From Thermoleophilum album (GTDB lineage: Bacteria > Actinomycetota > Thermoleophilia > Solirubrobacterales > Thermoleophilaceae): DNA of 64,000 nucleotides. Shown here in pieces: positions 1-64,000 of this stretch. Under the pieces are notes generated by a model. It did not search any database. It worked only from the letters and a program-made list of their open reading frames with translations, and was not told the DNA's origin. A program made the translations under genes and the position numbers. The stretch covers positions 248,001 to 312,000 of the forward strand of contig NZ_FNWJ01000001.1 of NCBI RefSeq assembly GCF_900108055.1, written 5' to 3'. How positions within the stretch are numbered: position 1 is the first letter of the stretch; every line of letters starts with the position of its first letter.

Positions 1-788
1 GCTCGGAGGAGTTCAGCGCGATGGAGTGTCTGTGGGAGCTCTACGAGAGCGACGAGTGGGATCTGATCGTGCTCGATACCCCGCCGAGCGCACACGCTCT
101 CGACTTTCTCGAGGCACCGAGCGTGCTGGCGGGAATGCTCGGGTCGCGCACCCTGCGGCTGGTCGCTGGCGGCGGACGGATCGGGGGCGCGCTCGCCGGG
201 CGCAGCACCAGCGCCGTGCTGAAAGCCTTCGGGCGCGCCACCGGCGTGGAGGTGCTGCGCGAAGTTTCCGAGTTCTTTCAGGCACTCGCGGATGCCACCA
301 GCGAGCTGGTGCGACGCGCCAGCGCGGTGCGTGAACTACTGGCCAGTGAGGAGGCCGCGGCGGCGATCGTGACCGCGCCGACGGCGCGGGCGATCGCCGA
401 CAGCGTGGCGTTCGCGCAACGCGTGCGCCGGTTCGGTGTGAGGGTCAGCTTCGTGGTCGCGAACCGCGTCACCGAGCCGCCACCCGAGTTGCCACGGGAC
501 TGGCTCGAGGGCGCATCGACGCAAGCGCGTCCGGGCGAGCGGGTGCACGCCGCCAGCGCCGTCGTCGCAGAGCTCGCTCGGGCCGGTATCGACAGCCAGT
601 TGGCAGAAGCGGTGGCGCGCAGCGTCGCCAGCCAACTCGCGGTCGCCAGCGTGGAGCGCAAACGCTTGGCAACTCTGACGGCAGAGCTACCGGACATGCC
701 GCTGCTGGTGGTCCCACGGCGACAGCGGGATATCCGCACGGTCGAGGATCTCGTCGAGCTCGCACCGCTACTCGCGGGCCGCCCTTAG
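1..788 (+). CDS. ArsA/Get3-family ATPase, C-terminal part (5' end outside window)
   Basis: The reading frame is already open at base 3, so this is the 3' part of a longer gene. The first visible residues lead into LIVLDTPPSAHALDFLEAP, the switch II/DTPP region of ArsA/Get3 (anion-transporting ATPase) proteins. The Walker A P-loop would lie upstream of the window. The rest fits the family's helical part followed by the late strand LLVVPRRQRDIRTVEDL. Family members are soluble deviant-P-loop ATPases; actinobacterial homologues often occur as tandem pairs and their substrate is unknown. An internal ATG at 21 exists but is not a likely start because the homology continues upstream. Confidence 0.8.
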   Translation, partial: SEEFSAMECLWELYESDEWDLIVLDTPPSAHALDFLEAPSVLAGMLGSRTLRLVAGGGRIGGALAGRSTSAVLKAFGRATGVEVLREVSEFFQALADATSELVRRASAVRELLASEEAAAAIVTAPTARAIADSVAFAQRVRRFGVRVSFVVANRVTEPPPELPRDWLEGASTQARPGERVHAASAVVAELARAGIDSQLAEAVARSVASQLAVASVERKRLATLTAELPDMPLLVVPRRQRDIRTVEDLVELAPLLAGRP

Positions 789-850
789 AGCCGCGAGCAG
801 CCGAGCTGAGCGCCCGCCGACGCTGGCGCCCGACCGCGGGCGACCACACG

Positions 851-2266
851 TCAGACCGGCGCGGAGTAGTCGTCCGGGTCGTCGAAAGGCTGGCTGCCGG
901 ATGTTGGTGGCACCGCTGCGAAGCCCAGGGGATCGGTCTCGTCCCCGCTCACGGCGCTGCCGGCGCGCGCTTCGTCAGCGTCGGCGCGCGGCTTCGATAC
1001 GCGCAAGTCACGGGCGGCGATCTCGACCTCGCCGGTCGCCCGCAACAACATGTCGTCGGCGACACGCGCCAGATCGAGCTCCAGGTACCCGCACAGCACG
1101 TCGCGCAAAAGCGCCCGCACGTGACGTTCCAGCTCGCGCACCACCGGCGCGACTGCGTCGGCATCCGAACCCTGGGCGGTGATCGGTCCCGCGAGCAGCG
1201 ACCGCTCGAGCGACAAAGCGCGCTCCACGTCGCGGCGCACGCGCGGGCGGTCGGGCACGTCGGCGCAGAGCGCGGCAACCCGCAACCCGAGGCTGGCACG
1301 GTCGGTGTCGGTGTGTTCGGCGAGCAGCGCCCGCAGCGCGCAGAGCAGGTCGAGCAAAGCGACCTGTGGATCGGCAGCTGCGCAGCCGCGGTCGAAGCGT
1401 TCGAGCGCTAGCTCTAGACGCGGCTCGCGCGCGCGCCCGCGGACCACGGCTAGAAGCTCGCCGAGCTCGGCCGCGCGCTCGTCATCGATCCTCAGCGGCT
1501 CGCCGCGCCCCGGCCCGGGTCGCTCGAGCTCGAAGCACACCCAGCGGCTCTCGGCGACTCGCCGAAAACCAATTGCGAACGGATCCACACGCCCTTCTGC
1601 GAGCAACCGCAAGGCCAGCCGTAGCTCGCGCAGACGTTCACGGAACTGGTGCTCGAGCGGCGCCACCGCACCCTCTGCGAGCAGCTCCAAGCAGACCATC
1701 GTGGTTCCCCCGTCCGCGCGTACGACACCGGCGAGCTCGACCGGCAGCTCGAGCTCCACGAGCTCCGGCGGTCGCAATTCGAGTCGCTCGCGCGCGCCGA
1801 GGCGCACCGGCCCGCTGAGGCACTCAACGCCGCGCAGACAGGTGACGAACAGACACGGCCGCGCATCGCCGTAGAGCGATTGCTCGAGCTCGGCGTAGAC
1901 CCGCTCGAAACGCTCCTCGGGAAACGCGAAGTTCGTTTGGTCCTCGTAAAGCCGCTCGAGCAGCGCGCGCAAGGCGGGCTCGGCGTCGTCGTCAGCAACA
2001 CCGCGCGCCTCGAGGTACAGAGCAGCGCCCTCGCGCAGCGACTCGGCGGCCGACGCAGCGGAGGGCAAGGCCCGCAACGCCGGCCATGCGCGAGCGATGA
2101 AACGATCCGTCAGCGGCCGGTAGCGGTAGAGGGTTGGACCGCGCCCGCCGATAGTTGCCTCGACATCGAACTCGAGTTCAGCACCCGCTTCGAGCTCTGC
2201 TGAGAGCTGCGCGGCGGCGTCACGCGCGAACCGGCGGAGGGCTTCGTAGAGGCGAACGTTTCGCAC
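851..2266 (-). CDS. Hypothetical protein with HEPN-like C-terminal helical domain
   Basis: About 471 residues, Glu/Arg/Leu rich, with no signal peptide or membrane segment. The C-terminal third (LELALERFDRGCAAADPQVA onward, then LLCALRALL) follows the pattern of ApeA-like HEPN domains, but where those have an RSxxxHG motif this protein has LERSLLAGP, so the catalytic His is missing. The N-terminal two thirds are unrecognised. The GTG at 2266 was chosen because it clears the upstream regulator gene. The frame stays open to a possible start at 2404, which would overlap that gene by 68 bases. The gene lies 70 bases downstream of an HxlR regulator on the same strand, so the two are probably co-transcribed. 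The HEPN assignment is by eye only. Confidence 0.6.
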   Translation of the reverse strand: MRNVRLYEALRRFARDAAAQLSAELEAGAELEFDVEATIGGRGPTLYRYRPLTDRFIARAWPALRALPSAASAAESLREGAALYLEARGVADDDAEPALRALLERLYEDQTNFAFPEERFERVYAELEQSLYGDARPCLFVTCLRGVECLSGPVRLGARERLELRPPELVELELPVELAGVVRADGGTTMVCLELLAEGAVAPLEHQFRERLRELRLALRLLAEGRVDPFAIGFRRVAESRWVCFELERPGPGRGEPLRIDDERAAELGELLAVVRGRAREPRLELALERFDRGCAAADPQVALLDLLCALRALLAEHTDTDRASLGLRVAALCADVPDRPRVRRDVERALSLERSLLAGPITAQGSDADAVAPVVRELERHVRALLRDVLCGYLELDLARVADDMLLRATGEVEIAARDLRVSKPRADADEARAGSAVSGDETDPLGFAAVPPTSGSQPFDDPDDYSAPV

Positions 2267-2336
2267 ATCGCGAAGTTCGCGGCGTAGCCCGTCCGTCCTT
2301 CTACGGGCATCGCAGTGCGCTGCAGCCAGGCCGCCG

Positions 2337-2738
2337 TTACCGTCCCCCGCAGGGCCCTTCGCTGCCGCCGAGCCAGCGGCGCCCGAAGCGTTCCATCGCC
2401 TCAATCACTGGCAGCAGTTCGCGACCCATGTCGGTCAAGGCATAGGCGTGCGCGCCGTCAGGCGTGCGCGGCACGCGCGCCACCAGACCTGCCTCTTCGA
2501 GGGCCCGTAAGCGCACGGACAGCGTCCTTGGGCTGATCCCCGCAAGCGTCTGCTCGAGCTCGCAGAAACGCCGCGCGTCAGCGGCCAAGGCGTGCACGAT
2601 CAACAGCGTCCACTTGCCGCATACGAGATCCGCCGTCGCACAAACCGGACAAGTCGACGCCGCGCCGTGCTCGCTGCCAGCCGCCGGGTCGCGAGCGACC
2701 GCGACCGCGTGTTCGGTGAGGGCGCCCGACTGGCGCAT
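2337..2738 (-). CDS. HxlR-family winged-helix transcriptional regulator
   Basis: 133 residues, the usual length for this family. It has the HxlR signature order: CPV near residue 36, then GKWTLLIVHAL, the recognition-helix region LAGISPRTLSVRLRALEEAGL, the wing with RVPRTPDGAHAYALT, and the ending TDMGRELLPVIEAMERFGRRW. Family members bind DNA as dimers, and several (HxlR, YodB, CatR) sense aldehydes, quinones or oxidants through a cysteine near the N-terminus. Here C36 and C39 in CPVCATADLVC, and C45, are candidates. A perfect palindrome lies 13 bases upstream of the start, which suggests autoregulation. The HEPN-like gene follows on the same strand. Confidence 0.88.
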   Translation of the reverse strand: MRQSGALTEHAVAVARDPAAGSEHGAASTCPVCATADLVCGKWTLLIVHALAADARRFCELEQTLAGISPRTLSVRLRALEEAGLVARVPRTPDGAHAYALTDMGRELLPVIEAMERFGRRWLGGSEGPCGGR

Positions 2739-2751
2739 TGCACTGGCCAGT

Positions 2752-2772
2752 TTACTTCAACAGTTGAAGTAA
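2752..2772. promoter_or_regulatory. Perfect 21-bp palindromic operator (probable HxlR site)
   Basis: TTACTTCAAC, a central A, then GTTGAAGTAA: ten bases mirror exactly around one centre. It sits just upstream of the HxlR gene start (2738) and about 90 bases before the divergent gene at 2863. The TACTT/AAGTA half-sites resemble the TACT...AGTA dyads known for YodB/HxlR regulators. Binding is inferred. Confidence 0.75.
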
Positions 2773-2862
2773 CACGGTCGCTGCGGCACCAGAACGGCCG
2801 TGGCGGCACCCGACTCCCTCGAGCTGCGGCCCAGCGCACGACTCGTTTAAGCTGCGCGGGCC

Positions 2863-4742
2863 GTGCTTGCCCCCTGTTTGCCGGCCTTGGTGTCCTGCGT
2901 GCTTTGCGCTGCACGTCGGCGCGCGCTGCTCGTCGGCAGTAGCCACGCGCTCGCGGGGCTCCTGGCGCTACTCACGCTGACGCTCACGCTCGCACCAGCG
3001 GCGTTCGCCGCCGACGACCTGATGCCGCTCGCAGAGGTACGGCCGGGTCTCGCCTGCCGGGGATTGACGGTTGTGCGCGGCACCGAGATCAGCGACTTCC
3101 GCGCCGACGTCGTCGATGTCGTTTCGGAAAGCTTCGGGGGGCCGGCGATCATCGTGCGCGTTGCGGGCGGCGCAGCCGAGCCCTCGGGCGTCGCCGAGGG
3201 CTTCTCGGGCTCCCCGATCCTCTGCCCAGGAAGCGACGGTCGCGAGCGCATCGCCGGCGCCCTGGCTGCGACGACAGGCGATAAGGACAACCGTCTGGCC
3301 GTCGCCACACCGATCGAGGAGCTCTTGCGGGTAACCCCGCTACCGCCGATTCGGCAAGCCCCGGAGCGTGCCGGCCCGGCCGGTTCGACGGCAACCGGCG
3401 CGAACGCGTCGCTCGCCAAGCGAAGCTCCGGCGGCAGCTCGGCACCGACCCCCCGCTCCCGCCCCTTGCGCGCCCCGTTGGTGTTGAGCGGCGTTTCGCG
3501 GCGTCTGTTGGCCCGCCTAGCACGCGTCGCTGCTCGCCACGGCTTGGCCGTGACCGCCGCTGCTTCGGCCCCCACCAGCGGCCCGGCTGCCAGTGACCTG
3601 CGTCCCGGCTCGGCGATCGCCGCCGCCTTGGTCGCAGGCGACGTCTCAGCAGCGGCTGTCGGAACCTTGACGTACCGTGACGGCAATCGCGTCTGGGCGT
3701 TCGGCCACCCTCTGGGCGACCTCTCCGGACGGGGCGGTGGTCCCGGTGACGGGCTGTCGGCCGGGGCCCTCGGCCGCCGCTCCTTGTTCCTGCAGGGCGC
3801 TTACGTGTTCGGCATCGTCGATGCCCCGACCACGCCGCTCAGCGCCGCCTACAAGCTGGCGGCACCGACGCCGGGCGTGCTCGGATCGGTTACTAACGAC
3901 CGCAGCGCGGGCGTCGCCGGCCTGATCGGTGCGCCGCCCGCGTCGATCCCGCTGGAGGTCGGAGTTCGAGACCTCGACACTGGTCGCGCAGTCACGCTGC
4001 GAGCAGCGCTCGCCGACGAGACGCCCTTGGACATCGAGGGCGGCCCGGCGTTCGGCGTCGCGCTGACCTTGGCGGCGGCGCTCGATCGGGCCGTCGGTGC
4101 CGAGGCGCCGCGCACCACCGACCGCCTCTGCATCTCGCTGGTCGTGCGCCAGCTGCCGCTCCCGCTCGGCGGTTGCGGAACCTTCTTCGACGGAGGCGCC
4201 GTCGACGTGGCGACGCTAGCGACGACGCTCGTCGAGCGCTTCGACCGGGAGCCGCTCGGCCTCTCCGCGATCCGTATTCGGCTGCGGCGGCGCAGCGGGG
4301 CGCCGGAGGCGTTCATCGACAGCGCGAGCGGCCCGCGACGAGCGCGCCCGGGTAGCACGATCACCGTCGCCGTCCGGGTGACGGTACGGCGGGGCGGGCG
4401 CCGCACGCTGCGTTTTCCGCTGCGGCTGCCACGCAAGCTGCGCCCGGGAACGACCGTCGTGCGGATCCGCGCCGTGCCCGCGGATCAGCAGCCGCGTGGC
4501 GCCGGCAGCGAATTGGAGAACGTCTTGTCCGCGCTCTTCTCCGGCCAGGCGTCGGCGGAGTCCGAGCTGCCGGCGCCGCGCTCGCCACTCGAGCTCGCCT
4601 TCGCGGTGCGCTCGCTCCTGCCTGTCAACGGCATCGCGGCACGCATTGGCAAGGCCGGTGACCGGCTCGTTTGGCGCAACGACGCGATGCGGCTGCGTGG
4701 CCGCGCGCAGTTCCGTCTGCGGATCGACGCTCCCCGGCGACG

Positions 4743-4746
<4 letters not shown>
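2863..4746 (+). CDS. Exported SpoIVB-like (peptidase S55 domain) protein
   Basis: 627 residues from a GTG start. The N-terminus has a hydrophobic export signal (ALAGLLALLTLTLTLAPAAFA). Next comes the SpoIVB/S55 pattern: GLACRGLTVVRGTEISDF, then GVAEGFSGSPI, where the Ser of SGSP is the expected nucleophile, and later VWAFGHPLGD, the conserved AFGHP motif. The C-terminal 200 residues are beta-rich with Arg-rich strands and no recognised domain. SpoIVB is a sporulation signalling protease, but nothing in the window suggests sporulation, so a general envelope role is more likely. Whether it is an active protease is not shown. The stop overlaps the convergent pilT stop by 4 bases. Upstream the HxlR operator region is shared. 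Confidence 0.75.
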
Positions 4747-5909
<1,163 letters not shown>

Positions 5910-5983
5910 GTGTTGCGTATCGGCCCGCTATAGGCGGTCTTGAGCCGGGCGGCCAAGTGTTCGACCCGAACGCCGAAACAACA

Positions 5984-6018
5984 GGGCGGCGCGCCGCGCA
6001 CAGCGGCGCGCGCCGCCC
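5984..6018 (-). terminator. Hairpin terminator after sigA
   Basis: GGGCGGCGCGC pairs perfectly with GCGCGCCGCCC over 11 bp, around a loop of about 13 bases. On the minus strand it lies 19 bases after the sigA stop and is followed by TGTTGTTT, a modest U tract. Confidence 0.6.
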
Positions 6019-6036
6019 GGAAGCTCCCTGAAGGTT

Positions 6037-7116
6037 CTAAGCGACCTCGCGCAGCCGCTGCGCCTCGGCCAGCGACTGCAGCTTCTTGAGCGACTGGTTC
6101 TCGATCTGGCGAACCCGCTCGCGAGTGACGTTGAACGTGCGGCCGACCTCGTCGAGCGTGCGCGGATGCTCACCACCCAGTCCGTAGCGCAGCTCGAGCA
6201 CCCGACGCTCGCGGTACGACAGGTTCTCGAGCGCCTGACGCAGCGTCTCCTTGGTCAGCGTGTCGACCGCCCGTTCGTAGGGCGACTCTGCCTTCTCGTC
6301 GGCGATGAACTGACCAAACTCCGACTCTTCCTCGTCGCCTACCGGCTTCTCGAGGGAAATCGGAGCTTGTGCCGAGCGCTTGATCGACTCGACTTCCTCG
6401 GGGTCGATGCCGGTGTGCTCGGCGATCTCTTCGATCGTCGGCTCGCGCCCTAGTTCGGTCACGAGCTTCCGCTCGGCACGGCCGATCTTGTTGAGCTTCT
6501 CGACCACGTGCACGGGGATCCGGATAGTGCGCGCCTTGTCGGCCAACGCGCGTGCGATCGCTTGCCGGATCCACCAGGTCGCGTAGGTCGAGAACTTGAA
6601 CCCCTTGCGGTAGTCGAACTTCTCGGCCGCTCGTACCAGGCCGAGCGTGCCTTCCTGAATGAGATCCAGGAACGGCAATCCCTGGTTGCGGTAGTTCTTG
6701 GCGATCGAGACGACCAATCGCAGGTTCGACTCGACCATCTTCTGCTTGGCGTCGAGGTCGCCGCGCTCGATCCGCTTGGCGAGCTCCACTTCCTGCTGGG
6801 CAGTCAGCAGAGGCACCTTCCCGATGTCCTTCAGGAACAGCTGAAGGGAATCGGTGGTCATGTCCGGCCGCAGATCGAGCACCGCCTTCTTGCGGCGCTT
6901 CAGATCAGCGACCTGCTCCTCGGGTGCCGCGACGTCCTCGACGAGCTCGATCTCGCAACGCTCGAAGAACGCGTGCAGTTCCTCGACGTCGCTCTCGTCG
7001 AGCTCGACCTCGGCAAGCGCCTCGGCCACTTCGCTGTAGGTGAGAACTCCGGTCTGCTGGCCCTTGGCCAGCAGCAGCTTTACCTCCTCGAGTTCTTGCA
7101 GTTCAGGTAGCGACAT
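6037..7116 (-). CDS. sigA: Primary RNA polymerase sigma factor (RpoD/SigA type)
   Basis: 359 residues. A short acidic N-terminal region (1.1-like) is followed by region 1.2 ([17 protein letters not shown]), region 2 ([20 protein letters not shown], then [20 protein letters not shown]), region 3 ([16 protein letters not shown]) and region 4 with a helix-turn-helix ([20 protein letters not shown]). These are the full marks of the housekeeping sigma-70 group. Length and order are normal for actinobacteria, which often have short 1.1 regions. A GC-rich hairpin lies directly after the stop. The 229-base region upstream is richer in A/T and is the likely promoter region. Confidence 0.95.
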
Positions 7117-7345
7117 TCCTCTCGTCTCTCCAGACAGGGGAGCGGACGGCTCGGCAGGGTGCGAGCCACCCGCCAGTTGGCTGGGACCGATGCTTCAGCG
7201 TCTGAACGCAACGCAGCGCGGACTTTTGTCGGCACGGGAGACCGACTGACTGACTAGTCAACCAATTTGTACCCCATATTGCGCGCGGCGATACACGAAT
7301 GTTCGTCCATTTGCCCGGCAGCAGCAACGGGTAGCCTTCTTGGTA
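7117..7345. promoter_or_regulatory. AT-richer intergenic region between sigA and a divergent small gene
   Basis: This 229-base gap holds the least GC-rich stretch nearby, including CCAATTTGTACCCCATATT at 7262-7280 and a GACT/GTCA tetranucleotide run at 7243-7260. It should contain promoters for sigA (minus) and the small gene (plus). No confident -35/-10 pair could be picked. A short inverted repeat ACGAA-TG-TTCGT lies at 7295-7306. Confidence 0.4.
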
Positions 7346-7681
7346 ATGGCCCCCGACGACGTGCTCTCCAACCTACCGCGTTCGCGGCCGGGGAAACGCA
7401 GCCCTAAGCGGGAGACGGGGGCTCGCAAAGACAGCAACCGGAGCGCCAAAGAGGGGGCGCGCCGGGGGTCTCCGCGACGGTCATCGACGACGGGCGCGGC
7501 GCAAGCTGCGGCCGCTGGCAGTCGACGCGCGCAGGCTTCGACCGCCGGCAGTCGGGGCCCCCAGGCAACGCCTTCCAGTCAGCAGGGTGCCGCCGAACTC
7601 TTCGGGCGAGCGGTGATCGCCTCCGCCGAAGTCGCTTTCGGCCTCGCGAAGGCGCTCGGTGAGAGGCTTCTGCGGCGCTGA
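7346..7681 (+). CDS. Small basic hypothetical protein
   Basis: 111 residues from an ATG. The first 80 residues are low complexity (Arg, Ser, Ala, Gly, Gln, strongly basic). The last 30 (AAELFGRAVIASAEVAFGLA and onward) form a likely amphipathic helix ending in LRR. No family recognised. An in-frame TTG lies two codons upstream. Good ORF length with a plausible upstream AT-rich region supports a real gene, but composition is weak evidence and it could be non-coding. Confidence 0.4.
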   Translation: MAPDDVLSNLPRSRPGKRSPKRETGARKDSNRSAKEGARRGSPRRSSTTGAAQAAAAGSRRAQASTAGSRGPQATPSSQQGAAELFGRAVIASAEVAFGLAKALGERLLRR

Positions 7682-7719
7682 GCGCGCCACTCGCGGAGGC
7701 GCCGGGCAGCCTTCGGTAG

Positions 7720-8781
7720 CTAGCGCGCAGGGCGTGGCCCACGCGGCGGACGGGTCGGCGCCGGCCCTTGGGCGGGCCCTTCTCCCCGATCTCCGTCTGG
7801 TACTGGCCGCAGCGGGGCGACGGCGACGGTTTCGCCTGCCGCCTTAGCTTGGTACATCGCCTGGTCGGCGGCAGCCAACAGAGTTTCCGCTTGGTCGCCG
7901 TGCTCTGGGCACGCAGCGACTCCGATCGAGGCGGTGATTAGGCCTGGCTCGGGGTCGCTGATGCCCTCAGCGATGGCTCGGGCCAGCCGTTCCGCCAGCA
8001 CGTTCGCTGAATCTGCGCGCTGGTTGGGCGCCAGCACGCAGAACTCGTCGCCGCCGATACGGGCGGCGGTGTCCACGGCGCGCACTGAGCGACGCAGGGC
8101 AAGTGCGATCTGCACCAGCACCCGATCACCGACCTGGTGACCGTAGCTGTCGTTTACCTGCTTCAGTCCGTTGACGTCGAGCAAGAGCACCGCGAACGGC
8201 TGCTCGTAGCGGTGGTAGAGGTCCACGAGGTACTGGATCTGCCGGCGCAGGTAGCGCACGTTCCAGAGACCGGTGAGCGGATCGGTCAGGGCTTGCCGCT
8301 CGAGCTCCCGCGCGTGCTGCTGCAGATAGACATCGATGACTGCCGACTGCAGGTGGGCACAGGCGCCGACGAGCGAGGCAACACCGGTCGATATCAGCTC
8401 GGGCTCCTCGGCGAACTGGTCGGCCAACGTCTCGACCAGCACCCCTTGTAGCGCCGCGCAGTCGCGCATCAGCGCGGCGACGGGGTCGTCGTTGCGGGCC
8501 CTCAGTTCAACCAAGAAAGCGGCGTGCAGGCGCAGGTCGGCGAGTACATCCGGAGGCGAGTCACCGCTGGCCGCGAGGTCGATCAGATCGCCGACCAAGC
8601 GCGGCAACTCGCGGGCTACGCGGTCGAGCGGCAGCGCGCGCATCTCCTCGAGCGAGGCACGCTCGATTAGGCGCAGGAGGTAGCGCTTCGAGAGTTCCTC
8701 ACGCAGCGCACCCAACCGCGCCATCGCCGCCGCTATCGCGACCTGCGACGCGGAGCGCTCTTCGTTGTGGGGCGTTCCCAT
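7720..8781 (-). CDS. GGDEF diguanylate cyclase with N-terminal helical sensor-like domain
   Basis: 353 residues. The first 160 are helical, resembling an RsbRD-type sensory/signalling N-terminus. The GGDEF domain starts at LTDPLTGLWNVRYL. The active site is intact (GGDEF at 243-247, DVNGLKQVND upstream). RAVD at 234-237 lies exactly five residues before GGDEF, which matches the c-di-GMP inhibitory I-site RxxD. It should make c-di-GMP from GTP in the cytosol with product inhibition. There are no membrane segments. The C-terminal tail is Pro/Arg-rich. It is divergent from the gene at 8844. PilT lies in the same neighbourhood, so a motility or surface role is possible but inferred. Confidence 0.9.
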   Translation of the reverse strand: MGTPHNEERSASQVAIAAAMARLGALREELSKRYLLRLIERASLEEMRALPLDRVARELPRLVGDLIDLAASGDSPPDVLADLRLHAAFLVELRARNDDPVAALMRDCAALQGVLVETLADQFAEEPELISTGVASLVGACAHLQSAVIDVYLQQHARELERQALTDPLTGLWNVRYLRRQIQYLVDLYHRYEQPFAVLLLDVNGLKQVNDSYGHQVGDRVLVQIALALRRSVRAVDTAARIGGDEFCVLAPNQRADSANVLAERLARAIAEGISDPEPGLITASIGVAACPEHGDQAETLLAAADQAMYQAKAAGETVAVAPLRPVPDGDRGEGPAQGPAPTRPPRGPRPAR

Positions 8782-8843
8782 TGAGCTCAGCGGAAGCCCC
8801 TGCCGCCCCTAGCGAGCGCAGGGCCCCTGCGATCATTGTCCAC

Positions 8844-9542
8844 ATGCAGCGTGAAAACGCCAGCGTTGCGCTGCCGAAGGTGCGCGTGAAATTGGCGCCG
8901 GCACCCGAGGAACCGTTGCTCGCGGGCGAACCGGTCACTACCGAGCAACGCGCCGAGGTCGAACTGCCGGCTGAGGAACTCGAGCGGCTGTGGAATCCGG
9001 CGAGCCTGGAACGTCTGGCGCGCTCCTACTGGGTGTTCTTGGAGCGAGCCTCTTGTCGTTTGCTGCGCGTGCGTTACGGCAACGACGAGCGTTCGGTAAC
9101 CCTGCTCGGTCGTCTGCGACTGCTGCGCTTCCATGCGCCTGAGTACGACTTCGGTCCCGATTACGGATCCGTGACGTGGCGCATCCGCGACGGTCTGCTG
9201 GTTGCGAGAGCAGGCCGTGAGCAGGGTTTTCTGCGTCTGACCGTGCGGCGCCTCGATGACCCGCAGCGAGCGAATGGGCGGGCGCGGTTGCTGGTGAGCT
9301 CGCGCGTTGATTCGTTCGTGCCGAGACTTGCCCTGCCACGCCGCAGGCCACGCTGGCTGCGACGTCTCGGGCTCGCCATCTACCGCGCCACGCAGATGCG
9401 CATCCATCTGCTCGTCACGCACGGCTTCCTGCGTTCGCTGGCTCGGGCCGAGCTGCCCGAGTCGGTGGTCGGACGGTTTGCGCGCGCTGGCCTCGACCTC
9501 GGGGAGCGCACCACCCGACCGGACGAGCTGCCGGCGCGCTAG
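8844..9542 (+). CDS. Hypothetical conserved-looking protein
   Basis: 232 residues from the ATG at 8844 (an in-frame TTG at 8781 would overlap the divergent GGDEF start). The middle (ARSYWVFLERASCRLLRVRY, then FHAPEYDFGPDYGSVTWRI) and VTWRIRDGLLVARAGREQGF suggest a beta-rich lipocalin/SRPBCC-like fold. The C-terminal part, with RRLGLAIYRATQMRIHLLVT, looks helical and basic. Short matches to known families could not be assigned, so the function is unknown. It lacks a signal peptide. Confidence 0.6.
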   Translation: MQRENASVALPKVRVKLAPAPEEPLLAGEPVTTEQRAEVELPAEELERLWNPASLERLARSYWVFLERASCRLLRVRYGNDERSVTLLGRLRLLRFHAPEYDFGPDYGSVTWRIRDGLLVARAGREQGFLRLTVRRLDDPQRANGRARLLVSSRVDSFVPRLALPRRRPRWLRRLGLAIYRATQMRIHLLVTHGFLRSLARAELPESVVGRFARAGLDLGERTTRPDELPAR

Positions 9543-9586
9543 CGCGCGCCGGGACAGTGGCTGGCTGGCGGCCCCAATGGCGGTGC

Positions 9587-10630
9587 TCAGCCCAGATCCT
9601 CGCCGAGCAACTCGCGCAGCTTGGAGCGGTCGTGGCGCGCGCTGATCCGCCGCACGGTTCCCGATCGCGAACGCATGCTGATCGATTCGGTGGTCGCTCC
9701 CTCGGGCGTGAAGTGGGCGCCGGCCAACAGTTCGCCGTCGGTGACACCGGTTGCCGCGAAGAAAACGTTGTCGCTAGCGACCAAGCGGTCGGTGTCGAGC
9801 ACCTCGTCGAGGTCGTAGCCGGCCTCGAGCGCGCGCCGGCGCTCCTCGTCGTTGCGCGGCCACAAGCGCCCGAGGATGCGCCCTCCGAGGCACTTGATCG
9901 CGGCCGCCGCCAACACACCCTCCGGCGTGCCGCCGATCCCCCAGAGTAGGTCGACGCCCGTGTTGGGGCTAACCGCAGCGAGCGCTGCCGAGACGTCGCC
10001 GTGGGGAATCAGGCGGATCCTTGCACCGACCGCCCGTATCTCGCTCATCGCCTGCTCGTGGCGGGGACGATCGAGCATGATCACGACCAAGTCGGAAACT
10101 GGAACCCCGCGGGCCTTCGCCATCAACTTGAGCGTCTCACCAAGCGGACGATCGAGATCGAGGAGGTCGGCGAGGTCGCGTCCAGCCGCCATCTTCTCCA
10201 TGTAGACGCACGGGCCGGGGTCGAACATCGTGCCCCGCTCGCTGACGGCGATCGTGGCGATCGCGTTGGGCAGTCCCTTGGCGCACAGCTCCGTTCCCTC
10301 CAGGGGGTCGACGGCGACGTCGACCTCGGGACCTGAGCCGTCGCCTACGCGCTCGCCGTTGTAGAGCATCGGCGCCTTGTCTTTCTCGCCTTCCCCGATC
10401 ACGACCACGCCGTCCATCGCCACCGCGTCGAGCATCAACCGCATCGCGTCGACGGCCGCCTGATCCGCGGCGTTCTTGTCGCCGCGACCGATCCAACGGG
10501 CCGCGGCAAGGGCCGCGTACTCGGTGGTGCGGACGAGGTCGAGGGCGAGGTTGCGGTCGGGGGCCCGTCGGCCGCCCCGGCTGGGGTCGATGGCGGTCGG
10601 AGCTTCTTGCTGCACCGAATCACCTCCCAT
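9587..10630 (-). CDS. glpX: Class II fructose-1,6-bisphosphatase (GlpX)
   Basis: 347 residues, typical length. Motifs: AAARWIGRGDKNAADQAAVD, VVVIGEGEKDKAPMLYNGE, and VDVAVDPLEGTELCAKGLPN with the metal-binding DPLEGT. The C-terminal IGGTPEGVLAAAAIKCLGG is also conserved. It removes the 1-phosphate of fructose-1,6-bisphosphate in gluconeogenesis, using a divalent metal, in the cytosol. No class I FBPase is seen here. It is divergent from the LLM oxidoreductase gene, 64 bases apart. Confidence 0.95.
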   Translation of the reverse strand: MGGDSVQQEAPTAIDPSRGGRRAPDRNLALDLVRTTEYAALAAARWIGRGDKNAADQAAVDAMRLMLDAVAMDGVVVIGEGEKDKAPMLYNGERVGDGSGPEVDVAVDPLEGTELCAKGLPNAIATIAVSERGTMFDPGPCVYMEKMAAGRDLADLLDLDRPLGETLKLMAKARGVPVSDLVVIMLDRPRHEQAMSEIRAVGARIRLIPHGDVSAALAAVSPNTGVDLLWGIGGTPEGVLAAAAIKCLGGRILGRLWPRNDEERRRALEAGYDLDEVLDTDRLVASDNVFFAATGVTDGELLAGAHFTPEGATTESISMRSRSGTVRRISARHDRSKLRELLGEDLG

Positions 10631-10694
10631 CGGACGCTGTGCCCGTACCGTACCGCCCCGCCGCCGCCCGCGCGATTAGGCTGCCTGGGAAGCG

Positions 10695-11666
10695 ATGGGG
10701 TGGGGTCTTTCGCTTGAACTCGCCGGGCTCCCGCTAAGGCAGCGAACGGCGGTCTACGAGGCGGCGGAAGCGGCCGGCTTCACCGACGGTTGGCCGGGCG
10801 AGGTCTCCGGTCCGGATGCCTTCACGCAGGTCGCGATCGCGGCCATGGCGACCGAGCGGATGCGTGTGGGAACTGGCGTGGTCAGCGTCTTCACGCGTGG
10901 GCCGGCGATCCTCGCCCAACACGCCGCCGCCCTCCAAGAGCTCTCGGAAGGGCGCTTCTGGCTGGGGATCGGCTCCTCCTCGAACGTGATCGTCGAACGC
11001 TGGAACGGCATCCGCTTCGAACGTCCGCTGACGCGGGTCCGTGAGACCGTCGAGTTCTTGCGCTCCGCGCTCGCTGGCGAGCGGGCCGGCCCAGGCGGCT
11101 TCAAGCTCGACCAGGCGCCGGAGCCGCCGCCACCGATAGCGATCGCCGCCTTGCGCGGCCGGATGTTGCGCCTCGCCGGCGCGCTGGGCGATGGTGCTTG
11201 GGTCAACTTTCTCCCCCTTGAGGCGGTCGACAAGGTCCTCGGCGAGGTCGCGGAAGGGGCCCGACAGGCCGGTCGCGACCCCGCCGACGTGGAGATCTTC
11301 TGCCGCCTCTTCTGCTTGCAGGGCGAGCGCGAGCAGGTGCTGCCGCTGGCGCGCTGGATGTTCACAAGCTACGCGACCGTGCCGGTCTACGAGCAGTACT
11401 TCCGCTGGCTGGGCTACGGCGACGAGATCGATCCGATGGTGCAGGCGTGGCGCGCGGGCGACCGCCGCCGAGCCGTCGAACTGGCACCCGAACGCCTGAT
11501 CGACGAGATCTTCCTGTTCGGCGATGCCCGCGCCCAGCGCGAGCGCGCCCGGGCCTTCCAAAGTCGCGGTATCGACACGCCGGTCCTCCTGGTGATCCCG
11601 CAAGGCCAGCTCACCGTCGAAGGCTGGTGTCAACTGGTGGAGTCACTGGCGCCGGCAAGCGACTGA
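10695..11666 (+). CDS. LLM-class (luciferase-like) flavin-dependent oxidoreductase
   Basis: 323 residues. The TIM-barrel luciferase pattern is clear: EAAEAAGFTDGWPGEVSGPD at the start, then ERMRVGTGVVSVFTRGPAIL, LQELSEGRFWLGIGSSSNVI and RETVEFLRSAL. Actinobacterial members of this group often use coenzyme F420 instead of FMN, and the substrate here cannot be read from sequence. Not obviously in an operon: the dodecin gene follows after about 146 bases containing a small tandem repeat. Confidence 0.88.
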   Translation: MGWGLSLELAGLPLRQRTAVYEAAEAAGFTDGWPGEVSGPDAFTQVAIAAMATERMRVGTGVVSVFTRGPAILAQHAAALQELSEGRFWLGIGSSSNVIVERWNGIRFERPLTRVRETVEFLRSALAGERAGPGGFKLDQAPEPPPPIAIAALRGRMLRLAGALGDGAWVNFLPLEAVDKVLGEVAEGARQAGRDPADVEIFCRLFCLQGEREQVLPLARWMFTSYATVPVYEQYFRWLGYGDEIDPMVQAWRAGDRRRAVELAPERLIDEIFLFGDARAQRERARAFQSRGIDTPVLLVIPQGQLTVEGWCQLVESLAPASD

Positions 11667-11703
11667 GCCGCGCCGCGGCGAGCGACTGCATAGCCCCGCC
11701 GCC

Positions 11704-11742
11704 CTCCGACGCCACTCTCCGACGCCACTCTCCGACGCAGCT
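11704..11742. repeat. 13-bp tandem repeat, three copies
   Basis: CTCCGACGCCACT occurs twice in perfect tandem (11704-11729), followed by a third copy with a changed end (CTCCGACGCAGCT). It lies in the gap after the LLM gene. Confidence 0.85.
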
Positions 11743-11812
11743 CTTCGTTTGCCCTTGCCGGGCGCTGATCCGCCGCGCTAGCGTCGGCGTAGTCGCACAG
11801 AGGAGGAGGCAG

Positions 11813-12019
11813 ATGGCCGTCACCAAGATCATTGAAGTCGTTGGTGCGTCGAAGGAAAGCTCCGACGCGGCCGTGAAGGCAGCTCTCGAAGAGGCTCGCA
11901 AGACGCTGCGCAACATCAAGGCGGTGGACGTCGTGTCGACCGGCCTGCGCGGCGAAAACCTCGACGAGTGGCGCGCGCTCGTGCGCATCTCGTTCCTCGT
12001 CGAGCGGGTGGAGGAGTAG
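11813..12019 (+). CDS. Dodecin family flavin-binding protein
   Basis: 68 residues, exactly the dodecin size. It begins VTKIIEVVGASKESSDAAVK and contains the conserved NIKAVDVVSTGLRGENLDEW, with the Trp that stacks on flavin, and ends in a strand, FLVERVEE. Dodecins form hollow dodecamers that store or buffer FMN/riboflavin, or CoA in some bacteria. A strong purine-rich ribosome site (GAGGAGGAGG) precedes the ATG. Neighbours include several flavin enzymes (LLM oxidoreductase, FMO, hydroxyacid oxidase), which fits flavin buffering. Confidence 0.92.
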   Translation: MAVTKIIEVVGASKESSDAAVKAALEEARKTLRNIKAVDVVSTGLRGENLDEWRALVRISFLVERVEE

Positions 12020-12043
12020 GCGATCGACCCGCTCTCCGCGGTA

Positions 12044-13366
12044 GTGAGCGAGCGCACCGGCGCCAACGCAGCGGACGCGCCGGAGCGCACGGTCGATCGC
12101 TGGCGGGAGCGGCTCGAGAACGTCCGCGAGCGGACCTTGGCGGTCGTTCAGCGGGTCGATGAGGGGGCGCTGGACCGCGTCTTTTCGCCGATCCTCTCCC
12201 CCGTCGCCTGGGATCTCGGGCACATCGCCGCTTTCGCCGACCTCTGGCTGTGCGAGCGGGCAGCTGGGCTGGCGCCCTTGTACCCCGAACTGCGGGCGGT
12301 CTACGACGCGCTCGAGACACCGCGTTCGGAGCGCGGCTGCGCGCCTTATCTGCGAGCGCGCGAGGCCTTCGGCTACCTCGACGCCGTGCTGACGCGCTCA
12401 GTCGCGGTGCTCGAGCAGATCGCCCGCAGCGGCGACCCGATTGCGCGGGACGGCTTCGTAGTGGAGCTCGTGGCGCGCCACGAACAGCAGCACCTGGAGA
12501 CGATCCTGCAGACCCTGCAGATCGCGCCGCCCGGGGTCTTCGAGCCACCCAGCAGCAATCGGCTCACGCCGAGCAGGCAAACGCAGCACCGCTGCGCGGG
12601 GATGGTGAGGATCGATGGCGGCCGCTACTTAGTCGGCGCCCCGGATCGGGGGTTCGCTTACGACAACGAACGGCCGCGTCACGAGGTTGAGCTCGCGCCC
12701 TTCGCGATCGACCGCGCCCCGGTCACCAACGGTGACTTCGAGGAGTTCATCGCGGACGGGGGCTACCAGCGCGAGTCACTGTGGTCGCCGGAGGGTTGGC
12801 GTATCCGCATGCGCGAGGGCTGGCAGCGGCCCCTGTTCTGGACCGACGACGGCGGCGTGCGGCGTTTCGGCGAAACGGTCGAACGTAACCCCGACGAGCC
12901 GGTCGTGCACGTCTCCTACTACGAAGCCGAGGCGTTCGCGCGCTGGGCCGGCAAACACCTGCCAAGCGAGCTCGAGTGGGAGGTGGCAGCGACGCACACG
13001 CCGGGCGCGTCGCCAGAGACCGCGGCGGCGGCGCCCGCGAGAGCCCCCCGCGAGGCGAACTGCGACCTCCAGCGGTTCGCCGTCGAGCCGGTATGGCTCA
13101 CGCCGAGCGCGGTATCGCCGCTCGGTGCCGTACGGATGATCGGCGATGTCTGGGAGTGGACGGCCAGCGAGTTCAACGGCTACCCCGGGTTCCGCCCCTT
13201 TCCCTACCGCGAGTACTCGCAGGTGCACTTCGGCCGCGGCTATCGCGTCCTGAGAGGTGGCTCGTGGGCCACACAGGCGGAGATCGCGATCCCGACCTTC
13301 CGTAACTGGGACCTACCGCACCGGCGCCAGATCTTCGCCGGCTTGCGTTGCGCGGCCGATGTCTAA
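12044..13366 (+). CDS. egtB: Ergothioneine synthase EgtB (iron-dependent sulfoxide synthase)
   Basis: 440 residues from a GTG start. The N-terminal DinB-like domain has AWDLGH (H60) and HEQQHLE (H146, H150), the three-His iron site. The C-terminal FGE-sulfatase-like domain has VRIDGGRYLVGAPD, PSELEWEVAA, DVWEWTASEFNGYPGF and a final FAGLRCA. It couples hercynine to a cysteine-containing thiol with O2 to form a sulfoxide. The gene overlaps egtD by 8 bases, so the two are translationally coupled. The glutamylcysteine ligase (egtA) and amidohydrolase (egtC) usually found in mycobacterial clusters are absent here. Confidence 0.94.
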   Translation: MSERTGANAADAPERTVDRWRERLENVRERTLAVVQRVDEGALDRVFSPILSPVAWDLGHIAAFADLWLCERAAGLAPLYPELRAVYDALETPRSERGCAPYLRAREAFGYLDAVLTRSVAVLEQIARSGDPIARDGFVVELVARHEQQHLETILQTLQIAPPGVFEPPSSNRLTPSRQTQHRCAGMVRIDGGRYLVGAPDRGFAYDNERPRHEVELAPFAIDRAPVTNGDFEEFIADGGYQRESLWSPEGWRIRMREGWQRPLFWTDDGGVRRFGETVERNPDEPVVHVSYYEAEAFARWAGKHLPSELEWEVAATHTPGASPETAAAAPARAPREANCDLQRFAVEPVWLTPSAVSPLGAVRMIGDVWEWTASEFNGYPGFRPFPYREYSQVHFGRGYRVLRGGSWATQAEIAIPTFRNWDLPHRRQIFAGLRCAADV

Positions 13367-14432
13367 GGCCCCATCCGAAACGCACGGGGTGCTGACGAGC
13401 GCCGGCGCGGGCAGCACCACTGACGCGGCGCAGCTGAGGGAGGAGTCGCAGGTGGTGATCGAGCGACGCCTCGACCCCGGCGCGCTACGCGAGCGCCTGG
13501 CAGAAGAAGCGCTTGCCGGTCTGTTGCGGGAGCCGCTGCGGGAACTTCCAGCCAAGCTGCTGTACGACGAACGCGGAGCGCGGCTTTATGAACGCATCAC
13601 CACGCTCCCCGAGTACTACCCGGCGCGCTGCGAGCGCGCCATCCTCAACCGGCGAGCGCCCGCGATCGCAGCCCAGACCGACGCCTCCGAAATTGTCGAG
13701 CTCGGCGCCGGTAGTGCCGAGAAGACGCGTGCGCTCCTATATGCGCTGGCCGGTCGCAGCCGGCTGCGTCGCTACGTAGGACTGGACGTCTCCGCGGAGA
13801 TGCTCGAACAGACCGCGCGCGCCCTGGTCACCGCCTTCCCCGACCTACGTGTGCACGCGCTGATCGCCGACTACGAACGTGACCTCGCGGCGATTCCGCC
13901 GCCTGAACCGTCCGCTCCGCGCCTTTTCACGTTTCTGGGTGGCACGATCGGCAACCTCGAGCTTGCGGCACGGGCACGGTTGTTCGGTGAACTCCGCGCG
14001 CTGATGCGCCCCTGCGACCGGCTGCTGGTCGGCATCGATCTGGTCAAGGACCCCTCGGTGATCGAGCGTGCCTATAACGACGCCACTGGGGTCACCGCCG
14101 AGTTCAACCGCAACGTGCTGCTGCACGTCAACCGGCTGCTCGGCTGCAACTTCGACCCCCAGGCGTTCGACCATCGCGCCTTCTACGACCCGCAGCGCTC
14201 GTGGATCGAGATGCGCCTGCGCGCACGCCGCGATCTCCAGGTCACCCTCGGCCGGGAGCGGCGGCAGCTGAAGTTCGCCGCCGGCGACGAGATCCGCACC
14301 GAGACCTCGGCGAAGTTCCGACTCGAGGCGTTCGCCGACGAGCTGGGCGGCACGGGCCTGGCGCTGGAGGCGAGCTGGCGCGACCAGCAGGGGCTGTTCG
14401 CGCTGGTGCTGGCGCGGCCGCACGACGCCTGA
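13359..14432 (+). CDS. egtD: L-histidine N-alpha-methyltransferase EgtD
   Basis: 357 residues from the ATG inside the egtB stop region. Motifs: LREPLRELPAKLLYDERGAR, ITTLPEYYPARCERAIL, SAM-site IVELGAGSAEKTR, LFTFLGGTIGNL and LLVGIDLVKDPSVIERAYND. It trimethylates histidine to hercynine with three SAM, the first step of ergothioneine synthesis, supplying EgtB. An upstream extension overlapping egtB further is unlikely. The last codons and stop lie inside the first unit of a 35-bp tandem duplication. Confidence 0.94.
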   Translation: MSKAPSETHGVLTSAGAGSTTDAAQLREESQVVIERRLDPGALRERLAEEALAGLLREPLRELPAKLLYDERGARLYERITTLPEYYPARCERAILNRRAPAIAAQTDASEIVELGAGSAEKTRALLYALAGRSRLRRYVGLDVSAEMLEQTARALVTAFPDLRVHALIADYERDLAAIPPPEPSAPRLFTFLGGTIGNLELAARARLFGELRALMRPCDRLLVGIDLVKDPSVIERAYNDATGVTAEFNRNVLLHVNRLLGCNFDPQAFDHRAFYDPQRSWIEMRLRARRDLQVTLGRERRQLKFAAGDEIRTETSAKFRLEAFADELGGTGLALEASWRDQQGLFALVLARPHDA

Positions 14433-14487
14433 CCGCCAGCAGTCGATCGCGACCGCACGACGCCTGACCGCCAGCAGTCGATCGCGA
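14418..14487. repeat. 35-bp perfect tandem duplication across the egtD stop
   Basis: Two identical 35-base units, 14418-14452 and 14453-14487, each beginning CCGCACGACGCCTGACC. The egtD stop codon (14430-14432) is in the first unit, so the second unit is a non-coding copy of the gene end. Confidence 0.95.
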
Positions 14488-14582
14488 CCTGCCAGCGCCG
14501 CCGCGAGATGCGCGCGTAGCATTCCGGCTCCGGCCTTCGGCTCCACCAATCGTCTCGTCCCGAACTACGCGAAGGAGTTCTG

Positions 14583-15746
14583 ATGCCTGAAGCAGTGATC
14601 GTCGATGCCGTTCGCACACCGATCGGGCGCGCCTTCAAGGGCTCGCTGGCCCAGCTGCGTCCCGACGACATGGGCGCGTTCATCGTCGACAAGTTGCTCG
14701 AACGCAACCCCGAGGTCGATCCGGCGCTCGTCGAGGACGTCTACTGCGGCTGCGGCCTCCCGCAGGGGCTGCAAGCCTTCAACATCGCGCGCATCATGGT
14801 GCTGCTGTCCGAGAAGCTGCCGAAGGAGGTCACCGGCAGCACCATCTCGCGCTACTGCGCTTCGAGCCTCGAAGCGATCCGTCAAGCGGCGAACGCAATC
14901 CGCGCCGGCGAGGGCGACGTGTACATCGCCGCCGGCGTGGAGTGGGTGTCGCGTTACAACGAGGCGGTCGAGGGCGCGCGCCCGCAGGACCAAAACCCGA
15001 AGCTGCAGGGCAAGGACGGTCAGCCCGACGCGTACATCGCGATGGGCTTGACGGCGGAGAACGTGGCTGAGCGTTACGAGGTCTCGCGCGCCGAGATGGA
15101 CAAGTACGCGCAGCGTTCCCAGGAGCTCGCGGTGGCAAGCCAGGACTCGGGCTTTTTCGACCGCGAGATCGTGCCGGTGGAGCTGCCCGACGGCACCGTC
15201 GTATCGAAAGACGACGGACCCCGCCGCGAATCGTCGCTGGAGAAGCTCGCGCAGCTCGAGCCGGCGTTCAAGCCCGGGGGCAAGGTGACTGCCGGCAACT
15301 CTTGCCCACTTAACGACGGTGCGGCCGCGGTCTTGCTGATGTCCGACACCAAGGCCAAGGAGCTCGGCATCAAGCCGCGGGCGCGGATCGTTACGGCCGC
15401 GACCTGGGGGAACGAGCCGGAATACATGGGCGTCGCGCCGATCGGCGCGATTCGCAAAGTGCTCAAGCGCGCCGGAATGACGATGGATGACATCGACATC
15501 GTCGAGCTCAACGAGGCGTTCGCCGCGCAGGTGATCCCGATCATGCGCGAGTGCAACATCCCGCTCGAGAAGCTCAACCCGCACGGCGGTGCGATCGCCC
15601 TGGGCCACCCGTTCGGCATGACCGGTGCACGCATCATGTGCACGCTGCTCAATGGACTCGAAACCGACGACAAGCAGATCGGGCTGGAGACGATGTGCGT
15701 CGCCGGCGGCCAGGGCGAGGCGATGATCGTCGAGCGGCTCAACTAG
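14583..15746 (+). CDS. Acetyl-CoA acetyltransferase / thiolase
   Basis: 387 residues. It starts PEAVIVDAVRTPIGRAFKG; the nucleophile Cys is C92 in ISRYCASSLEA; the GHPFG His follows NPHGGAIALGHPFGMTGARI; the second Cys is in MCVAGGQGEAMIVERL. All catalytic residues are present. It may act in beta-oxidation (3-ketoacyl-CoA cleavage) or in acetoacetyl-CoA formation; the neighbourhood does not decide. A GAAGGAG ribosome site lies just before the ATG, and a strong terminator follows, so it is probably monocistronic. Confidence 0.93.
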   Translation: MPEAVIVDAVRTPIGRAFKGSLAQLRPDDMGAFIVDKLLERNPEVDPALVEDVYCGCGLPQGLQAFNIARIMVLLSEKLPKEVTGSTISRYCASSLEAIRQAANAIRAGEGDVYIAAGVEWVSRYNEAVEGARPQDQNPKLQGKDGQPDAYIAMGLTAENVAERYEVSRAEMDKYAQRSQELAVASQDSGFFDREIVPVELPDGTVVSKDDGPRRESSLEKLAQLEPAFKPGGKVTAGNSCPLNDGAAAVLLMSDTKAKELGIKPRARIVTAATWGNEPEYMGVAPIGAIRKVLKRAGMTMDDIDIVELNEAFAAQVIPIMRECNIPLEKLNPHGGAIALGHPFGMTGARIMCTLLNGLETDDKQIGLETMCVAGGQGEAMIVERLN

Positions 15747-15796
15747 GCCGCGCCCTGCGCTCTCGTTAGCGCGCCCACGCCGCGCGCTACCGCTTC

Positions 15797-15834
15797 GCGG
15801 CGGCCCGTCCAGCGGACGCTGGGCGGGCCGCCGC
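15797..15834 (+). terminator. Long GC hairpin terminator after the thiolase gene
   Basis: GCGGCGGCCCG pairs with CGGGCCGCCGC (11 bp), and the inner part CCAGC/GCTGG extends the stem to about 17 bp with a GGAC loop. It is followed by GCTTTC and lies 50 bases after the stop. Confidence 0.7.
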
Positions 15835-15880
15835 GCTTTCGGCGGCATGCCGCGCCGGCGAGTCGCTAGCTTCGCTCGCT

Positions 15881-16252
15881 ATGCGCTACCTGCACACTTG
15901 CTACCGCGTCGGAGACCTCGAAAAGTCGATCGCCTTCTACAAGCAGCTTGGCTTCGAGGAGCGCGGACGGATGCCGATCCGCGACGAGGCGATCAACGTC
16001 TTCCTCGGCCTACCCGGAGACGAGCCGCGGCTCGAGCTGACGTACAACTTCGGTGTCACCAGCTACGACCTGGGCACCGGCTACAACCACATCGCGCTCG
16101 CCGTCGAAGATCTCGACGGTTTGCTCGCGCGCCTCAAGGAGGTCGGCATCGAGCCGGAGCGGCCGCCCTACCGCGTGCGCGAGGGTGGCTCCCGGATCTG
16201 CTTCGTACGCGACCCCGACGGTTACCGTATCGAACTGATCGAGAGCGCGTAG
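15881..16252 (+). CDS. Glyoxalase I-like VOC-family protein
   Basis: 123 residues. Paired beta-alpha-beta-beta-beta modules with the four metal-ligand positions of glyoxalase I: H5 (RYLHTCYRV), the Glu of RLELTYN, the His of GYNHIALAVEDL and the Glu of YRIELIE. It also has the typical DLEKSIAFYKQLGFEERGR and RDPDGYRI. Most like lactoylglutathione lyase, though actinobacteria use other thiols than glutathione, so the natural thiol is uncertain. Its stop lies in a 20-bp tandem repeat. Confidence 0.88.
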   Translation: MRYLHTCYRVGDLEKSIAFYKQLGFEERGRMPIRDEAINVFLGLPGDEPRLELTYNFGVTSYDLGTGYNHIALAVEDLDGLLARLKEVGIEPERPPYRVREGGSRICFVRDPDGYRIELIESA

Positions 16253-16288
16253 CGCTGACCCAGAGCGCGTGGAGCTGACCAAGAGCGC
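16241..16288. repeat. 20-bp tandem repeat across the VOC gene stop
   Basis: Units 16241-16260 and 16261-16280 (GAGAGCGCGTAGCGCTGACC and CAGAGCGCGTGGAGCTGACC, three differences) plus a partial third unit. The VOC stop codon lies in the first unit. Confidence 0.8.
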
Positions 16289-16329
16289 TAGGGCGAGCTG
16301 CGAATCAGCTAGCGGCCACGCCCAGCCGG

Positions 16330-17289
16330 CTAGCCAGCGGCGGGCCAGGAGACGGCTCGCAGCCGGTTGTCCCCGGTCGAGCAGCTGCTCCGCGCGCCGT
16401 TGGGCCGCTCGACCGTGGCGGTTATCCGCCATTTGCCGACCAGCCCGCGGGCCCCTAGCTGCCCCGACACGCTGTGCGAGAAAGCGACCTTGAGGGGTCC
16501 CGATGCGCTTTCGAGGCGTTCGCTGATCAGCTTGCTGGCTTGGAAGCGGCCACCGTTGATGGCGACGCCTTGGATGCGCGTCTGGCGGATGCGCGAACCC
16601 GGTATGCAGGGCAGCCGCCAGGCGAGTGCGATCTCCAGCGTGCCGCCGGGGACCTGTGCCGCCGCTAACGGCAAGCGCTGAGCGCTCACCCCGTAGTAGC
16701 TGATGGGCCGCTCGCGTGGGACCGGGTTGCCCACCGCGAGCGCTCGCGGCGGTCGCGCCGCGCGCCAAGCCACTGGACCGGTGTCGCACTTACCCAAGGC
16801 GCGGCCGCGTGGATCGACGAAGCGTGAGATCACGCGAATCTGCCCGGCCGCCCGTCCCGGCGATTGGAAGCTCGCCGTGATGGTTGTGTCGACGAGGCGA
16901 CGACCGGCGACGCCGAAGCTCTCTGCGTCACTAACGCTCTCGGCCCGCGGCGAGTAGCGGATGCGGCCGCCGCGCCCGATGCGCAAGCCGTCGATCCGCA
17001 CGATGTCGACGACACCGTCGCCGGAAGCGAAGTCGCAGCCATTGGTTAGGGCCGCGAACAGCGCGGCCCGGCTCCCCCGCTGCACCACCACCTCCACGAG
17101 GTTGAACTTGGCCGCCAGCGAACCGCCGCCGAACACTCCGATCGCCGGTCGCGCGCGAGTCGGCGCCGAGGCGTCCGCGGAGGCGGCGCCGACGTTCGCG
17201 GCGGCCACGCTGGCGAGACTCGCCGCGGCGGCGCACAGGAGCGCGAGCGCACGTCCCTGGCGCGGGCAGGGACGGAGGCTGCCGAGCAC
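16330..17289 (-). CDS. Hypothetical secreted protein
   Basis: About 319 residues from a GTG at 17289 that begins just past the previous gene's stop and gives a good export signal (ALALLCAAAASLASVAAANV). An open frame continues upstream to 17385 but overlaps the dehydrogenase gene. After the signal come VFGGGSLAAKFNLVEVVVQR, DFASGDGVVDIVRIDGLRIG and other short beta-strand stretches, with several Cys (for example GKCDTGPV, PCIPGS, SSCSTGDN) that may form disulfides. No family recognised. Possibly in an operon with the quinone oxidoreductase-like gene upstream (25 bases). Confidence 0.6.
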   Translation of the reverse strand: MLGSLRPCPRQGRALALLCAAAASLASVAAANVGAASADASAPTRARPAIGVFGGGSLAAKFNLVEVVVQRGSRAALFAALTNGCDFASGDGVVDIVRIDGLRIGRGGRIRYSPRAESVSDAESFGVAGRRLVDTTITASFQSPGRAAGQIRVISRFVDPRGRALGKCDTGPVAWRAARPPRALAVGNPVPRERPISYYGVSAQRLPLAAAQVPGGTLEIALAWRLPCIPGSRIRQTRIQGVAINGGRFQASKLISERLESASGPLKVAFSHSVSGQLGARGLVGKWRITATVERPNGARSSCSTGDNRLRAVSWPAAG

Positions 17290-17314
17290 TCGCAGCGTCC
17301 GTTGGCGCGCGCAC

Positions 17315-18259
17315 TCACCCGAAGGTGAGCACGATCTTCCCGAGCTTGCGGCCGGCCGCGAACCGTTCATATGCCTCTCGAACACGCTCCAGCGGGAAAG
17401 TCGCGGCGATCGGCACCCGCACCTCCCCAGTCTCGACTAGCGGCAACACCTGCCGCTCGACCGCGCGCATCGCCAGCGCTTTCTCCTCGAGCGGGCGCGC
17501 GCGCAGCGTCGAGCCGCGCAGCGTCGCGCGCGCACCCATCAGGGCGAGCAGATTCAGCTCGAACTTCGCACCCGCCCCGACGCCGATCACGACGATCCGT
17601 CCGCCGGTCGCCAACGCGCGCACATTGGCCTCCATGTTGGGGGCGCCGACCAGTTCCAGCACGACGTCGTAGGGACCGGCCTCCGCGAACGCGTCGGGCG
17701 CCAGCACTGTGCGGGCGCCAAGCTGCCGAACTGCCTCCCGCAGCTCCTCGTGCCGCACAGTGGCGGTGACGATCGCCCCGGCCCGCGCACCGAGCTGAAC
17801 AGCTGCAGAGCCGACACCCCCGGCCGCACCGTGCACCAGCAGACGCTCGCCGGGGCGCAAGCCGGCCTGCGTGAACAGCGCGTCGTGCGCGGTCACGAAA
17901 ACTTCCGGAAAGCCGCCCGCCTCCGGCCACCCCAAAGCCGGCGGCACGGGCATGCAGGCGCGTTCGTGGACGAGGCAGTACTCGGCCTGCCCGCCGCCGC
18001 CGACGATCGCCATCACGCGGTCGCCGACCGCGAAGCGACGAACACCCGGGCCGATCGCTGCGACCTCGCCCGCTAGCTCGAGCCCGGGGATGTCACGCGG
18101 TTCCCCAGGAGGCGCCGGGTAACGACCACGCAGCTGCAACAGGTCGGCGCCGTTGAGGCCCGCCGCACGAACCCGCACGAGCAGCTGGCCGGTGCCCGGT
18201 TCGGGCGTCGGGCGCTCCGCAACCTCGAGGCGGCCGTCGGCGATAACCACGCAGCGCAT
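17315..18259 (-). CDS. Quinone oxidoreductase-like MDR family NADPH dehydrogenase
   Basis: 314 residues from the ATG at 18259, where homology begins (MRCVVIADGRLEVAERP). It shows the zinc-free MDR pattern: GQLLVRVRAAGLNGADLLQL, RGRYPAPPGEPRDIPGLELA, VFVTAHDALF, then GERLLVHGAAGGVGSAAVQL (NADPH-binding GxxGxxG). It ends GKIVLTFG. Members reduce quinones, enones or nitro compounds. The open frame extends about 130 codons upstream of this start, but that part overlaps the divergent lipase gene and is not homologous-looking. Confidence 0.9.
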   Translation of the reverse strand: MRCVVIADGRLEVAERPTPEPGTGQLLVRVRAAGLNGADLLQLRGRYPAPPGEPRDIPGLELAGEVAAIGPGVRRFAVGDRVMAIVGGGGQAEYCLVHERACMPVPPALGWPEAGGFPEVFVTAHDALFTQAGLRPGERLLVHGAAGGVGSAAVQLGARAGAIVTATVRHEELREAVRQLGARTVLAPDAFAEAGPYDVVLELVGAPNMEANVRALATGGRIVVIGVGAGAKFELNLLALMGARATLRGSTLRARPLEEKALAMRAVERQVLPLVETGEVRVPIAATFPLERVREAYERFAAGRKLGKIVLTFG

Positions 18260-18380
18260 GGCCGCGTAGCGTATTCGCCGCCCCACGCTCACGACCCGAC
18301 GCCGACCGCCGATCACTGGGAAGAGGGGAAGCGCCGGCTGGCGCGAAGGGGTCCTGAAACCGGTAGCGAGGAGGCGGGTC

Positions 18381-19226
18381 GTGCGGTTCGGCTTAGGGCG
18401 TGAGGGGACCTTCGGGATCGAGCTCGCGGCGCTGCTACGCGACCCGCTGTGGCGCGGTGAGGGCGTCGCCCCCGGAGACGGCATGCCAGTGCTCCTGGTG
18501 CCGGGATTTCTCGTCGGGGACGGCTCGCTGCGGCCGCTGTACGACTGGCTCGGGCGGATCGGATACGCACCGCAAGTCTCGGGCATTCGCCACAACGTCG
18601 GGTGCTCGGCAGCCCTTGTCAGGCGCCTCGAGCGGCGGCTCGAACGCATGGCTCAGGAACATCGCAGTCGCGTCGCCCTGGTCGGACACAGCCGCGGTGG
18701 CTCGCTCGCGAAGGTGCTCGCCCAGCGCAAGCCGCACCTGGTGGCGGGCGTAGTGATGTTGGGAACGCCGCAGATCGAACCGCTCGCCGTCGATCCGGTC
18801 GTGCGCGGCCTGCTTTTCGCCACCGGCGCCCTCGGAACGCTCGGCGTGCCTGGGTTCGCCAGCGCCTCCTGCTTGATCGGCTCCTGCTGTCGCGAGTTCT
18901 GGCGGCTCTACGGAGAGCCGATAGACCGACGTGTGCCGCTCGTCTCGGTCTACTCGCGCCGCGATGGCATCGTCGATTGGCGCTCCTGCCTCGATCCCAG
19001 CGCCACGCACGTGGAGGTTGCGACCACCCACATGGGCATGGTCGCGAGCGTGCCTGCTTTACGCGTGCTGGCAGCTACCTTGCGCGACTTCGCCGCCAAC
19101 CGCCGGCGACTAGAGCGAATTCCGCGCGAAGGAGCGGCCCGCGAAGGAGTCAGGATCGCGTCGCGACCGCGAGCACGGCAGCACCGCGCACGCGACCCTC
19201 GCGCAGTCGCGAAAGCGCCTCGTTAG
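18381..19226 (+). CDS. Alpha/beta-hydrolase, lipase-like
   Basis: 281 residues from a GTG. Pattern: PVLLVPGFLVGDGSLRPLYD, nucleophile elbow VALVGHSRGGSLAKVLAQ (GHSRG), VVMLGTPQIEPLAV, acid region VYSRRDGIVDW and TTHMGMVASVPALR, whose H is likely the catalytic His. The C-terminal 40 residues are basic and low complexity, and run 77 bases into the convergent dehydrogenase gene, so the true protein may end earlier. No clear signal peptide. Substrate unknown. Confidence 0.8.
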   Translation: MRFGLGREGTFGIELAALLRDPLWRGEGVAPGDGMPVLLVPGFLVGDGSLRPLYDWLGRIGYAPQVSGIRHNVGCSAALVRRLERRLERMAQEHRSRVALVGHSRGGSLAKVLAQRKPHLVAGVVMLGTPQIEPLAVDPVVRGLLFATGALGTLGVPGFASASCLIGSCCREFWRLYGEPIDRRVPLVSVYSRRDGIVDWRSCLDPSATHVEVATTHMGMVASVPALRVLAATLRDFAANRRRLERIPREGAAREGVRIASRPRARQHRARDPRAVAKAPR

Positions 19227-20169
19227 CTGCGCTGAGCGGGTAGAGCTCGATCTCGACGCGGGGCGGAGCGGCGGCGACCAGTTCGATCAAGGCGCTGCCG
19301 TCGGCGCGCGTAAGGTTCGCAACCGAGCGCAGCACGCGCTCGCCCCAGAGCAGTCGATAGGGGAACGACGGCAGGTCGGACATGTGGATGCCACCGCATA
19401 CCACGTGCCCGCCCTTGCGCACGCTGGCGAGTGCGCGCGGTACGAGCTCGCCGGCGGGGGCGAAGATGATCGCCGCGTCCAGTTCGACCGGCGGACCTTC
19501 GACGGTGTCACCAGCCCACTCGCAACCGAGCTCGCGGGCGAACTGTTGGGCCTCGTCGTCACCGGGACGCGTGAGCGCGAACACGCGGTGGTCGCGTGCG
19601 CGCGCGAACTGGGCGACCAGGTGCGCCGCCGCGCCGAAACCGTAGAGGCCGATGCGCCCGGGCTCGTCGGGCAACAACGCCTGCTCAGCGAAACGCAGGC
19701 AGCGCAAACCGATCAAACCGGCGCAGAGCAGCGGCGCGAGCGCCGGCTCGGGCTCGCCCGGAAGCGGCAGACAGAAACGGGCGTCGGCGACGCACAGCTC
19801 GGCGTAGCCACCGTCGCGGTGGAGCCCGGTGAAGCGGGCGGCGTCGCAGAGGTTCTCGAGACCGTGGCGGCAGAAGCGGCACCGGCCGCAGCTGGACCCG
19901 AGCCACGGCACCCCGACCGGGTCGCCGGGGCGGGGGCTTTCAACACCCGCACCGACCGCCGCGACCGTGCCGACAATCTGGTGGCCAGGCACGAGCGGCA
20001 ACCGTGGCGCGGCGAGCTCGCCGTCGACGATGTGGAGGTCCGTGCGGCAGACCGCACAGGCAACCACCCGCACCAGTACCTCGCCCGGTCCCGGCTGCGG
20101 GTCGGGGAGCTCGCGCTCTTGCAGCTCGCCGGGCTGACGCTCCAGCACCATTGCGCGCACGGCGGGCAA
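19150..20169 (-). CDS. Zinc-dependent alcohol dehydrogenase family protein (TIGR02822-like)
   Basis: 339 residues. Catalytic zinc ligands CAVCRTDLHIVDGEL and PGHQIVGTV; structural zinc CGRCRFCRHGLENLC; then RFTGLHRDGGYAEL. The cofactor motif is GLYGFGAAAHLVAQFARARD. It differs from classical ADHs in the short GFGAAAH loop, as in the TIGR02822 group. It oxidises an alcohol or reduces an aldehyde/enone with NAD(P). The stop lies inside the convergent lipase gene. Confidence 0.9.
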   Translation of the reverse strand: MPAVRAMVLERQPGELQERELPDPQPGPGEVLVRVVACAVCRTDLHIVDGELAAPRLPLVPGHQIVGTVAAVGAGVESPRPGDPVGVPWLGSSCGRCRFCRHGLENLCDAARFTGLHRDGGYAELCVADARFCLPLPGEPEPALAPLLCAGLIGLRCLRFAEQALLPDEPGRIGLYGFGAAAHLVAQFARARDHRVFALTRPGDDEAQQFARELGCEWAGDTVEGPPVELDAAIIFAPAGELVPRALASVRKGGHVVCGGIHMSDLPSFPYRLLWGERVLRSVANLTRADGSALIELVAAAPPRVEIELYPLSAANEALSRLREGRVRGAAVLAVATRS

Positions 20170-20266
20170 GCGTAGTGATGCACGGCGAGCGCTCCGATCC
20201 CGCTCCGATCCGGGTCACGCGCGAGCGTCGACGCGTGACCGCGGCGGCTGCGTCAGCATTCTCGGC

Positions 20267-20635
20267 GTGGCACTAGTCCGACAGCGCCAGCGCCGGCGTC
20301 GCGAGCCTCGCTTTTCCCTGGCGCTAGCGGCGATCGCGGTCGCCGGCATGGTCCTGCGACGGCTGTTGGCGGCCCGCCCGGAGCCGCCCGTCGAGCGCCC
20401 GGAGCCACCCGTCGAGCGCCCGGAGCCACCCGTCGAGCGCCCGGAGCCGCCCGTCGAGCGGACCGCGTCGCCCGTCGAGCGGACCGCGCCGCCACCTGTG
20501 CCGACAGCGAAAAAATCGGAGGAGGAAGTCGACGCAGCGACGATCGGCGAACTCCGCGCCGAGTTGCGGGCCGAGCTCGAGCGTCTGCGTCGCGCCGCCC
20601 AGACGCCGCCACGGCAGCCCGACGATGAGCGCTGA
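20267..20635 (+). CDS. Small membrane-anchored protein with Pro-Glu-rich repeats
   Basis: 122 residues from a GTG. A basic N-terminus (QRQRRRREPR) is followed by one membrane segment (FSLALAAIAVAGMVLRRLLA), so the N-terminus is probably inside. Residues 37-64 are four perfect RPEPPVE heptads, then degenerate copies. Last comes a helical acidic/basic tail (GELRAELRAELERLRRAAQ). No family recognised. Its stop overlaps the mtnA start by 11 bases, suggesting co-transcription. Confidence 0.6.
   Translation: MALVRQRQRRRREPRFSLALAAIAVAGMVLRRLLAARPEPPVERPEPPVERPEPPVERPEPPVERTASPVERTAPPPVPTAKKSEEEVDAATIGELRAELRAELERLRRAAQTPPRQPDDER
20375..20458. repeat. Four 21-bp tandem repeats encoding RPEPPVE
   Basis: Four in-frame copies of a 21-base unit starting CGCCCGGAGCC, differing only at a third-codon position (CCG or CCA), with two degenerate copies after them. 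Confidence 0.95.
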
Positions 20636-21713
20636 CGACGCCCTCGCGCCCACCGAGACGAGCCTCGCGAGACCGATCGAGCGCAGCCAGGACGGCACCC
20701 TGCGACTACTCGATCAGCGCGCACTCCCGCACCAAGAGCGCTGGATCGAGGTGCGAACGGCGGAGGAGGCGGTCGCGGCAATTCGCGCGCTGGCGGTGCG
20801 CGGAGCCCCGGCGATCGGCATCGCCGCCGCCTACACGATCGCGCTGATCGCCGAGCGCGAGGGGGTCGAGCAGGCACGGTCGGCCGCGCACGCGCTCGCC
20901 TCTGCGAGACCGACGGCGGTCAACCTTGGGTGGGCGTGCCGGCGGATGCTGGCACGACTCGAGGCTTGCGCCGGCGACGGCCAGGATGTGGCAAGCGCGT
21001 TGGCGAGCGAGGCCGATGCGATCGCCCACGAGCAGCACGCCGCTGACCGCGCGATTGCCACCGCGGGTGCTGAATTGGTGCCGCCAGGCGGGCGTCTTTT
21101 GACGATCTGCAATACCGGTGCACTCGCTACGGGCGCTGAAGGCACGGCACTCGCCGTAGCCCTCGAGGCACACCGTCGCGGCAGACTCGCGGAGGTACTG
21201 GTGCTCGAGACGCGACCGCTCCTGCAGGGCGCGCGCCTGACCACTTGGGAGCTCGCGCGCGCCGGCGTACCCCACCGCCTGCTCTGCGACTCGGCCGCCG
21301 CTACCGCCTGTGCGCGGGGACTGGTCGACTGCGTGTTCGTCGGTGCCGACCGCATCGCCCGCAACGGTGACGTGGCCAACAAGATCGGCACCTACATGTT
21401 GGCGGTCCTCGCGAGGCATCACGGGATTCCGTTCTACGTGGCGGCGCCACTCTCGACGTTCGACCCGGCGACGCCCGATGGCCGTTCGATTCCGATCGAG
21501 GAAAGAGCGCCTGCAGAGGTGAGCGAATTCGCCGGGCAGGCGATCGCACCCGCCCGAACCAAGGTTTGGAACCCGGCGTTCGACATCACCCCGGCGGCGC
21601 TGGTTTCGGCGATCGTGTGCGAGCGCGGCGTGCTGCGACCACCGCTCGCCACGGCGATCGCCCGCGTCGCTGGATCGGCTGAGCGCTCGCGCCGAGCTGG
21701 AGGCGCCGCTTGA
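20625..21713 (+). CDS. mtnA: S-methyl-5-thioribose-1-phosphate isomerase (MtnA)
   Basis: 362 residues. Motifs: LAVRGAPAIGIAAAYTIAL, LLTICNTGALATGAEGTALA (catalytic Cys), VFVGADRIARNGDVANKIGT (catalytic Asp), and FDPATPDGRSIPIEERAPAE. It converts 5-methylthioribose-1-phosphate to the ribulose form in methionine salvage. The next gene overlaps the stop (TTGA), so translation is likely coupled to a DUF1152 protein. Other salvage genes are not seen. Related eIF2B-like proteins such as ribose-1,5-bisphosphate isomerase share the fold, but the motif set here favours MtnA. Confidence 0.93.
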   Translation: MSADDALAPTETSLARPIERSQDGTLRLLDQRALPHQERWIEVRTAEEAVAAIRALAVRGAPAIGIAAAYTIALIAEREGVEQARSAAHALASARPTAVNLGWACRRMLARLEACAGDGQDVASALASEADAIAHEQHAADRAIATAGAELVPPGGRLLTICNTGALATGAEGTALAVALEAHRRGRLAEVLVLETRPLLQGARLTTWELARAGVPHRLLCDSAAATACARGLVDCVFVGADRIARNGDVANKIGTYMLAVLARHHGIPFYVAAPLSTFDPATPDGRSIPIEERAPAEVSEFAGQAIAPARTKVWNPAFDITPAALVSAIVCERGVLRPPLATAIARVAGSAERSRRAGGAA

Positions 21714-22696
21714 CGGCATCGCAGGTGCCTGCCGCGGCGCTCGACGTCGAGTCGCTCGCGACGCGCAGCCGCCGCCCGCTGGTGCTCGGGGTCGGTGGCG
21801 GCGGCGACGTGGTGGGGGCGGCGGCCGTGGCAGCGCTGTTCGAGCCAGGCGGCGCGCAGCCGCTAGTCGGCGGCACCAGCTGGGAACGCCGGGTGGTGGA
21901 TCCGCGTCCCGGCCCGCGTTCCGCGGACGAGATCGAGGGGGCGTTGGCGCATCCCGCCCGCTCGCTGCTGGTCGCCGGGCCGGACACCCGCATCAGCGAA
22001 CACGGCGCGCGGTTCGCCGAAGCGGTTGTGGCCGAGGAGCTTGGCAGCCCGACGGTGATCGTCGACGTGACCTGTTCACCCCGACGGATCGCCGATGACC
22101 TCGCCGCCGCCGCCAGCTCGCTGGGATTCGACTCACTCGTGCTGCTCGACGTCGGCGGCGACGCGGTCGCGCGCGGTGACGAACGCGGGCTGGCGAGTCC
22201 GCTCTGCGACGCGCTGTTGTTGGCGGCGGGGGCACTCGTCGCAGAGGAGCGTCGTCTGGCAGTGCTGGGCGGTGTGTTCGGCGCTGGTTGCGACGGCGAG
22301 CTGACGCCGTGGCAGGTGCTCGACCGCCTGGCGGCGCTCGCGCGGGTAGGGGCGATGTCTGGCGCGCGCGGCCTCACGCCTGCCGCTGCCGAGCGGCTTC
22401 AGCGCCTCTGCACCGCCGTGCCGACAGAAGCGAGTGCGCAAGCGCTCGCTTGCTTTCATGGGGCGAGCGGGACCGCACCGATCCGCGACGGTCTGCGCAC
22501 CGTCGAACGCACGCCGCTGGGTTCGCTGTGCTTCTTCTTCGATCCACTACGGGCGCTCGCAGCCGGCGAGCTGCCGCTCGCGGCGGCAGTGATCGACGCC
22601 TCGGGATTGGAGGAGGCGAATCGTGCCCTCCTCCGACTGGGAGTGCGCACGGAGCTCGAATTCGAGCGGGCTAGGGCACGCGAAGCGGCCTCTTAG
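21710..22696 (+). CDS. DUF1152-domain protein
   Basis: 328 residues, TTG start overlapping the mtnA stop. PLVLGVGGGGDVVGAAAVA is the glycine-rich nucleotide-binding-like motif of DUF1152; GTSWERRVVDPRPGPRSADE, VDVTCSPRRIADD and VLLDVGGDAVARGDERG also match the family's known pattern. It has no membrane segments. DUF1152 has no assigned reaction; the coupling to mtnA suggests a step linked to nucleoside or thiosugar salvage, which is inference only. It ends 9 bases from the convergent methyltransferase stop. Confidence 0.8.
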   Translation: MTASQVPAAALDVESLATRSRRPLVLGVGGGGDVVGAAAVAALFEPGGAQPLVGGTSWERRVVDPRPGPRSADEIEGALAHPARSLLVAGPDTRISEHGARFAEAVVAEELGSPTVIVDVTCSPRRIADDLAAAASSLGFDSLVLLDVGGDAVARGDERGLASPLCDALLLAAGALVAEERRLAVLGGVFGAGCDGELTPWQVLDRLAALARVGAMSGARGLTPAAAERLQRLCTAVPTEASAQALACFHGASGTAPIRDGLRTVERTPLGSLCFFFDPLRALAAGELPLAAAVIDASGLEEANRALLRLGVRTELEFERARAREAAS

Positions 22697-22705
22697 GCTG
22701 TCCGT

Positions 22706-23551
22706 TCAGGCGCAAGCGTGGCCCAGGATCCACGGGTGACCGTCGACCATCGGTGTGTCGACGATCTCGACGTCGCGGAACCCAGCCAGACGCGCCAAGC
22801 GCGCAAGACCGTCGGCCCCGAACTCCCAGTACACGAAGTCGTCGCCGGCGTACACCTCGCCCGGCGCCGAGACGCGGATCTCGGCGCGCCCGCCACCACC
22901 CTCGATGCCGTAGGTCTCCAGCAGCACGCGGCCACCGTCGGCCACGCAGCGGCGCAGCACCCGCAGCAAACCGAGAGGGCTCTCGACGCGGTGGAGGATC
23001 CCGAAGCAGAACACCAGGTCGAAGCGCTCGCCGAGCTGCTCGACCTCGAAAGCATCGAGCCGGTGGTACTCCACGCGCGATTCGAGGAGCTCGGCGATTG
23101 CCCGGAACCCCTCGCCGCCGTGCAGCTCTACACCCCACCGCGAGCGCACCCACGCCTTGTACTGCTCGTTGTCGACGGCGACCACCCGCGCAGCTCCGCG
23201 CCGCTCGGCCAAGAACGAGTAGAAGCCGTCGAAGGCGCCCACGTCGAGCACTCGCAGACCCGAGCAATCAGCGGGCAAAGCCTTGATTCGGTAGCGGTGG
23301 TCGCGCGCAACGCCCGGTGTGTAAAGGCCGTGCGCACGGTTCAGCGCGAAGGTGTGAAACCAGAAGGGCACTCGCCGCAGAACCTCCCGCGCCCGCTCCG
23401 GTGGCGCCTCGATCGGTAGGAGATCGGCGACCGCACGCTCGGCGTCGGTCGTCTCGACAGCGACGGTCCTCGCCGCACCACTAAGCGTCGGACGCTGACC
23501 GGCACGGCGGCGAGCGGGCTTGGGTTCGTCTTGCCGAAGCGTGTCTGCCAT
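22706..23551 (-). CDS. Class I SAM-dependent methyltransferase (DUF1698/CmoB-like)
   Basis: 281 residues from the ATG at 23551; a TTG at 23584 is an alternative. The N-terminal half is basic and low complexity. The Rossmann methyltransferase region has LRVLDVGAFDGFYSFLAERR (SAM motif I), RVVAVDNEQYKAWV (acidic loop), and FDLVFCFGILHRVESPLGLL, then GRVLLETYGI. The LRRVPFWFHTFALN and HGLYTPGVARDHRYRI stretches resemble CmoB/DUF1698 proteins, which modify wobble uridine in tRNA. Substrate here is not proven, since many lineages use this fold for other methylations. Confidence 0.83.
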   Translation of the reverse strand: MADTLRQDEPKPARRRAGQRPTLSGAARTVAVETTDAERAVADLLPIEAPPERAREVLRRVPFWFHTFALNRAHGLYTPGVARDHRYRIKALPADCSGLRVLDVGAFDGFYSFLAERRGAARVVAVDNEQYKAWVRSRWGVELHGGEGFRAIAELLESRVEYHRLDAFEVEQLGERFDLVFCFGILHRVESPLGLLRVLRRCVADGGRVLLETYGIEGGGGRAEIRVSAPGEVYAGDDFVYWEFGADGLARLARLAGFRDVEIVDTPMVDGHPWILGHACA

Positions 23552-23701
23552 CCCGCGCTCAGGCACTGCCTCGGTAATCGGCAAACAACTGTCAGAGACT
23601 AACCGCCGTCGCCGACCCGTCGCCGCACGCCGAGACGCGCGGCCCGACTAGTCAGGTGAAGTGTCCGGGTCTCGCCCGCGTGACGAGTCAGGTGACCGAA
23701 G

Positions 23702-24769
23702 TCAAGTGACCGTCCAGGTCTCGCCCGCGTGCAGGAGCTTCGCAAGCTCCTCGCTGCCGATCGCGCGGTGGGCATTGCGCACCTCCTCCGCGATACCCCC
23801 ACCCCAGACCGGCGCCTCGACCGCCCGGAACACGCCGATCGGCGTCGGACCGAGCGGTCGCGGTGCGAACTGGGCGAGCGCGAAAGCAAGTGTCGGATCG
23901 GGTGCCTTGGCATCGTGCACGAGCAGTGCGTCCTCGCCGACCTCGCTGACCTGCGCGACCGCGATCGTGCCGTCTTCGCTGCGCACGAGTCCGAACTCGC
24001 CGTCCACACCGAAGCGGATCGGACGCCCATGCTCGAGCCTGATCTGGTTGCGCTCGCGCTGACCCTTGGCGCGCACGGCATCGAACGCGCCGTCGTTGAA
24101 GACGTTGCAGTTCTGGTAGATCTCGACAAAGGCGGCGCCGGGATGGTGTGCCGCGGCCCGCAGCGTCTCGGCGAGGTGTTGCTTGTCGGTGTCGACCGAG
24201 CGCGCCACGAAAGTCGCGCCGGCGCCGAGCGCCAGAGCCACCGGGTTGAAGGGCGGGTCCTCCGATCCGAACGGCGTCGACTTGGTGATCTTGCCCTGCT
24301 CCGATGTCGGCGAGAACTGCCCCTTCGTGAGCCCGTAGATCTGGTTGTTGAAAAGCAAGATCTTGAGCGGCACGTTCCGCCGCAGGGCGTGGATCAGGTG
24401 GTTGCCGCCGATCGAAAGTCCGTCGCCGTCGCCCGTCACGACCCACACCGAGAGGTCGGGACGCGTCGCCGCGATGCCGGTGGCGATCGTCGGGGCTCGT
24501 CCGTGGATCGAGTGGATGCCGTAGGTGTCGACGTAGTAGACGAAGCGCCCCGAGCAGCCGATGCCGGTCACGAAGACGCAGCGCTCGGGCGGCACCCCGA
24601 GTTCCGGCAAGAGCGCCTGGACGGTGGCGAGGATCGCGTAGTCGCCGCAGCCCGGGCACCATCTCGTTTCCTGGTCGGAGGTGAAGTCCTTTTTGGTGAG
24701 CGTCCGCTCGACCAGCGCCGCGTCGACGGCTGCTGCTTGTCCGTTGCTCCCTCCGCCGTTGCCAGCCAC
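23702..24769 (-). CDS. korB: 2-oxoacid:ferredoxin oxidoreductase, beta subunit (KorB)
   Basis: 355 residues from a GTG, preceded by an AGGAGG site that overlaps the korA stop. Motifs: RWCPGCGDYAILATVQ (Cys for the [4Fe-4S] cluster), CVFVTGIGCSGRFVYYVDTY, TPP-binding VVTGDGDGLSIGGNHLIHAL, ILLFNNQIYGLTKGQFSPTS, and EIYQNCNVFNDGAFD. With KorA it converts 2-oxoglutarate (or another 2-oxoacid) plus CoA to the acyl-CoA, reducing ferredoxin. It replaces or supplements the NAD-linked dehydrogenase of the TCA cycle in actinobacteria. Size and order match the mycobacterial KorB. Confidence 0.94.
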   Translation of the reverse strand: MAGNGGGSNGQAAAVDAALVERTLTKKDFTSDQETRWCPGCGDYAILATVQALLPELGVPPERCVFVTGIGCSGRFVYYVDTYGIHSIHGRAPTIATGIAATRPDLSVWVVTGDGDGLSIGGNHLIHALRRNVPLKILLFNNQIYGLTKGQFSPTSEQGKITKSTPFGSEDPPFNPVALALGAGATFVARSVDTDKQHLAETLRAAAHHPGAAFVEIYQNCNVFNDGAFDAVRAKGQRERNQIRLEHGRPIRFGVDGEFGLVRSEDGTIAVAQVSEVGEDALLVHDAKAPDPTLAFALAQFAPRPLGPTPIGVFRAVEAPVWGGGIAEEVRNAHRAIGSEELAKLLHAGETWTVT

Positions 24770-24781
24770 CTCGCGACCTCC

Positions 24782-26641
24782 TCAAGCGACCCGGCGTGCG
24801 CGGTCCAGCCGCAGCTCGATCTGCTCGAGCACGTCACCGGTGAACAGCGGCAGCCCGTTGACCTTCGAATAGCTCTCGACGTCGACCAAAAACTCGGCCC
24901 GCAAGATCTTCGCTAGCTGGCCGCGATTGAGCTCGGGTACCAGCACCCGCCGGTAGCGACGCAGCACCTCGCCGGTGTTGCGGGGCAGCGGGTTCAGGTG
25001 CGTGAGGTGTGCGACCGCGACCTTCGCGCCCCGCTCGCGCCGCAGCTTGCGCACCGCTCCGTGGATCGCCCCGTAGGTCGAACCCCAGCCGAGCACCAAA
25101 AGGTCGGCGCCGTCGGGATCGTCGACCACGAGCTCCGGAAGTTCGTCGGCGATGCGCGCGATGCGCTCCTCGCGCAGGCGCGTCATGAACTCGTGATTGG
25201 CCGGGTCGTAGCTGATCGCACCCGTCTCGTGCTGCTTTTCGAGACCGCCGATGCGGTGCTGCAACCCCGGCGTCCCGGGAATCGCCCAGGGACGGCGCAG
25301 ACGCTCGTCGCGCGCGTAAGGGAGGAACTTCGCGCCGTCGGGCAACGGACTTGCGAACTCCGGATCGATCTCCGGTAGCTCGTCGACCGCGGGCAGGCGC
25401 CAGGGCTCCGACGAGTTGGCGAGGAAGGTGTCGGTAAGCAGGATCACCGGCGTGCGGTAGGTGATCGCGATGCGCGCCGCCTCGAAAGCGGCATCGAAAC
25501 AGCCGGACGGCGTAGGCGCGGCGATCACCGGCAGCGGCGACTCGCCGTGGCGGCCGTAAAGCGCCATCAACAGGTCCGAGGCTTCGGTTTTTGTCGGCAT
25601 GCCGGTCGACGGCCCCGCCCGTTGCACGTCGATCACCACCAGTGGCAGCTCCAGCGCAACCGCCAGGCCGATCGTCTCGGCCTTGAGGTCCATCCCGGGC
25701 CCGCTGGTAGCCGTAACCGCGAGGCTGCCAGCGAACGCCGCACCGAGCGCCATGCCCGCAGCTGCGATCTCGTCCTCGGCCTGCACCGTCCGCACGCCGA
25801 AACGACGCTGTCGCGAAAGCGTGTGCAGCAGCTCCGACGCCGGCGTGATCGGATAACTCGCGTAAAACAGCGGCAGCCCGGAGCGGACGCTCGCCGCGAT
25901 CAAGCCCAGCGCAGTTGCCTGTGTGCCGTTGACGTTGCGGTAGGTGCCGGGCGGCAGCTGCGCCGGCTCGACCTCGTAATGGACGGCGAGAGCCTCGGTC
26001 GTCTCGCCGAAGTTCCAGCCAGCGCGAAAGGCGGCGAGGTTGGCGTCGCGGATCGCGGGGCGTTCGGCGAAGCGCCGTTCGATCCAGGTGACCGTCGGCT
26101 CGGTCGGTCTTCCGTAGAGCCAGGAGACGAGCCCGAGCGCGAAGAAGTTCTTGGATCGCGCGGCGTCGCGCGAGGTGAGGCCCGCGATCCCTTGCGTGGC
26201 CTGCACAGTAAGGCTGGTCATCGGCACCCGGAAGACCTTGTAACCGTCAAGCGACCCGTCCTCGAGCGGGTTGCTCGCGTACCCGGCCTTGCGCAGGTTG
26301 TTGTCGTTGAAGCCGTCCTCGTTGACGATGATCGTTCCGCCACGCTCCAGGGCCGGCAGGTTGACCTTGAGGGCCGCTGGGTTCATCGCCACGAGAACGT
26401 TCGGCCGATCGCCGGGGGTCAGGATGTCGCGCGAGGCGAAGTGGATCTGGAAAGCCGATACACCGTGAGGAGTGCCGGCGGGTGCGCGGATCTCCGCAGG
26501 GAAATCAGGGAGCGTCGCGAGGTCGTTGCCGGCCGCTGCTGTCTCGTCGGTGAAGCGGCTGCCCACAACCTGCATGCCGTCGCCGGAATCTCCGGCGAAA
26601 CGGACGACGACTTGATCTTTTTTCTCGAGCGTCTTCGCCAT
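24782..26641 (-). CDS. korA: 2-oxoacid:ferredoxin oxidoreductase, alpha subunit with fused gamma domain (KorA)
   Basis: 619 residues. Residues ~1-200 are the gamma domain (VVVRFAGDSGDGMQVVGSRF). Then comes the alpha pyrimidine-binding domain: FYASYPITPASELLHTLSRQ, VQAEDEIAAAGMALGAAFAG, TATSGPGMDLKAETIGLAVA, and TGMPTKTEASDLLMALYGRH. The C-terminal domain has LGWGSTYGAIHGAVRKLR and ends ELNRGQLAKILRAEFLVD. The gamma-alpha fusion is the aerobic-tolerant KorAB type. It is followed by korB after 12 bases. The gene diverges from pntAA, and the 239-base gap holds both promoters. Confidence 0.94.
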   Translation of the reverse strand: MAKTLEKKDQVVVRFAGDSGDGMQVVGSRFTDETAAAGNDLATLPDFPAEIRAPAGTPHGVSAFQIHFASRDILTPGDRPNVLVAMNPAALKVNLPALERGGTIIVNEDGFNDNNLRKAGYASNPLEDGSLDGYKVFRVPMTSLTVQATQGIAGLTSRDAARSKNFFALGLVSWLYGRPTEPTVTWIERRFAERPAIRDANLAAFRAGWNFGETTEALAVHYEVEPAQLPPGTYRNVNGTQATALGLIAASVRSGLPLFYASYPITPASELLHTLSRQRRFGVRTVQAEDEIAAAGMALGAAFAGSLAVTATSGPGMDLKAETIGLAVALELPLVVIDVQRAGPSTGMPTKTEASDLLMALYGRHGESPLPVIAAPTPSGCFDAAFEAARIAITYRTPVILLTDTFLANSSEPWRLPAVDELPEIDPEFASPLPDGAKFLPYARDERLRRPWAIPGTPGLQHRIGGLEKQHETGAISYDPANHEFMTRLREERIARIADELPELVVDDPDGADLLVLGWGSTYGAIHGAVRKLRRERGAKVAVAHLTHLNPLPRNTGEVLRRYRRVLVPELNRGQLAKILRAEFLVDVESYSKVNGLPLFTGDVLEQIELRLDRARRVA

Positions 26642-26880
26642 TCGCGCCTCGGCAGCTCGCCCCTTCGGGAGCGTTCGCGCCCGATCACCGCCGCGACCTG
26701 CTCACCCGCGAGTCTACTGGGGTCCGGCTTCGGGCCGCCGAAAAGTAGCAAAGCCGAGCGGTAATAGGACATTTTCTCGCAGGCGGCCCTCGCCGCCACA
26801 TTCAGTTAGCTTTTCGCGCCCGGTCATCCGTCGGTCGCCGTTCGGTGACCGATCGCGGCTTCGAGCAAGGGAGCCTCGAA
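26642..26880. promoter_or_regulatory. Divergent promoter region between korA and pntAA
   Basis: This 239-base gap separates two divergent redox operons. It has an AT-richer patch, AAAAGTAGCAAAGCC at 26740-26754 and GGTAATAGGACATTTTC at 26760-26776. I could not assign -35/-10 boxes or a regulator site with confidence. Confidence 0.4.
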
Positions 26881-28014
26881 ATGCGAGTTTCGGTACCCAG
26901 AGAAACCGCCGCCGGCGAGCGGCGCGTCGCACTCGTACCCGACGTCGTGGCCCGCCTCACGAAGGGCGGGCTGGAGGTCGTGGTTGAACCGGGGGCGGGG
27001 GCGGCGGCCCACCACTCCGACGATGAATACCGCGAAGCGGGCGCGAAGGTAGAGGAGGGAGCCGGGCTGGCGGGCGATCTCGTGGCGAAAGTCCAGCCCC
27101 CCTCGATCGACGAGGTTTCGAAGTTACGCGAGGGAGCAGTGCTGGTCGGGTTCCTGCAGCCCTTCACCTCTCCCGACCTTGTGCGGGCACTCGCGCAACG
27201 GCGCGTGACGGCCCTCGCGATGGAGGCGATTCCGCGCATCACGCGCGCCCAAACGATGGACGCGCTGTCCTCGCAGGCGACCGTCGCTGGCTATCAAGCG
27301 GCGCTGATCGCCGCGCGTGAGCTGCCCCGGTTCTTCCCCATGCTTACTACCGCTGCCGGCACCATCCGACCAGCCAAGGTGCTCGTGCTGGGCGCGGGGG
27401 TCGCTGGTCTCCAGGCGATCGCCACCGCTCGCCGCCTCGGCGCGATCGTGTTCGGCTACGACGTCCGCGCGGCGGTACGCGAGCAGATCGAGTCGCTGGG
27501 CGCCCGCTTCCTCGAGATCGACCTAGGGATCGAAGACGCGGAGGCGCAAGGCGGGTATGCGCGCCCCTTGACCGAGGAGGAAGAGGCGCGTCAAAGGCAG
27601 CTTCTGGCCGATGCGATCGCCGGCGTGGACTGCGTCATCTCAACCGCCGCGGTACCCGGCCGTCGCGCGCCACTTTTGATCATCGAGGACGCTGTCGAGC
27701 GGATGCCAGCAGGGTCGGTGATCGTCGACCTCGCAGCAGAGACGGGCGGCAACTGCGAGCTCACAAAGGCCGGCGAGACGGTGGAGGCACACGGCGTGAA
27801 AGTGATCGGTCCCGTCAACCTCCCCGCTTCGATGCCCGATCATGCGTCGCAGCTTTACGCGCGCAACCTCCAGGCGCTCATCGAGCTGATCACGGAAGAC
27901 GGCCAACTAGCCCTGGACTTCGACGACGAGATCGTCGCGGGCTGCTGCATCACCCACGACGGCGAGGTAGTAAACGAACGCGTGCGCCAGGCGATCGGAG
28001 CGCCGGCGAGCTGA
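26881..28014 (+). CDS. pntAA: NAD(P) transhydrogenase subunit alpha part 1 (PntAA)
   Basis: 377 residues from the ATG at 26881, where the family starts (MRVSVPRETAAGERRVALVP). Domain I of transhydrogenase: VEPGAGAAAHHSDDEYREAG, PRITRAQTMDALSSQATVAG, then the NAD(H)-binding VLVLGAGVAGLQAIATARRL and VFGYDVRAAVREQIESLGA. It lacks the C-terminal membrane part, which is a separate gene here, so the enzyme is of the three-subunit (Rhodospirillum-like) kind. It transfers hydride from NADH toward the NADP domain of PntB. Confidence 0.95.
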   Translation: MRVSVPRETAAGERRVALVPDVVARLTKGGLEVVVEPGAGAAAHHSDDEYREAGAKVEEGAGLAGDLVAKVQPPSIDEVSKLREGAVLVGFLQPFTSPDLVRALAQRRVTALAMEAIPRITRAQTMDALSSQATVAGYQAALIAARELPRFFPMLTTAAGTIRPAKVLVLGAGVAGLQAIATARRLGAIVFGYDVRAAVREQIESLGARFLEIDLGIEDAEAQGGYARPLTEEEEARQRQLLADAIAGVDCVISTAAVPGRRAPLLIIEDAVERMPAGSVIVDLAAETGGNCELTKAGETVEAHGVKVIGPVNLPASMPDHASQLYARNLQALIELITEDGQLALDFDDEIVAGCCITHDGEVVNERVRQAIGAPAS

Positions 28015-28031
28015 GCGAAGAAGGGGGAAGG

Positions 28032-28427
28032 ATGTTTGGCATCGCAGCCGGCACGCTGCTTCCGATCGGCGCCGCCGAGGCGCCAGGGTCGTCGATGGAC
28101 TTGATCACGGAGTTGACGATCCTTGTGTTGGCGGCGTTCGTCGGTTTCGAGGTGATCTCGAAGGTCCCGAACACCCTGCACACGCCGCTGATGTCCGCGA
28201 CCAACGCGATCCACGGCATCGTCCTGCTCGGTGGATTGCTGGTGATCGGTCAAGCGAGCGGGGCGTTTGACAAGGTGATCCTGGTGATCGCGATCGCCTT
28301 CGGGACGATCAACATCGTCGGCGGCTTTCTCGTCACCGACCGCATGCTCGAAATGTTCAAGCGCAAGCCCACCAAGGAAGACGCGAAGAAACGCGAGGCG
28401 CGCGAGCGGGCGGAGGTGCGCGCGTGA
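28032..28427 (+). CDS. pntAB: NAD(P) transhydrogenase subunit alpha part 2 (PntAB)
   Basis: 131 residues. Three to four membrane helices: LITELTILVLAAFVGFEVIS, ATNAIHGIVLLGGLLVIGQA and VILVIAIAFGTINIVGGFLV. The TLHTPLMSATNAIHG loop is highly conserved in the proton channel subunit. The C-terminus is charged. Preceded by an AAGGGGGAAGG ribosome site. Overlaps pntB by 4 bases (GTGA), so translation is coupled. Confidence 0.94.
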   Translation: MFGIAAGTLLPIGAAEAPGSSMDLITELTILVLAAFVGFEVISKVPNTLHTPLMSATNAIHGIVLLGGLLVIGQASGAFDKVILVIAIAFGTINIVGGFLVTDRMLEMFKRKPTKEDAKKREARERAEVRA

Positions 28428-29833
28428 CCCCTCCGCTCGCCTTCAGCTTCCAGGACCCTGACTTCATTCGGGTCTGTTACCTGGCCGCATTCCCGCTCTT
28501 CATCATCGGCCTGCGGTTCCTCAACCATCCGCGCACGGCGCGCCGCGGCAACGCCATTGCGGCTCTTGGTATGACGATCGCCGTAGCGGCGACGTTGCTC
28601 GACCGTCAGGTCGGCGACTACGGTCTGATCGCACTCGGCATCGCGCTCGGGACGGCGATCGGGGTGCCGGCGGCGCGCGCCGTGAAGATGACGGCGATGC
28701 CACAGATGGTGGCGCTGTTCAACGGCGTCGGCGGTGGCGCAGTGGCGTTGATCGCCTGGGCGGAGTTCCGGCGCTACGGCGGCGACATGCCGCTCGACCA
28801 GATGATTCCCACACTGTTTGCGGCGATCATCGGGTCGATCTCCTTCTGGGGCTCGAACATCGCCTTCGGCAAGCTCCAGGAACTGATCCCCGGTCGCCCG
28901 ATAATGCTGCCGGGGCAGACGTTTGTGAACCTCGGTCTGTTGATCGGGGCCGTCGCCTGCGCCGTCGCGATCGCTGCCGGCTCGCACTCCGAGGCTCTGT
29001 TCATCGCGATCCTCGTGCTCTCCGCTTTGCTCGGAAACATGGTCGTGCTACCGATCGGTGGCGCCGACATGCCGGTGGTGATCTCGATGCTGAACGCGCT
29101 CACCGGTCTCTCGGCAGCCTCAGCCGGTATCGCGCTCGACAACGTTGCTCTGATCGTGGCGGGCATCCTCGTCGGCGCGTCCGGCTCGATCCTCACGAAC
29201 CTGATGGCTCAGGCGATGAACCGCTCGATCGCGAACATCGTCGCCGGCGGTTTTGGCGGAGCGCCGGCCGGCGGCGCAACCACCGTCGCGACCGAGGGTC
29301 GCACGGTGCGCCAGACCGATCCAGCTGATGCCGCCATTCAACTGGCCTACGCACGGCGCGTAGTGATCGCGCCTGGCTACGGCATGGCCGTCGCGCAGGC
29401 GCAACACGCGGTACGCGAATTGATGGACGAACTCGAAAAGCGGGGGGTTCAGGTGGAGTTCGCGATCCATCCGGTTGCCGGACGCATGCCGGGCCACATG
29501 AACGTGCTGTTGGCCGAGGCCGACGTCCCCTACGACAAGCTGAAGGAGATGGACGAGATCAACCCCGAGTTCCCGCAGGTCGATGTCGTCCTGGTGCTGG
29601 GGGCAAACGACGTCACCAACCCGGCCGCGCGCGAGCAGCCTGACTCGCCGATCTACGGCATGCCAATCCTCGACGTCGACAAGGCGCAACAGGTGATCGT
29701 CGTCAAGCGTTCGCTGAATCCGGGCTTCGCCGGCATCGACAACCCGCTCTTCTACAAGGAAAACTGCTCGCTTTTGTTCGGCGACGCGAAGGAAGCGGTG
29801 TCACAGATCGTGAGCGAGCTGCAGGCGCTCTAG
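28424..29833 (+). CDS. pntB: NAD(P) transhydrogenase subunit beta (PntB)
   Basis: 469 residues. The first 270 residues form about eight to nine membrane helices (for example VCYLAAFPLFIIGLRFL, MPQMVALFNGVGGGAVALIA). The C-terminal NADP(H)-binding domain III has VVIAPGYGMAVAQAQHAVRE, FAIHPVAGRMPGHMNVLLAE, VVLVLGANDVTNPAARE and VIVVKRSLNPGFAGIDNPLF. Together with PntAA and PntAB it uses the proton gradient to make NADPH from NADH. The stop overlaps the convergent sugar kinase stop by 4 bases. Confidence 0.96.
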   Translation: MTPPLAFSFQDPDFIRVCYLAAFPLFIIGLRFLNHPRTARRGNAIAALGMTIAVAATLLDRQVGDYGLIALGIALGTAIGVPAARAVKMTAMPQMVALFNGVGGGAVALIAWAEFRRYGGDMPLDQMIPTLFAAIIGSISFWGSNIAFGKLQELIPGRPIMLPGQTFVNLGLLIGAVACAVAIAAGSHSEALFIAILVLSALLGNMVVLPIGGADMPVVISMLNALTGLSAASAGIALDNVALIVAGILVGASGSILTNLMAQAMNRSIANIVAGGFGGAPAGGATTVATEGRTVRQTDPADAAIQLAYARRVVIAPGYGMAVAQAQHAVRELMDELEKRGVQVEFAIHPVAGRMPGHMNVLLAEADVPYDKLKEMDEINPEFPQVDVVLVLGANDVTNPAAREQPDSPIYGMPILDVDKAQQVIVVKRSLNPGFAGIDNPLFYKENCSLLFGDAKEAVSQIVSELQAL

Positions 29834-30714
29834 CCAATCCCGCCGACGCCTTCTTCTGCTCGCCCGCTCGCATCGCTGTCGGGTGCAACTCGCCGGTAGG
29901 GGCCGCGACGACGCACGCAGTCGGCGCCGCAGCGAGCAGCGACGGCGATCGCGTCACGGAGTTGGTAGCCGCGCCCGAGCGCCCAAGTAAGTCCGGCCGC
30001 GAAGCAGTCGCCGGCTCCGTAGGTGTCGACCACCTCGGACGGATCGACGCGCTCGGCTGGCCACCGCATCCGCTCACCGTCGGCGAGCTCGACGGTGCCC
30101 CCTTCGGCGCCGAGAGTGGTCACGACCGCCCACGGTGGCGGGGTCAGCTCACCCGGCTCGTAGCGCTCGTCCGGATCGCGGCCGCTGCGCACCAGCACGT
30201 CGATCGCCACGCCGGCAGCTGCCAACGTGTGCTTGGCGCGAGCCGTCGCCACCAGCACCGCTGCACGCCGCGCCTCGCTCACTGCCGCCGCATCACCGGC
30301 TGTGAAGTAGACGGCGGCGCCATCGAGCAGCCGCCAAGGCAATGGATCCGCCCCACTGGGGCCAAGGCGTGAGCCGACGACCGTAATCGTCCGCTCGCCT
30401 CCCTTCTCGAGATGCACGATCGCGCGGCGTTGCTGCTGCTTTTGGTAGCGGGCGCGCACCGTCACTCGCAGCTGACCGAGTCGCCGACGACTCGAGCGCC
30501 CGTAACGGTCCGAACCGAGGGCGGTGAATAGATCGACGCTTCCGCCGAGGCGGGCGAGCTCGACCGCCGCAACTGCCCCGCCGCCCGCCGGCTCCGCGAA
30601 GTGGTCCGCCACGTGGACGATCTCGCCGACACGCGGTAAACGGTCCACCACCAAAAAGTCGCACCACTCGACGTGACCGACGACGGCGAAGCGTGCCGCC
30701 GCGGTCGCGAGCAC
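29830..30714 (-). CDS. PfkB/ribokinase-family sugar kinase
   Basis: 294 residues from a GTG. N-terminal FAVVGHVEWCDFLVVDRLPR and HFAEPAGGGAVAAVELARLG (substrate-binding glycines), and the C-terminal signature DTYGAGDCFAAGLTWALGRG with the catalytic Asp. Family members phosphorylate sugars, nucleosides or related alcohols, and the substrate is not clear here. The C-terminal 30 residues are beyond the core. The gene starts 6 bases after the upstream membrane-protein gene, suggesting an operon. Confidence 0.88.
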   Translation of the reverse strand: MLATAAARFAVVGHVEWCDFLVVDRLPRVGEIVHVADHFAEPAGGGAVAAVELARLGGSVDLFTALGSDRYGRSSRRRLGQLRVTVRARYQKQQQRRAIVHLEKGGERTITVVGSRLGPSGADPLPWRLLDGAAVYFTAGDAAAVSEARRAAVLVATARAKHTLAAAGVAIDVLVRSGRDPDERYEPGELTPPPWAVVTTLGAEGGTVELADGERMRWPAERVDPSEVVDTYGAGDCFAAGLTWALGRGYQLRDAIAVAARCGADCVRRRGPYRRVAPDSDASGRAEEGVGGIG

Positions 30715-30719
30715 CGTCG

Positions 30720-31229
30720 TCAGCGAGTGCCGGGCGCGGGAGCGCCGGCGCCGCCGCCAGCGGCGCCGGGCACACCACCGCCACCGGTGCGCCCGCCCGC
30801 ACTACCACCGCCCATGCTGCCCGACCCGGAGCTAGCACCGCTGGGTGGCGCGCCGGCGCCACCGCCCGACTGGCTCGGAGCAGGAGCTTGCGACCCGGCG
30901 GAGGAGGATCCGCTCGAGCCCATGGACCCGGAAGTCGTGGAGGTGCCAGTAGTGGTGGTCGAGGTGCTTGTCGACCCGCTGACTGCCCCCGGGTTGCGCA
31001 GGTTCTCCGGCAATGGTGGCGTGGGCACCGTCTTCGGCACGCTCTCGTCGGTCGGAGAACTGCCGCCCCCACCGGACGCCACCGCCACGATCACGATCAA
31101 AAGCACCAGCACGCCAGCCGCAGCGAGCGCCAGCCGGCGCCTGCGGATGACCCGTGGATCTGGTCCGCGGCGACGCGGTGGCAGACCACCGCTGCCGTGT
31201 CGCAAGAGCCGCGTCGGTTCGTCGTGCAC
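30720..31229 (-). CDS. Single-pass membrane protein with Ser/Gly/Pro-rich extracellular tail
   Basis: 169 residues from a GTG. An Arg-rich cytoplasmic N-terminus (LPPRRRGPDPRVIRRRRLA) precedes one membrane helix (LALAAAGVLVLLIVIVAVAS). About 115 residues outside are nearly all Ser, Thr, Gly, Ala, Pro, a disordered cell-wall-spanning type tail. No domain is seen. It lies 6 bases upstream of the sugar kinase gene. No family was recognised. Confidence 0.55.
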   Translation of the reverse strand: MHDEPTRLLRHGSGGLPPRRRGPDPRVIRRRRLALAAAGVLVLLIVIVAVASGGGGSSPTDESVPKTVPTPPLPENLRNPGAVSGSTSTSTTTTGTSTTSGSMGSSGSSSAGSQAPAPSQSGGGAGAPPSGASSGSGSMGGGSAGGRTGGGGVPGAAGGGAGAPAPGTR

Positions 31230-31249
31230 GAGCGCTCACGGTACCAGTG

Positions 31250-31336
31250 TGCGCGGAGGAAACCCTGAATGCGCACGGAGGAACCGCTGGGTGCGCACGC
31301 AGGTAGCCCTGAGTGCGTGCGTAGGAACCTCTGTAG
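31250..31336. repeat. Four degenerate ~22-bp intergenic tandem repeats
   Basis: Units begin at 31250, 31270, 31292 and 31314, each starting TGCG and carrying AGGAA or AGGTA followed by CC (for example TGCGCACGGAGGAACC). The period is 20-23 bases. It lies in the gap between divergent genes, just upstream of the gene at 31364. Confidence 0.65.
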
Positions 31337-31363
31337 TGCGGACAGCTATGTCACGATGTGCTC

Positions 31364-31702
31364 ATGAACAGGTCCAGCGAGCGCTCGCCCGGTGGCGTCG
31401 ATCCGACCGTCGATCCCACCGGTATCGAAGAGCCCCACGACGTCCTCGCCGCCGACCAGTTCGCGATACCGGCACCCGAGGAGCGCCCGCCGGTAGACCC
31501 AACCGGCATCGCTGAGCCCCACGACGTCCTCGCCGCCGACCAGTTCGCGATACCGGCGCCAGATGCCACACAAGAGGCGAGCTCGCGCGCGAGCGCAGGC
31601 GCGGGCCAGTCTCGCGGCCTGGCGCGCCTTGGCCCCTGGCTCGCCCTGACGGGCGCTGTGGTCGTAGTTGCCCTGGCCTACCGCCGAGCGCGTCGGCCGT
31701 AG
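31364..31702 (+). CDS. Small membrane protein with duplicated EPHDVLAADQFAIPAP motif
   Basis: 112 residues from the ATG at 31364; a GTG lies two codons earlier. Residues ~18-70 hold two copies of a 26-residue unit, DPTGIxEPHDVLAADQFAIPAP, with nearly identical DNA. A membrane helix (WLALTGAVVVVALAYRRARR) ends the protein, so it is tail-anchored with the repeats in the cytosol. No function recognised. Its end overlaps the convergent aldehyde dehydrogenase gene by 25 bases. The duplicated unit looks conserved in codon use, which supports real translation. Confidence 0.6.
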   Translation: MNRSSERSPGGVDPTVDPTGIEEPHDVLAADQFAIPAPEERPPVDPTGIAEPHDVLAADQFAIPAPDATQEASSRASAGAGQSRGLARLGPWLALTGAVVVVALAYRRARRP

Positions 31703-33264
31703 AGCAGCTTCAGCAGACGCTCGAGCAGCCGTGTCGTGCGCTGCCGGTACGGGAACATGTGCAGGTCGCGCTTGGGCGCGAAGCGCGTGATCAGGATCGA
31801 CTGCTTCTTCGTGTATTTGCGGATCCCGTCGGCGCCGTGGCGCGACCCGAGCCCCGAGGCCTTCCAGCCGCCCATCGGCAACTCGAGCGCCATGTAGTTG
31901 ACCATCGCGTCGTTTACGCAGCAGACCCCGGATTGGACCTGCCGAGCGATACGGGCACCCTTCGCCGTGTCTTTGGTCCAGACCGACGCCTGGAGCCCGT
32001 AGGGCGAGTCGTTGGCGAGCCGAATCGCCTCCTCGACGTCCCGCACCTTCATGATCGGCAGGGTCGGCCCGAAGGTCTCCTCGCGCATGCAGAGCATCGA
32101 GTGGTTGACGTCGACTAGCACGGTCGGCTCGAAGAAAAGGCCCTCGCCTTCGCGCCGCTTGCCGCCGGTAAGAACGCGTGCACCCTTCTCGACCGCGTCG
32201 CGGACATGCCGCTCAACCAGCTCGAGCTGGTCCGGCGAGGTCATCGCGCCAACGTCGACAGCACCCGGCCCCCCGGGCTTGCCGACCCGCAGGTTTTGAA
32301 CCTTTTCTACAACGAGTCGCACGAACTCGTCGTAGACCGGCTCCTCGACGTACACGCGCTCGATCGAGATGCAGGTCTGTCCGGTGTTTTGCATCGAGTA
32401 GTGGACCGCCGCATTTGCGGCCCGCTCGAGATCGGCGTCGGCGAGCACGATCATCGGGTCCTTGCCGCCGAGTTCGAGCCCCACCGGTGTGAGCGTGCGT
32501 GCAGCCCGCTCCATCACCTTGCGCCCGACCTCCGTCGACCCCGTGAACATCACGTAGTCGGCCGCATCGATCAGCTCGCCGGCCAAACTGCCCGGCATCA
32601 CCGCGACCTGGAAGACGTCCTCCGGGAACCCAACCTCACGCGCCCCCTCGGCGAGCAGCAGGGACGTGAGCGGTGTCAGGCTGGCTGGCTTGAGAATCAC
32701 CGCGTTGCCCGCCGCGAGCGCCGGGATGCAGTCACCGAAGTTGTTGGTGAGCGGGTAGTTCCAGGGTCCGATTACGCCGACCAAGCCCACCGGCGCGTAA
32801 CGAACGAGCATCTTGCGCCCGAACACGAACGGCGAGTTCGAGCGAACCTTCTCGTCGGCCAGGTATTTGGGCGCCCGCTTCGCCCAAAAGGCGAGCGCCT
32901 GGGCCGCGTAGCCGACCTCGGCGAGCAGCGCATCCTCGAACGCCTTGCCGTTCTCCGCGACGATCGTGTCGGCGATGCGCGTGTCGTTACGCAGGATCCA
33001 CTGTTGGAGGGCCCTAAGCAAACGGCCGCGCCCTTCGAACCCGAGCGCCTCCCAGGCCGGCTGGGCAGCACGCGCCCGTTCGACCATCTCGTGCAGACGT
33101 TGCGAGTCGACCTGGGGTACGCGCGCGATTACCTCGCCGGTCGCCGGGTTGCGAACTTCGAGTTCGGCCTGTTCGGTGGCCCTGGGACCCTCGTTGGCCG
33201 TCGCTTTCGCTCCGTTTCCCTCTCGCTCGGCGCCAGTCTTGCCGGCGGTCTCGACTTCGGCCAC
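31678..33264 (-). CDS. Aldehyde dehydrogenase (succinate-semialdehyde dehydrogenase-like)
   Basis: 528 residues. Cofactor and catalytic signatures are all visible: VIGPWNYPLTNNFGDCIPAL, KPASLTPLTSLLLAEGAREV, FTGSTEVGRKVMERAARTLT, catalytic Glu in LELGGKDPMIVLADADLERA, and nucleophile Cys in NTGQTCISIERVYV. It oxidises an aldehyde to the acid with NAD(P). The first 35 residues are a low-complexity addition. The last 40 (FAPKRDLHMFPYRQRTTRLL) form a basic tail of the kind found in membrane-associated members of this class. Confidence 0.93.
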   Translation of the reverse strand: MAEVETAGKTGAEREGNGAKATANEGPRATEQAELEVRNPATGEVIARVPQVDSQRLHEMVERARAAQPAWEALGFEGRGRLLRALQQWILRNDTRIADTIVAENGKAFEDALLAEVGYAAQALAFWAKRAPKYLADEKVRSNSPFVFGRKMLVRYAPVGLVGVIGPWNYPLTNNFGDCIPALAAGNAVILKPASLTPLTSLLLAEGAREVGFPEDVFQVAVMPGSLAGELIDAADYVMFTGSTEVGRKVMERAARTLTPVGLELGGKDPMIVLADADLERAANAAVHYSMQNTGQTCISIERVYVEEPVYDEFVRLVVEKVQNLRVGKPGGPGAVDVGAMTSPDQLELVERHVRDAVEKGARVLTGGKRREGEGLFFEPTVLVDVNHSMLCMREETFGPTLPIMKVRDVEEAIRLANDSPYGLQASVWTKDTAKGARIARQVQSGVCCVNDAMVNYMALELPMGGWKASGLGSRHGADGIRKYTKKQSILITRFAPKRDLHMFPYRQRTTRLLERLLKLLYGRRARR

Positions 33265-33333
33265 AGCTAACCCCTCCTCGATTTGCGAGCCTCCCGAGCT
33301 CAGCCTACCGCGCCCGAACCGAGCGCACAGGCA

Positions 33334-34713
33334 TCACGGCTGCGCGCCTTGCGTCTGCAGGCGTGGCGCCGCGATCGCGCCCGATGTACGTCGACGCGGA
33401 CGGCGGCGGCGTTCACGCCTGATCGTGCGCATGTAGGGATAGAAGTCGACCTGGATGGTGTGGCGCGGGGACGCGACATAGCGCTTGCGCATCTTGCGCT
33501 CGTCGCGTTCGATCTCCCGCCACATGCGCTCTCGATCAGGTAGCGCGCACCGGCCCAACAGGAGGTCGGCGATCCACTCCGACTGCGCCTCGGCGATCGG
33601 CATGATCGCCCCGAGTGGCTGCACCAGGCCGATGAAGTAGAGACCAGGCCGGTCCGGGTGAACGACATGCCGGTAGAGCCGCACTCGGTTGTCCTTGGGA
33701 TCGATCACCTCGCGCGGCAGGAACGGGAACGAGATCTGGTAGCCGGTGCACCAGACGATCGTGTCGACCTCCTCGCTGGTGCCGTCGACGAAGTGCACCG
33801 TGCGGCCTTCGATGCGCGCGATGTTTGGCTTCGGCTTGATCCTGCCGTGGCCAATGCGCGGCAACAGCTCCGACGAGATCGTCGGATGTGCCTCGCCGAG
33901 CTTGTGGTCGGGCTTGGGTAGCCCGTAGTCCTCCATCCGACCCTGGGTCTTGATGATCAACCGCTGCAGGTACCACCGCTGCAGCCGGAACGGAAGGCGG
34001 CTCGTGAACTCGTTCTGGAGCTGATCGACGGGCTTGCCCTCGATGTATTTGGGGATCACCCAGGCGCCACGGCGCATCGCCAGATAGGTGATGCGCGACA
34101 CGCGCGAGCTCTCGCAGGCGATGTCAACGGCCGAGTTGCCGAAGCCGAGAACTAGCACGTTGCGGTCCACGAAGCGCTCATCCGGCTCCCGGTAGTAATG
34201 GCTGTGGAGCTGCTCGCCGGCGAAGGTATCTTGGCCCTCGAAGGGCGGCTCGGGGTAGCGCGGTAGCCAGTGGTGCCCGTTGGCCACGATCACCGCGTCG
34301 TAGACCTCGGTGCGCGTCTCGCCCGTGTCGATGCTGCGCACCTTCACCTGCCAGGCACCGTCGATCGGCTCTACCCGCTGGACCTCGTGGCGGAAGGTGA
34401 TCCGCTCGCGCAACCCAAAGTGATCCACGAAGTCGTCGAAGTACTTGGCGATCTGCGTGTGGTGCGGGTAGTCCGGATAATCCTCGGGCATCGGGAACGA
34501 GCGGTACTCCATCATCCGCCGCGAGGTGTTGATGAAGAGCGACTTGTAGGCGGATGACATCCCGTTGTCGTTGTCGTAGCGCCAGTTCCCGCCGACGTTC
34601 GACCCCCGTTCAAAGCAGTCGAAATCGATGTCGTTCGCCTGCATTACCTGGCAGGCGGCGATTCCCGAGGAACCCGCTCCGACGATGCAAACCCTTGGCG
34701 TCGTTGTCCCCAT
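33334..34713 (-). CDS. Flavin-containing monooxygenase (FMO type)
   Basis: 459 residues from the ATG at 34713 (MGTTTPRVCIVGAGSSGIAA). FAD-binding GxGxxG is CIVGAGSSGI, the NADPH site is VLVLGFGNSAVDIACESS, and the FMO signature FxGxxxHxxxY is FAGEQLHSHYY, ending in Y rather than the W of Baeyer-Villiger enzymes. A third conserved motif is IVWCTGYQISFPFL. It inserts oxygen into N, S or C substrates using NADPH and FAD; the substrate is unknown. The Arg-rich C-terminus is unusual. It reads away from the terminator at 34859. Confidence 0.93.
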   Translation of the reverse strand: MGTTTPRVCIVGAGSSGIAACQVMQANDIDFDCFERGSNVGGNWRYDNDNGMSSAYKSLFINTSRRMMEYRSFPMPEDYPDYPHHTQIAKYFDDFVDHFGLRERITFRHEVQRVEPIDGAWQVKVRSIDTGETRTEVYDAVIVANGHHWLPRYPEPPFEGQDTFAGEQLHSHYYREPDERFVDRNVLVLGFGNSAVDIACESSRVSRITYLAMRRGAWVIPKYIEGKPVDQLQNEFTSRLPFRLQRWYLQRLIIKTQGRMEDYGLPKPDHKLGEAHPTISSELLPRIGHGRIKPKPNIARIEGRTVHFVDGTSEEVDTIVWCTGYQISFPFLPREVIDPKDNRVRLYRHVVHPDRPGLYFIGLVQPLGAIMPIAEAQSEWIADLLLGRCALPDRERMWREIERDERKMRKRYVASPRHTIQVDFYPYMRTIRRERRRRPRRRTSGAIAAPRLQTQGAQP

Positions 34714-34858
34714 CGCGAACGTCAGCCTAGCACTGGCTGGCTCGCCAGCCAAGACTCGTAGCGCAGGCCGCGTGGTCCTTCCCGGCGGCCACCATGCAGC
34801 TAGCTTAAGCGGACCCTCGCCCCCACTCCACTCGCTTCTGGCTACTTGCCCAAAGACG

Positions 34859-34886
34859 AGGGGCCTCCGCTTTCGCGGAGGCCCCT
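34859..34886 (-). terminator. Hairpin terminator after the Cys-repeat protein gene
   Basis: AGGGGCCTCCG pairs perfectly with CGGAGGCCCCT (11 bp, 12 with C-G closing a TTTC loop). On the minus strand it lies 60 bases after the gene's stop and is followed by CGTCTTTGGG, a weak U tract. Confidence 0.65.
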
Positions 34887-34946
34887 GCCGTGACCCTCTG
34901 CGCCGGCGCTTAGCGCCGTCTCTTGTGCTGGCGATTTGGCGAACCC

Positions 34947-35633
34947 TTACGCCACCTGCGGGGAGCTAGACCCCTCTCCCGGCGATGAGCTCGGGGCACC
35001 GCCATGGGCGCTCCCGTTGCCGTGCACGGTGGGCGTCCCGCCCGACCCGTCCGGCTGCTCCGACTGTCCGCTCCCCTCGCTGGCGTGGGCCCGCTGCGAG
35101 ACGCACTTACCGAAGGCGTTTCGCTTGTTGCGGTTGGTCCCGTAACGCTCGCTGAAGGCCTGTGGATCCTGTGCGCGCTCGGCGGCGCACTGCTGCGCGG
35201 CATTTTGCTCCGCCTGGATCTCTTCGCGATCCTGAGCGTCCTGCTCCTTGAGCAGTGCGCGCACCTTCGTCGACACGCACTTGCCGAGCGCATTGCGCCG
35301 GTTGCGGTTGGTGCCGTACTTCTTGAGGAAAGCCTGCGGATCCTGTGCGCGCTCGGCCTTGCATTCCTGGACGGCGTTGCGGACGGCAGTTGCCCGCTCA
35401 CTGGCGGCTTCCCGCGCACGCACCTTGATGCAGTGCCCCAGTCCGAGCCCGCCGTACTTCAGACGGAACGCTTCGCGCGAGGCGTCGGTCGTGCCGCGCT
35501 CCGCCTTGCACTCCCGCTTGGCCTCCCGCACGTCGTGCTTGGTCGGCTTCGGCCCGCCGGCTAGCGCCGCCGGAGCGAACACCAAGCACAGCGCTGCTCC
35601 TGCGGTACCTGCTCGCAAAAGCTTCGGTCTCAT
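34947..35633 (-). CDS. Secreted protein with three Cys-containing DPxAFxxKYGTN repeats
   Basis: 228 residues. A signal peptide (MRPKLLRAGTAGAALCLVFA) with a PAALAGG cleavage area. Then three repeats: a first degenerate unit (RECKAERGTT, then REAFRLKYGGLGLGHCIKV), then two close copies QECKAERAQDPQAFLKKYGT + NRNRRNALGKCVS and QQCAAERAQDPQAFSERYGT + NRNKRNAFGKCVS. Each unit has two Cys spaced about 27 residues, so disulfides are likely. The C-terminus is Ser/Gly/Pro rich. Helical, highly charged, exported. No family known to me; similar repeats appear in related actinobacteria by recollection only. Confidence 0.7.
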   Translation of the reverse strand: MRPKLLRAGTAGAALCLVFAPAALAGGPKPTKHDVREAKRECKAERGTTDASREAFRLKYGGLGLGHCIKVRAREAASERATAVRNAVQECKAERAQDPQAFLKKYGTNRNRRNALGKCVSTKVRALLKEQDAQDREEIQAEQNAAQQCAAERAQDPQAFSERYGTNRNKRNAFGKCVSQRAHASEGSGQSEQPDGSGGTPTVHGNGSAHGGAPSSSPGEGSSSPQVA

Positions 35634-35844
35634 CTCGCTCTACCTCTCAGATCGCTTGCGTCGCTCGACCTTTCGTTTGCAGGAACGCGGGGCGCGGCGC
35701 GAGGTTCGCGAGTTTCAACAAAGTTTCCGCCTTCGTGCCCGTCTTCCGTGAACCTGACGGCCGTCCAAACGTTTCTGATGATGTGAAGAGCAGCTCTCGC
35801 GCCGCCGATATGACCGTGGGGCGCCCAGCAGCGCGCGGCTTAGC

Positions 35845-37596
35845 ATGGGCTGCGGGGGCAGTCGCGTCGCCGTGGACGGTCGAACGACAGCAGTCAGCGA
35901 ACGCGAGGCCCCGTCTGACGACGCTCGGACGGGGAACGGTTGGCGAACCCGCGAGCAGCACACCGGCCCGCCCCCGCCAAGCCGACCCGGGGTCCGACCG
36001 CGAGCGAGCCGCTTGTTGCTGGCCCGACTCGGGGATGAGCAGCTTGCGCGGCGCGTACGTCGCGGCGACGAGCGCGCCTTCGAGATCCTCTTCGAGCGCC
36101 ATCTGCCCGGTCTGCTGGCGTTCTGTCGCCACCTCACTGGCACGCGCGAGGACGCCGAGGACGCGGTCCAACACGCGTTCGCAGCCGCCTATCGCGAGCT
36201 GCGCTCGGGCAGCGAGCGCCAACTCGCCGTCAAGCCCTGGCTCTACGCGGTGGCGCGCAACCGCTGCATCTCGATCCTCCGTGAACGGCGACCGAACACG
36301 GTGTCCGCAGAGACCGACGAGCCACGGGCGGACGACGACACCGCCGCTCAGCGGGAGGACGTGCGTGAGCTACTCGCCGACCTGCGTCAGCTTCCCCACG
36401 ACCAACGCGCGGCATTGCTCCTGTTCGAAGTCGCGGACATGTCGCAGCGCGAGATCGCGGAAGCCCTCGGAGTGGAGGTCGGGCGGGTGAAAGGCCTTGT
36501 TTTCCGCGCACGCTCGACGCTCCTCAAGATGCGCGAGGCCCGGGAGCGCCCCTGCGCCGAGGTGCGCGAGGAAATCGCGATGCTGCGCGGCGGATCGCTG
36601 CGGCGCAGCTCGATCGCTCTGCACCTGCGCAGCTGCGCGGGCTGTCGCGAGTTCAGAGAGCGCGTCGCCAAACAGCGGACGCTGCTGTCGCTGGCCTTGC
36701 CGGTGGCGATCACGCCGGCACTCAAGGCCTCACTCGCCTCCGCTGTGGCCGGCGGTACCAGCGGCAAGCTCGGCGGTGCCGCCGCCGCTGGCGGTAGCGC
36801 GGCAGCAGCGGAAGCCACCTCCGGCGCGGGGGTGGTTGCCGGCAGCACCGCGGTCGCGGGTAGTGCGCCAATTGCCGGCAGCGCCGCTGTCGCGGGTGTC
36901 TCCGCTGGCGGCGCGGCCGCCACAGCGGCGAAGGTTTTGGTCGCGGCCGCGCTCGTCGGCGGCGGTGCGATCGGCGGCAAGGCAGCGGTCGACCGGGTCA
37001 CGCAGCCGACCCACCCGGCAAACGCCGGGGCTTCGCACAGCGCCACCGAGCGAACCGGCGGGTCCCGCCTGCCGGCGACCGCGCTCGGCGGCACCGGCAG
37101 CGAGCGACCGCACGCGCAGGGCGCGCGCAAGCGGTCGCACCCTGCGCGCGGCGACAAGGCCGCCGCGCGCGGTCGACCTGACAAAGCTCCGCGAGATGAC
37201 CGCACACCGAGCGAGGGGGTCCGGGGGCCAGCCAGGAAGGGACAAGCGGCGGGCAACGGCACCGCCAAAGCTGAGTCGAAAGCCGCGCGCCGGCAGCTTA
37301 AGTCGAGCCGCCGCGCGCGCTCGACCGTGCCGCGCAAGCGCGTGTTCGGCGGCCCCAAGCGGACGCGCAGCACGGGCACCGCGCAGCGCCCCACGAACGG
37401 CGGTACGAGTAGCTCGAGTGGAGGTGGCAAAGCCGGTGGAAACGCGGGCGCGTCGGCGGGTACGACGACCCCCGCACCGCCGACTCTCGAATCGCCGCCC
37501 AGCACTCCCAGCGGCCGATCGAGCGGCGGCAAGACAAAGCTCGGAGGCAACGACTCGGCTGGCACACTGGGCGAGGTCGACGGCACGAACCGCTAG
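35845..37596 (+). CDS. ECF sigma factor fused to a zinc anti-sigma-like motif, membrane segment and extracellular tail
   Basis: 583 residues, far above the usual ~200 for ECF sigmas. Sigma region 2 is about 65-145 (GDERAFEILFERHLPGLLAF, EDAEDAVQHAFAAAYREL, WLYAVARNRCISIL), region 4 about 172-230 (LPHDQRAALLLFEVADMSQR, EIAEALGVEVGRVKGLVFRA). Then H260-x3-C264-xx-C267 (HLRSCAGC), the zinc anti-sigma (ZAS) motif. Next is an Ala/Gly hydrophobic stretch with a likely membrane helix at ~357-379, then a 200-residue Ser/Gly/Lys/Arg/Thr tail outside. This looks like sigma and anti-sigma in one chain, tied to the membrane. The ATG at 35845 is uncertain, since the first ~55 residues are low complexity; a TTG lies at 36013. 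The 211-base gap before it is shared with a divergent gene. Confidence 0.75.
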   Translation: MGCGGSRVAVDGRTTAVSEREAPSDDARTGNGWRTREQHTGPPPPSRPGVRPRASRLLLARLGDEQLARRVRRGDERAFEILFERHLPGLLAFCRHLTGTREDAEDAVQHAFAAAYRELRSGSERQLAVKPWLYAVARNRCISILRERRPNTVSAETDEPRADDDTAAQREDVRELLADLRQLPHDQRAALLLFEVADMSQREIAEALGVEVGRVKGLVFRARSTLLKMREARERPCAEVREEIAMLRGGSLRRSSIALHLRSCAGCREFRERVAKQRTLLSLALPVAITPALKASLASAVAGGTSGKLGGAAAAGGSAAAAEATSGAGVVAGSTAVAGSAPIAGSAAVAGVSAGGAAATAAKVLVAAALVGGGAIGGKAAVDRVTQPTHPANAGASHSATERTGGSRLPATALGGTGSERPHAQGARKRSHPARGDKAAARGRPDKAPRDDRTPSEGVRGPARKGQAAGNGTAKAESKAARRQLKSSRRARSTVPRKRVFGGPKRTRSTGTAQRPTNGGTSSSSGGGKAGGNAGASAGTTTPAPPTLESPPSTPSGRSSGGKTKLGGNDSAGTLGEVDGTNR

Positions 37597-37675
37597 CGCC
37601 GCGACTGGTGAGGCGACCGCTTCCAGCTGCGCTTAACGAGCCGGATACAAACAGCGGGGGACGGCACTCGCCAGA

Positions 37676-38728
37676 ATGCGCGTTATGAAGGCGGTAGTCG
37701 TACGCGCCCCGCTCCGTCTCGCCTTGGGGGGCGGGGGAACCGATCTGCCCGCCTACTTTCGCCGCAACAGCGGCTTTGCAGTGTCGGCGGCGATCGCGCG
37801 CTACGTGTACGTGACCGCGGCGCCCTCGATCGACGGGCGCTTCCATCTCAAGCACCTAACCGTCGAGGAAGTTGTCTCCCCGCGCTCGGTCCGCCACCCG
37901 TTGCTGCGCGCTTTGCTCGATCTCCACTGGGACGACCAGCCGCTCGAGCTGGCAAGCGTCGCGGAGGTGCCACCGGGCACCGGCCTTGGCTCTTCCGGCG
38001 CGTTCACGGTCTGCACGCTCAAAGCCCTCGGAGAGCTTCACGCCGCGCGAGAAGAGCAGCGAGACAGCGGCTGGGAGGAGCTGGAGCCGCCCGCCCGCGA
38101 CCCGCAGCGACTCGCCGAACAGGCGTGTCACGTGGAGATCGACGTCGTCGGGCGCTCAGTCGGCAAGCACGACCAGTACGCCGCCGCCTTCGGTGGAGTG
38201 CGTGCCTACGAGTTCTTGACCGACGGCAGCGTCACCGTACGCACCTTGGACCTCCATGAGCGCTCACGGCGCGCACTGGTAGAAGAGACCGGGCTGTTCT
38301 TCCTCGGTGGCCGCAGGTCGGCATCACGGCTGCTCGCGGGCGTCGCGCGAGCGGTTCGGCGCGGCGACCGGGGGGCGCTGGTGCTGCTACACCGTGCTCG
38401 CGAGATCGCCGAGGGCGTAGCCGACGCGCTCGAGCGCGGCGACCTCGAAACCTGGGCCCGGCTGCTCGACGCCCAGTGGGATCTAAAGCGCCGACGGGCG
38501 CCGGGTGCGGTGCCACCACGCGCCGACGAGCTGCGCACGATCGCCCAACGTGCGGGAGCTAGCGCGGTCGCCCTGATGGGTGCCGGTGGCGGCGGCTTTT
38601 TGCTGTGCTACGCGCCGGGGGCGCTGGAACGGGTTCGTACCGCGATGCGTTCAGCGCGGGCCCACGAGCTCGCCTTCGCCTTGGACCACGAGGGCTGCCG
38701 CGCGCTCGAGACGCCGGTCACGGTGCCT

Positions 38729-38755
<27 letters not shown>
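37676..38755 (+). CDS. GHMP kinase, D-glycero-D-manno-heptose 7-phosphate kinase-like
   Basis: 359 residues; ATG at 37676 or 37685. Motifs: RAPLRLALGGGGTDLPAYFR, EVPPGTGLGSSGAFTVCTLK (ATP-binding GLGSS), VGRSVGKHDQYAAAFGG and ALMGAGGGGFLLCYAP (GAGGGGF). These fit HddA-type heptose-1-phosphate kinase steps of GDP-heptose synthesis, and resemble related fucose kinases. Gram-positive-type actinobacteria use such heptoses in surface glycans. The 3' end overlaps the GH1 gene by 27 bases. It stands alone in this window, so its pathway partners are elsewhere. Confidence 0.85.
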
Positions 38756-40426
<1,671 letters not shown>

Positions 40427-40433
40427 GAGATTG

Positions 40434-41606
40434 TCAGAACGTACCAGACTCCCTACCCACCGCGCTAGGGCCGTGCAACGACCGCTCGAGCACGCTCGTT
40501 CCGAGATCGCAAGCCCGGGGAACCCCACAGAGTGCCAACGACAGATCGAACTCGTCGATCAACAGCCGCAACACCCGTTCGACCCCAGCCGCGCCAGCAA
40601 CCGCTAGCCCCCAGAGCACCGGCCGTCCCACCAGCACCGCCCGCGCGCCGAGCGCCAATGCCTTGAGCACGTCGGTACCGCGACGGATGCCGCCGTCGAC
40701 CAAGACGTCGACCTCCTCGCCGACCTCTTCGACGACCTCCGGGAGCGCGTCGGCGGCCGCGCGAACACCATCGAGCTGACGACCCCCGTGGTTCGAGACG
40801 ACCACCGCCGCTGCGCCGCTAGCGATCGCGCGCCGCGCGTCTTCCGCCGTCAGCACTCCCTTGACCACCACCGGCAGGTCGCTGGTGCCGACCAGCTCCT
40901 CGAGGTCGCGCCACGTTAGCGAAGCGTCAAGAAGCTCGCCGATCGCGCGCATGTCGAGGCGCGCATCGGACTCGCCAACGGCCGCCGCCAGGCTCGGCAC
41001 CTCCAGTGCCGGCAGCGCGAAGCCGGTGCGCAGATCGCGCTCGCGCCGACCGAAGTAGGGCACGTCGACGGTCAGGAAGAGAGCACTGAAGCCGCTTGCT
41101 GCAGCCTCCTCGCAGAGCGCGCGGGTGACGCCGCGATCCCGGAACACGTAGACCTGGAACCACCGCGTCGCCTCCGGTGCGGCCTCAGCTATCTCGCTTG
41201 GCCGCGCCGTCGCGAGCGTCGACAGGCAAAGGGGGGCCTGCGCACGGGCCGCACCCGCCGCCGTCGCCTTCTCACCATCGGGATGAGCGAGACGGTGGAA
41301 CGCCGTCGGCGCCACGCAGATCGGGTGTGCGAGACGCTGGCCGAGGAAAGTCGTGGACGTATCACGCCGCGAGACGTCGACGAGCATCCGTGGCCGCAAA
41401 CGCAGGCGTGCCCACGCCGCCTCGTTGTCGCGCAGCGTGATCTCAGCGCCCGCACCGCCCGCGTAGTAGCCGAAGGTGCCGGGGTCAAGACGTTCCCGCG
41501 CGAGCTCCGCGAACTCCGCGAGCGTCGCCGGCAGCGGCGGCTGCTGCGGCGTCGACGCTCGTTGGCGGCGCCCGTCTCGCTCCTCGCTTCCCATTTGTCC
41601 GCTCAC
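40434..41606 (-). CDS. FMN-dependent alpha-hydroxy-acid oxidase/dehydrogenase family protein
   Basis: 390 residues. TIM-barrel FMN family marks: FGYYAGGAGAEITLRDNEAA, PICVAPTAFHRLAHPDGEKA, CLSTLATARPSEIAEAAPEA, ALFLTVDVPYFGRRERDLR, and catalytic SNHGGRQLDGVRAAADALPE, then VDGGIRRGTDVLKALALGAR. This is the lactate/glycolate oxidase type (lactate 2-monooxygenase, mandelate dehydrogenase). Substrate unresolved. The start overlaps the stop of the YhaN-like gene by 4 bases, so it is the last but one gene of a long minus-strand run. Confidence 0.92.
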   Translation of the reverse strand: MSGQMGSEERDGRRQRASTPQQPPLPATLAEFAELARERLDPGTFGYYAGGAGAEITLRDNEAAWARLRLRPRMLVDVSRRDTSTTFLGQRLAHPICVAPTAFHRLAHPDGEKATAAGAARAQAPLCLSTLATARPSEIAEAAPEATRWFQVYVFRDRGVTRALCEEAAASGFSALFLTVDVPYFGRRERDLRTGFALPALEVPSLAAAVGESDARLDMRAIGELLDASLTWRDLEELVGTSDLPVVVKGVLTAEDARRAIASGAAAVVVSNHGGRQLDGVRAAADALPEVVEEVGEEVDVLVDGGIRRGTDVLKALALGARAVLVGRPVLWGLAVAGAAGVERVLRLLIDEFDLSLALCGVPRACDLGTSVLERSLHGPSAVGRESGTF

Positions 41607-44329
41607 CTGCTGCCCTCCCCAGCTCGCTCTAGCGCTTGCGACGACGGCGCCGGCAACTCGATTACCTGACAGTCTGAATCCAACTCGCAGAGCGCAGCGA
41701 CGTGCGACCGCTCCTCGGCGAATAGCACGACTTGGCGCTCTCTCGACTCCTCGACGAGTTGCTCGAGCCCGGCACGGAGGCGCAGCGCATCGAAGCGATC
41801 GAAGGGATCGTCGAGCAGCAGCGGCGCTCGGCCGCTCCGCTGACCGCTGTGCGCGTTGCGGCTAGCCGCTTGCTCGTCCAGCAGCCGCGCGATGGCGAGC
41901 CGTTCGACCAGGTAGATCTGGTCGCGGGTGCCGCGGCTGAGCAGCTCAGCAGAGACCAGCGACCCGGTCTCCGGTGCCTCCACCGAAACCGCGAGATCCT
42001 CGGCAACCAACGCGCGCCGATAGCGCCCGCCGGTGATCCGCGGCAGCAGCCGCCCGAGCTCCTCGTTGAGCCGGGGCGCGAACTGGCGATGGGCGGCCGC
42101 GGCGGCCGCTCTGAGCTCCTCGATCGCCAGGCGCACAGCATCGCGTTGCAGCTCGATCATGCGGCACTCTTCGTCGATCTCGGCGATCGTCGCCCGCAGC
42201 TCAGCGGGATCGGAGAGCTGCCGTTCACGCGTCTGGATCTCGCGTTCCAGGCCGTGACGCCGGCGCTCGAGCTCGGCGAGTTGCGACTCGAGCTGGGCTA
42301 GCTGCCTGTCCGCCGCGTCGACCCGCAGTTCGAGGTCGGCGAGCGCCTCCGCCGGTCGACCATCGCCGTCGCTGGCTCCCGACGGGCTCGCGAGCTGCAT
42401 CTCCGTCGAGGTGGCGTGCTCCGCGAGCGCGCGAGCGAGCTCCTCGCGTTCGTGCTCGAGCTCGGCGAGCGGGCGCCCACGGGTGAGCGCACGCAGGGCT
42501 TCGGCAGCACGATCCGCATCGTGCAAAGCGCGTGCATCACGCTCGGCCGCCTCACGCAACTGCTCGAAGCCACGGAGCGCCTCGTGCAGATCGTGCTGCT
42601 CGATGCCGACGCTCGCGAGCGTCTGCCTGAGTGCCGCTTGCGCCTCCGCGAGGCGCTTCTGCGCGCGAGCCGCCTCGGCCGCGACCTCCTGGAGACGCTC
42701 GAGCTCGGCCCGTAGCCGCTCGCTGCGCTCAGCGAGCTCGAGCGCCCGCGCATAAGCCTCGGCACGCGCCAGAAGGTCGCCCGAGGCCGGCGCGCCGTGC
42801 GCGTCCAGGCACTCAGCGAGCTCCCGTTCTTCGCTGGCAAGCAGCTGCGCAGTCCGTGTGTGCGCATCGAGCTGCGCCTCCGCCCGGACAAGCTGGTCTT
42901 CTAGCGCGATCGCGTTCTCGACCCCCGCCTCGGCGAGGGTCTTCGCGAGGGCCCGGCGCGCCTGCCCTCGGCGAGCGAGCGCGACCGCCACCAGGGCGGC
43001 CGCTAGCACGAGCGCGGCGACCGCTGCGCCGACACCTACCGTCGCTACCAAGACAACCGCGCCAGCGGCGGCGCCGACGGCCCCTGCGAGCCACGCGCGC
43101 GAGGCACTTTGCAGCGAACGCTCTAAGTCGCGCAGTCGATCGCGCGCCGCGCGCAGCGCTGCCGCGCGCAAGCGGAGCGCGTCGGCGCCCTCACGTCCGG
43201 ATTCAAGTTCGGCGATCTCCGCGCGGCGCGCCTCGACCCGCGCGGCAAGCGCCCGTATCCGCTCCTGGCCGGCGGCGTTGGGCACGCCACCGGGGGCCAG
43301 CGACGCGAGCTCGCGCTCGAGTTGCTCGAGCTCCGTTTGCAGACGCTCGCCGCGTGCTCGCTCGGCCTCGGCGCGGCGCGTTGCCTCTGCGCACTCGCGT
43401 TCCGCGTTGCGCAGGTCGGCAGCCAAGCCAGCCACCGCGGCGGGCAGTTCACTCTTTAGCACGACCGGGCGCTGCGGGCGAGCGGCCGCTTTTTGCTCCA
43501 GCTCCCGCGCCCGCTCGAGCCGCGCGGTGGCATACCGCAAGCGCAGCGCCAGGTTCCGCCGGCGAGCTTCCGCGACGCTCGCGACCAGGCGTTCGCGTTG
43601 TTCGTCTAGTTCAGCGAGTTCGTGTGCCAACGCGCTGATCTCCGCGCGCTCCCGCTCGGAGCGCTCGAGCTCCGACTCGAGCTCCTGTTTGCGGCTCGAC
43701 AACTGTCCCCAACGGCCGCCGCGCGCCGGCTGCCAGTTGCGGAGATCGACTCCGAGCCGCTCCTTCGCGGCCCGCTCGAGCCGCCTGATCGCTTCCTCCA
43801 CGCTGCCAGCCTCACGCCCACTCTCGACCAGCGCCCGCAGGCGCTCCGCGAGCTGCGCGGCAGCGTCGTCGCTCGGTCGCTCGACATCCCCCTGACCGAG
43901 ACAGCAGACCTGGCGGAACTCCTCCGGCCCGAGGCCCAGCAAGACCTGACCGAGCGCGACCTCTCGACCCTTGGCCCGAAAGCGGTTACTGAGATCCGCC
44001 CCGGTGTGCGCGTCGAACACGCGCAGCTCGGGCTTCTCGAAGTTCCACTCGACACGCAGCGTGCGCCCCTCGCGGTCACTGATCTCCGCCAGCGCGCCGT
44101 ACTTGCGACCGCTTTGCCAAGGACGCCGCGCCTCCCACGGGGAGGGCCGTCCGTCGCGCCGCCGCGTGCGTTCGCTGCGGTTGAACCCGTAAAGGATGCG
44201 AAAGAGGAGCTCGTAAAGGGTGCTCTTCCCAGCCTCATTGGGGCCCGTGACGACCGTCAGTCGGGGGGCGAACTGGAAGCTCCCCGAGAGCCTGCCGAAG
44301 CCGTCGCACCGAACTGCCAAAAAACGCAC
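41603..44329 (-). CDS. Rad50/SbcC-like coiled-coil ATPase with central membrane hairpin (YhaN-type)
   Basis: About 909 residues from the GTG at 44329. Walker A VVTGPNEAGKSTLYELLFRI is near residues 20-40; the C-terminal ABC-type signature region is LLSRGTRDQIYLVERLAIAR and Walker B is PLLLDDPFDRFDALRL. Between them lie long Glu/Arg/Ala coiled coils. Residues ~410-455 are a strongly hydrophobic hairpin (AGAVGAAAGAVVLVATVGVG then VAALVLAAALVAVALARR), where Rad50 has a zinc hook. This matches B. subtilis YhaN, which is membrane-linked. The gene follows an Mre11-like nuclease with a 16-base gap. The pair likely handles DNA ends at the membrane; no direct evidence. Confidence 0.85.
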   Translation of the reverse strand: MRFLAVRCDGFGRLSGSFQFAPRLTVVTGPNEAGKSTLYELLFRILYGFNRSERTRRRDGRPSPWEARRPWQSGRKYGALAEISDREGRTLRVEWNFEKPELRVFDAHTGADLSNRFRAKGREVALGQVLLGLGPEEFRQVCCLGQGDVERPSDDAAAQLAERLRALVESGREAGSVEEAIRRLERAAKERLGVDLRNWQPARGGRWGQLSSRKQELESELERSERERAEISALAHELAELDEQRERLVASVAEARRRNLALRLRYATARLERARELEQKAAARPQRPVVLKSELPAAVAGLAADLRNAERECAEATRRAEAERARGERLQTELEQLERELASLAPGGVPNAAGQERIRALAARVEARRAEIAELESGREGADALRLRAAALRAARDRLRDLERSLQSASRAWLAGAVGAAAGAVVLVATVGVGAAVAALVLAAALVAVALARRGQARRALAKTLAEAGVENAIALEDQLVRAEAQLDAHTRTAQLLASEERELAECLDAHGAPASGDLLARAEAYARALELAERSERLRAELERLQEVAAEAARAQKRLAEAQAALRQTLASVGIEQHDLHEALRGFEQLREAAERDARALHDADRAAEALRALTRGRPLAELEHEREELARALAEHATSTEMQLASPSGASDGDGRPAEALADLELRVDAADRQLAQLESQLAELERRRHGLEREIQTRERQLSDPAELRATIAEIDEECRMIELQRDAVRLAIEELRAAAAAAHRQFAPRLNEELGRLLPRITGGRYRRALVAEDLAVSVEAPETGSLVSAELLSRGTRDQIYLVERLAIARLLDEQAASRNAHSGQRSGRAPLLLDDPFDRFDALRLRAGLEQLVEESRERQVVLFAEERSHVAALCELDSDCQVIELPAPSSQALERAGEGSR

Positions 44330-44345
44330 CCTCCCAACCCCCCGA

Positions 44346-45494
44346 TCACACCGGCTCGCCGCCGTCGAGCGCGCGCAAGCCGATCTCGAGCGCCAGTTCG
44401 GCAACCTCGCGATCGCGCCCGTCGGCCTGGCCGATGCGCTCCCGCAGGCTGCGGGCGAAGCGCCCACGCGCCGTGTCGAGCTGCGTGATCGCGTCGAGAT
44501 CGAAGGACCGCTGGGTGCGGTCGATCACGCGCACGCCGGCGAAGCGCTGCGTCAACATCGCTTGTAGATCCTCGAGATCGCGCTCCAATCCCGCTTCGCA
44601 GCTGCCGACGAGCGCAACCGTCAAAAACCCGCCGCCATCGCTCTCGCCGCCGGCGCCTTGTTGCGCGAGCGCTCTCGCGACCCGCTCTCGCAGCTCCGCC
44701 CGCGACGCCACCCCTTCGCAGTCAACCTCGAGGTACAGGCACGGCGGCCCGCCGAGCGGGACACCCTCGGCCTTTACCGAGGGCCCGTCGAGCTCCACCA
44801 CCACGACCCCGTGCGAGTGGGTCTCGTCGAAGGCGAGCGGGAACGGGGAGCCCGGGTAGACGACCGCTAGGCGCCCCTCGTGGGCGAGCAGCGCGGGTCG
44901 GTGGATGTGACCGCACAAGCAGAGATCGAAGCCCGCCCGATGTACCGCGCGGAGCTCAAACGGGCAGTGGCGATCAGCCGGCTCGCGGCCAGTCGTGCCG
45001 ACGGCTGTGCCGTGCAGCAAGAGCAGGTTCGGACCCTCTTCCTGGCGCGCGCAAGGGCGCTCGAGGAAAGCCGCGTGCAGCTCACCGCCGCCCCAGGAGA
45101 TGCCCCAGATCGTTGGTGCTGACGAGCCCTCGAGGGGCCGCCAGCGAGTGAGCTTGCCGGGCTCGAAGAGCCGCACGTTGGGGGGCAGATCGATGCGCTC
45201 CCAACTGCCGCCGGGAACGATCGGGTCGTGATTACCCGCGACGATCGCGACCGGCAGCTCCGTGCGTGCGAGCAGCGCCGCTAGCTCGCGGCGGGTGCTC
45301 TCGGTCACGTTCTCCTCTTCCCACAGATCGCCGCCGATCGTCAGCAGATCGCAGCGGTACTGTTCGGCCAGCGCCACGGCCTGCCCCAGCGTGGCGAGCA
45401 GGCGTCGCCGCAGGTGTTGCCGTCGCTCCGACGCGACGCCCACGAACGGCCGATCGAGATGGACGTCGGCGATGTGCAGGATCCGCACTCCCAC
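44346..45494 (-). CDS. Mre11/SbcD-like DNA repair exonuclease (YhaO-type)
   Basis: 382 residues. Calcineurin-like metallophosphoesterase motifs in order: RILHIADVHLDRPF, LLTIGGDLWEEENV, VAIVAGNHDPIVPGG, LLLLHGTAVG and LCLCGHIHRPALL. These are the metal-binding D-H, GD, GNH and GHxH sites. The C-terminal part (~ residues 230-380) is a helix-rich capping region. It forms a functional pair with the downstream YhaN-like ATPase. The start is well set; upstream the region is open toward a terminator. Confidence 0.88.
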   Translation of the reverse strand: MGVRILHIADVHLDRPFVGVASERRQHLRRRLLATLGQAVALAEQYRCDLLTIGGDLWEEENVTESTRRELAALLARTELPVAIVAGNHDPIVPGGSWERIDLPPNVRLFEPGKLTRWRPLEGSSAPTIWGISWGGGELHAAFLERPCARQEEGPNLLLLHGTAVGTTGREPADRHCPFELRAVHRAGFDLCLCGHIHRPALLAHEGRLAVVYPGSPFPLAFDETHSHGVVVVELDGPSVKAEGVPLGGPPCLYLEVDCEGVASRAELRERVARALAQQGAGGESDGGGFLTVALVGSCEAGLERDLEDLQAMLTQRFAGVRVIDRTQRSFDLDAITQLDTARGRFARSLRERIGQADGRDREVAELALEIGLRALDGGEPV

Positions 45495-45575
45495 CGCTGG
45501 CGATCCTGGCGAAAAAGGCGGACGTTGTGACCGCGCTTGGCGGTATCAGAAGACGCCGTCCGTCCGTATGAGCAC

Positions 45576-45609
45576 AAAAAGGGCGGGCGGGCATCTTGCC
45601 CGCCCGCCC
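45576..45609 (-). terminator. Strong intrinsic terminator after the ferritin-like gene
   Basis: GGGCGGGCGGGCA pairs perfectly with TGCCCGCCCGCCC (13 bp, loop TCT). On the minus strand the hairpin is directly followed by five Ts (bases 45576-45580). It lies 19 bases after the gene's stop and separates it from the YhaO-like gene. Confidence 0.9.
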
Positions 45610-45628
45610 GATTGCGCGACCGACTGTC

Positions 45629-46378
45629 TTAGCGGACGTTGAAGGTGTTGTTGCCGCGAACCTTCGGGGTGCGTCGCTTCACGACGTCGAAGTCGTAGAA
45701 GCGACCCGGCGACTTGCCCTTCTGTCCGAACCCGACCCCTGCGTCCTGAAGGAGCTTGACGGCGGTGTCGATCTGCGTAAACGCGTAGCGCATAAACACG
45801 CGGTCGTTTCCGAGCTTGCCGAGCGACTGGCGCGCGAGCGCCCGGTGCACGGCCTCGACGCCCATGAACTCCGCGGCGTAACGGGCGTTCTCACCCTGAC
45901 CAGCGTTGCCGAACACGGTCGTCGCGATCAGATATGCGTTGATGAACACCTGGTCGCCGAACTCAAGCGTGGTAAGCAGCCCCTTGCGGCTGGCGAACAC
46001 GGCGTCGGGCACCCAGATCTTCTTGGTCAGCTCCTTGCCGCCGATCTTGCGCAGCACCTTGTAGTGCTCGAGCTCCTGCTGTGCGGCCGCCGCGACGTTG
46101 CGCCGCGTCACGCGGTCGAGACCCCTTACGCGACGCGCACCCTCGGTGTTGATGATCGTCGCCAGCACCTCAGCGGTGGCGGCGATGTTGAGGATCTTCT
46201 GCGGGTCGTTCTGGGCGGTGATTGCCGCTACCGCGCGATCGTCGGCGACGAGCCCGAGCAAACCGAGGCTGCCGAAGGTCGCTGCTGCACCCTTGAGGAT
46301 GCCGCGCCGCGTGCTCGCGGTCTTGTCCTGCTCCTGCTCGTCGATGACCCGGTAAGCGAGCGAAATCGCTTCGGACAT
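45629..46378 (-). CDS. Tat-signal ferritin-like domain protein
   Basis: 249 residues. A twin-arginine signal: STRRGILKG, followed by a hydrophobic stretch (AAATFGSLGLLGLVA) and a charged break. The mature part is helical and ferritin-like: ILNIAATAEVLATIINTEGA, QQELEHYKVLRKIGGKEL (E-xx-H), EFGDQVFINAYLIATTVFGN, ARYAAEFMGVEAVHRALARQ (E-xx-H). These E...ExxH pairs suggest a di-iron site. It belongs to the PF13668-type group by pattern. The gene is in the same block as tatA-tatC-sigK-rskA, 191 bases after rskA, so Tat export of this protein is expected. Confidence 0.85.
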   Translation of the reverse strand: MSEAISLAYRVIDEQEQDKTASTRRGILKGAAATFGSLGLLGLVADDRAVAAITAQNDPQKILNIAATAEVLATIINTEGARRVRGLDRVTRRNVAAAAQQELEHYKVLRKIGGKELTKKIWVPDAVFASRKGLLTTLEFGDQVFINAYLIATTVFGNAGQGENARYAAEFMGVEAVHRALARQSLGKLGNDRVFMRYAFTQIDTAVKLLQDAGVGFGQKGKSPGRFYDFDVVKRRTPKVRGNNTFNVR

Positions 46379-46569
46379 TGCCGTGCTACCCCCTTCTCCG
46401 TCCTGGGCGGTTGTTTAGTTGCCGTCGCCCTGTCTTTGCGCACGGGAAGGCTCGGCGGATCACAAGAACCTCGTAAGCGGCCCCGTGTTCCCCTGCCTGG
46501 GAATCACCCCGTGCCCGGAGGAGTAGCCCGTGATGCCTTGGGCAAGCCCGGACCTAAGCGACTCGGAGC

Positions 46570-47319
46570 CTAGGAGCCGCGTTCGAACACGACAAGGGGC
46601 GGAGAGGTCGGCTGCACGCTTCCGCCCGCCGGTTCCTGGGTGATCATCAGGCGGTCACGGGGCTTCAGGCTCACCGGCACCTCGACCGCCCCATCGGACG
46701 CTACGAACATGGGTTCCGCCGGCCTCGGCGGGCTGCCCGGCGACTGCACCCAGACCTCGTAGACGCCGCTCTCGGGCGGTCGCGGCAAACCCCGCACCTC
46801 GATGCGAACGCTGCGCTCGTGGACGGTTGCGCGCGCTTGCGCACGACGGGCGACGGTTGGGTCGGTGATCCGACCGACGAGCTCCTGACCCCGCCGCTTC
46901 GCTCCGATCTGGCCCTCGAGGACCGTACCCAGACCGAACCCAACGGCGAGCATCACGAGCAGCACGCCGGCCAGCGCGAGCGGCCTGGCCGCCGGGATGA
47001 AGAGCTCGCGTAGGCGGCGCTTGGCCGACTCCGGCTGGTCGGCGGAGGCTCCGGCGGCGCGCAGCAGGCGCGCCTCCGCTCGCACCTCGCTTAGCACGCG
47101 CTCGCGCAGACGCCCTGGTGGCAGGCGTGGCGGTACCGCCTCGGCCAGCGCGCTGGCGGTAGCGATCAAGGCACCGGCTTCGGCGCAGCAGCGCTCGCAG
47201 GTCTCGCGGTGGCGCTCGACCCGTTCGCGCTCGCTCGCGGTCAGCGCCCCCAGCGCCCACGCGGCAAGCGTCTCCCGAACCCAGTCGTGTTCTCGTGTCG
47301 CGCTATCCACCGTGCTCAT
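46570..47319 (-). CDS. rskA: RskA-like anti-sigma factor with zinc motif
   Basis: 249 residues. The N-terminal zinc anti-sigma domain has HRETCERCC (HxxxCxxC). A single membrane helix (LALAGVLLVMLAVGFGLGTV) follows at ~113-133. The C-terminal extracytoplasmic domain has the RskA_C pattern (VYEVWVQSPGSPPRPAEPMF and RDRLMITQEPAGGSVQPTSP). It should bind and inhibit the adjacent ECF sigma factor until proteolysis releases it. It follows sigK after 15 bases on the same strand, the usual order for this pair. Confidence 0.92.
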   Translation of the reverse strand: MSTVDSATREHDWVRETLAAWALGALTASERERVERHRETCERCCAEAGALIATASALAEAVPPRLPPGRLRERVLSEVRAEARLLRAAGASADQPESAKRRLRELFIPAARPLALAGVLLVMLAVGFGLGTVLEGQIGAKRRGQELVGRITDPTVARRAQARATVHERSVRIEVRGLPRPPESGVYEVWVQSPGSPPRPAEPMFVASDGAVEVPVSLKPRDRLMITQEPAGGSVQPTSPPLVVFERGS

Positions 47320-47334
47320 CCGATCGGCACACCT

Positions 47335-47958
47335 TCATCGGGGCTCGAGCACCGCCTCGAACGCTCGCAGTTTCTCCAGCGCGAGGCGCATGCGACCTTT
47401 CACCGTTCCCACCGGAGCGCCGAGCAGCTCGGCGATCTCGGTGTGCGTGAAGCCGCCGTAGTAAGCCAGCTCCACGACTTTGCGCTGGTCCTCCGGTAGG
47501 GCCGCGAGTGCCTGACCCACCGCCCGCGCCCGCTCGCGGCGTAGCGTCTCGACTACCGGATCCTGCTGCTCCTCGGCGCTCGCGCGTTCGGGATCGCGAC
47601 CCGCACCGGCCTCCGGATCGAGCTCGTCGCTCGAGCGAAGACGTTCCTGAACCGCGCGCCTACGCAGCAAGTCGATCGCCCGGTTGTGGACGATCCGCAG
47701 CAACCAGGTGCGGACCGTGCCACGGCGTGCATCGTACGCCGAGGCGCCGCGCCAGGCCGAAAGCATCGCGTCTTACACGATGTCCTCGGCAACCTCGGTG
47801 CTGCCGGCAATCCGGTAGGCCAGCGAGTAAGCGGCCTGAGCGTGACGGTCGTAGATGACCTCGAAAGCCTCCGCAACTCCGCGCGCGGCGGCCTCGATCA
47901 GCTCTTCGTCGGCCAGCCGCTCCCAGCCGCTCGATTTGGGCGGAAAAATCCTCATCAC
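47335..47958 (-). pseudogene. sigK: ECF sigma factor SigK-like gene, interrupted by an in-frame TAA
   Basis: Read through, this is a normal ~206-residue ECF sigma: region 2 (ADEELIEAAARGVAEAFEVI, YDRHAQAAYSLAYRIAGSTE), then VAEDIV, stop, DAMLSAWRGASAYDARRG, TWLLRIVHNRAIDLL, and region 4 (LPEDQRKVVELAYYGGFTHT, EIAELLGAPVGTVKGRMRLA). The stop is TAA at 47773-47775 (codon 62), where homologues have Gln (EDIVQDAFLSAW), so one C to T change or read error explains it. A downstream ATG (47766) would give a region-2-truncated protein. The start overlaps the tatC stop by 4 bases, and rskA follows. Alternatives are stop readthrough or sequencing error. Confidence 0.85.
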
Positions 47959-48983
47959 GCGGAGCCTCCGGCGCTCGCCTCGGCGAGCCGCGCCGCGCGG
48001 GCCCGGCGGCGTTCGACGATCCGGCTGAGCACGATCCCCAGCTCGAACAGCAACACCATCGGCACCATTTCGATCAGCGTCGTGATCGGGTCGGTTCCGG
48101 GCAATAGTGCCGCGAGTACCGCGAGCACGACGATCGCGATCCGCCGATTACTGCGCAGCTGCTCTGAGCTCAGTACGCCGAGGGCGACCAGCCCCACCAT
48201 CGCGAGCGGTAGTTGGAACAGAAGCCCGGTAGCTAGCGCGGTGATCAGTACGAAGTGGTAGTAGCTACTCGCTTGCACGAGTGCGTCGAAAGCACCAGCG
48301 TTGAACTGCTGGAGGAACGCCACCGCGGTCGGCAACACGACGACGTAGGCGAACGCAACGCCGGCGACGAAAAGCGCCGGGGCGCCGACCACCAGCAGGC
48401 GTATGGCGCGGCGCTCATTCGGCGCGAAGGCCGGTGCGATGAACGCCCACGCCTGGTAGAGCAGCACCGGCAAGGTGAAGAGCAGCGCGAACTGGAAGGC
48501 GACGAGCAAGGTTTGAGTGAACGGCTCACCAAGACCGAGCGTCACCGGGCGCGTGTCTTGATCGCGAGCGGCTAGCCGTCTCGCCGCCGATCGCGTCTCG
48601 CGCACCGCATCGCTCAAGGCCTGCCGCTGACTCGCCGAAAGCGACCCGGCGCGCGCCAGTTCGGCGAGTGCTCGCGCCTGCCCGTCGAGCGCCTCCCGAA
48701 TTGTGCGGCGGAGCCGCTCCTCGCGGCCACTAAGTGAGGTCGGCGCCCGCTGGGCCTTGTTGGCCGCTCGGGCAAGCGGCTGGTTGAGCACCGACAGCAG
48801 AGGTCTGCTCTGCCACAGGCACACCGCGAACGCCAGGGCGAGCGCGCACAGGCAAACGATCAGGCGCGTGCGCAGCTCGTCGAGGTGCTCGACGAGCGTC
48901 AGGCGCTCGTCGTGCCCGACCGGCTTGAGAACCTTTTTCAACGTACCCCGCGAAGACACGAGCCGCGATTGGCGACGTCCCAA
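47955..48983 (-). CDS. tatC: Twin-arginine translocase subunit TatC with enlarged first periplasmic loop
   Basis: 342 residues versus ~250 for typical TatC. LTLVEHLDELRTRLIVCLCA is the conserved N-terminus and first helix. Between helix 1 and helix 2 (LLVAFQFALLFTLPVLLYQA) there are about 110 residues, including a ~65-residue charged helical insert (GREERLRRTIREALDGQARA and following). EPFTQTLLVAFQFALL, WAFIAPAFAPNERRAIRLLV, AFAYVVVLPTAVAFLQQFNA and LLPGTDPITTLIEMVPM match TatC. Start is a TTG; GTG at 48959 and TTG at 48941 are alternatives. It receives Tat signals in the membrane. Overlaps sigK. Confidence 0.9.
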   Translation of the reverse strand: MGRRQSRLVSSRGTLKKVLKPVGHDERLTLVEHLDELRTRLIVCLCALALAFAVCLWQSRPLLSVLNQPLARAANKAQRAPTSLSGREERLRRTIREALDGQARALAELARAGSLSASQRQALSDAVRETRSAARRLAARDQDTRPVTLGLGEPFTQTLLVAFQFALLFTLPVLLYQAWAFIAPAFAPNERRAIRLLVVGAPALFVAGVAFAYVVVLPTAVAFLQQFNAGAFDALVQASSYYHFVLITALATGLLFQLPLAMVGLVALGVLSSEQLRSNRRIAIVVLAVLAALLPGTDPITTLIEMVPMVLLFELGIVLSRIVERRRARAARLAEASAGGSA

Positions 48984-49027
48984 CCCTGGCTCGTTGGACT
49001 TAGCTGGCCGGCTACTGCGGTAGCGGC

Positions 49028-49306
49028 TCAGGCAGCGCCCGCGGCTCCCCGCTCGGAGCTGCTGGCCGTGGTTCTCGCCACCTTTTCAGTGTTGGCGGTA
49101 GGTGGCGTGTGGATCTCCCTGGCCGTCGCCAGCTCCTCTTCCAGCTCGACGGCCTCGCCGTCGTGCGTGTCGGAGCGCAGCGACTGGCGGAACTCGCGGA
49201 TCCCGCGTCCAACCGAGCGCCCGACCTCCGGCAGCTTGCGCGGCCCGAGCACGAGCAAAGCGATGATCAAGACCACGATGAGTTCCATCGGTCCGATGTT
49301 TGGCAT
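49028..49306 (-). CDS. tatA: Twin-arginine translocase subunit TatA
   Basis: 92 residues from the ATG at 49306 with an AGGGGGG site upstream. N-terminal helix and amphipathic region are classical: MPNIGPMELIVVLIIALLVL, GPRKLPEVGRSVGRGIREFR. The FG-type break is LGPRKLP. It forms the transport pore complex with TatC, 44 bases downstream. The acidic, Thr/Ala-rich tail is typical. First gene of the tatA-tatC-sigK-rskA run. Confidence 0.93.
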   Translation of the reverse strand: MPNIGPMELIVVLIIALLVLGPRKLPEVGRSVGRGIREFRQSLRSDTHDGEAVELEEELATAREIHTPPTANTEKVARTTASSSERGAAGAA

Positions 49307-49512
49307 GTTTCGACCCCCCTGACTGCTGGTTGGCTGCGATGCGCACCTAGCGCATCTGCGCCCTTCGCCTTTGCTTGCGCGCGGCGCACCCGTTCGGATC
49401 AGAGCTTGGCAGGTCGCGAGCCGAAAAGCGACCGGCCCACTGATCCGCTTGTAACCGGCCGACGTAGGCGGTAGCGGGAGGAAGTTCTCGACGCAACCCA
49501 AGGAGGTAGCTT

Positions 49513-50207
49513 GTGAGTCAGGCGAACCCGATCACCCCTGACCCGGATAGCGCGCTCGCGGAGCTCGCACGCGATCCGGTGTCGCGTAAGCGCTTCATGC
49601 GCATGGCCGGGCCCGGCGCCGCAGCCGCGCTCACGGTCCTGCTCGCCGCGTGCGGCGGCAAGGAGGAGGAGGAGGAGGAGGAGGAGGAGGAGGAGGAGGA
49701 GGAAAAGACGACCGCCGGCGGGGGGACGGCATCGCGCGGGGATCTCGACATCCTCAACTACGCGTTGACGCTGGAGTACCTGGAGACCGACTTCTACCGC
49801 AAGGTCAACGACGCGGGTCTCTTTTCGGGCAAGACCGCCGACCTGCTCAAGCGGTTCGGGGAGCACGAGGCACAGCACGTCGACGCGCTGCGCCAGACGA
49901 TCCGCCAGCTCGGCGGCAGCCCGTACGCAAGCCGCAGTTCCAGTTCCCAATGCGGGATCAGGCGAGCTTCCTCGAGTTGGCGCAGGCGCTCGAGGAGGTT
50001 GGCGTCGGCGCGTACAACGGGGCGGCACCCTCGATCAAGTCGAAGGAGGTGCTCGCTGCAGCGGGTGGAATCGTCCAGATCGAGGCCCGTCACGCGGCGG
50101 CGATCCGTGCTCTGCGCGGTCAGAACCCGACCCCGAACGGGGCCTTCGACAAGACCCTGACGAAGGAGGAGACCCTCAAGCAGGCGAAGCCCTTCATCAA
50201 GGGCTAG
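49513..50207 (+). pseudogene. Ferritin-like Tat/lipoprotein gene with a frameshift
   Basis: The first frame encodes a signal (DPVSRKRFMRMAGPG, then LTVLLAACGG with a lipobox Cys), a 14-Glu tract, and the first ferritin-like half (NYALTLEYLETDFYRKV, FGEHEAQHVDALRQTIRQLG). The second half is in another frame (KPQFQFPMRDQASFLELAQA, GGIVQIEARHAAAIRALRGQ). One base is missing near 49922-49925: adding a C or G (AGC CCC GTA CGC AAG CCG) restores one continuous protein of 231 residues. GTG start with AGGAGG ahead. Like the gene at 45629, it has E...ExxH iron-ligand pairs. Real mutation or sequencing error cannot be told here. Confidence 0.82.
49663..49704 (+). repeat. (GAG)n microsatellite encoding 14 Glu
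   Basis: Thirteen GAG triplets and one GAA, all in frame just after the lipoprotein Cys, in the ferritin-like gene. A pure 39-base triplet run. Confidence 0.97.
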
Positions 50208-50264
50208 CAGCAAGAGCTACGGGGCTTACCGCTCGCAAGAGTCGCGTTTCCCCCAGCGTGTGGG

Positions 50265-50294
50265 CCGCCCGCCGCGCGCAAGCGCGGCGGGCGG
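50265..50294. terminator. Convergent hairpin terminator with GCAA tetraloop
   Basis: CCGCCCGCCGCGC pairs with GCGCGGCGGGCGG (13 bp) around a GCAA (GNRA) loop. It lies between the ferritin-like gene end (50207, plus) and the MFS gene end (50301, minus), and could serve both. Neither side has a U-rich tail of note (TTCGCG on plus). Confidence 0.7.
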
Positions 50295-50300
50295 TTCGCG

Positions 50301-51911
50301 TTAAGGGACCACGAGTGGCTCGGCCGGCCTGCGTTCGTCTGCGGTTTGCGCATCGCTGACCGTTGGGCGCCGCCGCGGCAAAAGCCAGGCGACCAGGAAC
50401 GCAACCACGACCAGCGCGAGCGACCAAGTGAAGGCCGAGCCGAAGGCGTCGGCGAGCAGTGCGGCCACCCGCTCGCGCATTTCCGGCGGGATCTGGGCAG
50501 CGCCTTCGCCGCCGATGCGACCGCCGGCGGCGGCCGGTCCAAGGCGCTCGCGAATCGCGTTGGCAAGCGCCACCGACAGTAGGGCGGTGCCGAAGGAGGC
50601 CGCGACTTGCTGGGTGATGTTGAGCTGGGTGCTGGCGCGGGCCACCGAGCGCTTTTGGAGGGTCTGCATTGCGCCGGTGAAGAGCGGCATCATCGAGAGA
50701 CCCATGCCCAGTCCCATCACGAACAGCGCCCCGCATACCAGGGCGTACGGAGTGTCGGCCGCGAGCTGGGTAAAGACCGCGAACGCCGTGAAGACGAGCG
50801 GAGTTCCGGCGAAGACCAGCTTGCGCGTCGCGATCCGGTCGGCTAGTTGACCGGCGAGCGGCATCGCCAACATGGCGCCCACACCCTGCGGGATTAGCAG
50901 CAAGCCGGTGTGGAAGGCGTCCTCGCCGCGCACCGCTTGCAGGTACAACGGCACGAGGAAGAACCCGCCGAAGACCGCGATCACAAAGGCGAACAGCGTC
51001 GCGGTCGCCGCGCTGAAGGCACGGTTCTTGTAGAGGCGGAGGTCGACGAGCGGATCGCTCGCGCGCAGGCCGTGGCGAACGAAGTAGGCGAGCAGCGCCA
51101 AGCCGATCGCGAGCGGCACGAGCACCTTGGCGTGGCCGAAGCCGCCCTGACTGCCGGACTCGGCGAGGCCGTAAATGATGAGGGCGAGGCCGGGCGAGAG
51201 CACGAGCAGTCCAGGCAGGTCGAGCCGATGTAGCGGTTGCGGACGATCGGTGGGCAGGATCGCCAACGCCATCGCCACGGCGACGATCCCGACCGGCACG
51301 TTGATCAGGAAGATCCAGTGCCAAGAGGCGTGGTCGACAAGCCAGCCCCCGAGTATCGGGCCGACGATCGGCGCGATCAGCATCGGCACGCCGACGATGC
51401 TCATCACCCGGCCGAGGCGGTGCGGACCGGCCGCGCGGGTGAGGATCGTCATGCCGACAGGCATGATGAGACCGCCGCCAAGGCCCTGCAGAATCCGGAA
51501 CGCGATCAGCGACGTGTCCGACCAGGCGAGGCCGCAGAGCGCCGAACCGAGCGCGAACAGAGCGACCGAACCGACGTAGAGCCGCTTGGTGCCGAAGCGC
51601 TCGGACGCCCAGCCGCTGATTGGGATCACCGTCGCCAGCGCCAGCGTGTAGGCGGTGGCTACCCACTGGATCGTCGTCAGCGGCGACGAGAACTCCTCGG
51701 CAAGCGTGCGGATCGCGACGTTGACGATCGTCGTGTCGAGGATCGACATGAATGCGCCCACCACGACCACCGAGGCGAGCGCCAGCAAGCGGCGGTCGAC
51801 GTGGTCGGGCTTGTCGTGCCAGCCGTCGCCACGCTCCGCGTGGCGTGGTTCGCCGCCGACGTCCGTGACGGGCGGCGCGCCGCCGTACCCGTTCACCGAA
51901 AGCTCGCTCAA
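50301..51911 (-). CDS. MFS multidrug exporter, DHA2 (14-TM, EmrB/QacA) family
   Basis: 536 residues from the TTG at 51911. The start is set by a perfect ribosome site AAAGGAGGT (51916-51924) four bases before it; the open frame extends upstream but has no such site. Membrane motifs: FMSILDTTIVNVAIRTLAEE (motif D1), GWASERFGTKRLYVGSVALF (motif A), GGLIMPVGMTILTRA, and SIVGVPMLIAPIVGPILGGW (motif C). Fourteen helices, the size fits DHA2 proton-driven drug exporters. Divergent TetR gene with an operator between them, so the exporter is probably repressed by it. Confidence 0.92.
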   Translation of the reverse strand: MSELSVNGYGGAPPVTDVGGEPRHAERGDGWHDKPDHVDRRLLALASVVVVGAFMSILDTTIVNVAIRTLAEEFSSPLTTIQWVATAYTLALATVIPISGWASERFGTKRLYVGSVALFALGSALCGLAWSDTSLIAFRILQGLGGGLIMPVGMTILTRAAGPHRLGRVMSIVGVPMLIAPIVGPILGGWLVDHASWHWIFLINVPVGIVAVAMALAILPTDRPQPLHRLDLPGLLVLSPGLALIIYGLAESGSQGGFGHAKVLVPLAIGLALLAYFVRHGLRASDPLVDLRLYKNRAFSAATATLFAFVIAVFGGFFLVPLYLQAVRGEDAFHTGLLLIPQGVGAMLAMPLAGQLADRIATRKLVFAGTPLVFTAFAVFTQLAADTPYALVCGALFVMGLGMGLSMMPLFTGAMQTLQKRSVARASTQLNITQQVAASFGTALLSVALANAIRERLGPAAAGGRIGGEGAAQIPPEMRERVAALLADAFGSAFTWSLALVVVAFLVAWLLPRRRPTVSDAQTADERRPAEPLVVP

Positions 51912-51999
51912 CTCGACCTCCTTTCCGCTCCGCCTCCGACCGACTGCTCGCGGGGTGACGGCAAGGGAGTGACGGAACGCCGGCGAGGTTAGCAAAAGC

Positions 52000-52033
52000 G
52001 GAATTATTCCTTCCGATTGGAATCCTTAATTCC
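52000..52033. promoter_or_regulatory. Palindromic operator between MFS and TetR genes
   Basis: GGAATTA (52000-52006) and TAATTCC (52027-52033) are perfect inverted ends, with TTCCGATTGGAA (52011-52022) as an inner inverted repeat on the same centre. This AT-rich 34-base element sits 20 bases before the TetR GTG and 88 bases before the MFS start. Confidence 0.72.
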
Positions 52034-52052
52034 GGTTTGTAACCTTCGTCGC

Positions 52053-52697
52053 GTGACCAAGATCACGCTCCGTGCCGACGCCGCCCGCAACCGCGAGGCG
52101 TTGATCGAGGCCGCGGCGAAGGCTTTCGCCGAGCAGGGACTCGACGTGCCGGTCGAGGAGATCGCACGCCGCGCCGGCGTCGGAGTGGGCACCGTTTACC
52201 GCCACTTCGGGGGCAAGGAACAGCTGATCGACGCGATCCTCGATCAGCGCATCGGCGAGATGGCGGCGCTGGCCGAGAAGGCGCTGGCCGAGGACGACCC
52301 CTGGCAGGGCATCGTCACGTTCGTCGTCGAAGGGTTCGAAATGCAGGCGCGCGACCGGGCGCTCAAAGAGGTGTTGTTGTGTGCGAGCCGTGGCGGGGAG
52401 CGCATCGCCGCTGCGCGCGAGCGCCTTGCGCCGCTCCTCCGCGCGATCGTTACGCGCGCGCAGCAGGCTGGAGCGGTGCGGTCGGATCTCGAACCGACCG
52501 ACCTCTTCATGTTGCACCTGATGCTCGGCGCTGTTGCCGACTTCGCACGCGCCGAGGATGCGCAGCTGTGGCGACGCTACGTGCCGATCTTGCTGGGCGG
52601 TCTCGAACCCGGGAGAACAGGTGCAGACCCGCTCCCCCATCCGCCGCTCGACGACGAGCGCTTCGAGCGCGCGATGGCACGCTGGCACCGGCGTTGA
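52053..52697 (+). CDS. TetR-family transcriptional repressor
   Basis: 214 residues from a GTG at 52053 (a TTG at 52017 would run into the operator). N-terminal helix-turn-helix: NREALIEAAAKAFAEQGLDV, then VEEIARRAGVGVGTVYRHFG and GKEQLIDAILDQRI. The C-terminal ligand domain is helical (IVTFVVEGFEMQARDRALKE onward). It should repress itself and the divergent drug exporter until a ligand binds. Confidence 0.92.
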   Translation: MTKITLRADAARNREALIEAAAKAFAEQGLDVPVEEIARRAGVGVGTVYRHFGGKEQLIDAILDQRIGEMAALAEKALAEDDPWQGIVTFVVEGFEMQARDRALKEVLLCASRGGERIAAARERLAPLLRAIVTRAQQAGAVRSDLEPTDLFMLHLMLGAVADFARAEDAQLWRRYVPILLGGLEPGRTGADPLPHPPLDDERFERAMARWHRR

Positions 52698-52754
52698 ACG
52701 CAAGGTCGCGGCGCGGCTCGTCGCGATCACCGCGTGCCGCGTACACCCGGCAGG

Positions 52755-52892
52755 ATGCGCCTGAGCTTCAGTAAGGAGGTCCGGGCGTCGGCGCTGGCGC
52801 CGCTGGTGCGGGTGCTCTACGCGCCGCTCGTGCGCTCGGCGTTGGCGCGGCTCGCTGCGCTCGCCGAGGAGGAGCAACGGAGCGGCGCTTGA
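52755..52892 (+). CDS. Possible small helical protein, 45 residues
   Basis: ATG to TGA, 46 codons, starting MRLSFSKEV and continuing with alternating Leu/Ala/Arg (LVRVLYAPLVRSALARLAAL) into EEEQRSG, a likely amphipathic helix. It ends 6 bases before the DUF429 start, so could be an upstream member of that operon. No family; coding status is uncertain. Confidence 0.3.
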   Translation: MRLSFSKEVRASALAPLVRVLYAPLVRSALARLAALAEEEQRSGA

Positions 52893-52898
52893 CCGGCC

Positions 52899-53729
52899 GT
52901 GGCTAGCGTGCTGGCGACCGGCGTGGATGGCGCGCCGGGAGGTTGGGTCGCTGCCGCTGCCAGCGCCGATTCGCCCTCTCGGACGGAGCTTGTGACGGCT
53001 TCGTCGTTCGCCGAGCTCGCGACCTGGCACAGAGAGCGGGCGGCGGCGGCCGCCGCGCCGCTGGCGCTCGACCTGCCGGTGGGGTTGCCCGAGCGCGCCG
53101 AGCTGCGTGTGGCCGACCGGGTGGCGCGTGCCCGCCTGCGCGCGGCGGGAGCGTCCGCCGCGAGCGTCTTCCCGCCACCCGCACGTTGGATGCTCGCGTA
53201 CGCCCACGACTACGCCGCCTTGCGGCGGGCGGTAGCTGCGCGCCGGCGCGCGGGGTCTCGCGAGCCCGGGCTTAGCGCTCAGGCAGCGGCATTGATCGCG
53301 AAGGTGCGAGAGGTCGACGAGTCCGTGCGGACCCTGCAAGCCACCGGCGCGCAACCCTGGCGGTGGCTTTGGGAGTGTCATCCTGAGCTCAGCTTCTTGC
53401 TACTGGCCGCGCGCCAGGGGATGGCAGGGCCGCTCCCCGCGAAGGCCACAGCCGCCGGTGCGCTGCTGCGGCTGCGGCTCGTGAGGGCGGAGTTCCCAGA
53501 TGCCGAGGAGCGAATCGTGGGTCTCACCGAGCGGGGTCGGCGAGCGCCGAGGCGGCCGGCGGCACACCGCTCCGGTAAGAGCGCTCGCCCCGCACCAAAG
53601 CCGGCGCTCGCCGACTGCCTCGACGCGTACGCCGCGCTCTTCACCGCGCTGCGGATAACCCGCGGCGAGCAGGAGACCCTGGGTGGCGCGTGCGACGCCT
53701 GCGGCGTCCCGATGCGCATCGCGGTGTGA
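52899..53729 (+). CDS. DUF429-domain protein
   Basis: 276 residues from a GTG. ATGVDGAPGGWVAAA is the family's N-terminal motif, followed by APLALDLPVGLPERAELR, SVFPPPARWMLAYAHDY, LWECHPELSFLLLAARQG (His-Pro-Glu) and LADCLDAYAALFTALR (Asp-Ala). The fold is RNase H-like; DUF429 members are predicted nucleases without defined targets. Arg/Ala-rich insert near 215-235. It is followed by a hairpin whose T-run faces the convergent gene. Confidence 0.78.
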   Translation: MASVLATGVDGAPGGWVAAAASADSPSRTELVTASSFAELATWHRERAAAAAAPLALDLPVGLPERAELRVADRVARARLRAAGASAASVFPPPARWMLAYAHDYAALRRAVAARRRAGSREPGLSAQAAALIAKVREVDESVRTLQATGAQPWRWLWECHPELSFLLLAARQGMAGPLPAKATAAGALLRLRLVRAEFPDAEERIVGLTERGRRAPRRPAAHRSGKSARPAPKPALADCLDAYAALFTALRITRGEQETLGGACDACGVPMRIAV

Positions 53730-53736
53730 GCGCGGA

Positions 53737-53776
53737 AAAAGGCCGGGGGTGGTGGAACGCCCCCACCACCCCCGGC
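53737..53776 (-). terminator. Strong terminator after the secreted 51-bp-repeat gene
   Basis: GCCGGGGGTGGTGG pairs with CCACCACCCCCGGC (14 bp, loop AACGCCC). On the minus strand the hairpin is followed by TTTTTCC. It ends transcription of the minus gene at 53800 and lies just beyond the DUF429 stop. Confidence 0.85.
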
Positions 53777-53799
53777 ACCGTCAACCGCCCTTCGCTCGC

Positions 53800-54756
53800 T
53801 CAGCCGAGTGGCGTAACCACCAGCAGCCGGTTGCGGGCCGAAGTCGTGAAGTTGACGTTGGTATTACCCGTTACGTATCGCAGCTCGAAGGTGTGCTGGC
53901 CTGGCGAGACCCTCAAAATCACGGGCCTCGCCTGGAACTGGTCGGTTGTGCCCGCGCAGTCCGCGTTCCCGCTCAGCGGACCAGTGAAGAACAGCTCGTA
54001 GGTGTTGGAGTTGTTGAACTGAGTTCGCATGAGTCCGCCGCCGCCACCACCGCAGTCGGGTAGCGGTGGTGGCGCGAGATTGCCGTCGATGAACAACCCA
54101 ATCGCGGCGAAGTTGTTAAAGGAGGTCGCCGATGGTCTCAGTTCGGCGCTTGCGAAAACGGCGACGAGACCTGACGCTGGCACATCGATGGTGACGCTGG
54201 GCCCGTCCTTGGCGACGAAAGCGGTCCCTCCGAAGGTCACTTCGTCGCTTTTGAACGCGGAGCGCTGGCGCGCGAAGTCGCCAGCACCCAGGCCACCCAG
54301 CGTCGCCGCGTCGATCCCTGAGCGCACCTGCGCAAGCGTCTGGCCACCCAAAGTCGCCGCGTCGATCCCCGAGCGCACCTGCGCAAGCGTCTGGCCACCC
54401 AAAGTCGCCGCGTCGATCCCCGAGCGCACCTGCGCAAGCGTCTGGCCACCCAAAGTCGCCGCGTCGATCCCCGAGCGCACCTGCGCAAGCGTGCGGCCCG
54501 CCAAGCGGCCCGCGTCGGGCACGCGACCGAGCTTGCTCTCCGCGATCTCGCGGCCGGTGAGCGTATTGCGGGCAACGTCGCGCCCACGGATCGTGCCGTT
54601 ACGAATGTCGGCGCTGGTGATCGAGTTATCGACGATCTGCTTGCCGGTGATCCGCGTCGCCGCCACCGCCCCCGAAGTGAGGGCAAGAAATAGCGCGAGG
54701 TAGGCGACCACGTTCGACCGCGCGTGAGCCGCCAACCGGCCAATGACGGAACCCAT
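53800..54756 (-). CDS. Secreted beta-rich protein with four 17-residue repeats
   Basis: 318 residues from the ATG at 54756 with AAAGGAAGGG ahead; an open frame runs another 129 codons upstream but is not coding-like. Signal (NVVAYLALFLALTSGAVAA) followed by TRITGKQIVDNSITSADIRN, GTIRGRDVARNTLTGREIAE, a pattern I know from secreted actinobacterial proteins with parallel beta-solenoid or pentapeptide-like stretches. Four exact repeats (TLAQVRSGIDAATLGGQ) follow, then a C-terminal TNF/C1q-like or jelly-roll-like domain with VPASGLVAVFASAELRP and a Cys pair. Surface function unknown. Confidence 0.8.
   Translation of the reverse strand: MGSVIGRLAAHARSNVVAYLALFLALTSGAVAATRITGKQIVDNSITSADIRNGTIRGRDVARNTLTGREIAESKLGRVPDAGRLAGRTLAQVRSGIDAATLGGQTLAQVRSGIDAATLGGQTLAQVRSGIDAATLGGQTLAQVRSGIDAATLGGLGAGDFARQRSAFKSDEVTFGGTAFVAKDGPSVTIDVPASGLVAVFASAELRPSATSFNNFAAIGLFIDGNLAPPPLPDCGGGGGGLMRTQFNNSNTYELFFTGPLSGNADCAGTTDQFQARPVILRVSPGQHTFELRYVTGNTNVNFTTSARNRLLVVTPLG
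54292..54495. repeat. Four 51-bp tandem repeats in a coding region
   Basis: Units at 54292-54342, 54343-54393, 54394-54444 and 54445-54495, starting GCCACCCA. The inner two are identical and the outer ones differ by a few bases. They encode the 17-residue repeat of the secreted protein. No spacers. Confidence 0.97.
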
Positions 54757-54960
54757 CCCTTCCTTTGCTCCTTTCCTAAGCGCTCGGCCCGCGCGCGGGT
54801 TGGCGGGCCCCGACGCCTCACTCACTAAGGGCAAAACCCGACACCAACAACCCCAGGGCACCCCAGTCTTGACCCCAGCACTGCGACCGTCTCGTTTAAT
54901 GTCACCGGCGGGAGGCTTAGTGCCGGCCCTGCACCCCTCCAACAAGCGACCGGAGAGCCC

Positions 54961-57857
54961 GTGGCAACGGCCACCGAAACGCTCGTCGAACGCGAGCGGG
55001 AGCTCGCGGCGATCGAGGCTGCACTCGGGCGGCTGGTCGGCGAGCGCCGAGGCGGGGCTGTCTGGCTGCAGGGCCCGCCCGGCATCGGCAAGACCTCGCT
55101 TATGCGGGAAGGTGAGCGGCTCGCTCGGAAAAACGGCGCGCAAGCGCTGGTCGCCACCGGCGCGGAAACCGAGACGGGCTTTCCGTTCGAGATCGCGCGT
55201 CAGGCGCTCGCGCCGCTGGCGCTAGCGCACGATCGGGCCTTCGAACGCGCGTTGACCGCTCCCGGCGGCAAGCTCGCCGCGCCGATCGTGCGGCCGGATC
55301 CGGCGGCGACCACGCCGGAGCCGGCTCACGCTGCGCTCTATGGGCTGACTTCGCTATTCGCGACGATCGCCCGCGAGCGCCCACTTGCGCTCCTGGTTGA
55401 CGACCTCCACTGGGCGGACCCGGACTCGCTGCGTTTCGTCGCCTACCTCGCGCGCCGCTGCGAACGTCTCGGGGTGCTCTTGATCGTCGCCTCGTTCGAA
55501 CCCGAACACTGGCCGCACACGCTGGCTCCGGAAAGCCGCGACCTCGAAAGCTCGTGCCAGTGTCTGCGCCTCGACGCCCTCAGCGCAGAGGGCGTGGAGC
55601 AGGTGCTTCGAGCGGCTTTCCACGAAACGCCGCCGGGCGGCTTTGCTTCCGCGCTGCACGCGCGTAGCGGCGGCAACCCGCTGTTTGTGCGGGAGCTCAT
55701 CGCAAGCCTCGAGACGGCGGGTATGAGGCCGGGAGCGCGAGCGGTTCGTTACCTCGAGCAAGCCTGCCCAGCGAGCATCGCGCGCTTTTTAGAGCGCCGT
55801 CTGGAACTGCTCTCGACGACCGCCCACAGGGTCTGCGAAGCGGCCGCCAGCCTGCCTGGGACGCCGTCGCTCGAGCTCTTATGCGAAGTCGCGGGCATCC
55901 CGCAACAGCAGCTGCGGGCCGCGCTCGACGAGCTCCAGACGGCTGGACTGGCGCGCGCCGACGGGGCGCACCTGCGCTTCGCCTACCCCCTCGTGCGCAG
56001 CGTTGTCTTGCGCTCGCTCGGCAGCGCGCGACGCGAGCAGTTGCACGCGCTCGCCGCCAAGGCTTTGAGGCTGCGTGGCGCGAGCGACACCGAGGTCGCG
56101 GCGCGGCTCCTGCACGTCGCACCGCGCAGCGACCCGCACGCACTGGAGACGCTGCTCCGCGCCGGTAGTGCGGCACTCGAACGGGGGCAGCCGCGCGCGC
56201 CGCAGCGTTCTTCGAGCGCGCGTTGGCGGAAGTCGACGACGATTCGCTGCGCTGCGAGCTCCTGCTGCTACTCGGGCGCTCGGAACTAGCAGTCGGCCGC
56301 GCTAGCTCGATCGAGCGCTTCCGAAGCGCCGCTCGCGCACGCGAGCCCGCGGTCGCAGTGTCCGCTGCTCGAGCCCTTGGGCGCACTTTGGCAATGGCCG
56401 GGTCGCGCGATCCCGCGGCACCACTCCGTGAGACGCTCGCCCGCTTTGCAGAGATCGACCCCGAGCTCGATCTCGAAGCGCGCACCGAGATGGCTGCGCT
56501 CGCGCGCGCCTGCCTATCGACGGTCGACGAGGGTCGAGCGCTGATTGTCGAGCTCGCGCGGCGACGTCCGGGAACACGAACGCTGGCCGGCCGCTGGGCG
56601 CTGGCCGTGATCTCCTGTGACCGAGCACTCAGCGGCGAGAGCTCGCGCAGCGTCGCGGCCCTCGCCGAGCGTGCCCTGGCCTGCGGTGCCCGGGAACTGA
56701 TCGGAGAACTATCGCTTGGCTACCTCGCGGCGTCGGCGCTGATCTTCGCCGACCGCCTGGACGCGGCCGCACTAGCACTGCGACGGATCACGGACGCGGC
56801 GTCGCGCACCGGTGCGGAGATGACCGAGCTGTTGGCGACCGGGCTCGGCGCCGTCGTCGCCCACCGGCGTGGGTTCAGCGCGACGGCGGGGATACTCGCG
56901 CGGGAGGTCCGCACTCGCGCTGTGGAGGGCGGCTGGGGGGCACGACAGTGGGTGCCGGTAGAAGTGATCGCGGCAGCACTCCTCGAAGCGAACGAGCTCG
57001 ACCGTGCCGAGACCCTGCTCACGGCGAGACTCGCCGAGGTCGATCCCGACGACGGCTGGGCGCCGGCAGCCGCTCGCTTCGAGCTTGGTCGCCTAGCGCT
57101 CGCCCGCGGCGACGCGCGACGTGCCGCCGACCAGCTTGCCACCACCGGCGAGCATCTCGAAGCCTGGCGCGCCCCGTCCCCCGGTGCGATTCAGTGGCGA
57201 CCGTACCGAGCGCTCGCCGAGGCGGCGCTGGCGAGGGACCGCGTCGCGAACGAGCTGATCGCGGAGGATTTGGCACGCGCCGAGCACGCCGAGCTGCCGC
57301 GCTGCCGAGGGATCGCGCTGCGTGTGGCAGCGCAGCTCGACCGCGACCCCCATGGCCCGAGCGCCTGTCAAAAAATGGAAGAGGCGACGGAACTACTCGC
57401 GCGGGCCGGTGCCGAGCTGGAGCTTGCCAAAACCGAGCTCCAGCTCGGCAGCGCGCTCGCTGCACGAGGCTACACCGCCGATGCTCGCGCGCGACTGAGG
57501 TCGGCAGCGGCGCGCGCCCGCCGCTGCCGCTCACGGCGGCTGCTCGAAGCCACGCGCGCGCGTTTGGCAACAATCGGCGCACGCCTGCCGCCCGAGGCGG
57601 CAGCCTCCGACAGCCTCACCGAACGGGAGCTCCGCGTCGCCCGGCTCGCCGCCGCCGGACGCACCAACCGCGAGATCGCCGACCAGCTGATCGTGACCGT
57701 GAAGACGGTCGAATACCACCTCACCAACGCTTACCGCAAGCTCGGTATCCGGCAGCGCGGCGAGCTCGCTCAGGCGCTCGAACGAATCGAGCCGTGGTCG
57801 CGCCGCACCGACCGCGAGCGCCGCGATCTGTTTGAGCTCGAGCGCCGCGATCTGTGA
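54961..57857 (+). pseudogene. LuxR-family regulator with AAA ATPase and TPR-like region, frameshifted
   Basis: The N-terminal frame has a STAND-type ATPase: LVERERELAAIEAALG, Walker A LQGPPGIGKTSLMREGE, Walker B LLVDDLHWADPDSLRFVAYL, and SGGNPLFVRELIASLE. The second frame holds the helical TPR-like part and the HTH: LTERELRVARLAAAGRTNRE, IADQLIVTVKTVEYHLTNAY, RKLGIRQRGEL. The G5 run at 56183-56187 appears one G short: with G6 the reading continues ERGAAARAAAFFERALAEVD, into the second frame. So it is one ~965-residue regulator. The final 24 bp are tandemly repeated. Mutation or sequence error undecided. Confidence 0.85.
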
Positions 57858-59935
57858 TTGCCGCGCGAACGCGGCTTCGCGCGGCGCTTGACTGAACCTG
57901 CGCTACCTGACATGGGGGTCACAACGCTCGGACCAGCCGGCACCGATACGGTCCGTGACTCGCCGCTCCCGCACCTTCGACCGACAAATGCGATCACGGC
58001 CGGTCCATCGGAGTCGACCCGCACTCGGGCCTTGCAGGAGAGCCGAGCGCGGGCTAAATCGATCGCTAAAGAGGCGATGTTCCGCAGCTTCAAATCGAGT
58101 CGGTCGCGAGGCACGAAGCGCGGCGCTTCGCCCCAAGTCTGGAACTGGCGGGTGTAGGGAAGCGCTGGGATCGCTCCCCCGGTCAGGACGCCGGCGCCGG
58201 CCTGCACGCCCGAGGGTGGCGGATCGCTGACCACCCGCCGCGCACCAAGGTAGTCGGCGGCGGGGGTCACCGAATCGTTGATCGCGAGCGTCAGGTGCTC
58301 GGCGATCGGAAACAGGTCGAGCTCGTAGCGGTAACCGAGACCGAACATAGTGCGCGCATCGGTGAGGTAGTAGTCGGGCCTTACGAACTCGTCGACGACC
58401 GCGTTCCACTGGATCACCGGCACCCACCGCAACGATGCGGCACGCCCGGGCTGCAGGTTCGCACCGACCTCGACAAACGCTCCCGCGAAGAGATCCGGGA
58501 ACTGCTGCGCGAGCTGGTAGGTGCCGCCCGCGCCCATCGAGTAGCCGGCGACGACCGTGAGCGACGGGTCGAGCTGGTAGTGGCGGGCGACGTCGGCCCA
58601 AGCCTCGAACACGTCAGCCAAAGCCGCGTCGCGGTAGGCGCCGTCCGGTCCCCGAGCGAGCGGCGTGAGCACGACCGAGGTCGTGCCGCTGCGTTGCGCA
58701 AGCTGGGCCTGCGTACGCGACTCGGAGAACTGATTGTGGTTGGCAGAGTGGGCGTGCAGCAGGAGCACGAGCCCGTAGGGGCCTGAAGAAGCCTTCGGCA
58801 CGTAGAGGTTGTAGGGCTGTAGTTGCCCTTGGTACTGGCCCGGACAGTCGCGCGGGATGTTGTCGCAGTTGACCGAGAGGTCGACACCCTGGCCCGCCCC
58901 GGTGGTGAAGTGACTGGCGAAGATGCGGTTGAGCGAGCCGTAGCGCTGCACGTCCGACTCGTCGTTGACCCGCCGCTCGAGCTTCCCGAAATCGATCTCG
59001 CGCGTGAAGGGCGTCATGTTGCCCTTGGCAAGTTCCGCCGCCTGCAGCTGGTCGCGCCAGGCGGTGCTCGAACAGCACGTGGCGGGCTCGCGGCGGAACG
59101 CGACGTTGAAGAAGGCGGTCGGCTGCGCCAAGCCTGCCGCCCCATCCGGATGCTCGGCGTCACGTACCGCTTGCGGCACCAGGTAGCGCTGCGCTCGACG
59201 GTCCCAGAGGCCCACTCCAACTGCCACCAGCCCCCTGCCGGCGCCCGGGTCCCACACGCTTCGCGGTACACGAACTTCGAGCTGACTGCGGGCGCTGTCG
59301 ACCGAAGAGCTGATCGCGCTTGTGCGGGTGGTCCGCCCCGCCGCGTCGGTGAGGTACGCGGTCGACCCGTTGACGGTTACGAACACATCGGCCGGGCCGC
59401 TCGCGTTGGCACCCAGCGGGTAGGGCCGCGTTGCGCTACCTGGCCGACCGAGCGCCAACGTCACGCCGACCAGTGCGGGGTCGGTCATCGTGTTCAGCGT
59501 CACGCGGAAGGCCACCGCTTCCGCCAAGGGCTTGACGCGAACCTCCACTAAGTCGGCAACGTTTCGCCGGTACTGCGGTGCCGAGGGGTACGTGTAGGTG
59601 CCCTGGGGAGGCGCGGTTTGGGTCGGTTGGGGTTCCGAGTAATCACGGAACTGGCCCTTGGCACCGTTGTCATCGAACAGATAGTCCTGGTACAGGTACT
59701 CGCCGTCGCGGTAAGCCGAAGATCCCGAGACGAGGATCGGCGGCGCCCGCCAGATGCCGGTGTTTGTGAGCTGGGGCGCGACCGCCGGGGGCCAGCGCAA
59801 GAGGTCGGGGCCGGCGGTGCGTGGTAAACCACTCGGTGCGGCCTCGGCGACCGCTGCACCCAACAGCCCCGCCACCGCGCCGACCAGCGGCACCAACCGC
59901 AAAAACGCACTAAACGTCCTACGGCGGCCGTTCAT
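57770..59935 (-). CDS. Secreted alpha/beta-hydrolase, PHB-depolymerase/esterase-like
   Basis: 721 residues from the ATG at 59935 with AGGGAGCGC ahead; an upstream ATG-like start at 59968 overlaps the previous gene. Export signal (LRLVPLVGAVAGLLGAAVAE). The middle has a beta-rich N-domain. The hydrolase part has GLVLLLHAHSANHNQFSESR, the nucleophile GYSMGAGGTYQLAQQFPDLF (Ser ~465), acid QWNAVVDEFVRPD and FPIAEHLTLAIND (His). The last ~45 residues (KRRAKPRSRGNHRSRRSSS) are Arg/Ser-rich and are read from the antisense of the LuxR HTH, overlapping it by 88 bases. This tail may be an artefact of a missing stop. The gene follows the GH79 remnant by 8 bases. Confidence 0.8.
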   Translation of the reverse strand: MNGRRRTFSAFLRLVPLVGAVAGLLGAAVAEAAPSGLPRTAGPDLLRWPPAVAPQLTNTGIWRAPPILVSGSSAYRDGEYLYQDYLFDDNGAKGQFRDYSEPQPTQTAPPQGTYTYPSAPQYRRNVADLVEVRVKPLAEAVAFRVTLNTMTDPALVGVTLALGRPGSATRPYPLGANASGPADVFVTVNGSTAYLTDAAGRTTRTSAISSSVDSARSQLEVRVPRSVWDPGAGRGLVAVGVGLWDRRAQRYLVPQAVRDAEHPDGAAGLAQPTAFFNVAFRREPATCCSSTAWRDQLQAAELAKGNMTPFTREIDFGKLERRVNDESDVQRYGSLNRIFASHFTTGAGQGVDLSVNCDNIPRDCPGQYQGQLQPYNLYVPKASSGPYGLVLLLHAHSANHNQFSESRTQAQLAQRSGTTSVVLTPLARGPDGAYRDAALADVFEAWADVARHYQLDPSLTVVAGYSMGAGGTYQLAQQFPDLFAGAFVEVGANLQPGRAASLRWVPVIQWNAVVDEFVRPDYYLTDARTMFGLGYRYELDLFPIAEHLTLAINDSVTPAADYLGARRVVSDPPPSGVQAGAGVLTGGAIPALPYTRQFQTWGEAPRFVPRDRLDLKLRNIASLAIDLARARLSCKARVRVDSDGPAVIAFVGRRCGSGESRTVSVPAGPSVVTPMSGSAGSVKRRAKPRSRGNHRSRRSSSNRSRRSRSVRRDHGSIRSSA
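57815..57855. repeat. 24-bp-period direct repeat at the LuxR gene end
   Basis: CGAGCGCCGCGATCTGT at 57815-57831 and 57839-57855. The second copy ends at the LuxR stop region. Confidence 0.85.
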
Positions 59936-59943
59936 GCGCTCCC

Positions 59944-60803
59944 TCACCGGCCGGGCGCCGCCGCGCACGCTGCGGCTTTCGCAGGTTGGACGATGAAGGC
60001 GTAGGACGCCGGCGGCAGCGAAACCGCCGCGCGGCGCACCGCTACCGGTCGCAGCACTGGCACCACACCGTCGGGTGCCGCCAATTCGCGACCGTTGAGC
60101 AGCACGCTACGCGACTGGAGGTTGGGAGCGGTGACCAGGTACAGCTGTGCCCGCCGCGCGCCCCGGCCGCGCAGACGCACCACGCGCCGCTCGGTGCGCG
60201 AGAGGTTGAGCGCGAGAGCGTGACGCTGCCCGCGCGATCCGGCGTGCAGCTCGCGAACAACCGCAAATCGGGCGCGCCCCCGGCGGCAGCTGGCGCGAGC
60301 TGCTCGGTCCCCATTAAGCGGCGCCAGAGCAGCGCCGCCCAGTAGTCCGGATTAGGCCGCAAGGTGCCTTGCTCGAGTAGCCCGTAAGTGCCGCCCTCGA
60401 GCGCTTGGCGGACCAGAACCCTGACGCCGCGGCGAGCGAGCTGTCCGAGCTGGTTGAGGAAGAAGAAGGTCGCGGCGTGGCGGTCGGAGTAGCCGACTTG
60501 GCCGCCGCAAGCGGCCGATCCGGTTTCACCGAGCCAGATCGGCGCGCCCGGGTTGTAGCGATCCCGCAGCGCGGTCATGTAGTCGAGGTTCTCCAGTTGG
60601 CGGTCGAGCCACTGCGGGTCGAGCGTGTCGGCGGGCACCTGTGGCTCGTACGGGCAGCGGTCGGAGAAGGCGGGGTAGAAGTGGTAGTTGACGGCGCCGT
60701 AGATGCCGGGCACCAGCGGCATCGTGTCGCGCGCCTCGGGGCCCAGGATCAGGCGCACGGCGTCGGCGGTCGGCCCCGGGTCGGGGAGACCTCTCCACTC
60801 CAA
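59944..60803 (-). pseudogene. Glycoside hydrolase family 79-like gene, 5' truncated and frameshifted
   Basis: The remaining sequence shows a GH79 (heparanase/beta-glucuronidase-like) C-terminal half: YGAVNYHFYPAFSDRCPYEP, nucleophile Glu in APIWLGETGSAACGG, then FFFLNQLGQLARRGVRVLVR, GGTYGLLEQGTLRPNPDYWA, LLWRRLMG. The N-terminal half with the acid/base Glu is not upstream; the frame fades near 60803 and the integrase segment begins 125 bases beyond. Downstream the frame shifts at a C5 run (60277-60281): with one more C, the protein continues as RARFAVVRELHAGSRGQRHA into ALALNLSRTERRVVRLRGRG. It ends 8 bases before the depolymerase-like start, as an operon partner. Confidence 0.8.
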
Positions 60804-60874
60804 TATAGGTCGGCAGAGAATCAGCTTGTTTGCGGGTCTTCTTCGAGTTCGGTCGAGTTGGGTCAGGCTGTTCG

Positions 60875-60899
60875 GGGAGAAAATCCGGGAGAAAAAACC
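60875..60899. repeat. Tandem GGGAGAAAA direct repeats before the integrase
   Basis: GGGAGAAAATCC (60875-60886) and GGGAGAAAAAACC (60887-60899) lie 30 bases upstream of the integrase ATG. Could be integrase arm-type sites, or plain promoter sequence. Confidence 0.45.
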
Positions 60900-60928
60900 G
60901 TCCGCCCGACGCGCTAGCGTTTGCGGTC

Positions 60929-62110
60929 ATGCCGACCCTCGACCCGACCTTCGCCCGCTCGGTCTCCGGCCACGTCAAGCTGCGTCGCGGCAAGCGCCGC
61001 AGCACCTGGTACGCCAAGTGGCGCGACGCCCAGGGCGCCCAGTTCGAGCGCCGCCTGGGCCTCGACTGGGACCAGAAGGGCCCGCCGCCTCCCGGCTACC
61101 TGCGCGAGAAGGACGCCAAGGCGGCGCTGGGCCTGATCCTCGCCGACGCGCGCCGCGGCGCTGTCGAGCAGGTCCGGACGGGCGTGACCTTCCAGCTCGC
61201 CGCCGAGGAGTGGCTGGCCTGGGGCATCCGCGACCGCGACTGGAAGCCCTCGACGCTCTCCGACAACCGCTCGGTCGTCAACGCGCACCTGCTGCCATCG
61301 TTTGGGCCCAAGCGGATCGAAAGGATCACGGCGAGCGACATCGAGCAGTGGCGCGACGAACTCGTCGACGAACGCGGCGTGAGCCGGCGCACCGCCAACA
61401 AGTGCCTGGTCGTCCTCGGCGCGATCCTCGAGCGCGCGACCAAGACCCACGGGCTGGTCAAGAACCCCGCGCGCGAGGTGGCCAAGCTGCGCGAGCGCTA
61501 CGACCCCAACCAGTACGACTTCTTCTCGCCCGACGAGGTGCAGGCGCTCGCCGACGCCGCCGCGTCGCCGCAGGACCGCGCGGTCTTCCTGACCGCGGCG
61601 TTCACCGGGCTGCGGATGGGCGAGCTGATCGCGCTGCGCTGGGGCGACGTGGACTTCGACACCGAGGCCCTGCACGTCTACGGCTCCTACTCGCTCGGCA
61701 CGCTGACCGCGCCGAAGTCGGGCCTCACGCGCACGGTGCCGATGGCCGAGCAGGTGCGCGACGAACTGGACGGCCAGCGGCGGCGCGTTCCGCACGATCG
61801 CGCCGACCTCGTGTTCCCCGGCGAGCGCGGCGAGTACCTCGACGGCTCCGCGCTGCGGCGCCGCTACAAGAAGGCCCTCGAGCGCGCCGAGCTGCGGCCG
61901 CTGCGCTTCCACGACCTGCGCCACACCTTCGGCTCGATCGCCATCAACCAGGCCACCATCGTCCAGGTCCAGGCGTGGATGGGCCACGCCGACATCGACA
62001 CGACGATGAAGTACATGCACCACCGCAGCCGCGCCGGCGACGCGCGGCTGCTCTCGGCGGCGTTCCGCGCCAAGAAGCGCAAGGCCGCGAAGAAGGCGGC
62101 GCCGGCGTAG
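60929..62110 (+). CDS. Tyrosine-type site-specific integrase
   Basis: 393 residues from the ATG at 60929; an upstream start at 60830 adds a low-quality extension. N-terminal AP2-like DNA-binding part (GHVKLRRGKRRSTWYAKWRD), core-binding SAM-like domain (ITASDIEQWRDELVDERGVS, RRTANKCLVVLGAILERATK), and catalytic residues TGLRMGELIALRWGDVDF (Arg), LRFHDLRHTFGSIAINQ (HxxRH), and MGHADIDTTMKYMHH (His, then Tyr nucleophile). Full R-H-R-H-Y set. It is typical of integrative elements or phages of actinobacteria. It marks the start of a foreign-looking segment, 125 bases from the truncated GH79 gene. Confidence 0.93.
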   Translation: MPTLDPTFARSVSGHVKLRRGKRRSTWYAKWRDAQGAQFERRLGLDWDQKGPPPPGYLREKDAKAALGLILADARRGAVEQVRTGVTFQLAAEEWLAWGIRDRDWKPSTLSDNRSVVNAHLLPSFGPKRIERITASDIEQWRDELVDERGVSRRTANKCLVVLGAILERATKTHGLVKNPAREVAKLRERYDPNQYDFFSPDEVQALADAAASPQDRAVFLTAAFTGLRMGELIALRWGDVDFDTEALHVYGSYSLGTLTAPKSGLTRTVPMAEQVRDELDGQRRRVPHDRADLVFPGERGEYLDGSALRRRYKKALERAELRPLRFHDLRHTFGSIAINQATIVQVQAWMGHADIDTTMKYMHHRSRAGDARLLSAAFRAKKRKAAKKAAPA

Positions 62111-62130
62111 CGCGGCGGTTCACCGTCGCT

Positions 62131-62148
62131 TGTAGCTCATGTGCTACA
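62131..62148 (+). promoter_or_regulatory. Palindromic operator/promoter of the toxin-antitoxin pair
   Basis: TGTAGC-TCATGT-GCTACA, a 6-bp inverted repeat. TACAGT at 62145-62150 fits a -10 box, and seven bases after it is the GTG (62157), so the mRNA may be leaderless. A clear -35 was not found. Confidence 0.65.
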
Positions 62149-62156
62149 GTGCGCTC

Positions 62157-62399
62157 GTGTCGGACGAGGTCTCCGTCCGTGAGCTGCGCAACCGGACCGC
62201 CGAGGTGCTTCGCCGCGTCGAGTCGGGCGAGCGGCTGCGCGTCACGGTCGACCGGCGACCGGTGGCCGAGCTGGTCCCGCTCGCCTCGCGCACGGTGTGG
62301 GTGCCGCGCCGGCGCGCGATCGACGCGCTCGTGCAGGCCGACCCGGCGCTGCGCGACGAGCTCGCCGAGGCTCTGCCGGACACCGTCGCCGAGCTGTGA
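62157..62399 (+). CDS. Phd/YefM-type antitoxin (VapB-like role)
   Basis: 80 residues from a GTG at 62157. An ATG 18 bases upstream (62139) lies inside the palindromic operator, so the GTG is preferred. N-terminal VSVRELRNRTAEVLRRVESG, ERLRVTVDRRPVAELVPLA is the Phd/YefM DNA-binding fold. C-terminal RRAIDALVQADPALRDEL is the toxin-binding tail. It should bind the palindrome and neutralise the VapC toxin, whose gene overlaps by 4 bases (GTGA). Confidence 0.9.
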   Translation: MSDEVSVRELRNRTAEVLRRVESGERLRVTVDRRPVAELVPLASRTVWVPRRRAIDALVQADPALRDELAEALPDTVAEL

Positions 62400-62779
62400 G
62401 GGGCCTGCTCGACACGTCGGTGTTCATCGCCGGCGAACAGGGCCGCGCGCTGGCCGCCGAGCGACTGCCCGACGAGGCGGCGATCTCCGTCGTCACACTG
62501 GCCGAGCTCGAGCTCGGAGTCCACATGGCCGCAGATGAAAGCGTGCGCGCCGGCCGGATCCGCACCCTGCGTGCCGTGCAGACCACCTACGTCGCGCTGC
62601 CCGTCGACGGCGACGTCGCGTCGGCGTTCGCCGCGCTCGTCGCCGCGGCGCGACGCGCAGGGCGACGCGCGAAGGTCCAGGACGCCTGGATCGCCGCGAC
62701 CGCGCGAGCGCACGACGTGCCCGTCTACACGCAGGACGACGACTTCGATGCGCTGGCCGTCGACGTCGTTCGCGTCTGA
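62396..62779 (+). CDS. vapC: PIN-domain toxin VapC
   Basis: 127 residues from the GTG that overlaps the antitoxin stop. PIN acidic residues are all there: GLLDTSVFIAGEQG (Asp), VVTLAELELGVHMA (Glu), RRAKVQDAWIAATARAHDV (Asp) and VYTQDDDFDALAV (Asp). It is an RNase that cleaves tRNA or rRNA when the antitoxin is degraded. Located in the segment carrying the integrase, as is common for mobile elements. Confidence 0.92.
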   Translation: MRGLLDTSVFIAGEQGRALAAERLPDEAAISVVTLAELELGVHMAADESVRAGRIRTLRAVQTTYVALPVDGDVASAFAALVAAARRAGRRAKVQDAWIAATARAHDVPVYTQDDDFDALAVDVVRV

Positions 62780-62856
62780 GCAGCGAGCGCGCGATCGGCC
62801 ATACGATCGTCGACGATCGGCCGCACGGCGCACGCCAATCTCACCCAGCCCGACGA

Positions 62857-63444
62857 TGCCTGCTGACTCCCTGCGCACGCTCGCCCGCCACCTCGACGTG
62901 CCGGAGCGCACCCTGCGCCGCGCCGCCGCCGAAGGTCTCGTGCGCGGCAGGCGCACAAGCGCGCGGCGCTCGCGAAGAGGACCTACCTGCGCCGGCACTG
63001 GCCGCTGCTGCGCGCGCTGCGCGACGCGCTGCGAACCGAGCCGAACGTGAGGCTCGCCGTGCTCTTCGGCTCGCAAGCCACGGGCCGAGCGACCGAGCGC
63101 TCCGACGTCGACCTTCTCGTCGCCTTGACCGACCCCGCGGCCGCGCGGGTGGCGGCCCTGACGGACGCCTGGAACGCCGGCTTGCCCGTGACGTGCAGAT
63201 CGTGCGCCTGCAGGACGCAGAGCAGGCGCCGTCCGTGATGGCCCACGCCCTCGAACAGGGGCGCCTGCTCGTCGACCGCGACGGCCGCTGGGCGCAGCTC
63301 AAGGCGCGCGAGGCGACGTGGCGCCGGCGCGCCGCGAAGGCGAGCGAGATGCCGCTCGCGCGCGCGATGCCCGACCTCGAGCCGTGGCCCGATCAGCCGG
63401 TGGCGCCGAGCGGGCGTCGTGCCAGCCAGCGGTCGACGACGTAG
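62857..63444 (+). pseudogene. HTH-nucleotidyltransferase (MNT-type) gene with two frameshifts
   Basis: Three frames together encode one protein of ~195 residues: an HTH start (MPADSLRTLARHLDVPERTL, RRAAAEGLVRG), then KRTYLRRHWPLLRALRDALR and the nucleotidyltransferase core RLAVLFGSQATGRATERSDV + DLLVALTD (GS...DxD), then LARDVQIVRLQDAEQAPSVM and LVDRDGRWAQLKAREATWRR. The second shift near 63168 is explained by a missing C (GCC CTG GAA CGC CGG CTT GCC); the first lies between 62940 and 62985 and was not pinned. MNT proteins serve as antitoxins with HepT; no HepT is visible here. Overlaps the DUF3817 gene by 52 bases. Confidence 0.75.
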
Positions 63445-63695
63445 CCGCCGAAGGGCAACACCGCACCGACGAGCACCAGGCCGGTCGTCCGAGTCGCCCA
63501 GCCGGCGCGCGACGCGAGGTTGAACGCCAGCAGGACGTAGGCGATGAACAGCAGCCCGTGCAGCGGACCGAGGATCTGCACACCGACGGGCTCGTCGTGG
63601 CCGTACTTGACGTAGGTCGCCACCAACAGGGCGAGGAAGCTCGTCGCCTCCGCCAGGGCGGTGATGCGGAAGGTGCGCTCCAGCGATGAGGTCAC
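63393..63695 (-). CDS. DUF3817-domain small membrane protein
   Basis: 100 residues from a GTG at 63695; the open frame begins upstream but that part is not typical. Three membrane helices: RITALAEATSFLALLVATYV, PLHGLLFIAYVLLAFNLAS and TGLVLVGAVLPFGGYVVDRW, with YGHDEPVGVQILGPLHG typical of DUF3817. Function unknown. Overlaps the nucleotidyltransferase remnant convergently. Confidence 0.85.
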   Translation of the reverse strand: MTSSLERTFRITALAEATSFLALLVATYVKYGHDEPVGVQILGPLHGLLFIAYVLLAFNLASRAGWATRTTGLVLVGAVLPFGGYVVDRWLARRPLGATG

Positions 63696-63797
63696 GGGCA
63701 GCGACTCTAGCGTCCACGGCGTCGCGGGATCCCGTGTCGCCGGGCGCCCACGCGGCCGCTGCAACCCGCTTCGACGTAGCATCTTGGTCGTCCTGTG

Positions 63798-64000
63798 ATG
63801 CCCACCCCGCGCTCGTCGATCTGTCTTTTCGCCGTGGCTGCCGTGTTCGCCGCCTGCGGTGAGCGCGAACAGCCCAGCGCGGTGCGTGCCGGCGCGGCTT
63901 CGCTGGCGAAGCTGCGCGAGACCGACCCGGACGCAAGCCGGCTGCTGGGCGGCCGGCTGGAGGAGTTCCGCCGCCGCCTCAAGGCGGCGCGCGGTCGACC
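63798..64000 (+). CDS. Lipoprotein, probably TlpA-like thiol-disulfide protein (3' end outside window)
   Basis: 67 residues visible from the ATG. A signal ending in a lipobox (LFAVAAVFAACGE), then AVRAGAASLAKLRETDPDAS, RLLGGRLEEFRRRLKAARGR at the window edge. The last residues resemble the stretch before the VVVNFWASWC motif of TlpA/ResA-like thioredoxins, but that part is not in the window. Partial gene. Confidence 0.55.
   Translation, partial: MPTPRSSICLFAVAAVFAACGEREQPSAVRAGAASLAKLRETDPDASRLLGGRLEEFRRRLKAARGR

What the first reader, a model, noticed from the sequence alone, without database searches (positions are those of the whole stretch)
35845..37596. One-chain sigma/anti-sigma: ECF sigma fused to ZAS motif, membrane helix and outer tail
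Seen: regions 2 and 4 of an ECF sigma, then HxxxCxxC at 260-267, a hydrophobic segment at ~357-379 and a ~200-residue low-complexity tail. Known: ECF factors are normally controlled by a separate anti-sigma, and ECFs with C-terminal extensions exist. Inferred: the sigma factor may be held at the membrane by its own anti-sigma domain and released by cleavage of the extracellular tail, which needs no partner gene.
Basis: partly seen in the sequence, partly recalled or inferred. Interest (0 to 1): 0.72.

Follow-up and report, generated by a model that had tools for sequence, protein, structure and literature searches.

The report
Sigma factor with built-in anti-sigma domain
This gene encodes a bacterial transcription switch (ECF sigma factor) joined in one chain to its probable zinc-binding inhibitor, a weak membrane anchor and a disordered tail; the general design is known from Streptomyces, but this is a separate, large family in a little-studied actinobacterial class, with a self-matching promoter and a likely secreted target.

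Summary
Window 35845-37596 (+) is one open 583-aa frame: ECF sigma regions 2 and 4, a four-ligand zinc motif C237-x22-H260-x3-C264-x2-C267, an Ala/Gly-rich linker, a weak hydrophobic segment (363-382) and a 201-residue disordered tail. The zinc motif is kept in all 57 non-redundant fusions collected, and the fusion occurs in every listed genome of the same order, often in several copies. The zinc domain matches the fused ZAS of Streptomyces ECF52 (hhalign 95.5%), so sigma fused to anti-sigma is well supported. The membrane step is weaker: hydrophobicity is not above local composition, but a Lys-bounded uncharged segment is conserved family-wide. Proteolytic release is untested.

New here: a promoter AACCT-N14-CGTT precedes this gene and most close relatives (9/13 versus 0.09 expected). 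The same promoter type precedes genes for a secreted Cys-repeat protein (9/15 versus 0.05-0.7 expected), which lies beside the fusion in six genomes. This suggests autoregulation and a direct target. The kind is known (ECF48/52/53, IutY); this is a new variant, distinct from ECF52 by its sigma lineage and by lacking the NPCBM domain.

The parts
35845..37596 (+). ECF sigma-ZAS-hydrophobic segment-tail fusion, 583 aa (ATG start without a clear Shine-Dalgarno; alternative in-frame GTG at 35872)
36088..36291 (+). sigma region 2 (residues 82-149)
   Evidence: Pfam PF04542 E 2e-14
36382..36522 (+). sigma region 4 (residues 180-226)
   Evidence: Pfam PF08281 E 6e-12
36553..36645 (+). ZAS-like zinc motif C237-x22-H260-x3-C264-x2-C267
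   Evidence: H/C/C in 30/30 and C or H at the fourth ligand in 30/30 relatives; hhalign 95.5% to the ECF52 ZAS
36646..36750 (+). continuation of the ZAS helix with the family-conserved Pro286 and an LK element, predicted as a long helix
36931..36990 (+). putative single membrane segment: K363, uncharged Ala/Gly/Val-rich residues, conserved Gly374; relatives often have Glu at the C-terminal end (Ala381 here)
   Evidence: K in 39/47 and G in 44/45 aligned relatives, almost no D/E in columns 338-380; identity falls from 0.52 to 0.14 right after it
36991..37593 (+). disordered tail, 201 residues, net +24, no Pfam domain
35751..35773 (+). ECF-type promoter AACCT-N14-CGTT in front of the fusion gene (predicted autoregulation)
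35684..35706 (-). second copy of the same promoter, divergent, in front of the secreted Cys-repeat gene
34947..35633 (-). divergent gene, 228-aa predicted secreted protein with Cys-containing repeats (ECKAERAxDPxAF..KYGTNxNxRNAFGKCVS); probable target
   Evidence: beside the fusion in 6 genomes of 3 genera, with the same promoter type

Best explanation
It is a self-inhibited ECF sigma factor. Shown by sequence: sigma2 and sigma4 are followed at a fixed distance by a ZAS-type zinc domain, a conserved charge-free segment and a disordered tail, and the gene carries an ECF-type promoter shared with its close relatives and with a neighbouring secreted-protein gene. Inferred: the ZAS domain folds back on sigma2/sigma4 and blocks RNA polymerase binding; the conserved segment anchors the chain in the membrane (N-in, tail out); an envelope signal acting on the tail or segment triggers proteolysis (S2P-type proteases are encoded), releasing a sigma-containing fragment that transcribes its own gene and the secreted Cys-repeat protein. 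My estimates by step: fusion and ZAS assignment 0.93, autoregulation 0.75, membrane anchoring 0.65, release by proteolysis 0.5.
For: Sigma regions. Four zinc ligands conserved, including a C-to-H swap, in a 30-member alignment; 57 non-redundant fusions all with HxxxCxxC. Constant sigma-to-ZAS spacing, the His 200-201 residues after the sigma start in nearly all. ZAS profile matches the ECF52 ZAS (95.5%, E 1.4e-8) and, more weakly, the RskA-type anti-sigma in the same window (76%). A second fusion type in the same genome passes the Pfam zf-HC2 cut-off. ECF52 proteins from Streptomyces read here have the same order of parts: sigma, ZAS, Ala/Gly linker, TM, Pro-rich tail. The segment is conserved with K at its N side and often E at its C side. 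M50/S2P proteases are encoded. ACCT-N14-CGTT upstream in 9/13 of its own subclade versus 0.09 expected, spacing peak only at N16, and AAC-N16-CGT[TC] upstream of secreted-repeat genes in 9/15 versus 0.05-0.7 expected.
Against: Segment hydrophobicity is marginal and not above local composition in this protein or in 47/48 relatives; AlphaFold gives coil at pLDDT under 40 there. The tail is strongly positive (+24), against the positive-inside rule for an outside tail, though tail charge varies from -33 to +35 in relatives. Pfam zf-HC2 does not hit this protein and hits only 6/25 family members (best E 0.0019). AlphaFold does not fix the sigma-ZAS arrangement (pTM 0.56). No protease or signal is identified.
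Confidence: 0.6

Rival explanations
1. The whole protein is cytosolic. The fused zinc domain is a direct redox or metal sensor (like the zinc sites of RsrA/ChrR, or the Cys-rich extension of CorE), and the Ala/Gly segment and tail are a flexible, possibly nucleic-acid- or RNAP-binding extension.
For: Weak segment hydrophobicity, low AlphaFold confidence there, strongly basic tail in this genus, zinc ligands intact.
Against: A charge-free segment with boundary Lys and Glu is among the best conserved pieces after the ZAS, with a sharp drop right behind it. ECF52 proteins have an unmistakable TM at the same place (KD 2.5-2.7). The tail varies in charge and composition, unlike a nucleic-acid-binding domain.
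Confidence: 0.25
2. The extension does not inhibit. As reported for ECF41/ECF42 extensions, it is needed for activity or binds a ligand or partner, and the membrane segment only localises the protein.
For: In ECF41/42 parts of the C-terminal extensions are required for activity (PMC8999054).
Against: The fused domain is a ZAS by ligands and profile, not SnoaL or TPR. For ECF52 a truncation lacking ZAS and TM kept partial function and activated its own expression (PMC5826349).
Confidence: 0.1
3. Ordinary ECF sigma with a decaying, non-functional C-terminal read-through.
For: Tail is low complexity; one relative (L033, G006) stops right after the zinc motif.
Against: 42 of 43 relatives with complete C-termini keep 225-356 residues from the zinc-motif His to the stop, and all keep the zinc ligands.
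Confidence: 0.03

Closest known systems
ECF52 sigma factors (SCO4117 of Streptomyces coelicolor)
   Same: One chain: ECF sigma, zf-HC2/ZAS, Ala/Gly-rich linker, TM segment, Pro-rich or disordered tail; autoregulation proposed for SCO4117 (PMC5826349)
   Different: Sigma domains fall in a separate clade. No NPCBM carbohydrate-binding domain. TM much weaker (KD 1.8 versus 2.5-2.7). Several paralogues per genome, whereas SCO4117 is the only ECF52 member in S. coelicolor (PMC5826349).
ECF48 and ECF53 groups
   Same: Described as actinobacterial ECFs with C-terminal ZAS plus one or two TM helices, expected to be released by proteolysis (PMC8999054)
   Different: Group models were not available here, so membership is open.
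IutY of Pseudomonas putida (ECF243)
   Same: Sigma and membrane anti-sigma in one chain, activated by Prc/RseP proteolysis (PMC8999054)
   Different: Iron-starvation cell-surface signalling in a Gram-negative; that context was not searched for here.
ECF sigma / RskA-type pair in the same window (46570-47877, -)
   Same: ZAS (zf-HC2) plus single TM next to an ECF sigma
   Different: Two genes, strong TM, RskA_C extracellular domain.

Membership tests
ECF sigma factor superfamily | Sigma70 region 2 and region 4 without region 3 | tested here: met
   Pfam r2 and r4_2 above cut-off; TIGR02937 sigma70-ECF E 5e-25
Zinc-binding anti-sigma (ZAS) domain | Hx3Cx2C plus an upstream fourth ligand | tested here: met
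   C237/H260/C264/C267; 30/30 relatives keep H/C/C and a C or H fourth ligand
Zinc-binding anti-sigma (ZAS) domain | Profile similarity to known ZAS/zf-HC2 | tested here: inconclusive
   hhalign to ECF52 ZAS 95.5%, to RskA-type 76%; Pfam zf-HC2 not hit by this protein, weakly by 6/25 relatives
Zinc-binding anti-sigma (ZAS) domain | Zinc binding and inhibition of sigma | not testable with these tools
   needs biochemistry; AlphaFold does not fix the domain arrangement (pTM 0.56)
ECF52 | Order of parts sigma-ZAS-TM-disordered or Pro-rich tail | tested here: inconclusive
   sigma, ZAS and tail met; TM weak
ECF52 | Carbohydrate-binding (NPCBM) domain at the C-terminus | tested here: not met
   no Pfam hit here, and in 9 relatives' tails only one sub-threshold collagen-repeat match; Streptomyces ECF52 controls hit NPCBM
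ECF52 | Sigma domain in the ECF52 clade | tested here: not met
   ECF52 plus a Kribbella protein form a clade (support 100) apart from this family (84); quick tree with weak deep branches
ECF48 / ECF53 | Match to the group-specific sigma model | not testable with these tools
   the reclassification paper and its models are not held
IutY/ECF243 | Fused anti-sigma working with an outer-membrane TonB-dependent receptor | not tested
   receptor not searched for

The most novel reading that the evidence does not exclude
A one-gene envelope-signalling pathway. The membrane-tethered sigma with its built-in anti-sigma is released by cleavage, switches on itself and a dedicated secreted Cys-repeat protein, and that secreted protein feeds back as ligand, protector or sensor of the same tail. 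The family has spread by paralogy through the class Thermoleophilia, with promoter specificities that diverged between subclades.
Probability: 0.12. Interest if true: 0.65.

Novelty: new variant of a known kind. Interest (0 to 1): 0.42.

Why it matters
It shows that sigma/anti-sigma fusions are not rare oddities of Streptomyces and mycobacteria but a common ECF design in another actinobacterial class, with several paralogues per genome. The predicted promoter and target give a direct, simple test of how such fusions are switched on. Fused pairs cannot exchange partners, so the subclades offer natural material for studying sigma/anti-sigma co-evolution and promoter-specificity change (AAC-N16-CGTT in one subclade, AAC-N16-TGT in its sister).

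Tried and rejected
Pfam zf-HC2 on the ZAS region alone gave no hit. A PDB profile search with the ZAS alignment gave only a weak RsiW match (E 0.5) among unrelated chains. Foldseek and VIA-align matched the sigma part only, so the ZAS part is barely tested by them. Membrane-insertion free-energy estimates used a scale re-implemented from memory and are not relied on. The 2021 ECF reclassification paper is not held. Of the 11 exact promoter matches in the genome, several lie in coding DNA or precede no clear gene, so no wider regulon is claimed. The row GL050 labelled no_ZAS in the tree is my labelling error: it is the cut end of paralogue L002. Chance occurrence of HxxxCxxC was rejected because of family-wide conservation. 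A read-through or frameshift artefact was rejected because 42/43 complete relatives are open.

Full report
WHAT IS THERE. The frame 35845-37596 (+) encodes 583 residues without a stop. Pfam finds sigma70 region 2 (82-149) and region 4 (180-226), and NCBIfam the ECF superfamily model. The window lies in a 2.2-Mb genome. Named relatives are Solirubrobacterales, Patulibacter and Thermoleophilaceae, so the host is most likely an actinobacterium of class Thermoleophilia.

ZINC DOMAIN. Thirty relatives were aligned. H260, C264 and C267 are invariant. A fourth ligand, C237, is Cys in 29 and His in one (L014), the exchange expected of a zinc ligand. The set grew to 57 non-redundant fusions, all with HxxxCxxC, nearly all with the His 200-201 residues after the sigma start. 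Pfam zf-HC2 misses this protein and only weakly touches 6/25 relatives. A profile-profile comparison with the fused ZAS of Streptomyces ECF52 proteins gives 95.5% probability, E 1.4e-8; with the RskA-type anti-sigma encoded in the same window 76%. AlphaFold predicts confident helices after sigma4 but does not fix how they pack on the sigma domains (pTM 0.44 and 0.56).

MEMBRANE SEGMENT. Taken alone the segment is weak: mean hydropathy 1.78, against 2.4 in the window's RskA-type protein, and no better than shuffles of its Ala/Gly-rich surroundings; only 1/48 relatives beats its shuffles at p under 0.05. AlphaFold leaves it unstructured. But across 47 relatives this block is among the best conserved after the ZAS: Lys in 39/47 at its start, Gly in 44/45 near its end, then Glu in half, almost no other charge, and identity falling from 0.52 to 0.14 directly behind it. 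ECF52 proteins have a clear TM in the same position. I read it as a weak single TM, N-in, with moderate confidence.

TAIL. In 42 of 43 relatives with complete C-termini, 225-356 residues run from the zinc-motif His to the stop. The tails carry no Pfam domain above cut-off and range in charge from -33 to +35. The tail of this protein is strongly basic, which counts somewhat against an outside location.

DISTRIBUTION. All 33 genomes of the same order listed in the survey have matches; weaker matches spanning sigma4 and ZAS occur in other families of the class. The own genome has four fusions: this one, C1:372k, C1:947k, and C1:840k, the last of another type and over the zf-HC2 cut-off. A sigma tree places the family in one clade (support 84, with paralogue L003 and the L036 type outside it) and ECF52 in another; deep branches are weak. 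M50/S2P proteases are encoded.

PROMOTER AND TARGET. Upstream of this gene is AACCTGACGGCCGTCCAAACGTT (35751-35773). In its sigma subclade ACCT-N14-CGTT occurs in 9/13 upstream regions against 0.09 expected. Over all relatives AAC-N-CGT[TC] peaks only at spacing 16: 14 regions, shuffle mean 2.3, maximum 8. The sister subclade instead has CAAC-N15-GTGT (17/41 versus 0.2). A second site (35684-35706, -) faces the divergent gene 34947-35633, a predicted secreted protein (leader judged by eye) with Cys-containing repeats and no Pfam family. That gene lies beside the fusion in six genomes of three genera (G000-G003, G070, G179). Its relatives carry AAC-N16-CGT[TC] upstream in 9/15 against 0.72 in shuffles (AAC[CT]T-N14-CGT[TC]: 9 against 0.05), with the peak only at spacing 16, including copies not linked to the fusion. 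AAC/CGT is a general ECF signature (own knowledge), so another ECF could also read these sites.

COMPARISON WITH THE KNOWN. Actinobacterial ECF48, ECF52 and ECF53 are described as sigma plus ZAS plus TM fusions expected to be freed by proteolysis, and IutY is the experimentally characterised case (PMC8999054). SCO4117 (ECF52) has sigma, zinc finger, TM, Pro-rich region and carbohydrate-binding module; a truncated form retained partial function and activated its own expression (PMC5826349, PMC8999054). On anatomy the present family works like these. It is not ECF52: no NPCBM and another sigma clade. ECF48/53 membership could not be tested.

VERDICT. Observation confirmed; interpretation partly supported.

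Noticed in passing
window 46570-47319 and 47335-47877 (-): A canonical two-gene ECF sigma / RskA-type anti-sigma pair (RskA_C and zf-HC2 both over the Pfam cut-off), a natural contrast to the fusion 9 kb away; used here as a control.
   Followed up: partly
window 45629-46378, 47955-48983 and 49028-49501 (-): Around that pair lie, judged by eye, a ferritin-like protein with a twin-arginine-like leader and apparent TatC and TatA genes, suggesting a Tat export neighbourhood.
   Followed up: no
window 34947-35633 (-): Secreted repeat protein with paired cysteines (ECKAER...KYGTNxNxRNAFGKCVS), no Pfam family, found in 15 of 41 related genomes and often preceded by the AAC-N16-CGTT promoter.
   Followed up: partly
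L036 (G000:C1:838423-841527, -): A second, divergent sigma-ZAS-tail fusion type in the same genome, with zf-HC2 over the Pfam cut-off and a very long branch in the sigma tree.
   Followed up: partly
L033 (G006:C42, -): The one relative whose frame stops right after the zinc motif; decay, frameshift or assembly error not resolved.
   Followed up: partly
upstream regions of the sister subclade (e.g. L085, L017, L031): A different conserved ECF-type promoter, CAAC-N15-GTGT, in front of the sister fusions, suggesting a change of -10 specificity between subclades.
   Followed up: partly
window 39534-39556 (-): A third exact AACCT-N14-CGTT match lies inside the coding frame of a glycoside-hydrolase-like gene (38729-40528, -); probably chance.
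   Followed up: no

Follow-up and report, generated by a model that had tools for sequence, protein, structure and literature searches.

Genes of the Tat translocase, an ECF sigma factor gene with its anti-sigma factor gene and genes for ferritin-like proteins lie side by side in Thermoleophilum album, which raises the question whether they form a jointly controlled system or merely share a neighborhood. The analysis was based on a window of 64,000 nt, that is the stretch 248,001-312,000 of contig NZ_FNWJ01000001.1 (forward strand), whose own genome is designated G000. Five minus-strand genes form one run from tatA to ferD with a terminator at its end, and a further ferritin-like gene is located divergently on the other side (Table 1). 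The collinear order of tatA, tatC, sigK and rskA, described in an earlier note on this DNA, was confirmed: tatA and tatC are 44 bases apart, tatC and sigK overlap by 4 bases, and 15 bases separate sigK from rskA. That ferritin-like genes flank them on both sides holds for the downstream ferD with its PF13668 domain, while the divergent gene is not one open frame. An Rfam search over 41000-53000 gave no match reaching the gathering threshold, and no sigma-70-like promoter was found between 44300 and 50600.

Table 1. Positions of genes, promoters and terminator within the analyzed window.
Feature	Position	Strand	Remarks
tatA	49028..49303	-	PF02416 (TatA_B_E); TIGR01411 above cut-off
tatC	47955..48983	-	PF00902; start codon uncertain
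ECF sigma factor gene, SigK-like	47335..47958	-	Sigma70_r2/r4; interrupted by TAA
rskA, anti-sigma factor gene	46570..47319	-	RskA_C + zf-HC2
ferD	45629..46378	-	Ferritin_2 (PF13668); Tat-type signal TRRGILK
Terminator-like intrinsic hairpin	45581..45609	-	after ferD, ahead of sbcD
Divergent Ferritin_2 lipoprotein-like gene, chimaeric	49513..50207	+	ferA 5' half + ferB 3' half
ECF-type promoter TGATCC-N16-CGTA, divergent ferritin-like gene	49441..49466	+	kept in G002, G082
ECF-type promoter TGATCC-N16-CGCA, tatA-tatC-sigK-rskA	49376..49401	-	kept in G002, G082
ECF-type promoter TGATCC-N16-CGCA, ferD	46437..46462	-	kept in G002, G082
Fourth promoter match, TGATCC-N16-CGTA	11766..11791	+	21 bases ahead of dodecin gene
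Dodecin gene (PF07311), likely further member	11813..12019	+

Conserved synteny in several genera had been proposed beforehand as a test, and it was indeed detected. Every genome seen from the genus keeps the full gene order (G000, G002 and G082, the contig of the last ending after ferD), and pieces of it occur in other families and genera. Rearranged versions derive from other families of the order, from elsewhere in Thermoleophilia and partly from MAGs labelled Bacillota. They comprise sigK-rskA-tatA-tatC-fer (L051), fer-fer-sigK-rskA-tatA-tatC with a divergent fer gene (L136), fer-fer-tatA-tatC-sigK-rskA (L144), tatA-sigK-rskA-tatC with fer on the opposite strand (L074), sigK-rskA-fer (L090) and, in a MAG labelled Bacillota, fer-tatA-tatC (L191). 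Within flanks of up to 9 kb around 40 ferD-type loci, TatC was encoded in five cases and SigK together with RskA in ten; at the phylum level ferD-type proteins were present in 10 of 396 genomes. The cluster is thus real and recurrent and represents more than chance. The main reading concerns bacteria from soil and hot springs within a single actinobacterial class.

The new observation that decides most is a promoter sequence. All three transcription units at the locus are preceded by TGATCC-N16-CG(T/C)A, once with CGTA and twice with CGCA, and the CGTA of the divergent gene ends 46 bases ahead of its GTG start. For 109 non-redundant loci (1.44 Mb), which were partly selected through TatC or ferritin similarity, 25 of the 27 matches to TGATCC-N16-CGTA stand closely in front of tatA, sigK or a gene for a ferritin-like protein, although the upstream windows of these genes make up 2.4% of the strand space. 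The spacer of 16 is specific, as the other lengths from 8 to 24 yield at most one such match each, and 40 permuted patterns gave at most three such upstream matches. Over the whole window genome seven CGYA matches were counted, three of them at the locus, compared with one for the reversed-pattern control; many whole-genome matches of the pattern precede unrelated genes. No promoter of the TGATCC-N16-CGTA form was found in the clusters L144 and L148, which possess the genes, and a second fer and tatA locus of the window genome (G000:C1:1207768-1208938) contains no promoter match. From these sequence patterns the cluster is apparently a regulon. The same promoter is described for RpoE-ChrR (ECF11) sigma factors answering singlet oxygen or peroxides (PMC5507510, PMC4336711). 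We consider it probable that the locus is a small ECF sigma regulon which consists of SigK/RskA, TGATCC-N16-CG(T/C)A promoters, Tat and PF13668 cargo. The proposed joint raising of Tat and its cargo gains from a promoter which three units share, which persists within the genus and which precedes the same genes elsewhere, whereas the accompanying idea of an iron stress does not.

The promoter also extends beyond the cluster, so that the module, which had been called self-contained, is so only in part: the dodecin gene of the window shares it, and in G148 it precedes an amine oxidase-DUF1365-CMAS-CMAS-DUF1295 operon. An amine oxidase gene of G139 has a promoter match as well. Where the surroundings of the seven matches in the window genome were examined, they showed no RpoE-ChrR core genes. 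Behind the dodecin gene an EgtB-like ORF (DinB_2 and FGE-sulfatase) starts at 12044.

In the sequenced genome the regulon looks damaged. Assignment of sigK to the ECF sigma family (Sigma70_r2/r4) was borne out by a family search in which the interrupting codon was read as Gln, while the reading frame itself is cut short at codon 62 (47775-47773), which reads TAA; the uninterrupted genes of G002 and G082 have CAG and CAA there. The gene name rests on similarity, the closest solved sequence to the G002 protein being 4nqw. The divergent gene resembles one tandem ferritin gene of G002 and G082 in its 5' half (78-79% identity) and the other in its 3' half (85-86%), with a frame change at the ferA/ferB join near 49920. 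A broken sigK next to three intact promoters means that the damage is recent, that the sequence is in error or that another sigma factor reads the promoters. An intact locus in the organism, with both lesions produced by assembly or sequencing, falls just short of an even chance: each lesion is single and local, the genes are intact in both relatives, and two genes in tandem are easily collapsed during assembly. Against such errors, ferA and ferB are joined at a shared stretch, as by recombination, and when 23 ORFs of G002 were set against the window, 17 showed no flaw. Two flags fell on the chimaera and the ORF opposite to it, and three more proved to be extended starts or shadow ORFs lying over window ORFs that are intact, which leaves one further ORF.

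FerD reaches 34.7 bits for PF13668 against a gathering threshold of 24.7 bits, and its G002 paralogues 139 and 145 bits; Ferritin_2 was the only domain found, an IgG-like domain being absent. No solved structure matched the sequence at E <= 0.1, and Foldseek alone returned no match at E <= 0.001. The predicted structure is a ferritin-like helix bundle (mean pLDDT 80.5), for which a VIA second look at Foldseek's list placed RvFeMP-1 at the top (Z 16.8) and also contained Dps (about 15) and bacterioferritin. Judged from the sequence, E70, E102xxH105, E139xxD142 and E175xxH178 are likely candidates for a dinuclear metal site. The signal TRRGILKG reported for the downstream protein is present. For the divergent protein SRKRFMR and the lipobox-like LLAAC were found again, but SRKRF contains R-K and no twin arginine. 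Among 23 aligned ferritin-like proteins the first Arg of the signal is invariant (23/23), and the second basic residue is missing in eight. This alignment is quoted because an automatic count for 87 proteins (45 RR, 1 RK, 26 other, 15 none) missed clear signals, like that of the window's FerD, and included chance matches.

Exported ferritins which store or oxidize iron would make the cluster an iron regulon, and the predicted bundle with Dps and bacterioferritin among its structural matches as well as the apparently complete set of carboxylates and histidines at the likely dinuclear site are in line with this. However, the best structural match is a PF13668 metabolite phosphatase, and the promoter type is that of oxidative stress, so that we regard this reading as unlikely. 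The iron cargo and iron stress of the earlier note are unproven, since the characterized PF13668 proteins act as metabolite phosphatases with a dinuclear metal site (PMC11616004), and singlet oxygen or peroxides are the stress to which the promoter points (PMC5507510, PMC4336711). According to the phosphatase study the family spans animals, fungi, plants and bacteria, and its physiological role and regulation are left open (PMC11616004).

The anti-sigma factor which adjoins the ECF sigma factor carries an HxxxCxxC zinc motif (HRETCERC at residue 37) and an RskA_C domain. It is conceivable that the promoters are genuine ECF promoters but belong to another sigma factor, with sigK-rskA being merely target and neighbor. 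The sites are intact despite the interrupted sigK, PF08281 (region 4) has 20 matches in the window genome, and ChrR-partnered sigma factors elsewhere use the identical promoter (PMC5507510, PMC4336711). Nevertheless, ChrR (TIGR02451) is above cut-off in none of 15 genomes, five of its six weak matches being the RskA genes of these loci, and sigK itself is preceded by the site in six sigK-rskA pairs (L047, L051, L090, L184, L186 and L213), as in ECF autoregulation. SigK of the window falls into a 13-row group (93/77) of sigma factors from motif-bearing loci, two rows of which are the window gene itself. The sigma factors of the motif-less clusters L144, L148, L088 and L089 branch outside this group, yet so does that of L150 with the promoter alongside. 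Taken together, a foreign sigma factor appears quite improbable.

The tatC gene is the sole TatC match in the window genome. Its product has about 70 extra residues between membrane segments 1 and 2, which are common to the long TatC type of family f2. Six genomes of this family with two clear tat loci (G066, G098, G122, G132, G145 and G148) have the site at one locus and none at the other; the site of the motif-bearing tat locus of G066 precedes sigK in the same run. The tat loci examined numbered 70; in 51 of them there is no such neighbor within 6 kb and no site upstream of a tatA. On the TatC tree the label "linkage or promoter" needs nine changes, at least eight of which are forced, so the linkage was assembled repeatedly. 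A TatC search of viral contigs gave 15 stretches which matched a pattern, none of them encoding a relative. An ordinary neighborhood, in which descent within a single taxonomic order has preserved actinobacterial tatAC beside a sigma operon and ferritin-like genes that have no relation to it, would correspond to the unlinked majority of tat loci and the rarity of ferD-type proteins outside. It is very improbable in view of these label changes and the recurrence in varied orders and orientations, and it is strongly disfavored by a promoter enrichment specific to these genes and one spacer length.

For the SigK/RskA regulon the following course of events is proposed. The membrane-spanning zinc anti-sigma factor RskA would hold SigK until envelope damage or oxidants, most likely of the singlet-oxygen or peroxide type, free it, presumably by proteolysis of RskA. 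SigK would then drive the promoters of tatA-tatC-sigK-rskA, ferD and the divergent ferritin-like gene or genes, and production of the Tat translocase would rise along with that of PF13668 dinuclear-metal proteins with Tat-type signals. The latter may be exported folded by Tat and work outside the membrane as damaged-metabolite phosphatases or as metal- or peroxide-handling enzymes. A wider picture is put forward tentatively, with slightly less confidence than would make it probable: an RskA-controlled sigma factor with the promoter code of RpoE-ChrR would run an oxidative-stress regulon in Thermoleophilia and some Bacillota-labelled lineages, with a stress-dedicated Tat and its own exported PF13668 set. 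Genomes with two Tat systems would then possess one for housekeeping and one for the regulon, and the genus of the window would have kept the stress-type Tat alone. If true, an ECF stress sigma factor would induce the Tat translocase jointly with proteins that Tat exports, and PF13668 would gain a concrete stress regulon and an export route. In addition, the RpoE-ChrR promoter is seen here in Actinomycetota together with an anti-sigma factor of another type. Its specificity suffices for predicting members in each genome individually, which makes the idea directly testable.

In the open-access literature searched, we came across no description of such a tat/ferritin-like sigma regulon. Closest in its promoter is the ECF11 RpoE-ChrR system (Rhodobacter sphaeroides; Pseudomonas syringae PSPTO_1043; Shewanella RpoE2), which has TGATCC-N16-CGTA in common with our locus, where CGCA takes the place of CGTA at two of the three sites. 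It also combines a sigma factor with a zinc anti-sigma factor, and amine oxidase and cfa belong to its core regulon; in G148 the amine oxidase/CMAS operon lies under the promoter. In contrast, the anti-sigma factor here is RskA-like and membrane-spanning, and the targets include Tat and PF13668 genes; in three papers on such sigma factors the word "ferritin" does not occur. The PF13668 phosphatases RvFeMP-1 and Deinococcus DRB0118 are of the same Pfam family as FerD and have a similar E / ExxH / ExxD pattern, compared by sequence and not by superposition, but FerD differs in its Tat-type signal, the lack of an IgG-like domain and an identity of 14-15%. The SigK-RskA pair of M. tuberculosis provides the closest solved sigma factor (4nqw, E 3e-24 with the G002 protein as query) and likewise an RskA_C domain with an N-terminal zinc finger. 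Its SigK has a cysteine-based redox switch, which is impossible here as SigK of the window, G002 and G082 contains no Cys, and its targets and promoter differ from those at this locus. Cargo-linked Tat systems are known from Bacillus subtilis, with TatAyCy for YwbN/EfeB and TatAdCd for PhoD. As there, the tat operon is encoded beside its presumed cargo, which here bears Tat-type signals and has the promoter sequence in common with the tat genes; the difference is that an ECF sigma factor in the same operon would exert control and that the cargo would be PF13668 proteins.

On the minus strand of the window the genes tatA, tatC, an ECF sigma gene (sigK, SigK-like by similarity), an RskA-like anti-sigma gene (rskA) and the Ferritin_2 (PF13668) gene ferD follow one another, and a divergent Ferritin_2 gene lies opposite tatA. 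This order is identical in 3/3 genomes examined of the genus, which we take to be Thermoleophilum: the host genome of the window (G000, 2.2 Mb, with the window at C1:248001-312000) and two congeners that came up in the sample of the order, namely G002 and G082, the latter being the MAG ‘Bacterium HR41’ (HRbin41). TatC matches once in the host genome and TatA twice. Beside the second TatA are two weak ferritin-like matches, both below the Pfam cut-off, and both tatA genes are located near ferritin-like genes. At this second locus and its counterpart in G002 (L219, L220) the ferritin-like signals terminate in lipobox-like TAGC/AAGC and the promoter described below is absent. The cluster is flanked by a DHA2-type efflux gene both in the window's genus, where TetR accompanies it, and in G066.

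Coordinates of features in the window and at compared loci
Feature	Position	Strand	Remark
ferD	45629-46378	minus	Ferritin_2 gene
Terminator-like hairpin, strong	45609-45581	minus	closes ferD run, ahead of sbcD
DHA2-type efflux gene	50301-52697		flanks cluster
Dodecin gene	11766-12019		span includes promoter
EgtB-like ORF	from 12044		follows dodecin gene
L047 (G066), DHA2-type efflux gene	3474-4925		divergent from sigK
L219, second tatA	G000:C1:1207768-1208938		weakly scoring ferritin-like genes nearby
L220, second tatA	G002:C1:1557877-1559265		weakly scoring ferritin-like genes nearby
L144, same gene set	8.6-13.6 kb		other Thermoleophilia
L148, same gene set	8.3-11.4 kb		other Thermoleophilia

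At other loci of the order and class the cluster genes occur together again in differing orders and orientations (L051/L146, L074, L136, L144, L148), at L047 without a Ferritin_2 gene (fer) and at L090/L147 without tat. Partial sets comprise tatA-tatC with fer (L078, L066, L110, L039 and L055, the last additionally with an unrelated sigma) and fer with tatA lacking tatC (L087, L081, L089/L141); L081 has a sigma gene and no RskA, and in Svornostia abyssi (L089/L141) sigK-rskA lies ~5 kb away. Proteins of the ferD type are rare in the phylum (10/396 genomes, E 1e-10). TatC was found at 5 and SigK plus RskA at 10 of the 40 ferD-type loci of named genomes (flanks of at most 9 kb), seven of the 40 being repeats of loci already in the comparison set. 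Among 70 TatC loci, deliberately enriched in second copies and relatives, 14 have Fer or SigK+RskA inside 6 kb and 56 do not. A label for linkage or promoter requires nine changes on the TatC tree, at least eight of them being forced by supported branches; the association was therefore assembled several times.

All three transcription units are preceded by TGATCC, 16 bases ahead of CGTA or CGCA, in alignments of the two intergenic regions from three genomes. TGATCC-N16-CGYA has seven matches in the host genome, three of them at this locus, and its reversed pattern one. Within 109 non-redundant loci (1.44 Mb) the CGTA form occurs 27 times, and for 25 of these sites the conserved part of a Fer (12), TatA (10) or SigK (3) gene begins 13-227 bases downstream; the CGCA form occurs 13 times, ten times upstream of Fer, TatA or SigK (reversed control 0). 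The corresponding upstream windows make up 2.4% of strand space, giving a binomial value of ~1e-38 in which independence is overstated, the loci being related. One leftover CGTA site lies 21 bases 5' of the window's dodecin gene. The other is close to the end of a G148 contig, and its 26 bases recur exactly at the site preceding a fer pair on a second contig of that genome. Each spacer length from 8 to 24 except 16 gave 0 or 1 upstream match, and 40 permuted patterns gave at most 3 (mean 0.125). The site (CGYA) stands upstream of tatA at 8/14 linked vs 5/56 unlinked loci (Fisher p 0.0003). Six genomes of another family, f2 (G066, G098, G122, G132, G145, G148), possess two clear tat loci, one with the site and the other without it across the whole fetched stretch; in G066 the site precedes sigK within the same gene run as tat, and G139, whose tat pieces are spread over several contigs, was omitted from this count. 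TGATCC-N16-CGTA is absent from L144 and L148.

The earlier note had proposed a Tat/sigma/ferritin-like module responding to iron or redox envelope stress. Its main idea survives in changed form, as a stress-sigma regulon of Tat and presumed cargo. The sigma gene is damaged in the very genome in which it was noticed: its codon 62 is TAA, with CAG in G002 and CAA in G082, and sigma and anti-sigma genes are intact in relatives. G002 and G082 carry tandem paralogues, ferA and ferB, at the divergent position. The window has a chimaera there, its first half resembling ferA (78-79%) and its second ferB (85-86%); the reading frame changes where the halves meet. When 23 G002 ORFs were set against the window, six were flagged for a stop or frame change. 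Two of these flags belong to the chimaeric gene and the opposing ORF, three come from stops in start extensions or in shadow ORFs lying across window ORFs that are themselves intact, and the sixth is L095:11476. Because well-conserved genes are otherwise intact, we lean slightly towards real lesions in sigK and the divergent ferritin gene rather than sequence errors.

With a mean pLDDT of 80.5, the predicted fold of FerD is a ferritin-like bundle. Its top structural matches are three RvY_06210 entries (Z 16.6-16.8), followed by a mini-bacterioferritin (16.2) and Dps (~15), high values that come easily with helical bundles. RvY_06210 is RvFeMP-1; like Deinococcus DRB0118, it is a PF13668 protein with phosphatase activity, and damaged nucleotides are among its metabolite substrates (PMC11616004). 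FerD carries E70, E102xxH105, E139xxD142 and E175xxH178; all 23 aligned proteins share the first signal Arg, E70, L72, E102, H105, Y149, E175 and H178. On this evidence, iron storage is one possibility and not the default. Counted on the same alignment, the signal has RR in 14 proteins and RK in one; in the other eight the first Arg is followed by a non-basic residue. In the promoter-linked TatCs of L051, L047, L074, L078 and L072 the ERR-motif glutamate, E. coli E103, is replaced by Ala or Gln; among the linked cargo signals, two contain only one Arg (TRLGFL, TRLSFL). The window's TatC bears a ~70-residue insertion between its first two membrane segments (residues ~71-145), common to TatCs of f2 and missing in most of the window's own family, f1.

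In 13 whole genomes, including G002 and G082, the CGTA pattern gave 77 matches vs 6 reversed. Among the surroundings viewed, part of the 77, are sigK-rskA pairs (L184, L186, L213), fer genes (L185, L215, L217) and an amine oxidase-DUF1365-CMAS-CMAS-DUF1295 operon (L216, in G148); many sites precede unrelated genes, e.g., an ABC transporter or integrase. The sole match in the 3.9 Mb of G534 precedes a fer adjoining sigK-rskA, and 3/8 matches in G535 lie ahead of fer genes, one being fer-tatA-tatC; both MAGs are labelled Bacillota, possibly wrongly (GC of L150, from G534, 74%). G536 has two matches, neither in its cluster, and the search of the whole G537 genome gave none. The dodecin gene of G002 has TGATCT-N17-CGTA instead; a photo-oxidative regulon could plausibly include flavin and ergothioneine protection.

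Other membrane anti-sigma factors suggest a route in which envelope oxidant stress leads to proteolysis and RskA thereby releases SigK. SigK would recognise the sites, Tat would move its cargo out folded with metals bound, and the exported cargo could shield the envelope. As to the signal, oxidative control is a better guess than iron control. Sites before sigK at six loci fit autoregulation.

PMC5507510 prints the same consensus for PSPTO_1043, an RpoE-ChrR homologue for which singlet oxygen and tert-butyl hydroperoxide are both triggers, and the Shewanella RpoE2 sites, with mapped starts, also agree with it (PMC4336711). Among solved proteins, M. tuberculosis SigK is closest to the G002 SigK and R. 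sphaeroides RpoE second. The sigma factor of the window falls, with moderate support (93/77), within 13 rows from motif-bearing loci, two being the window gene itself, and those of motif-less L144, L148, L088 and L089 branch outside, as does that of L150 although promoter-bearing. ChrR scored above the cut-off in none of 15 genomes; of the six weak matches listed for five genomes, five correspond to the RskA genes at these loci (one each in G002, G082, G066 and G534, and one of the pair in G109). The amine oxidase genes under the promoter at L213 and L216 suggest an RpoE-ChrR-like core regulon in f2 that operates without ChrR.
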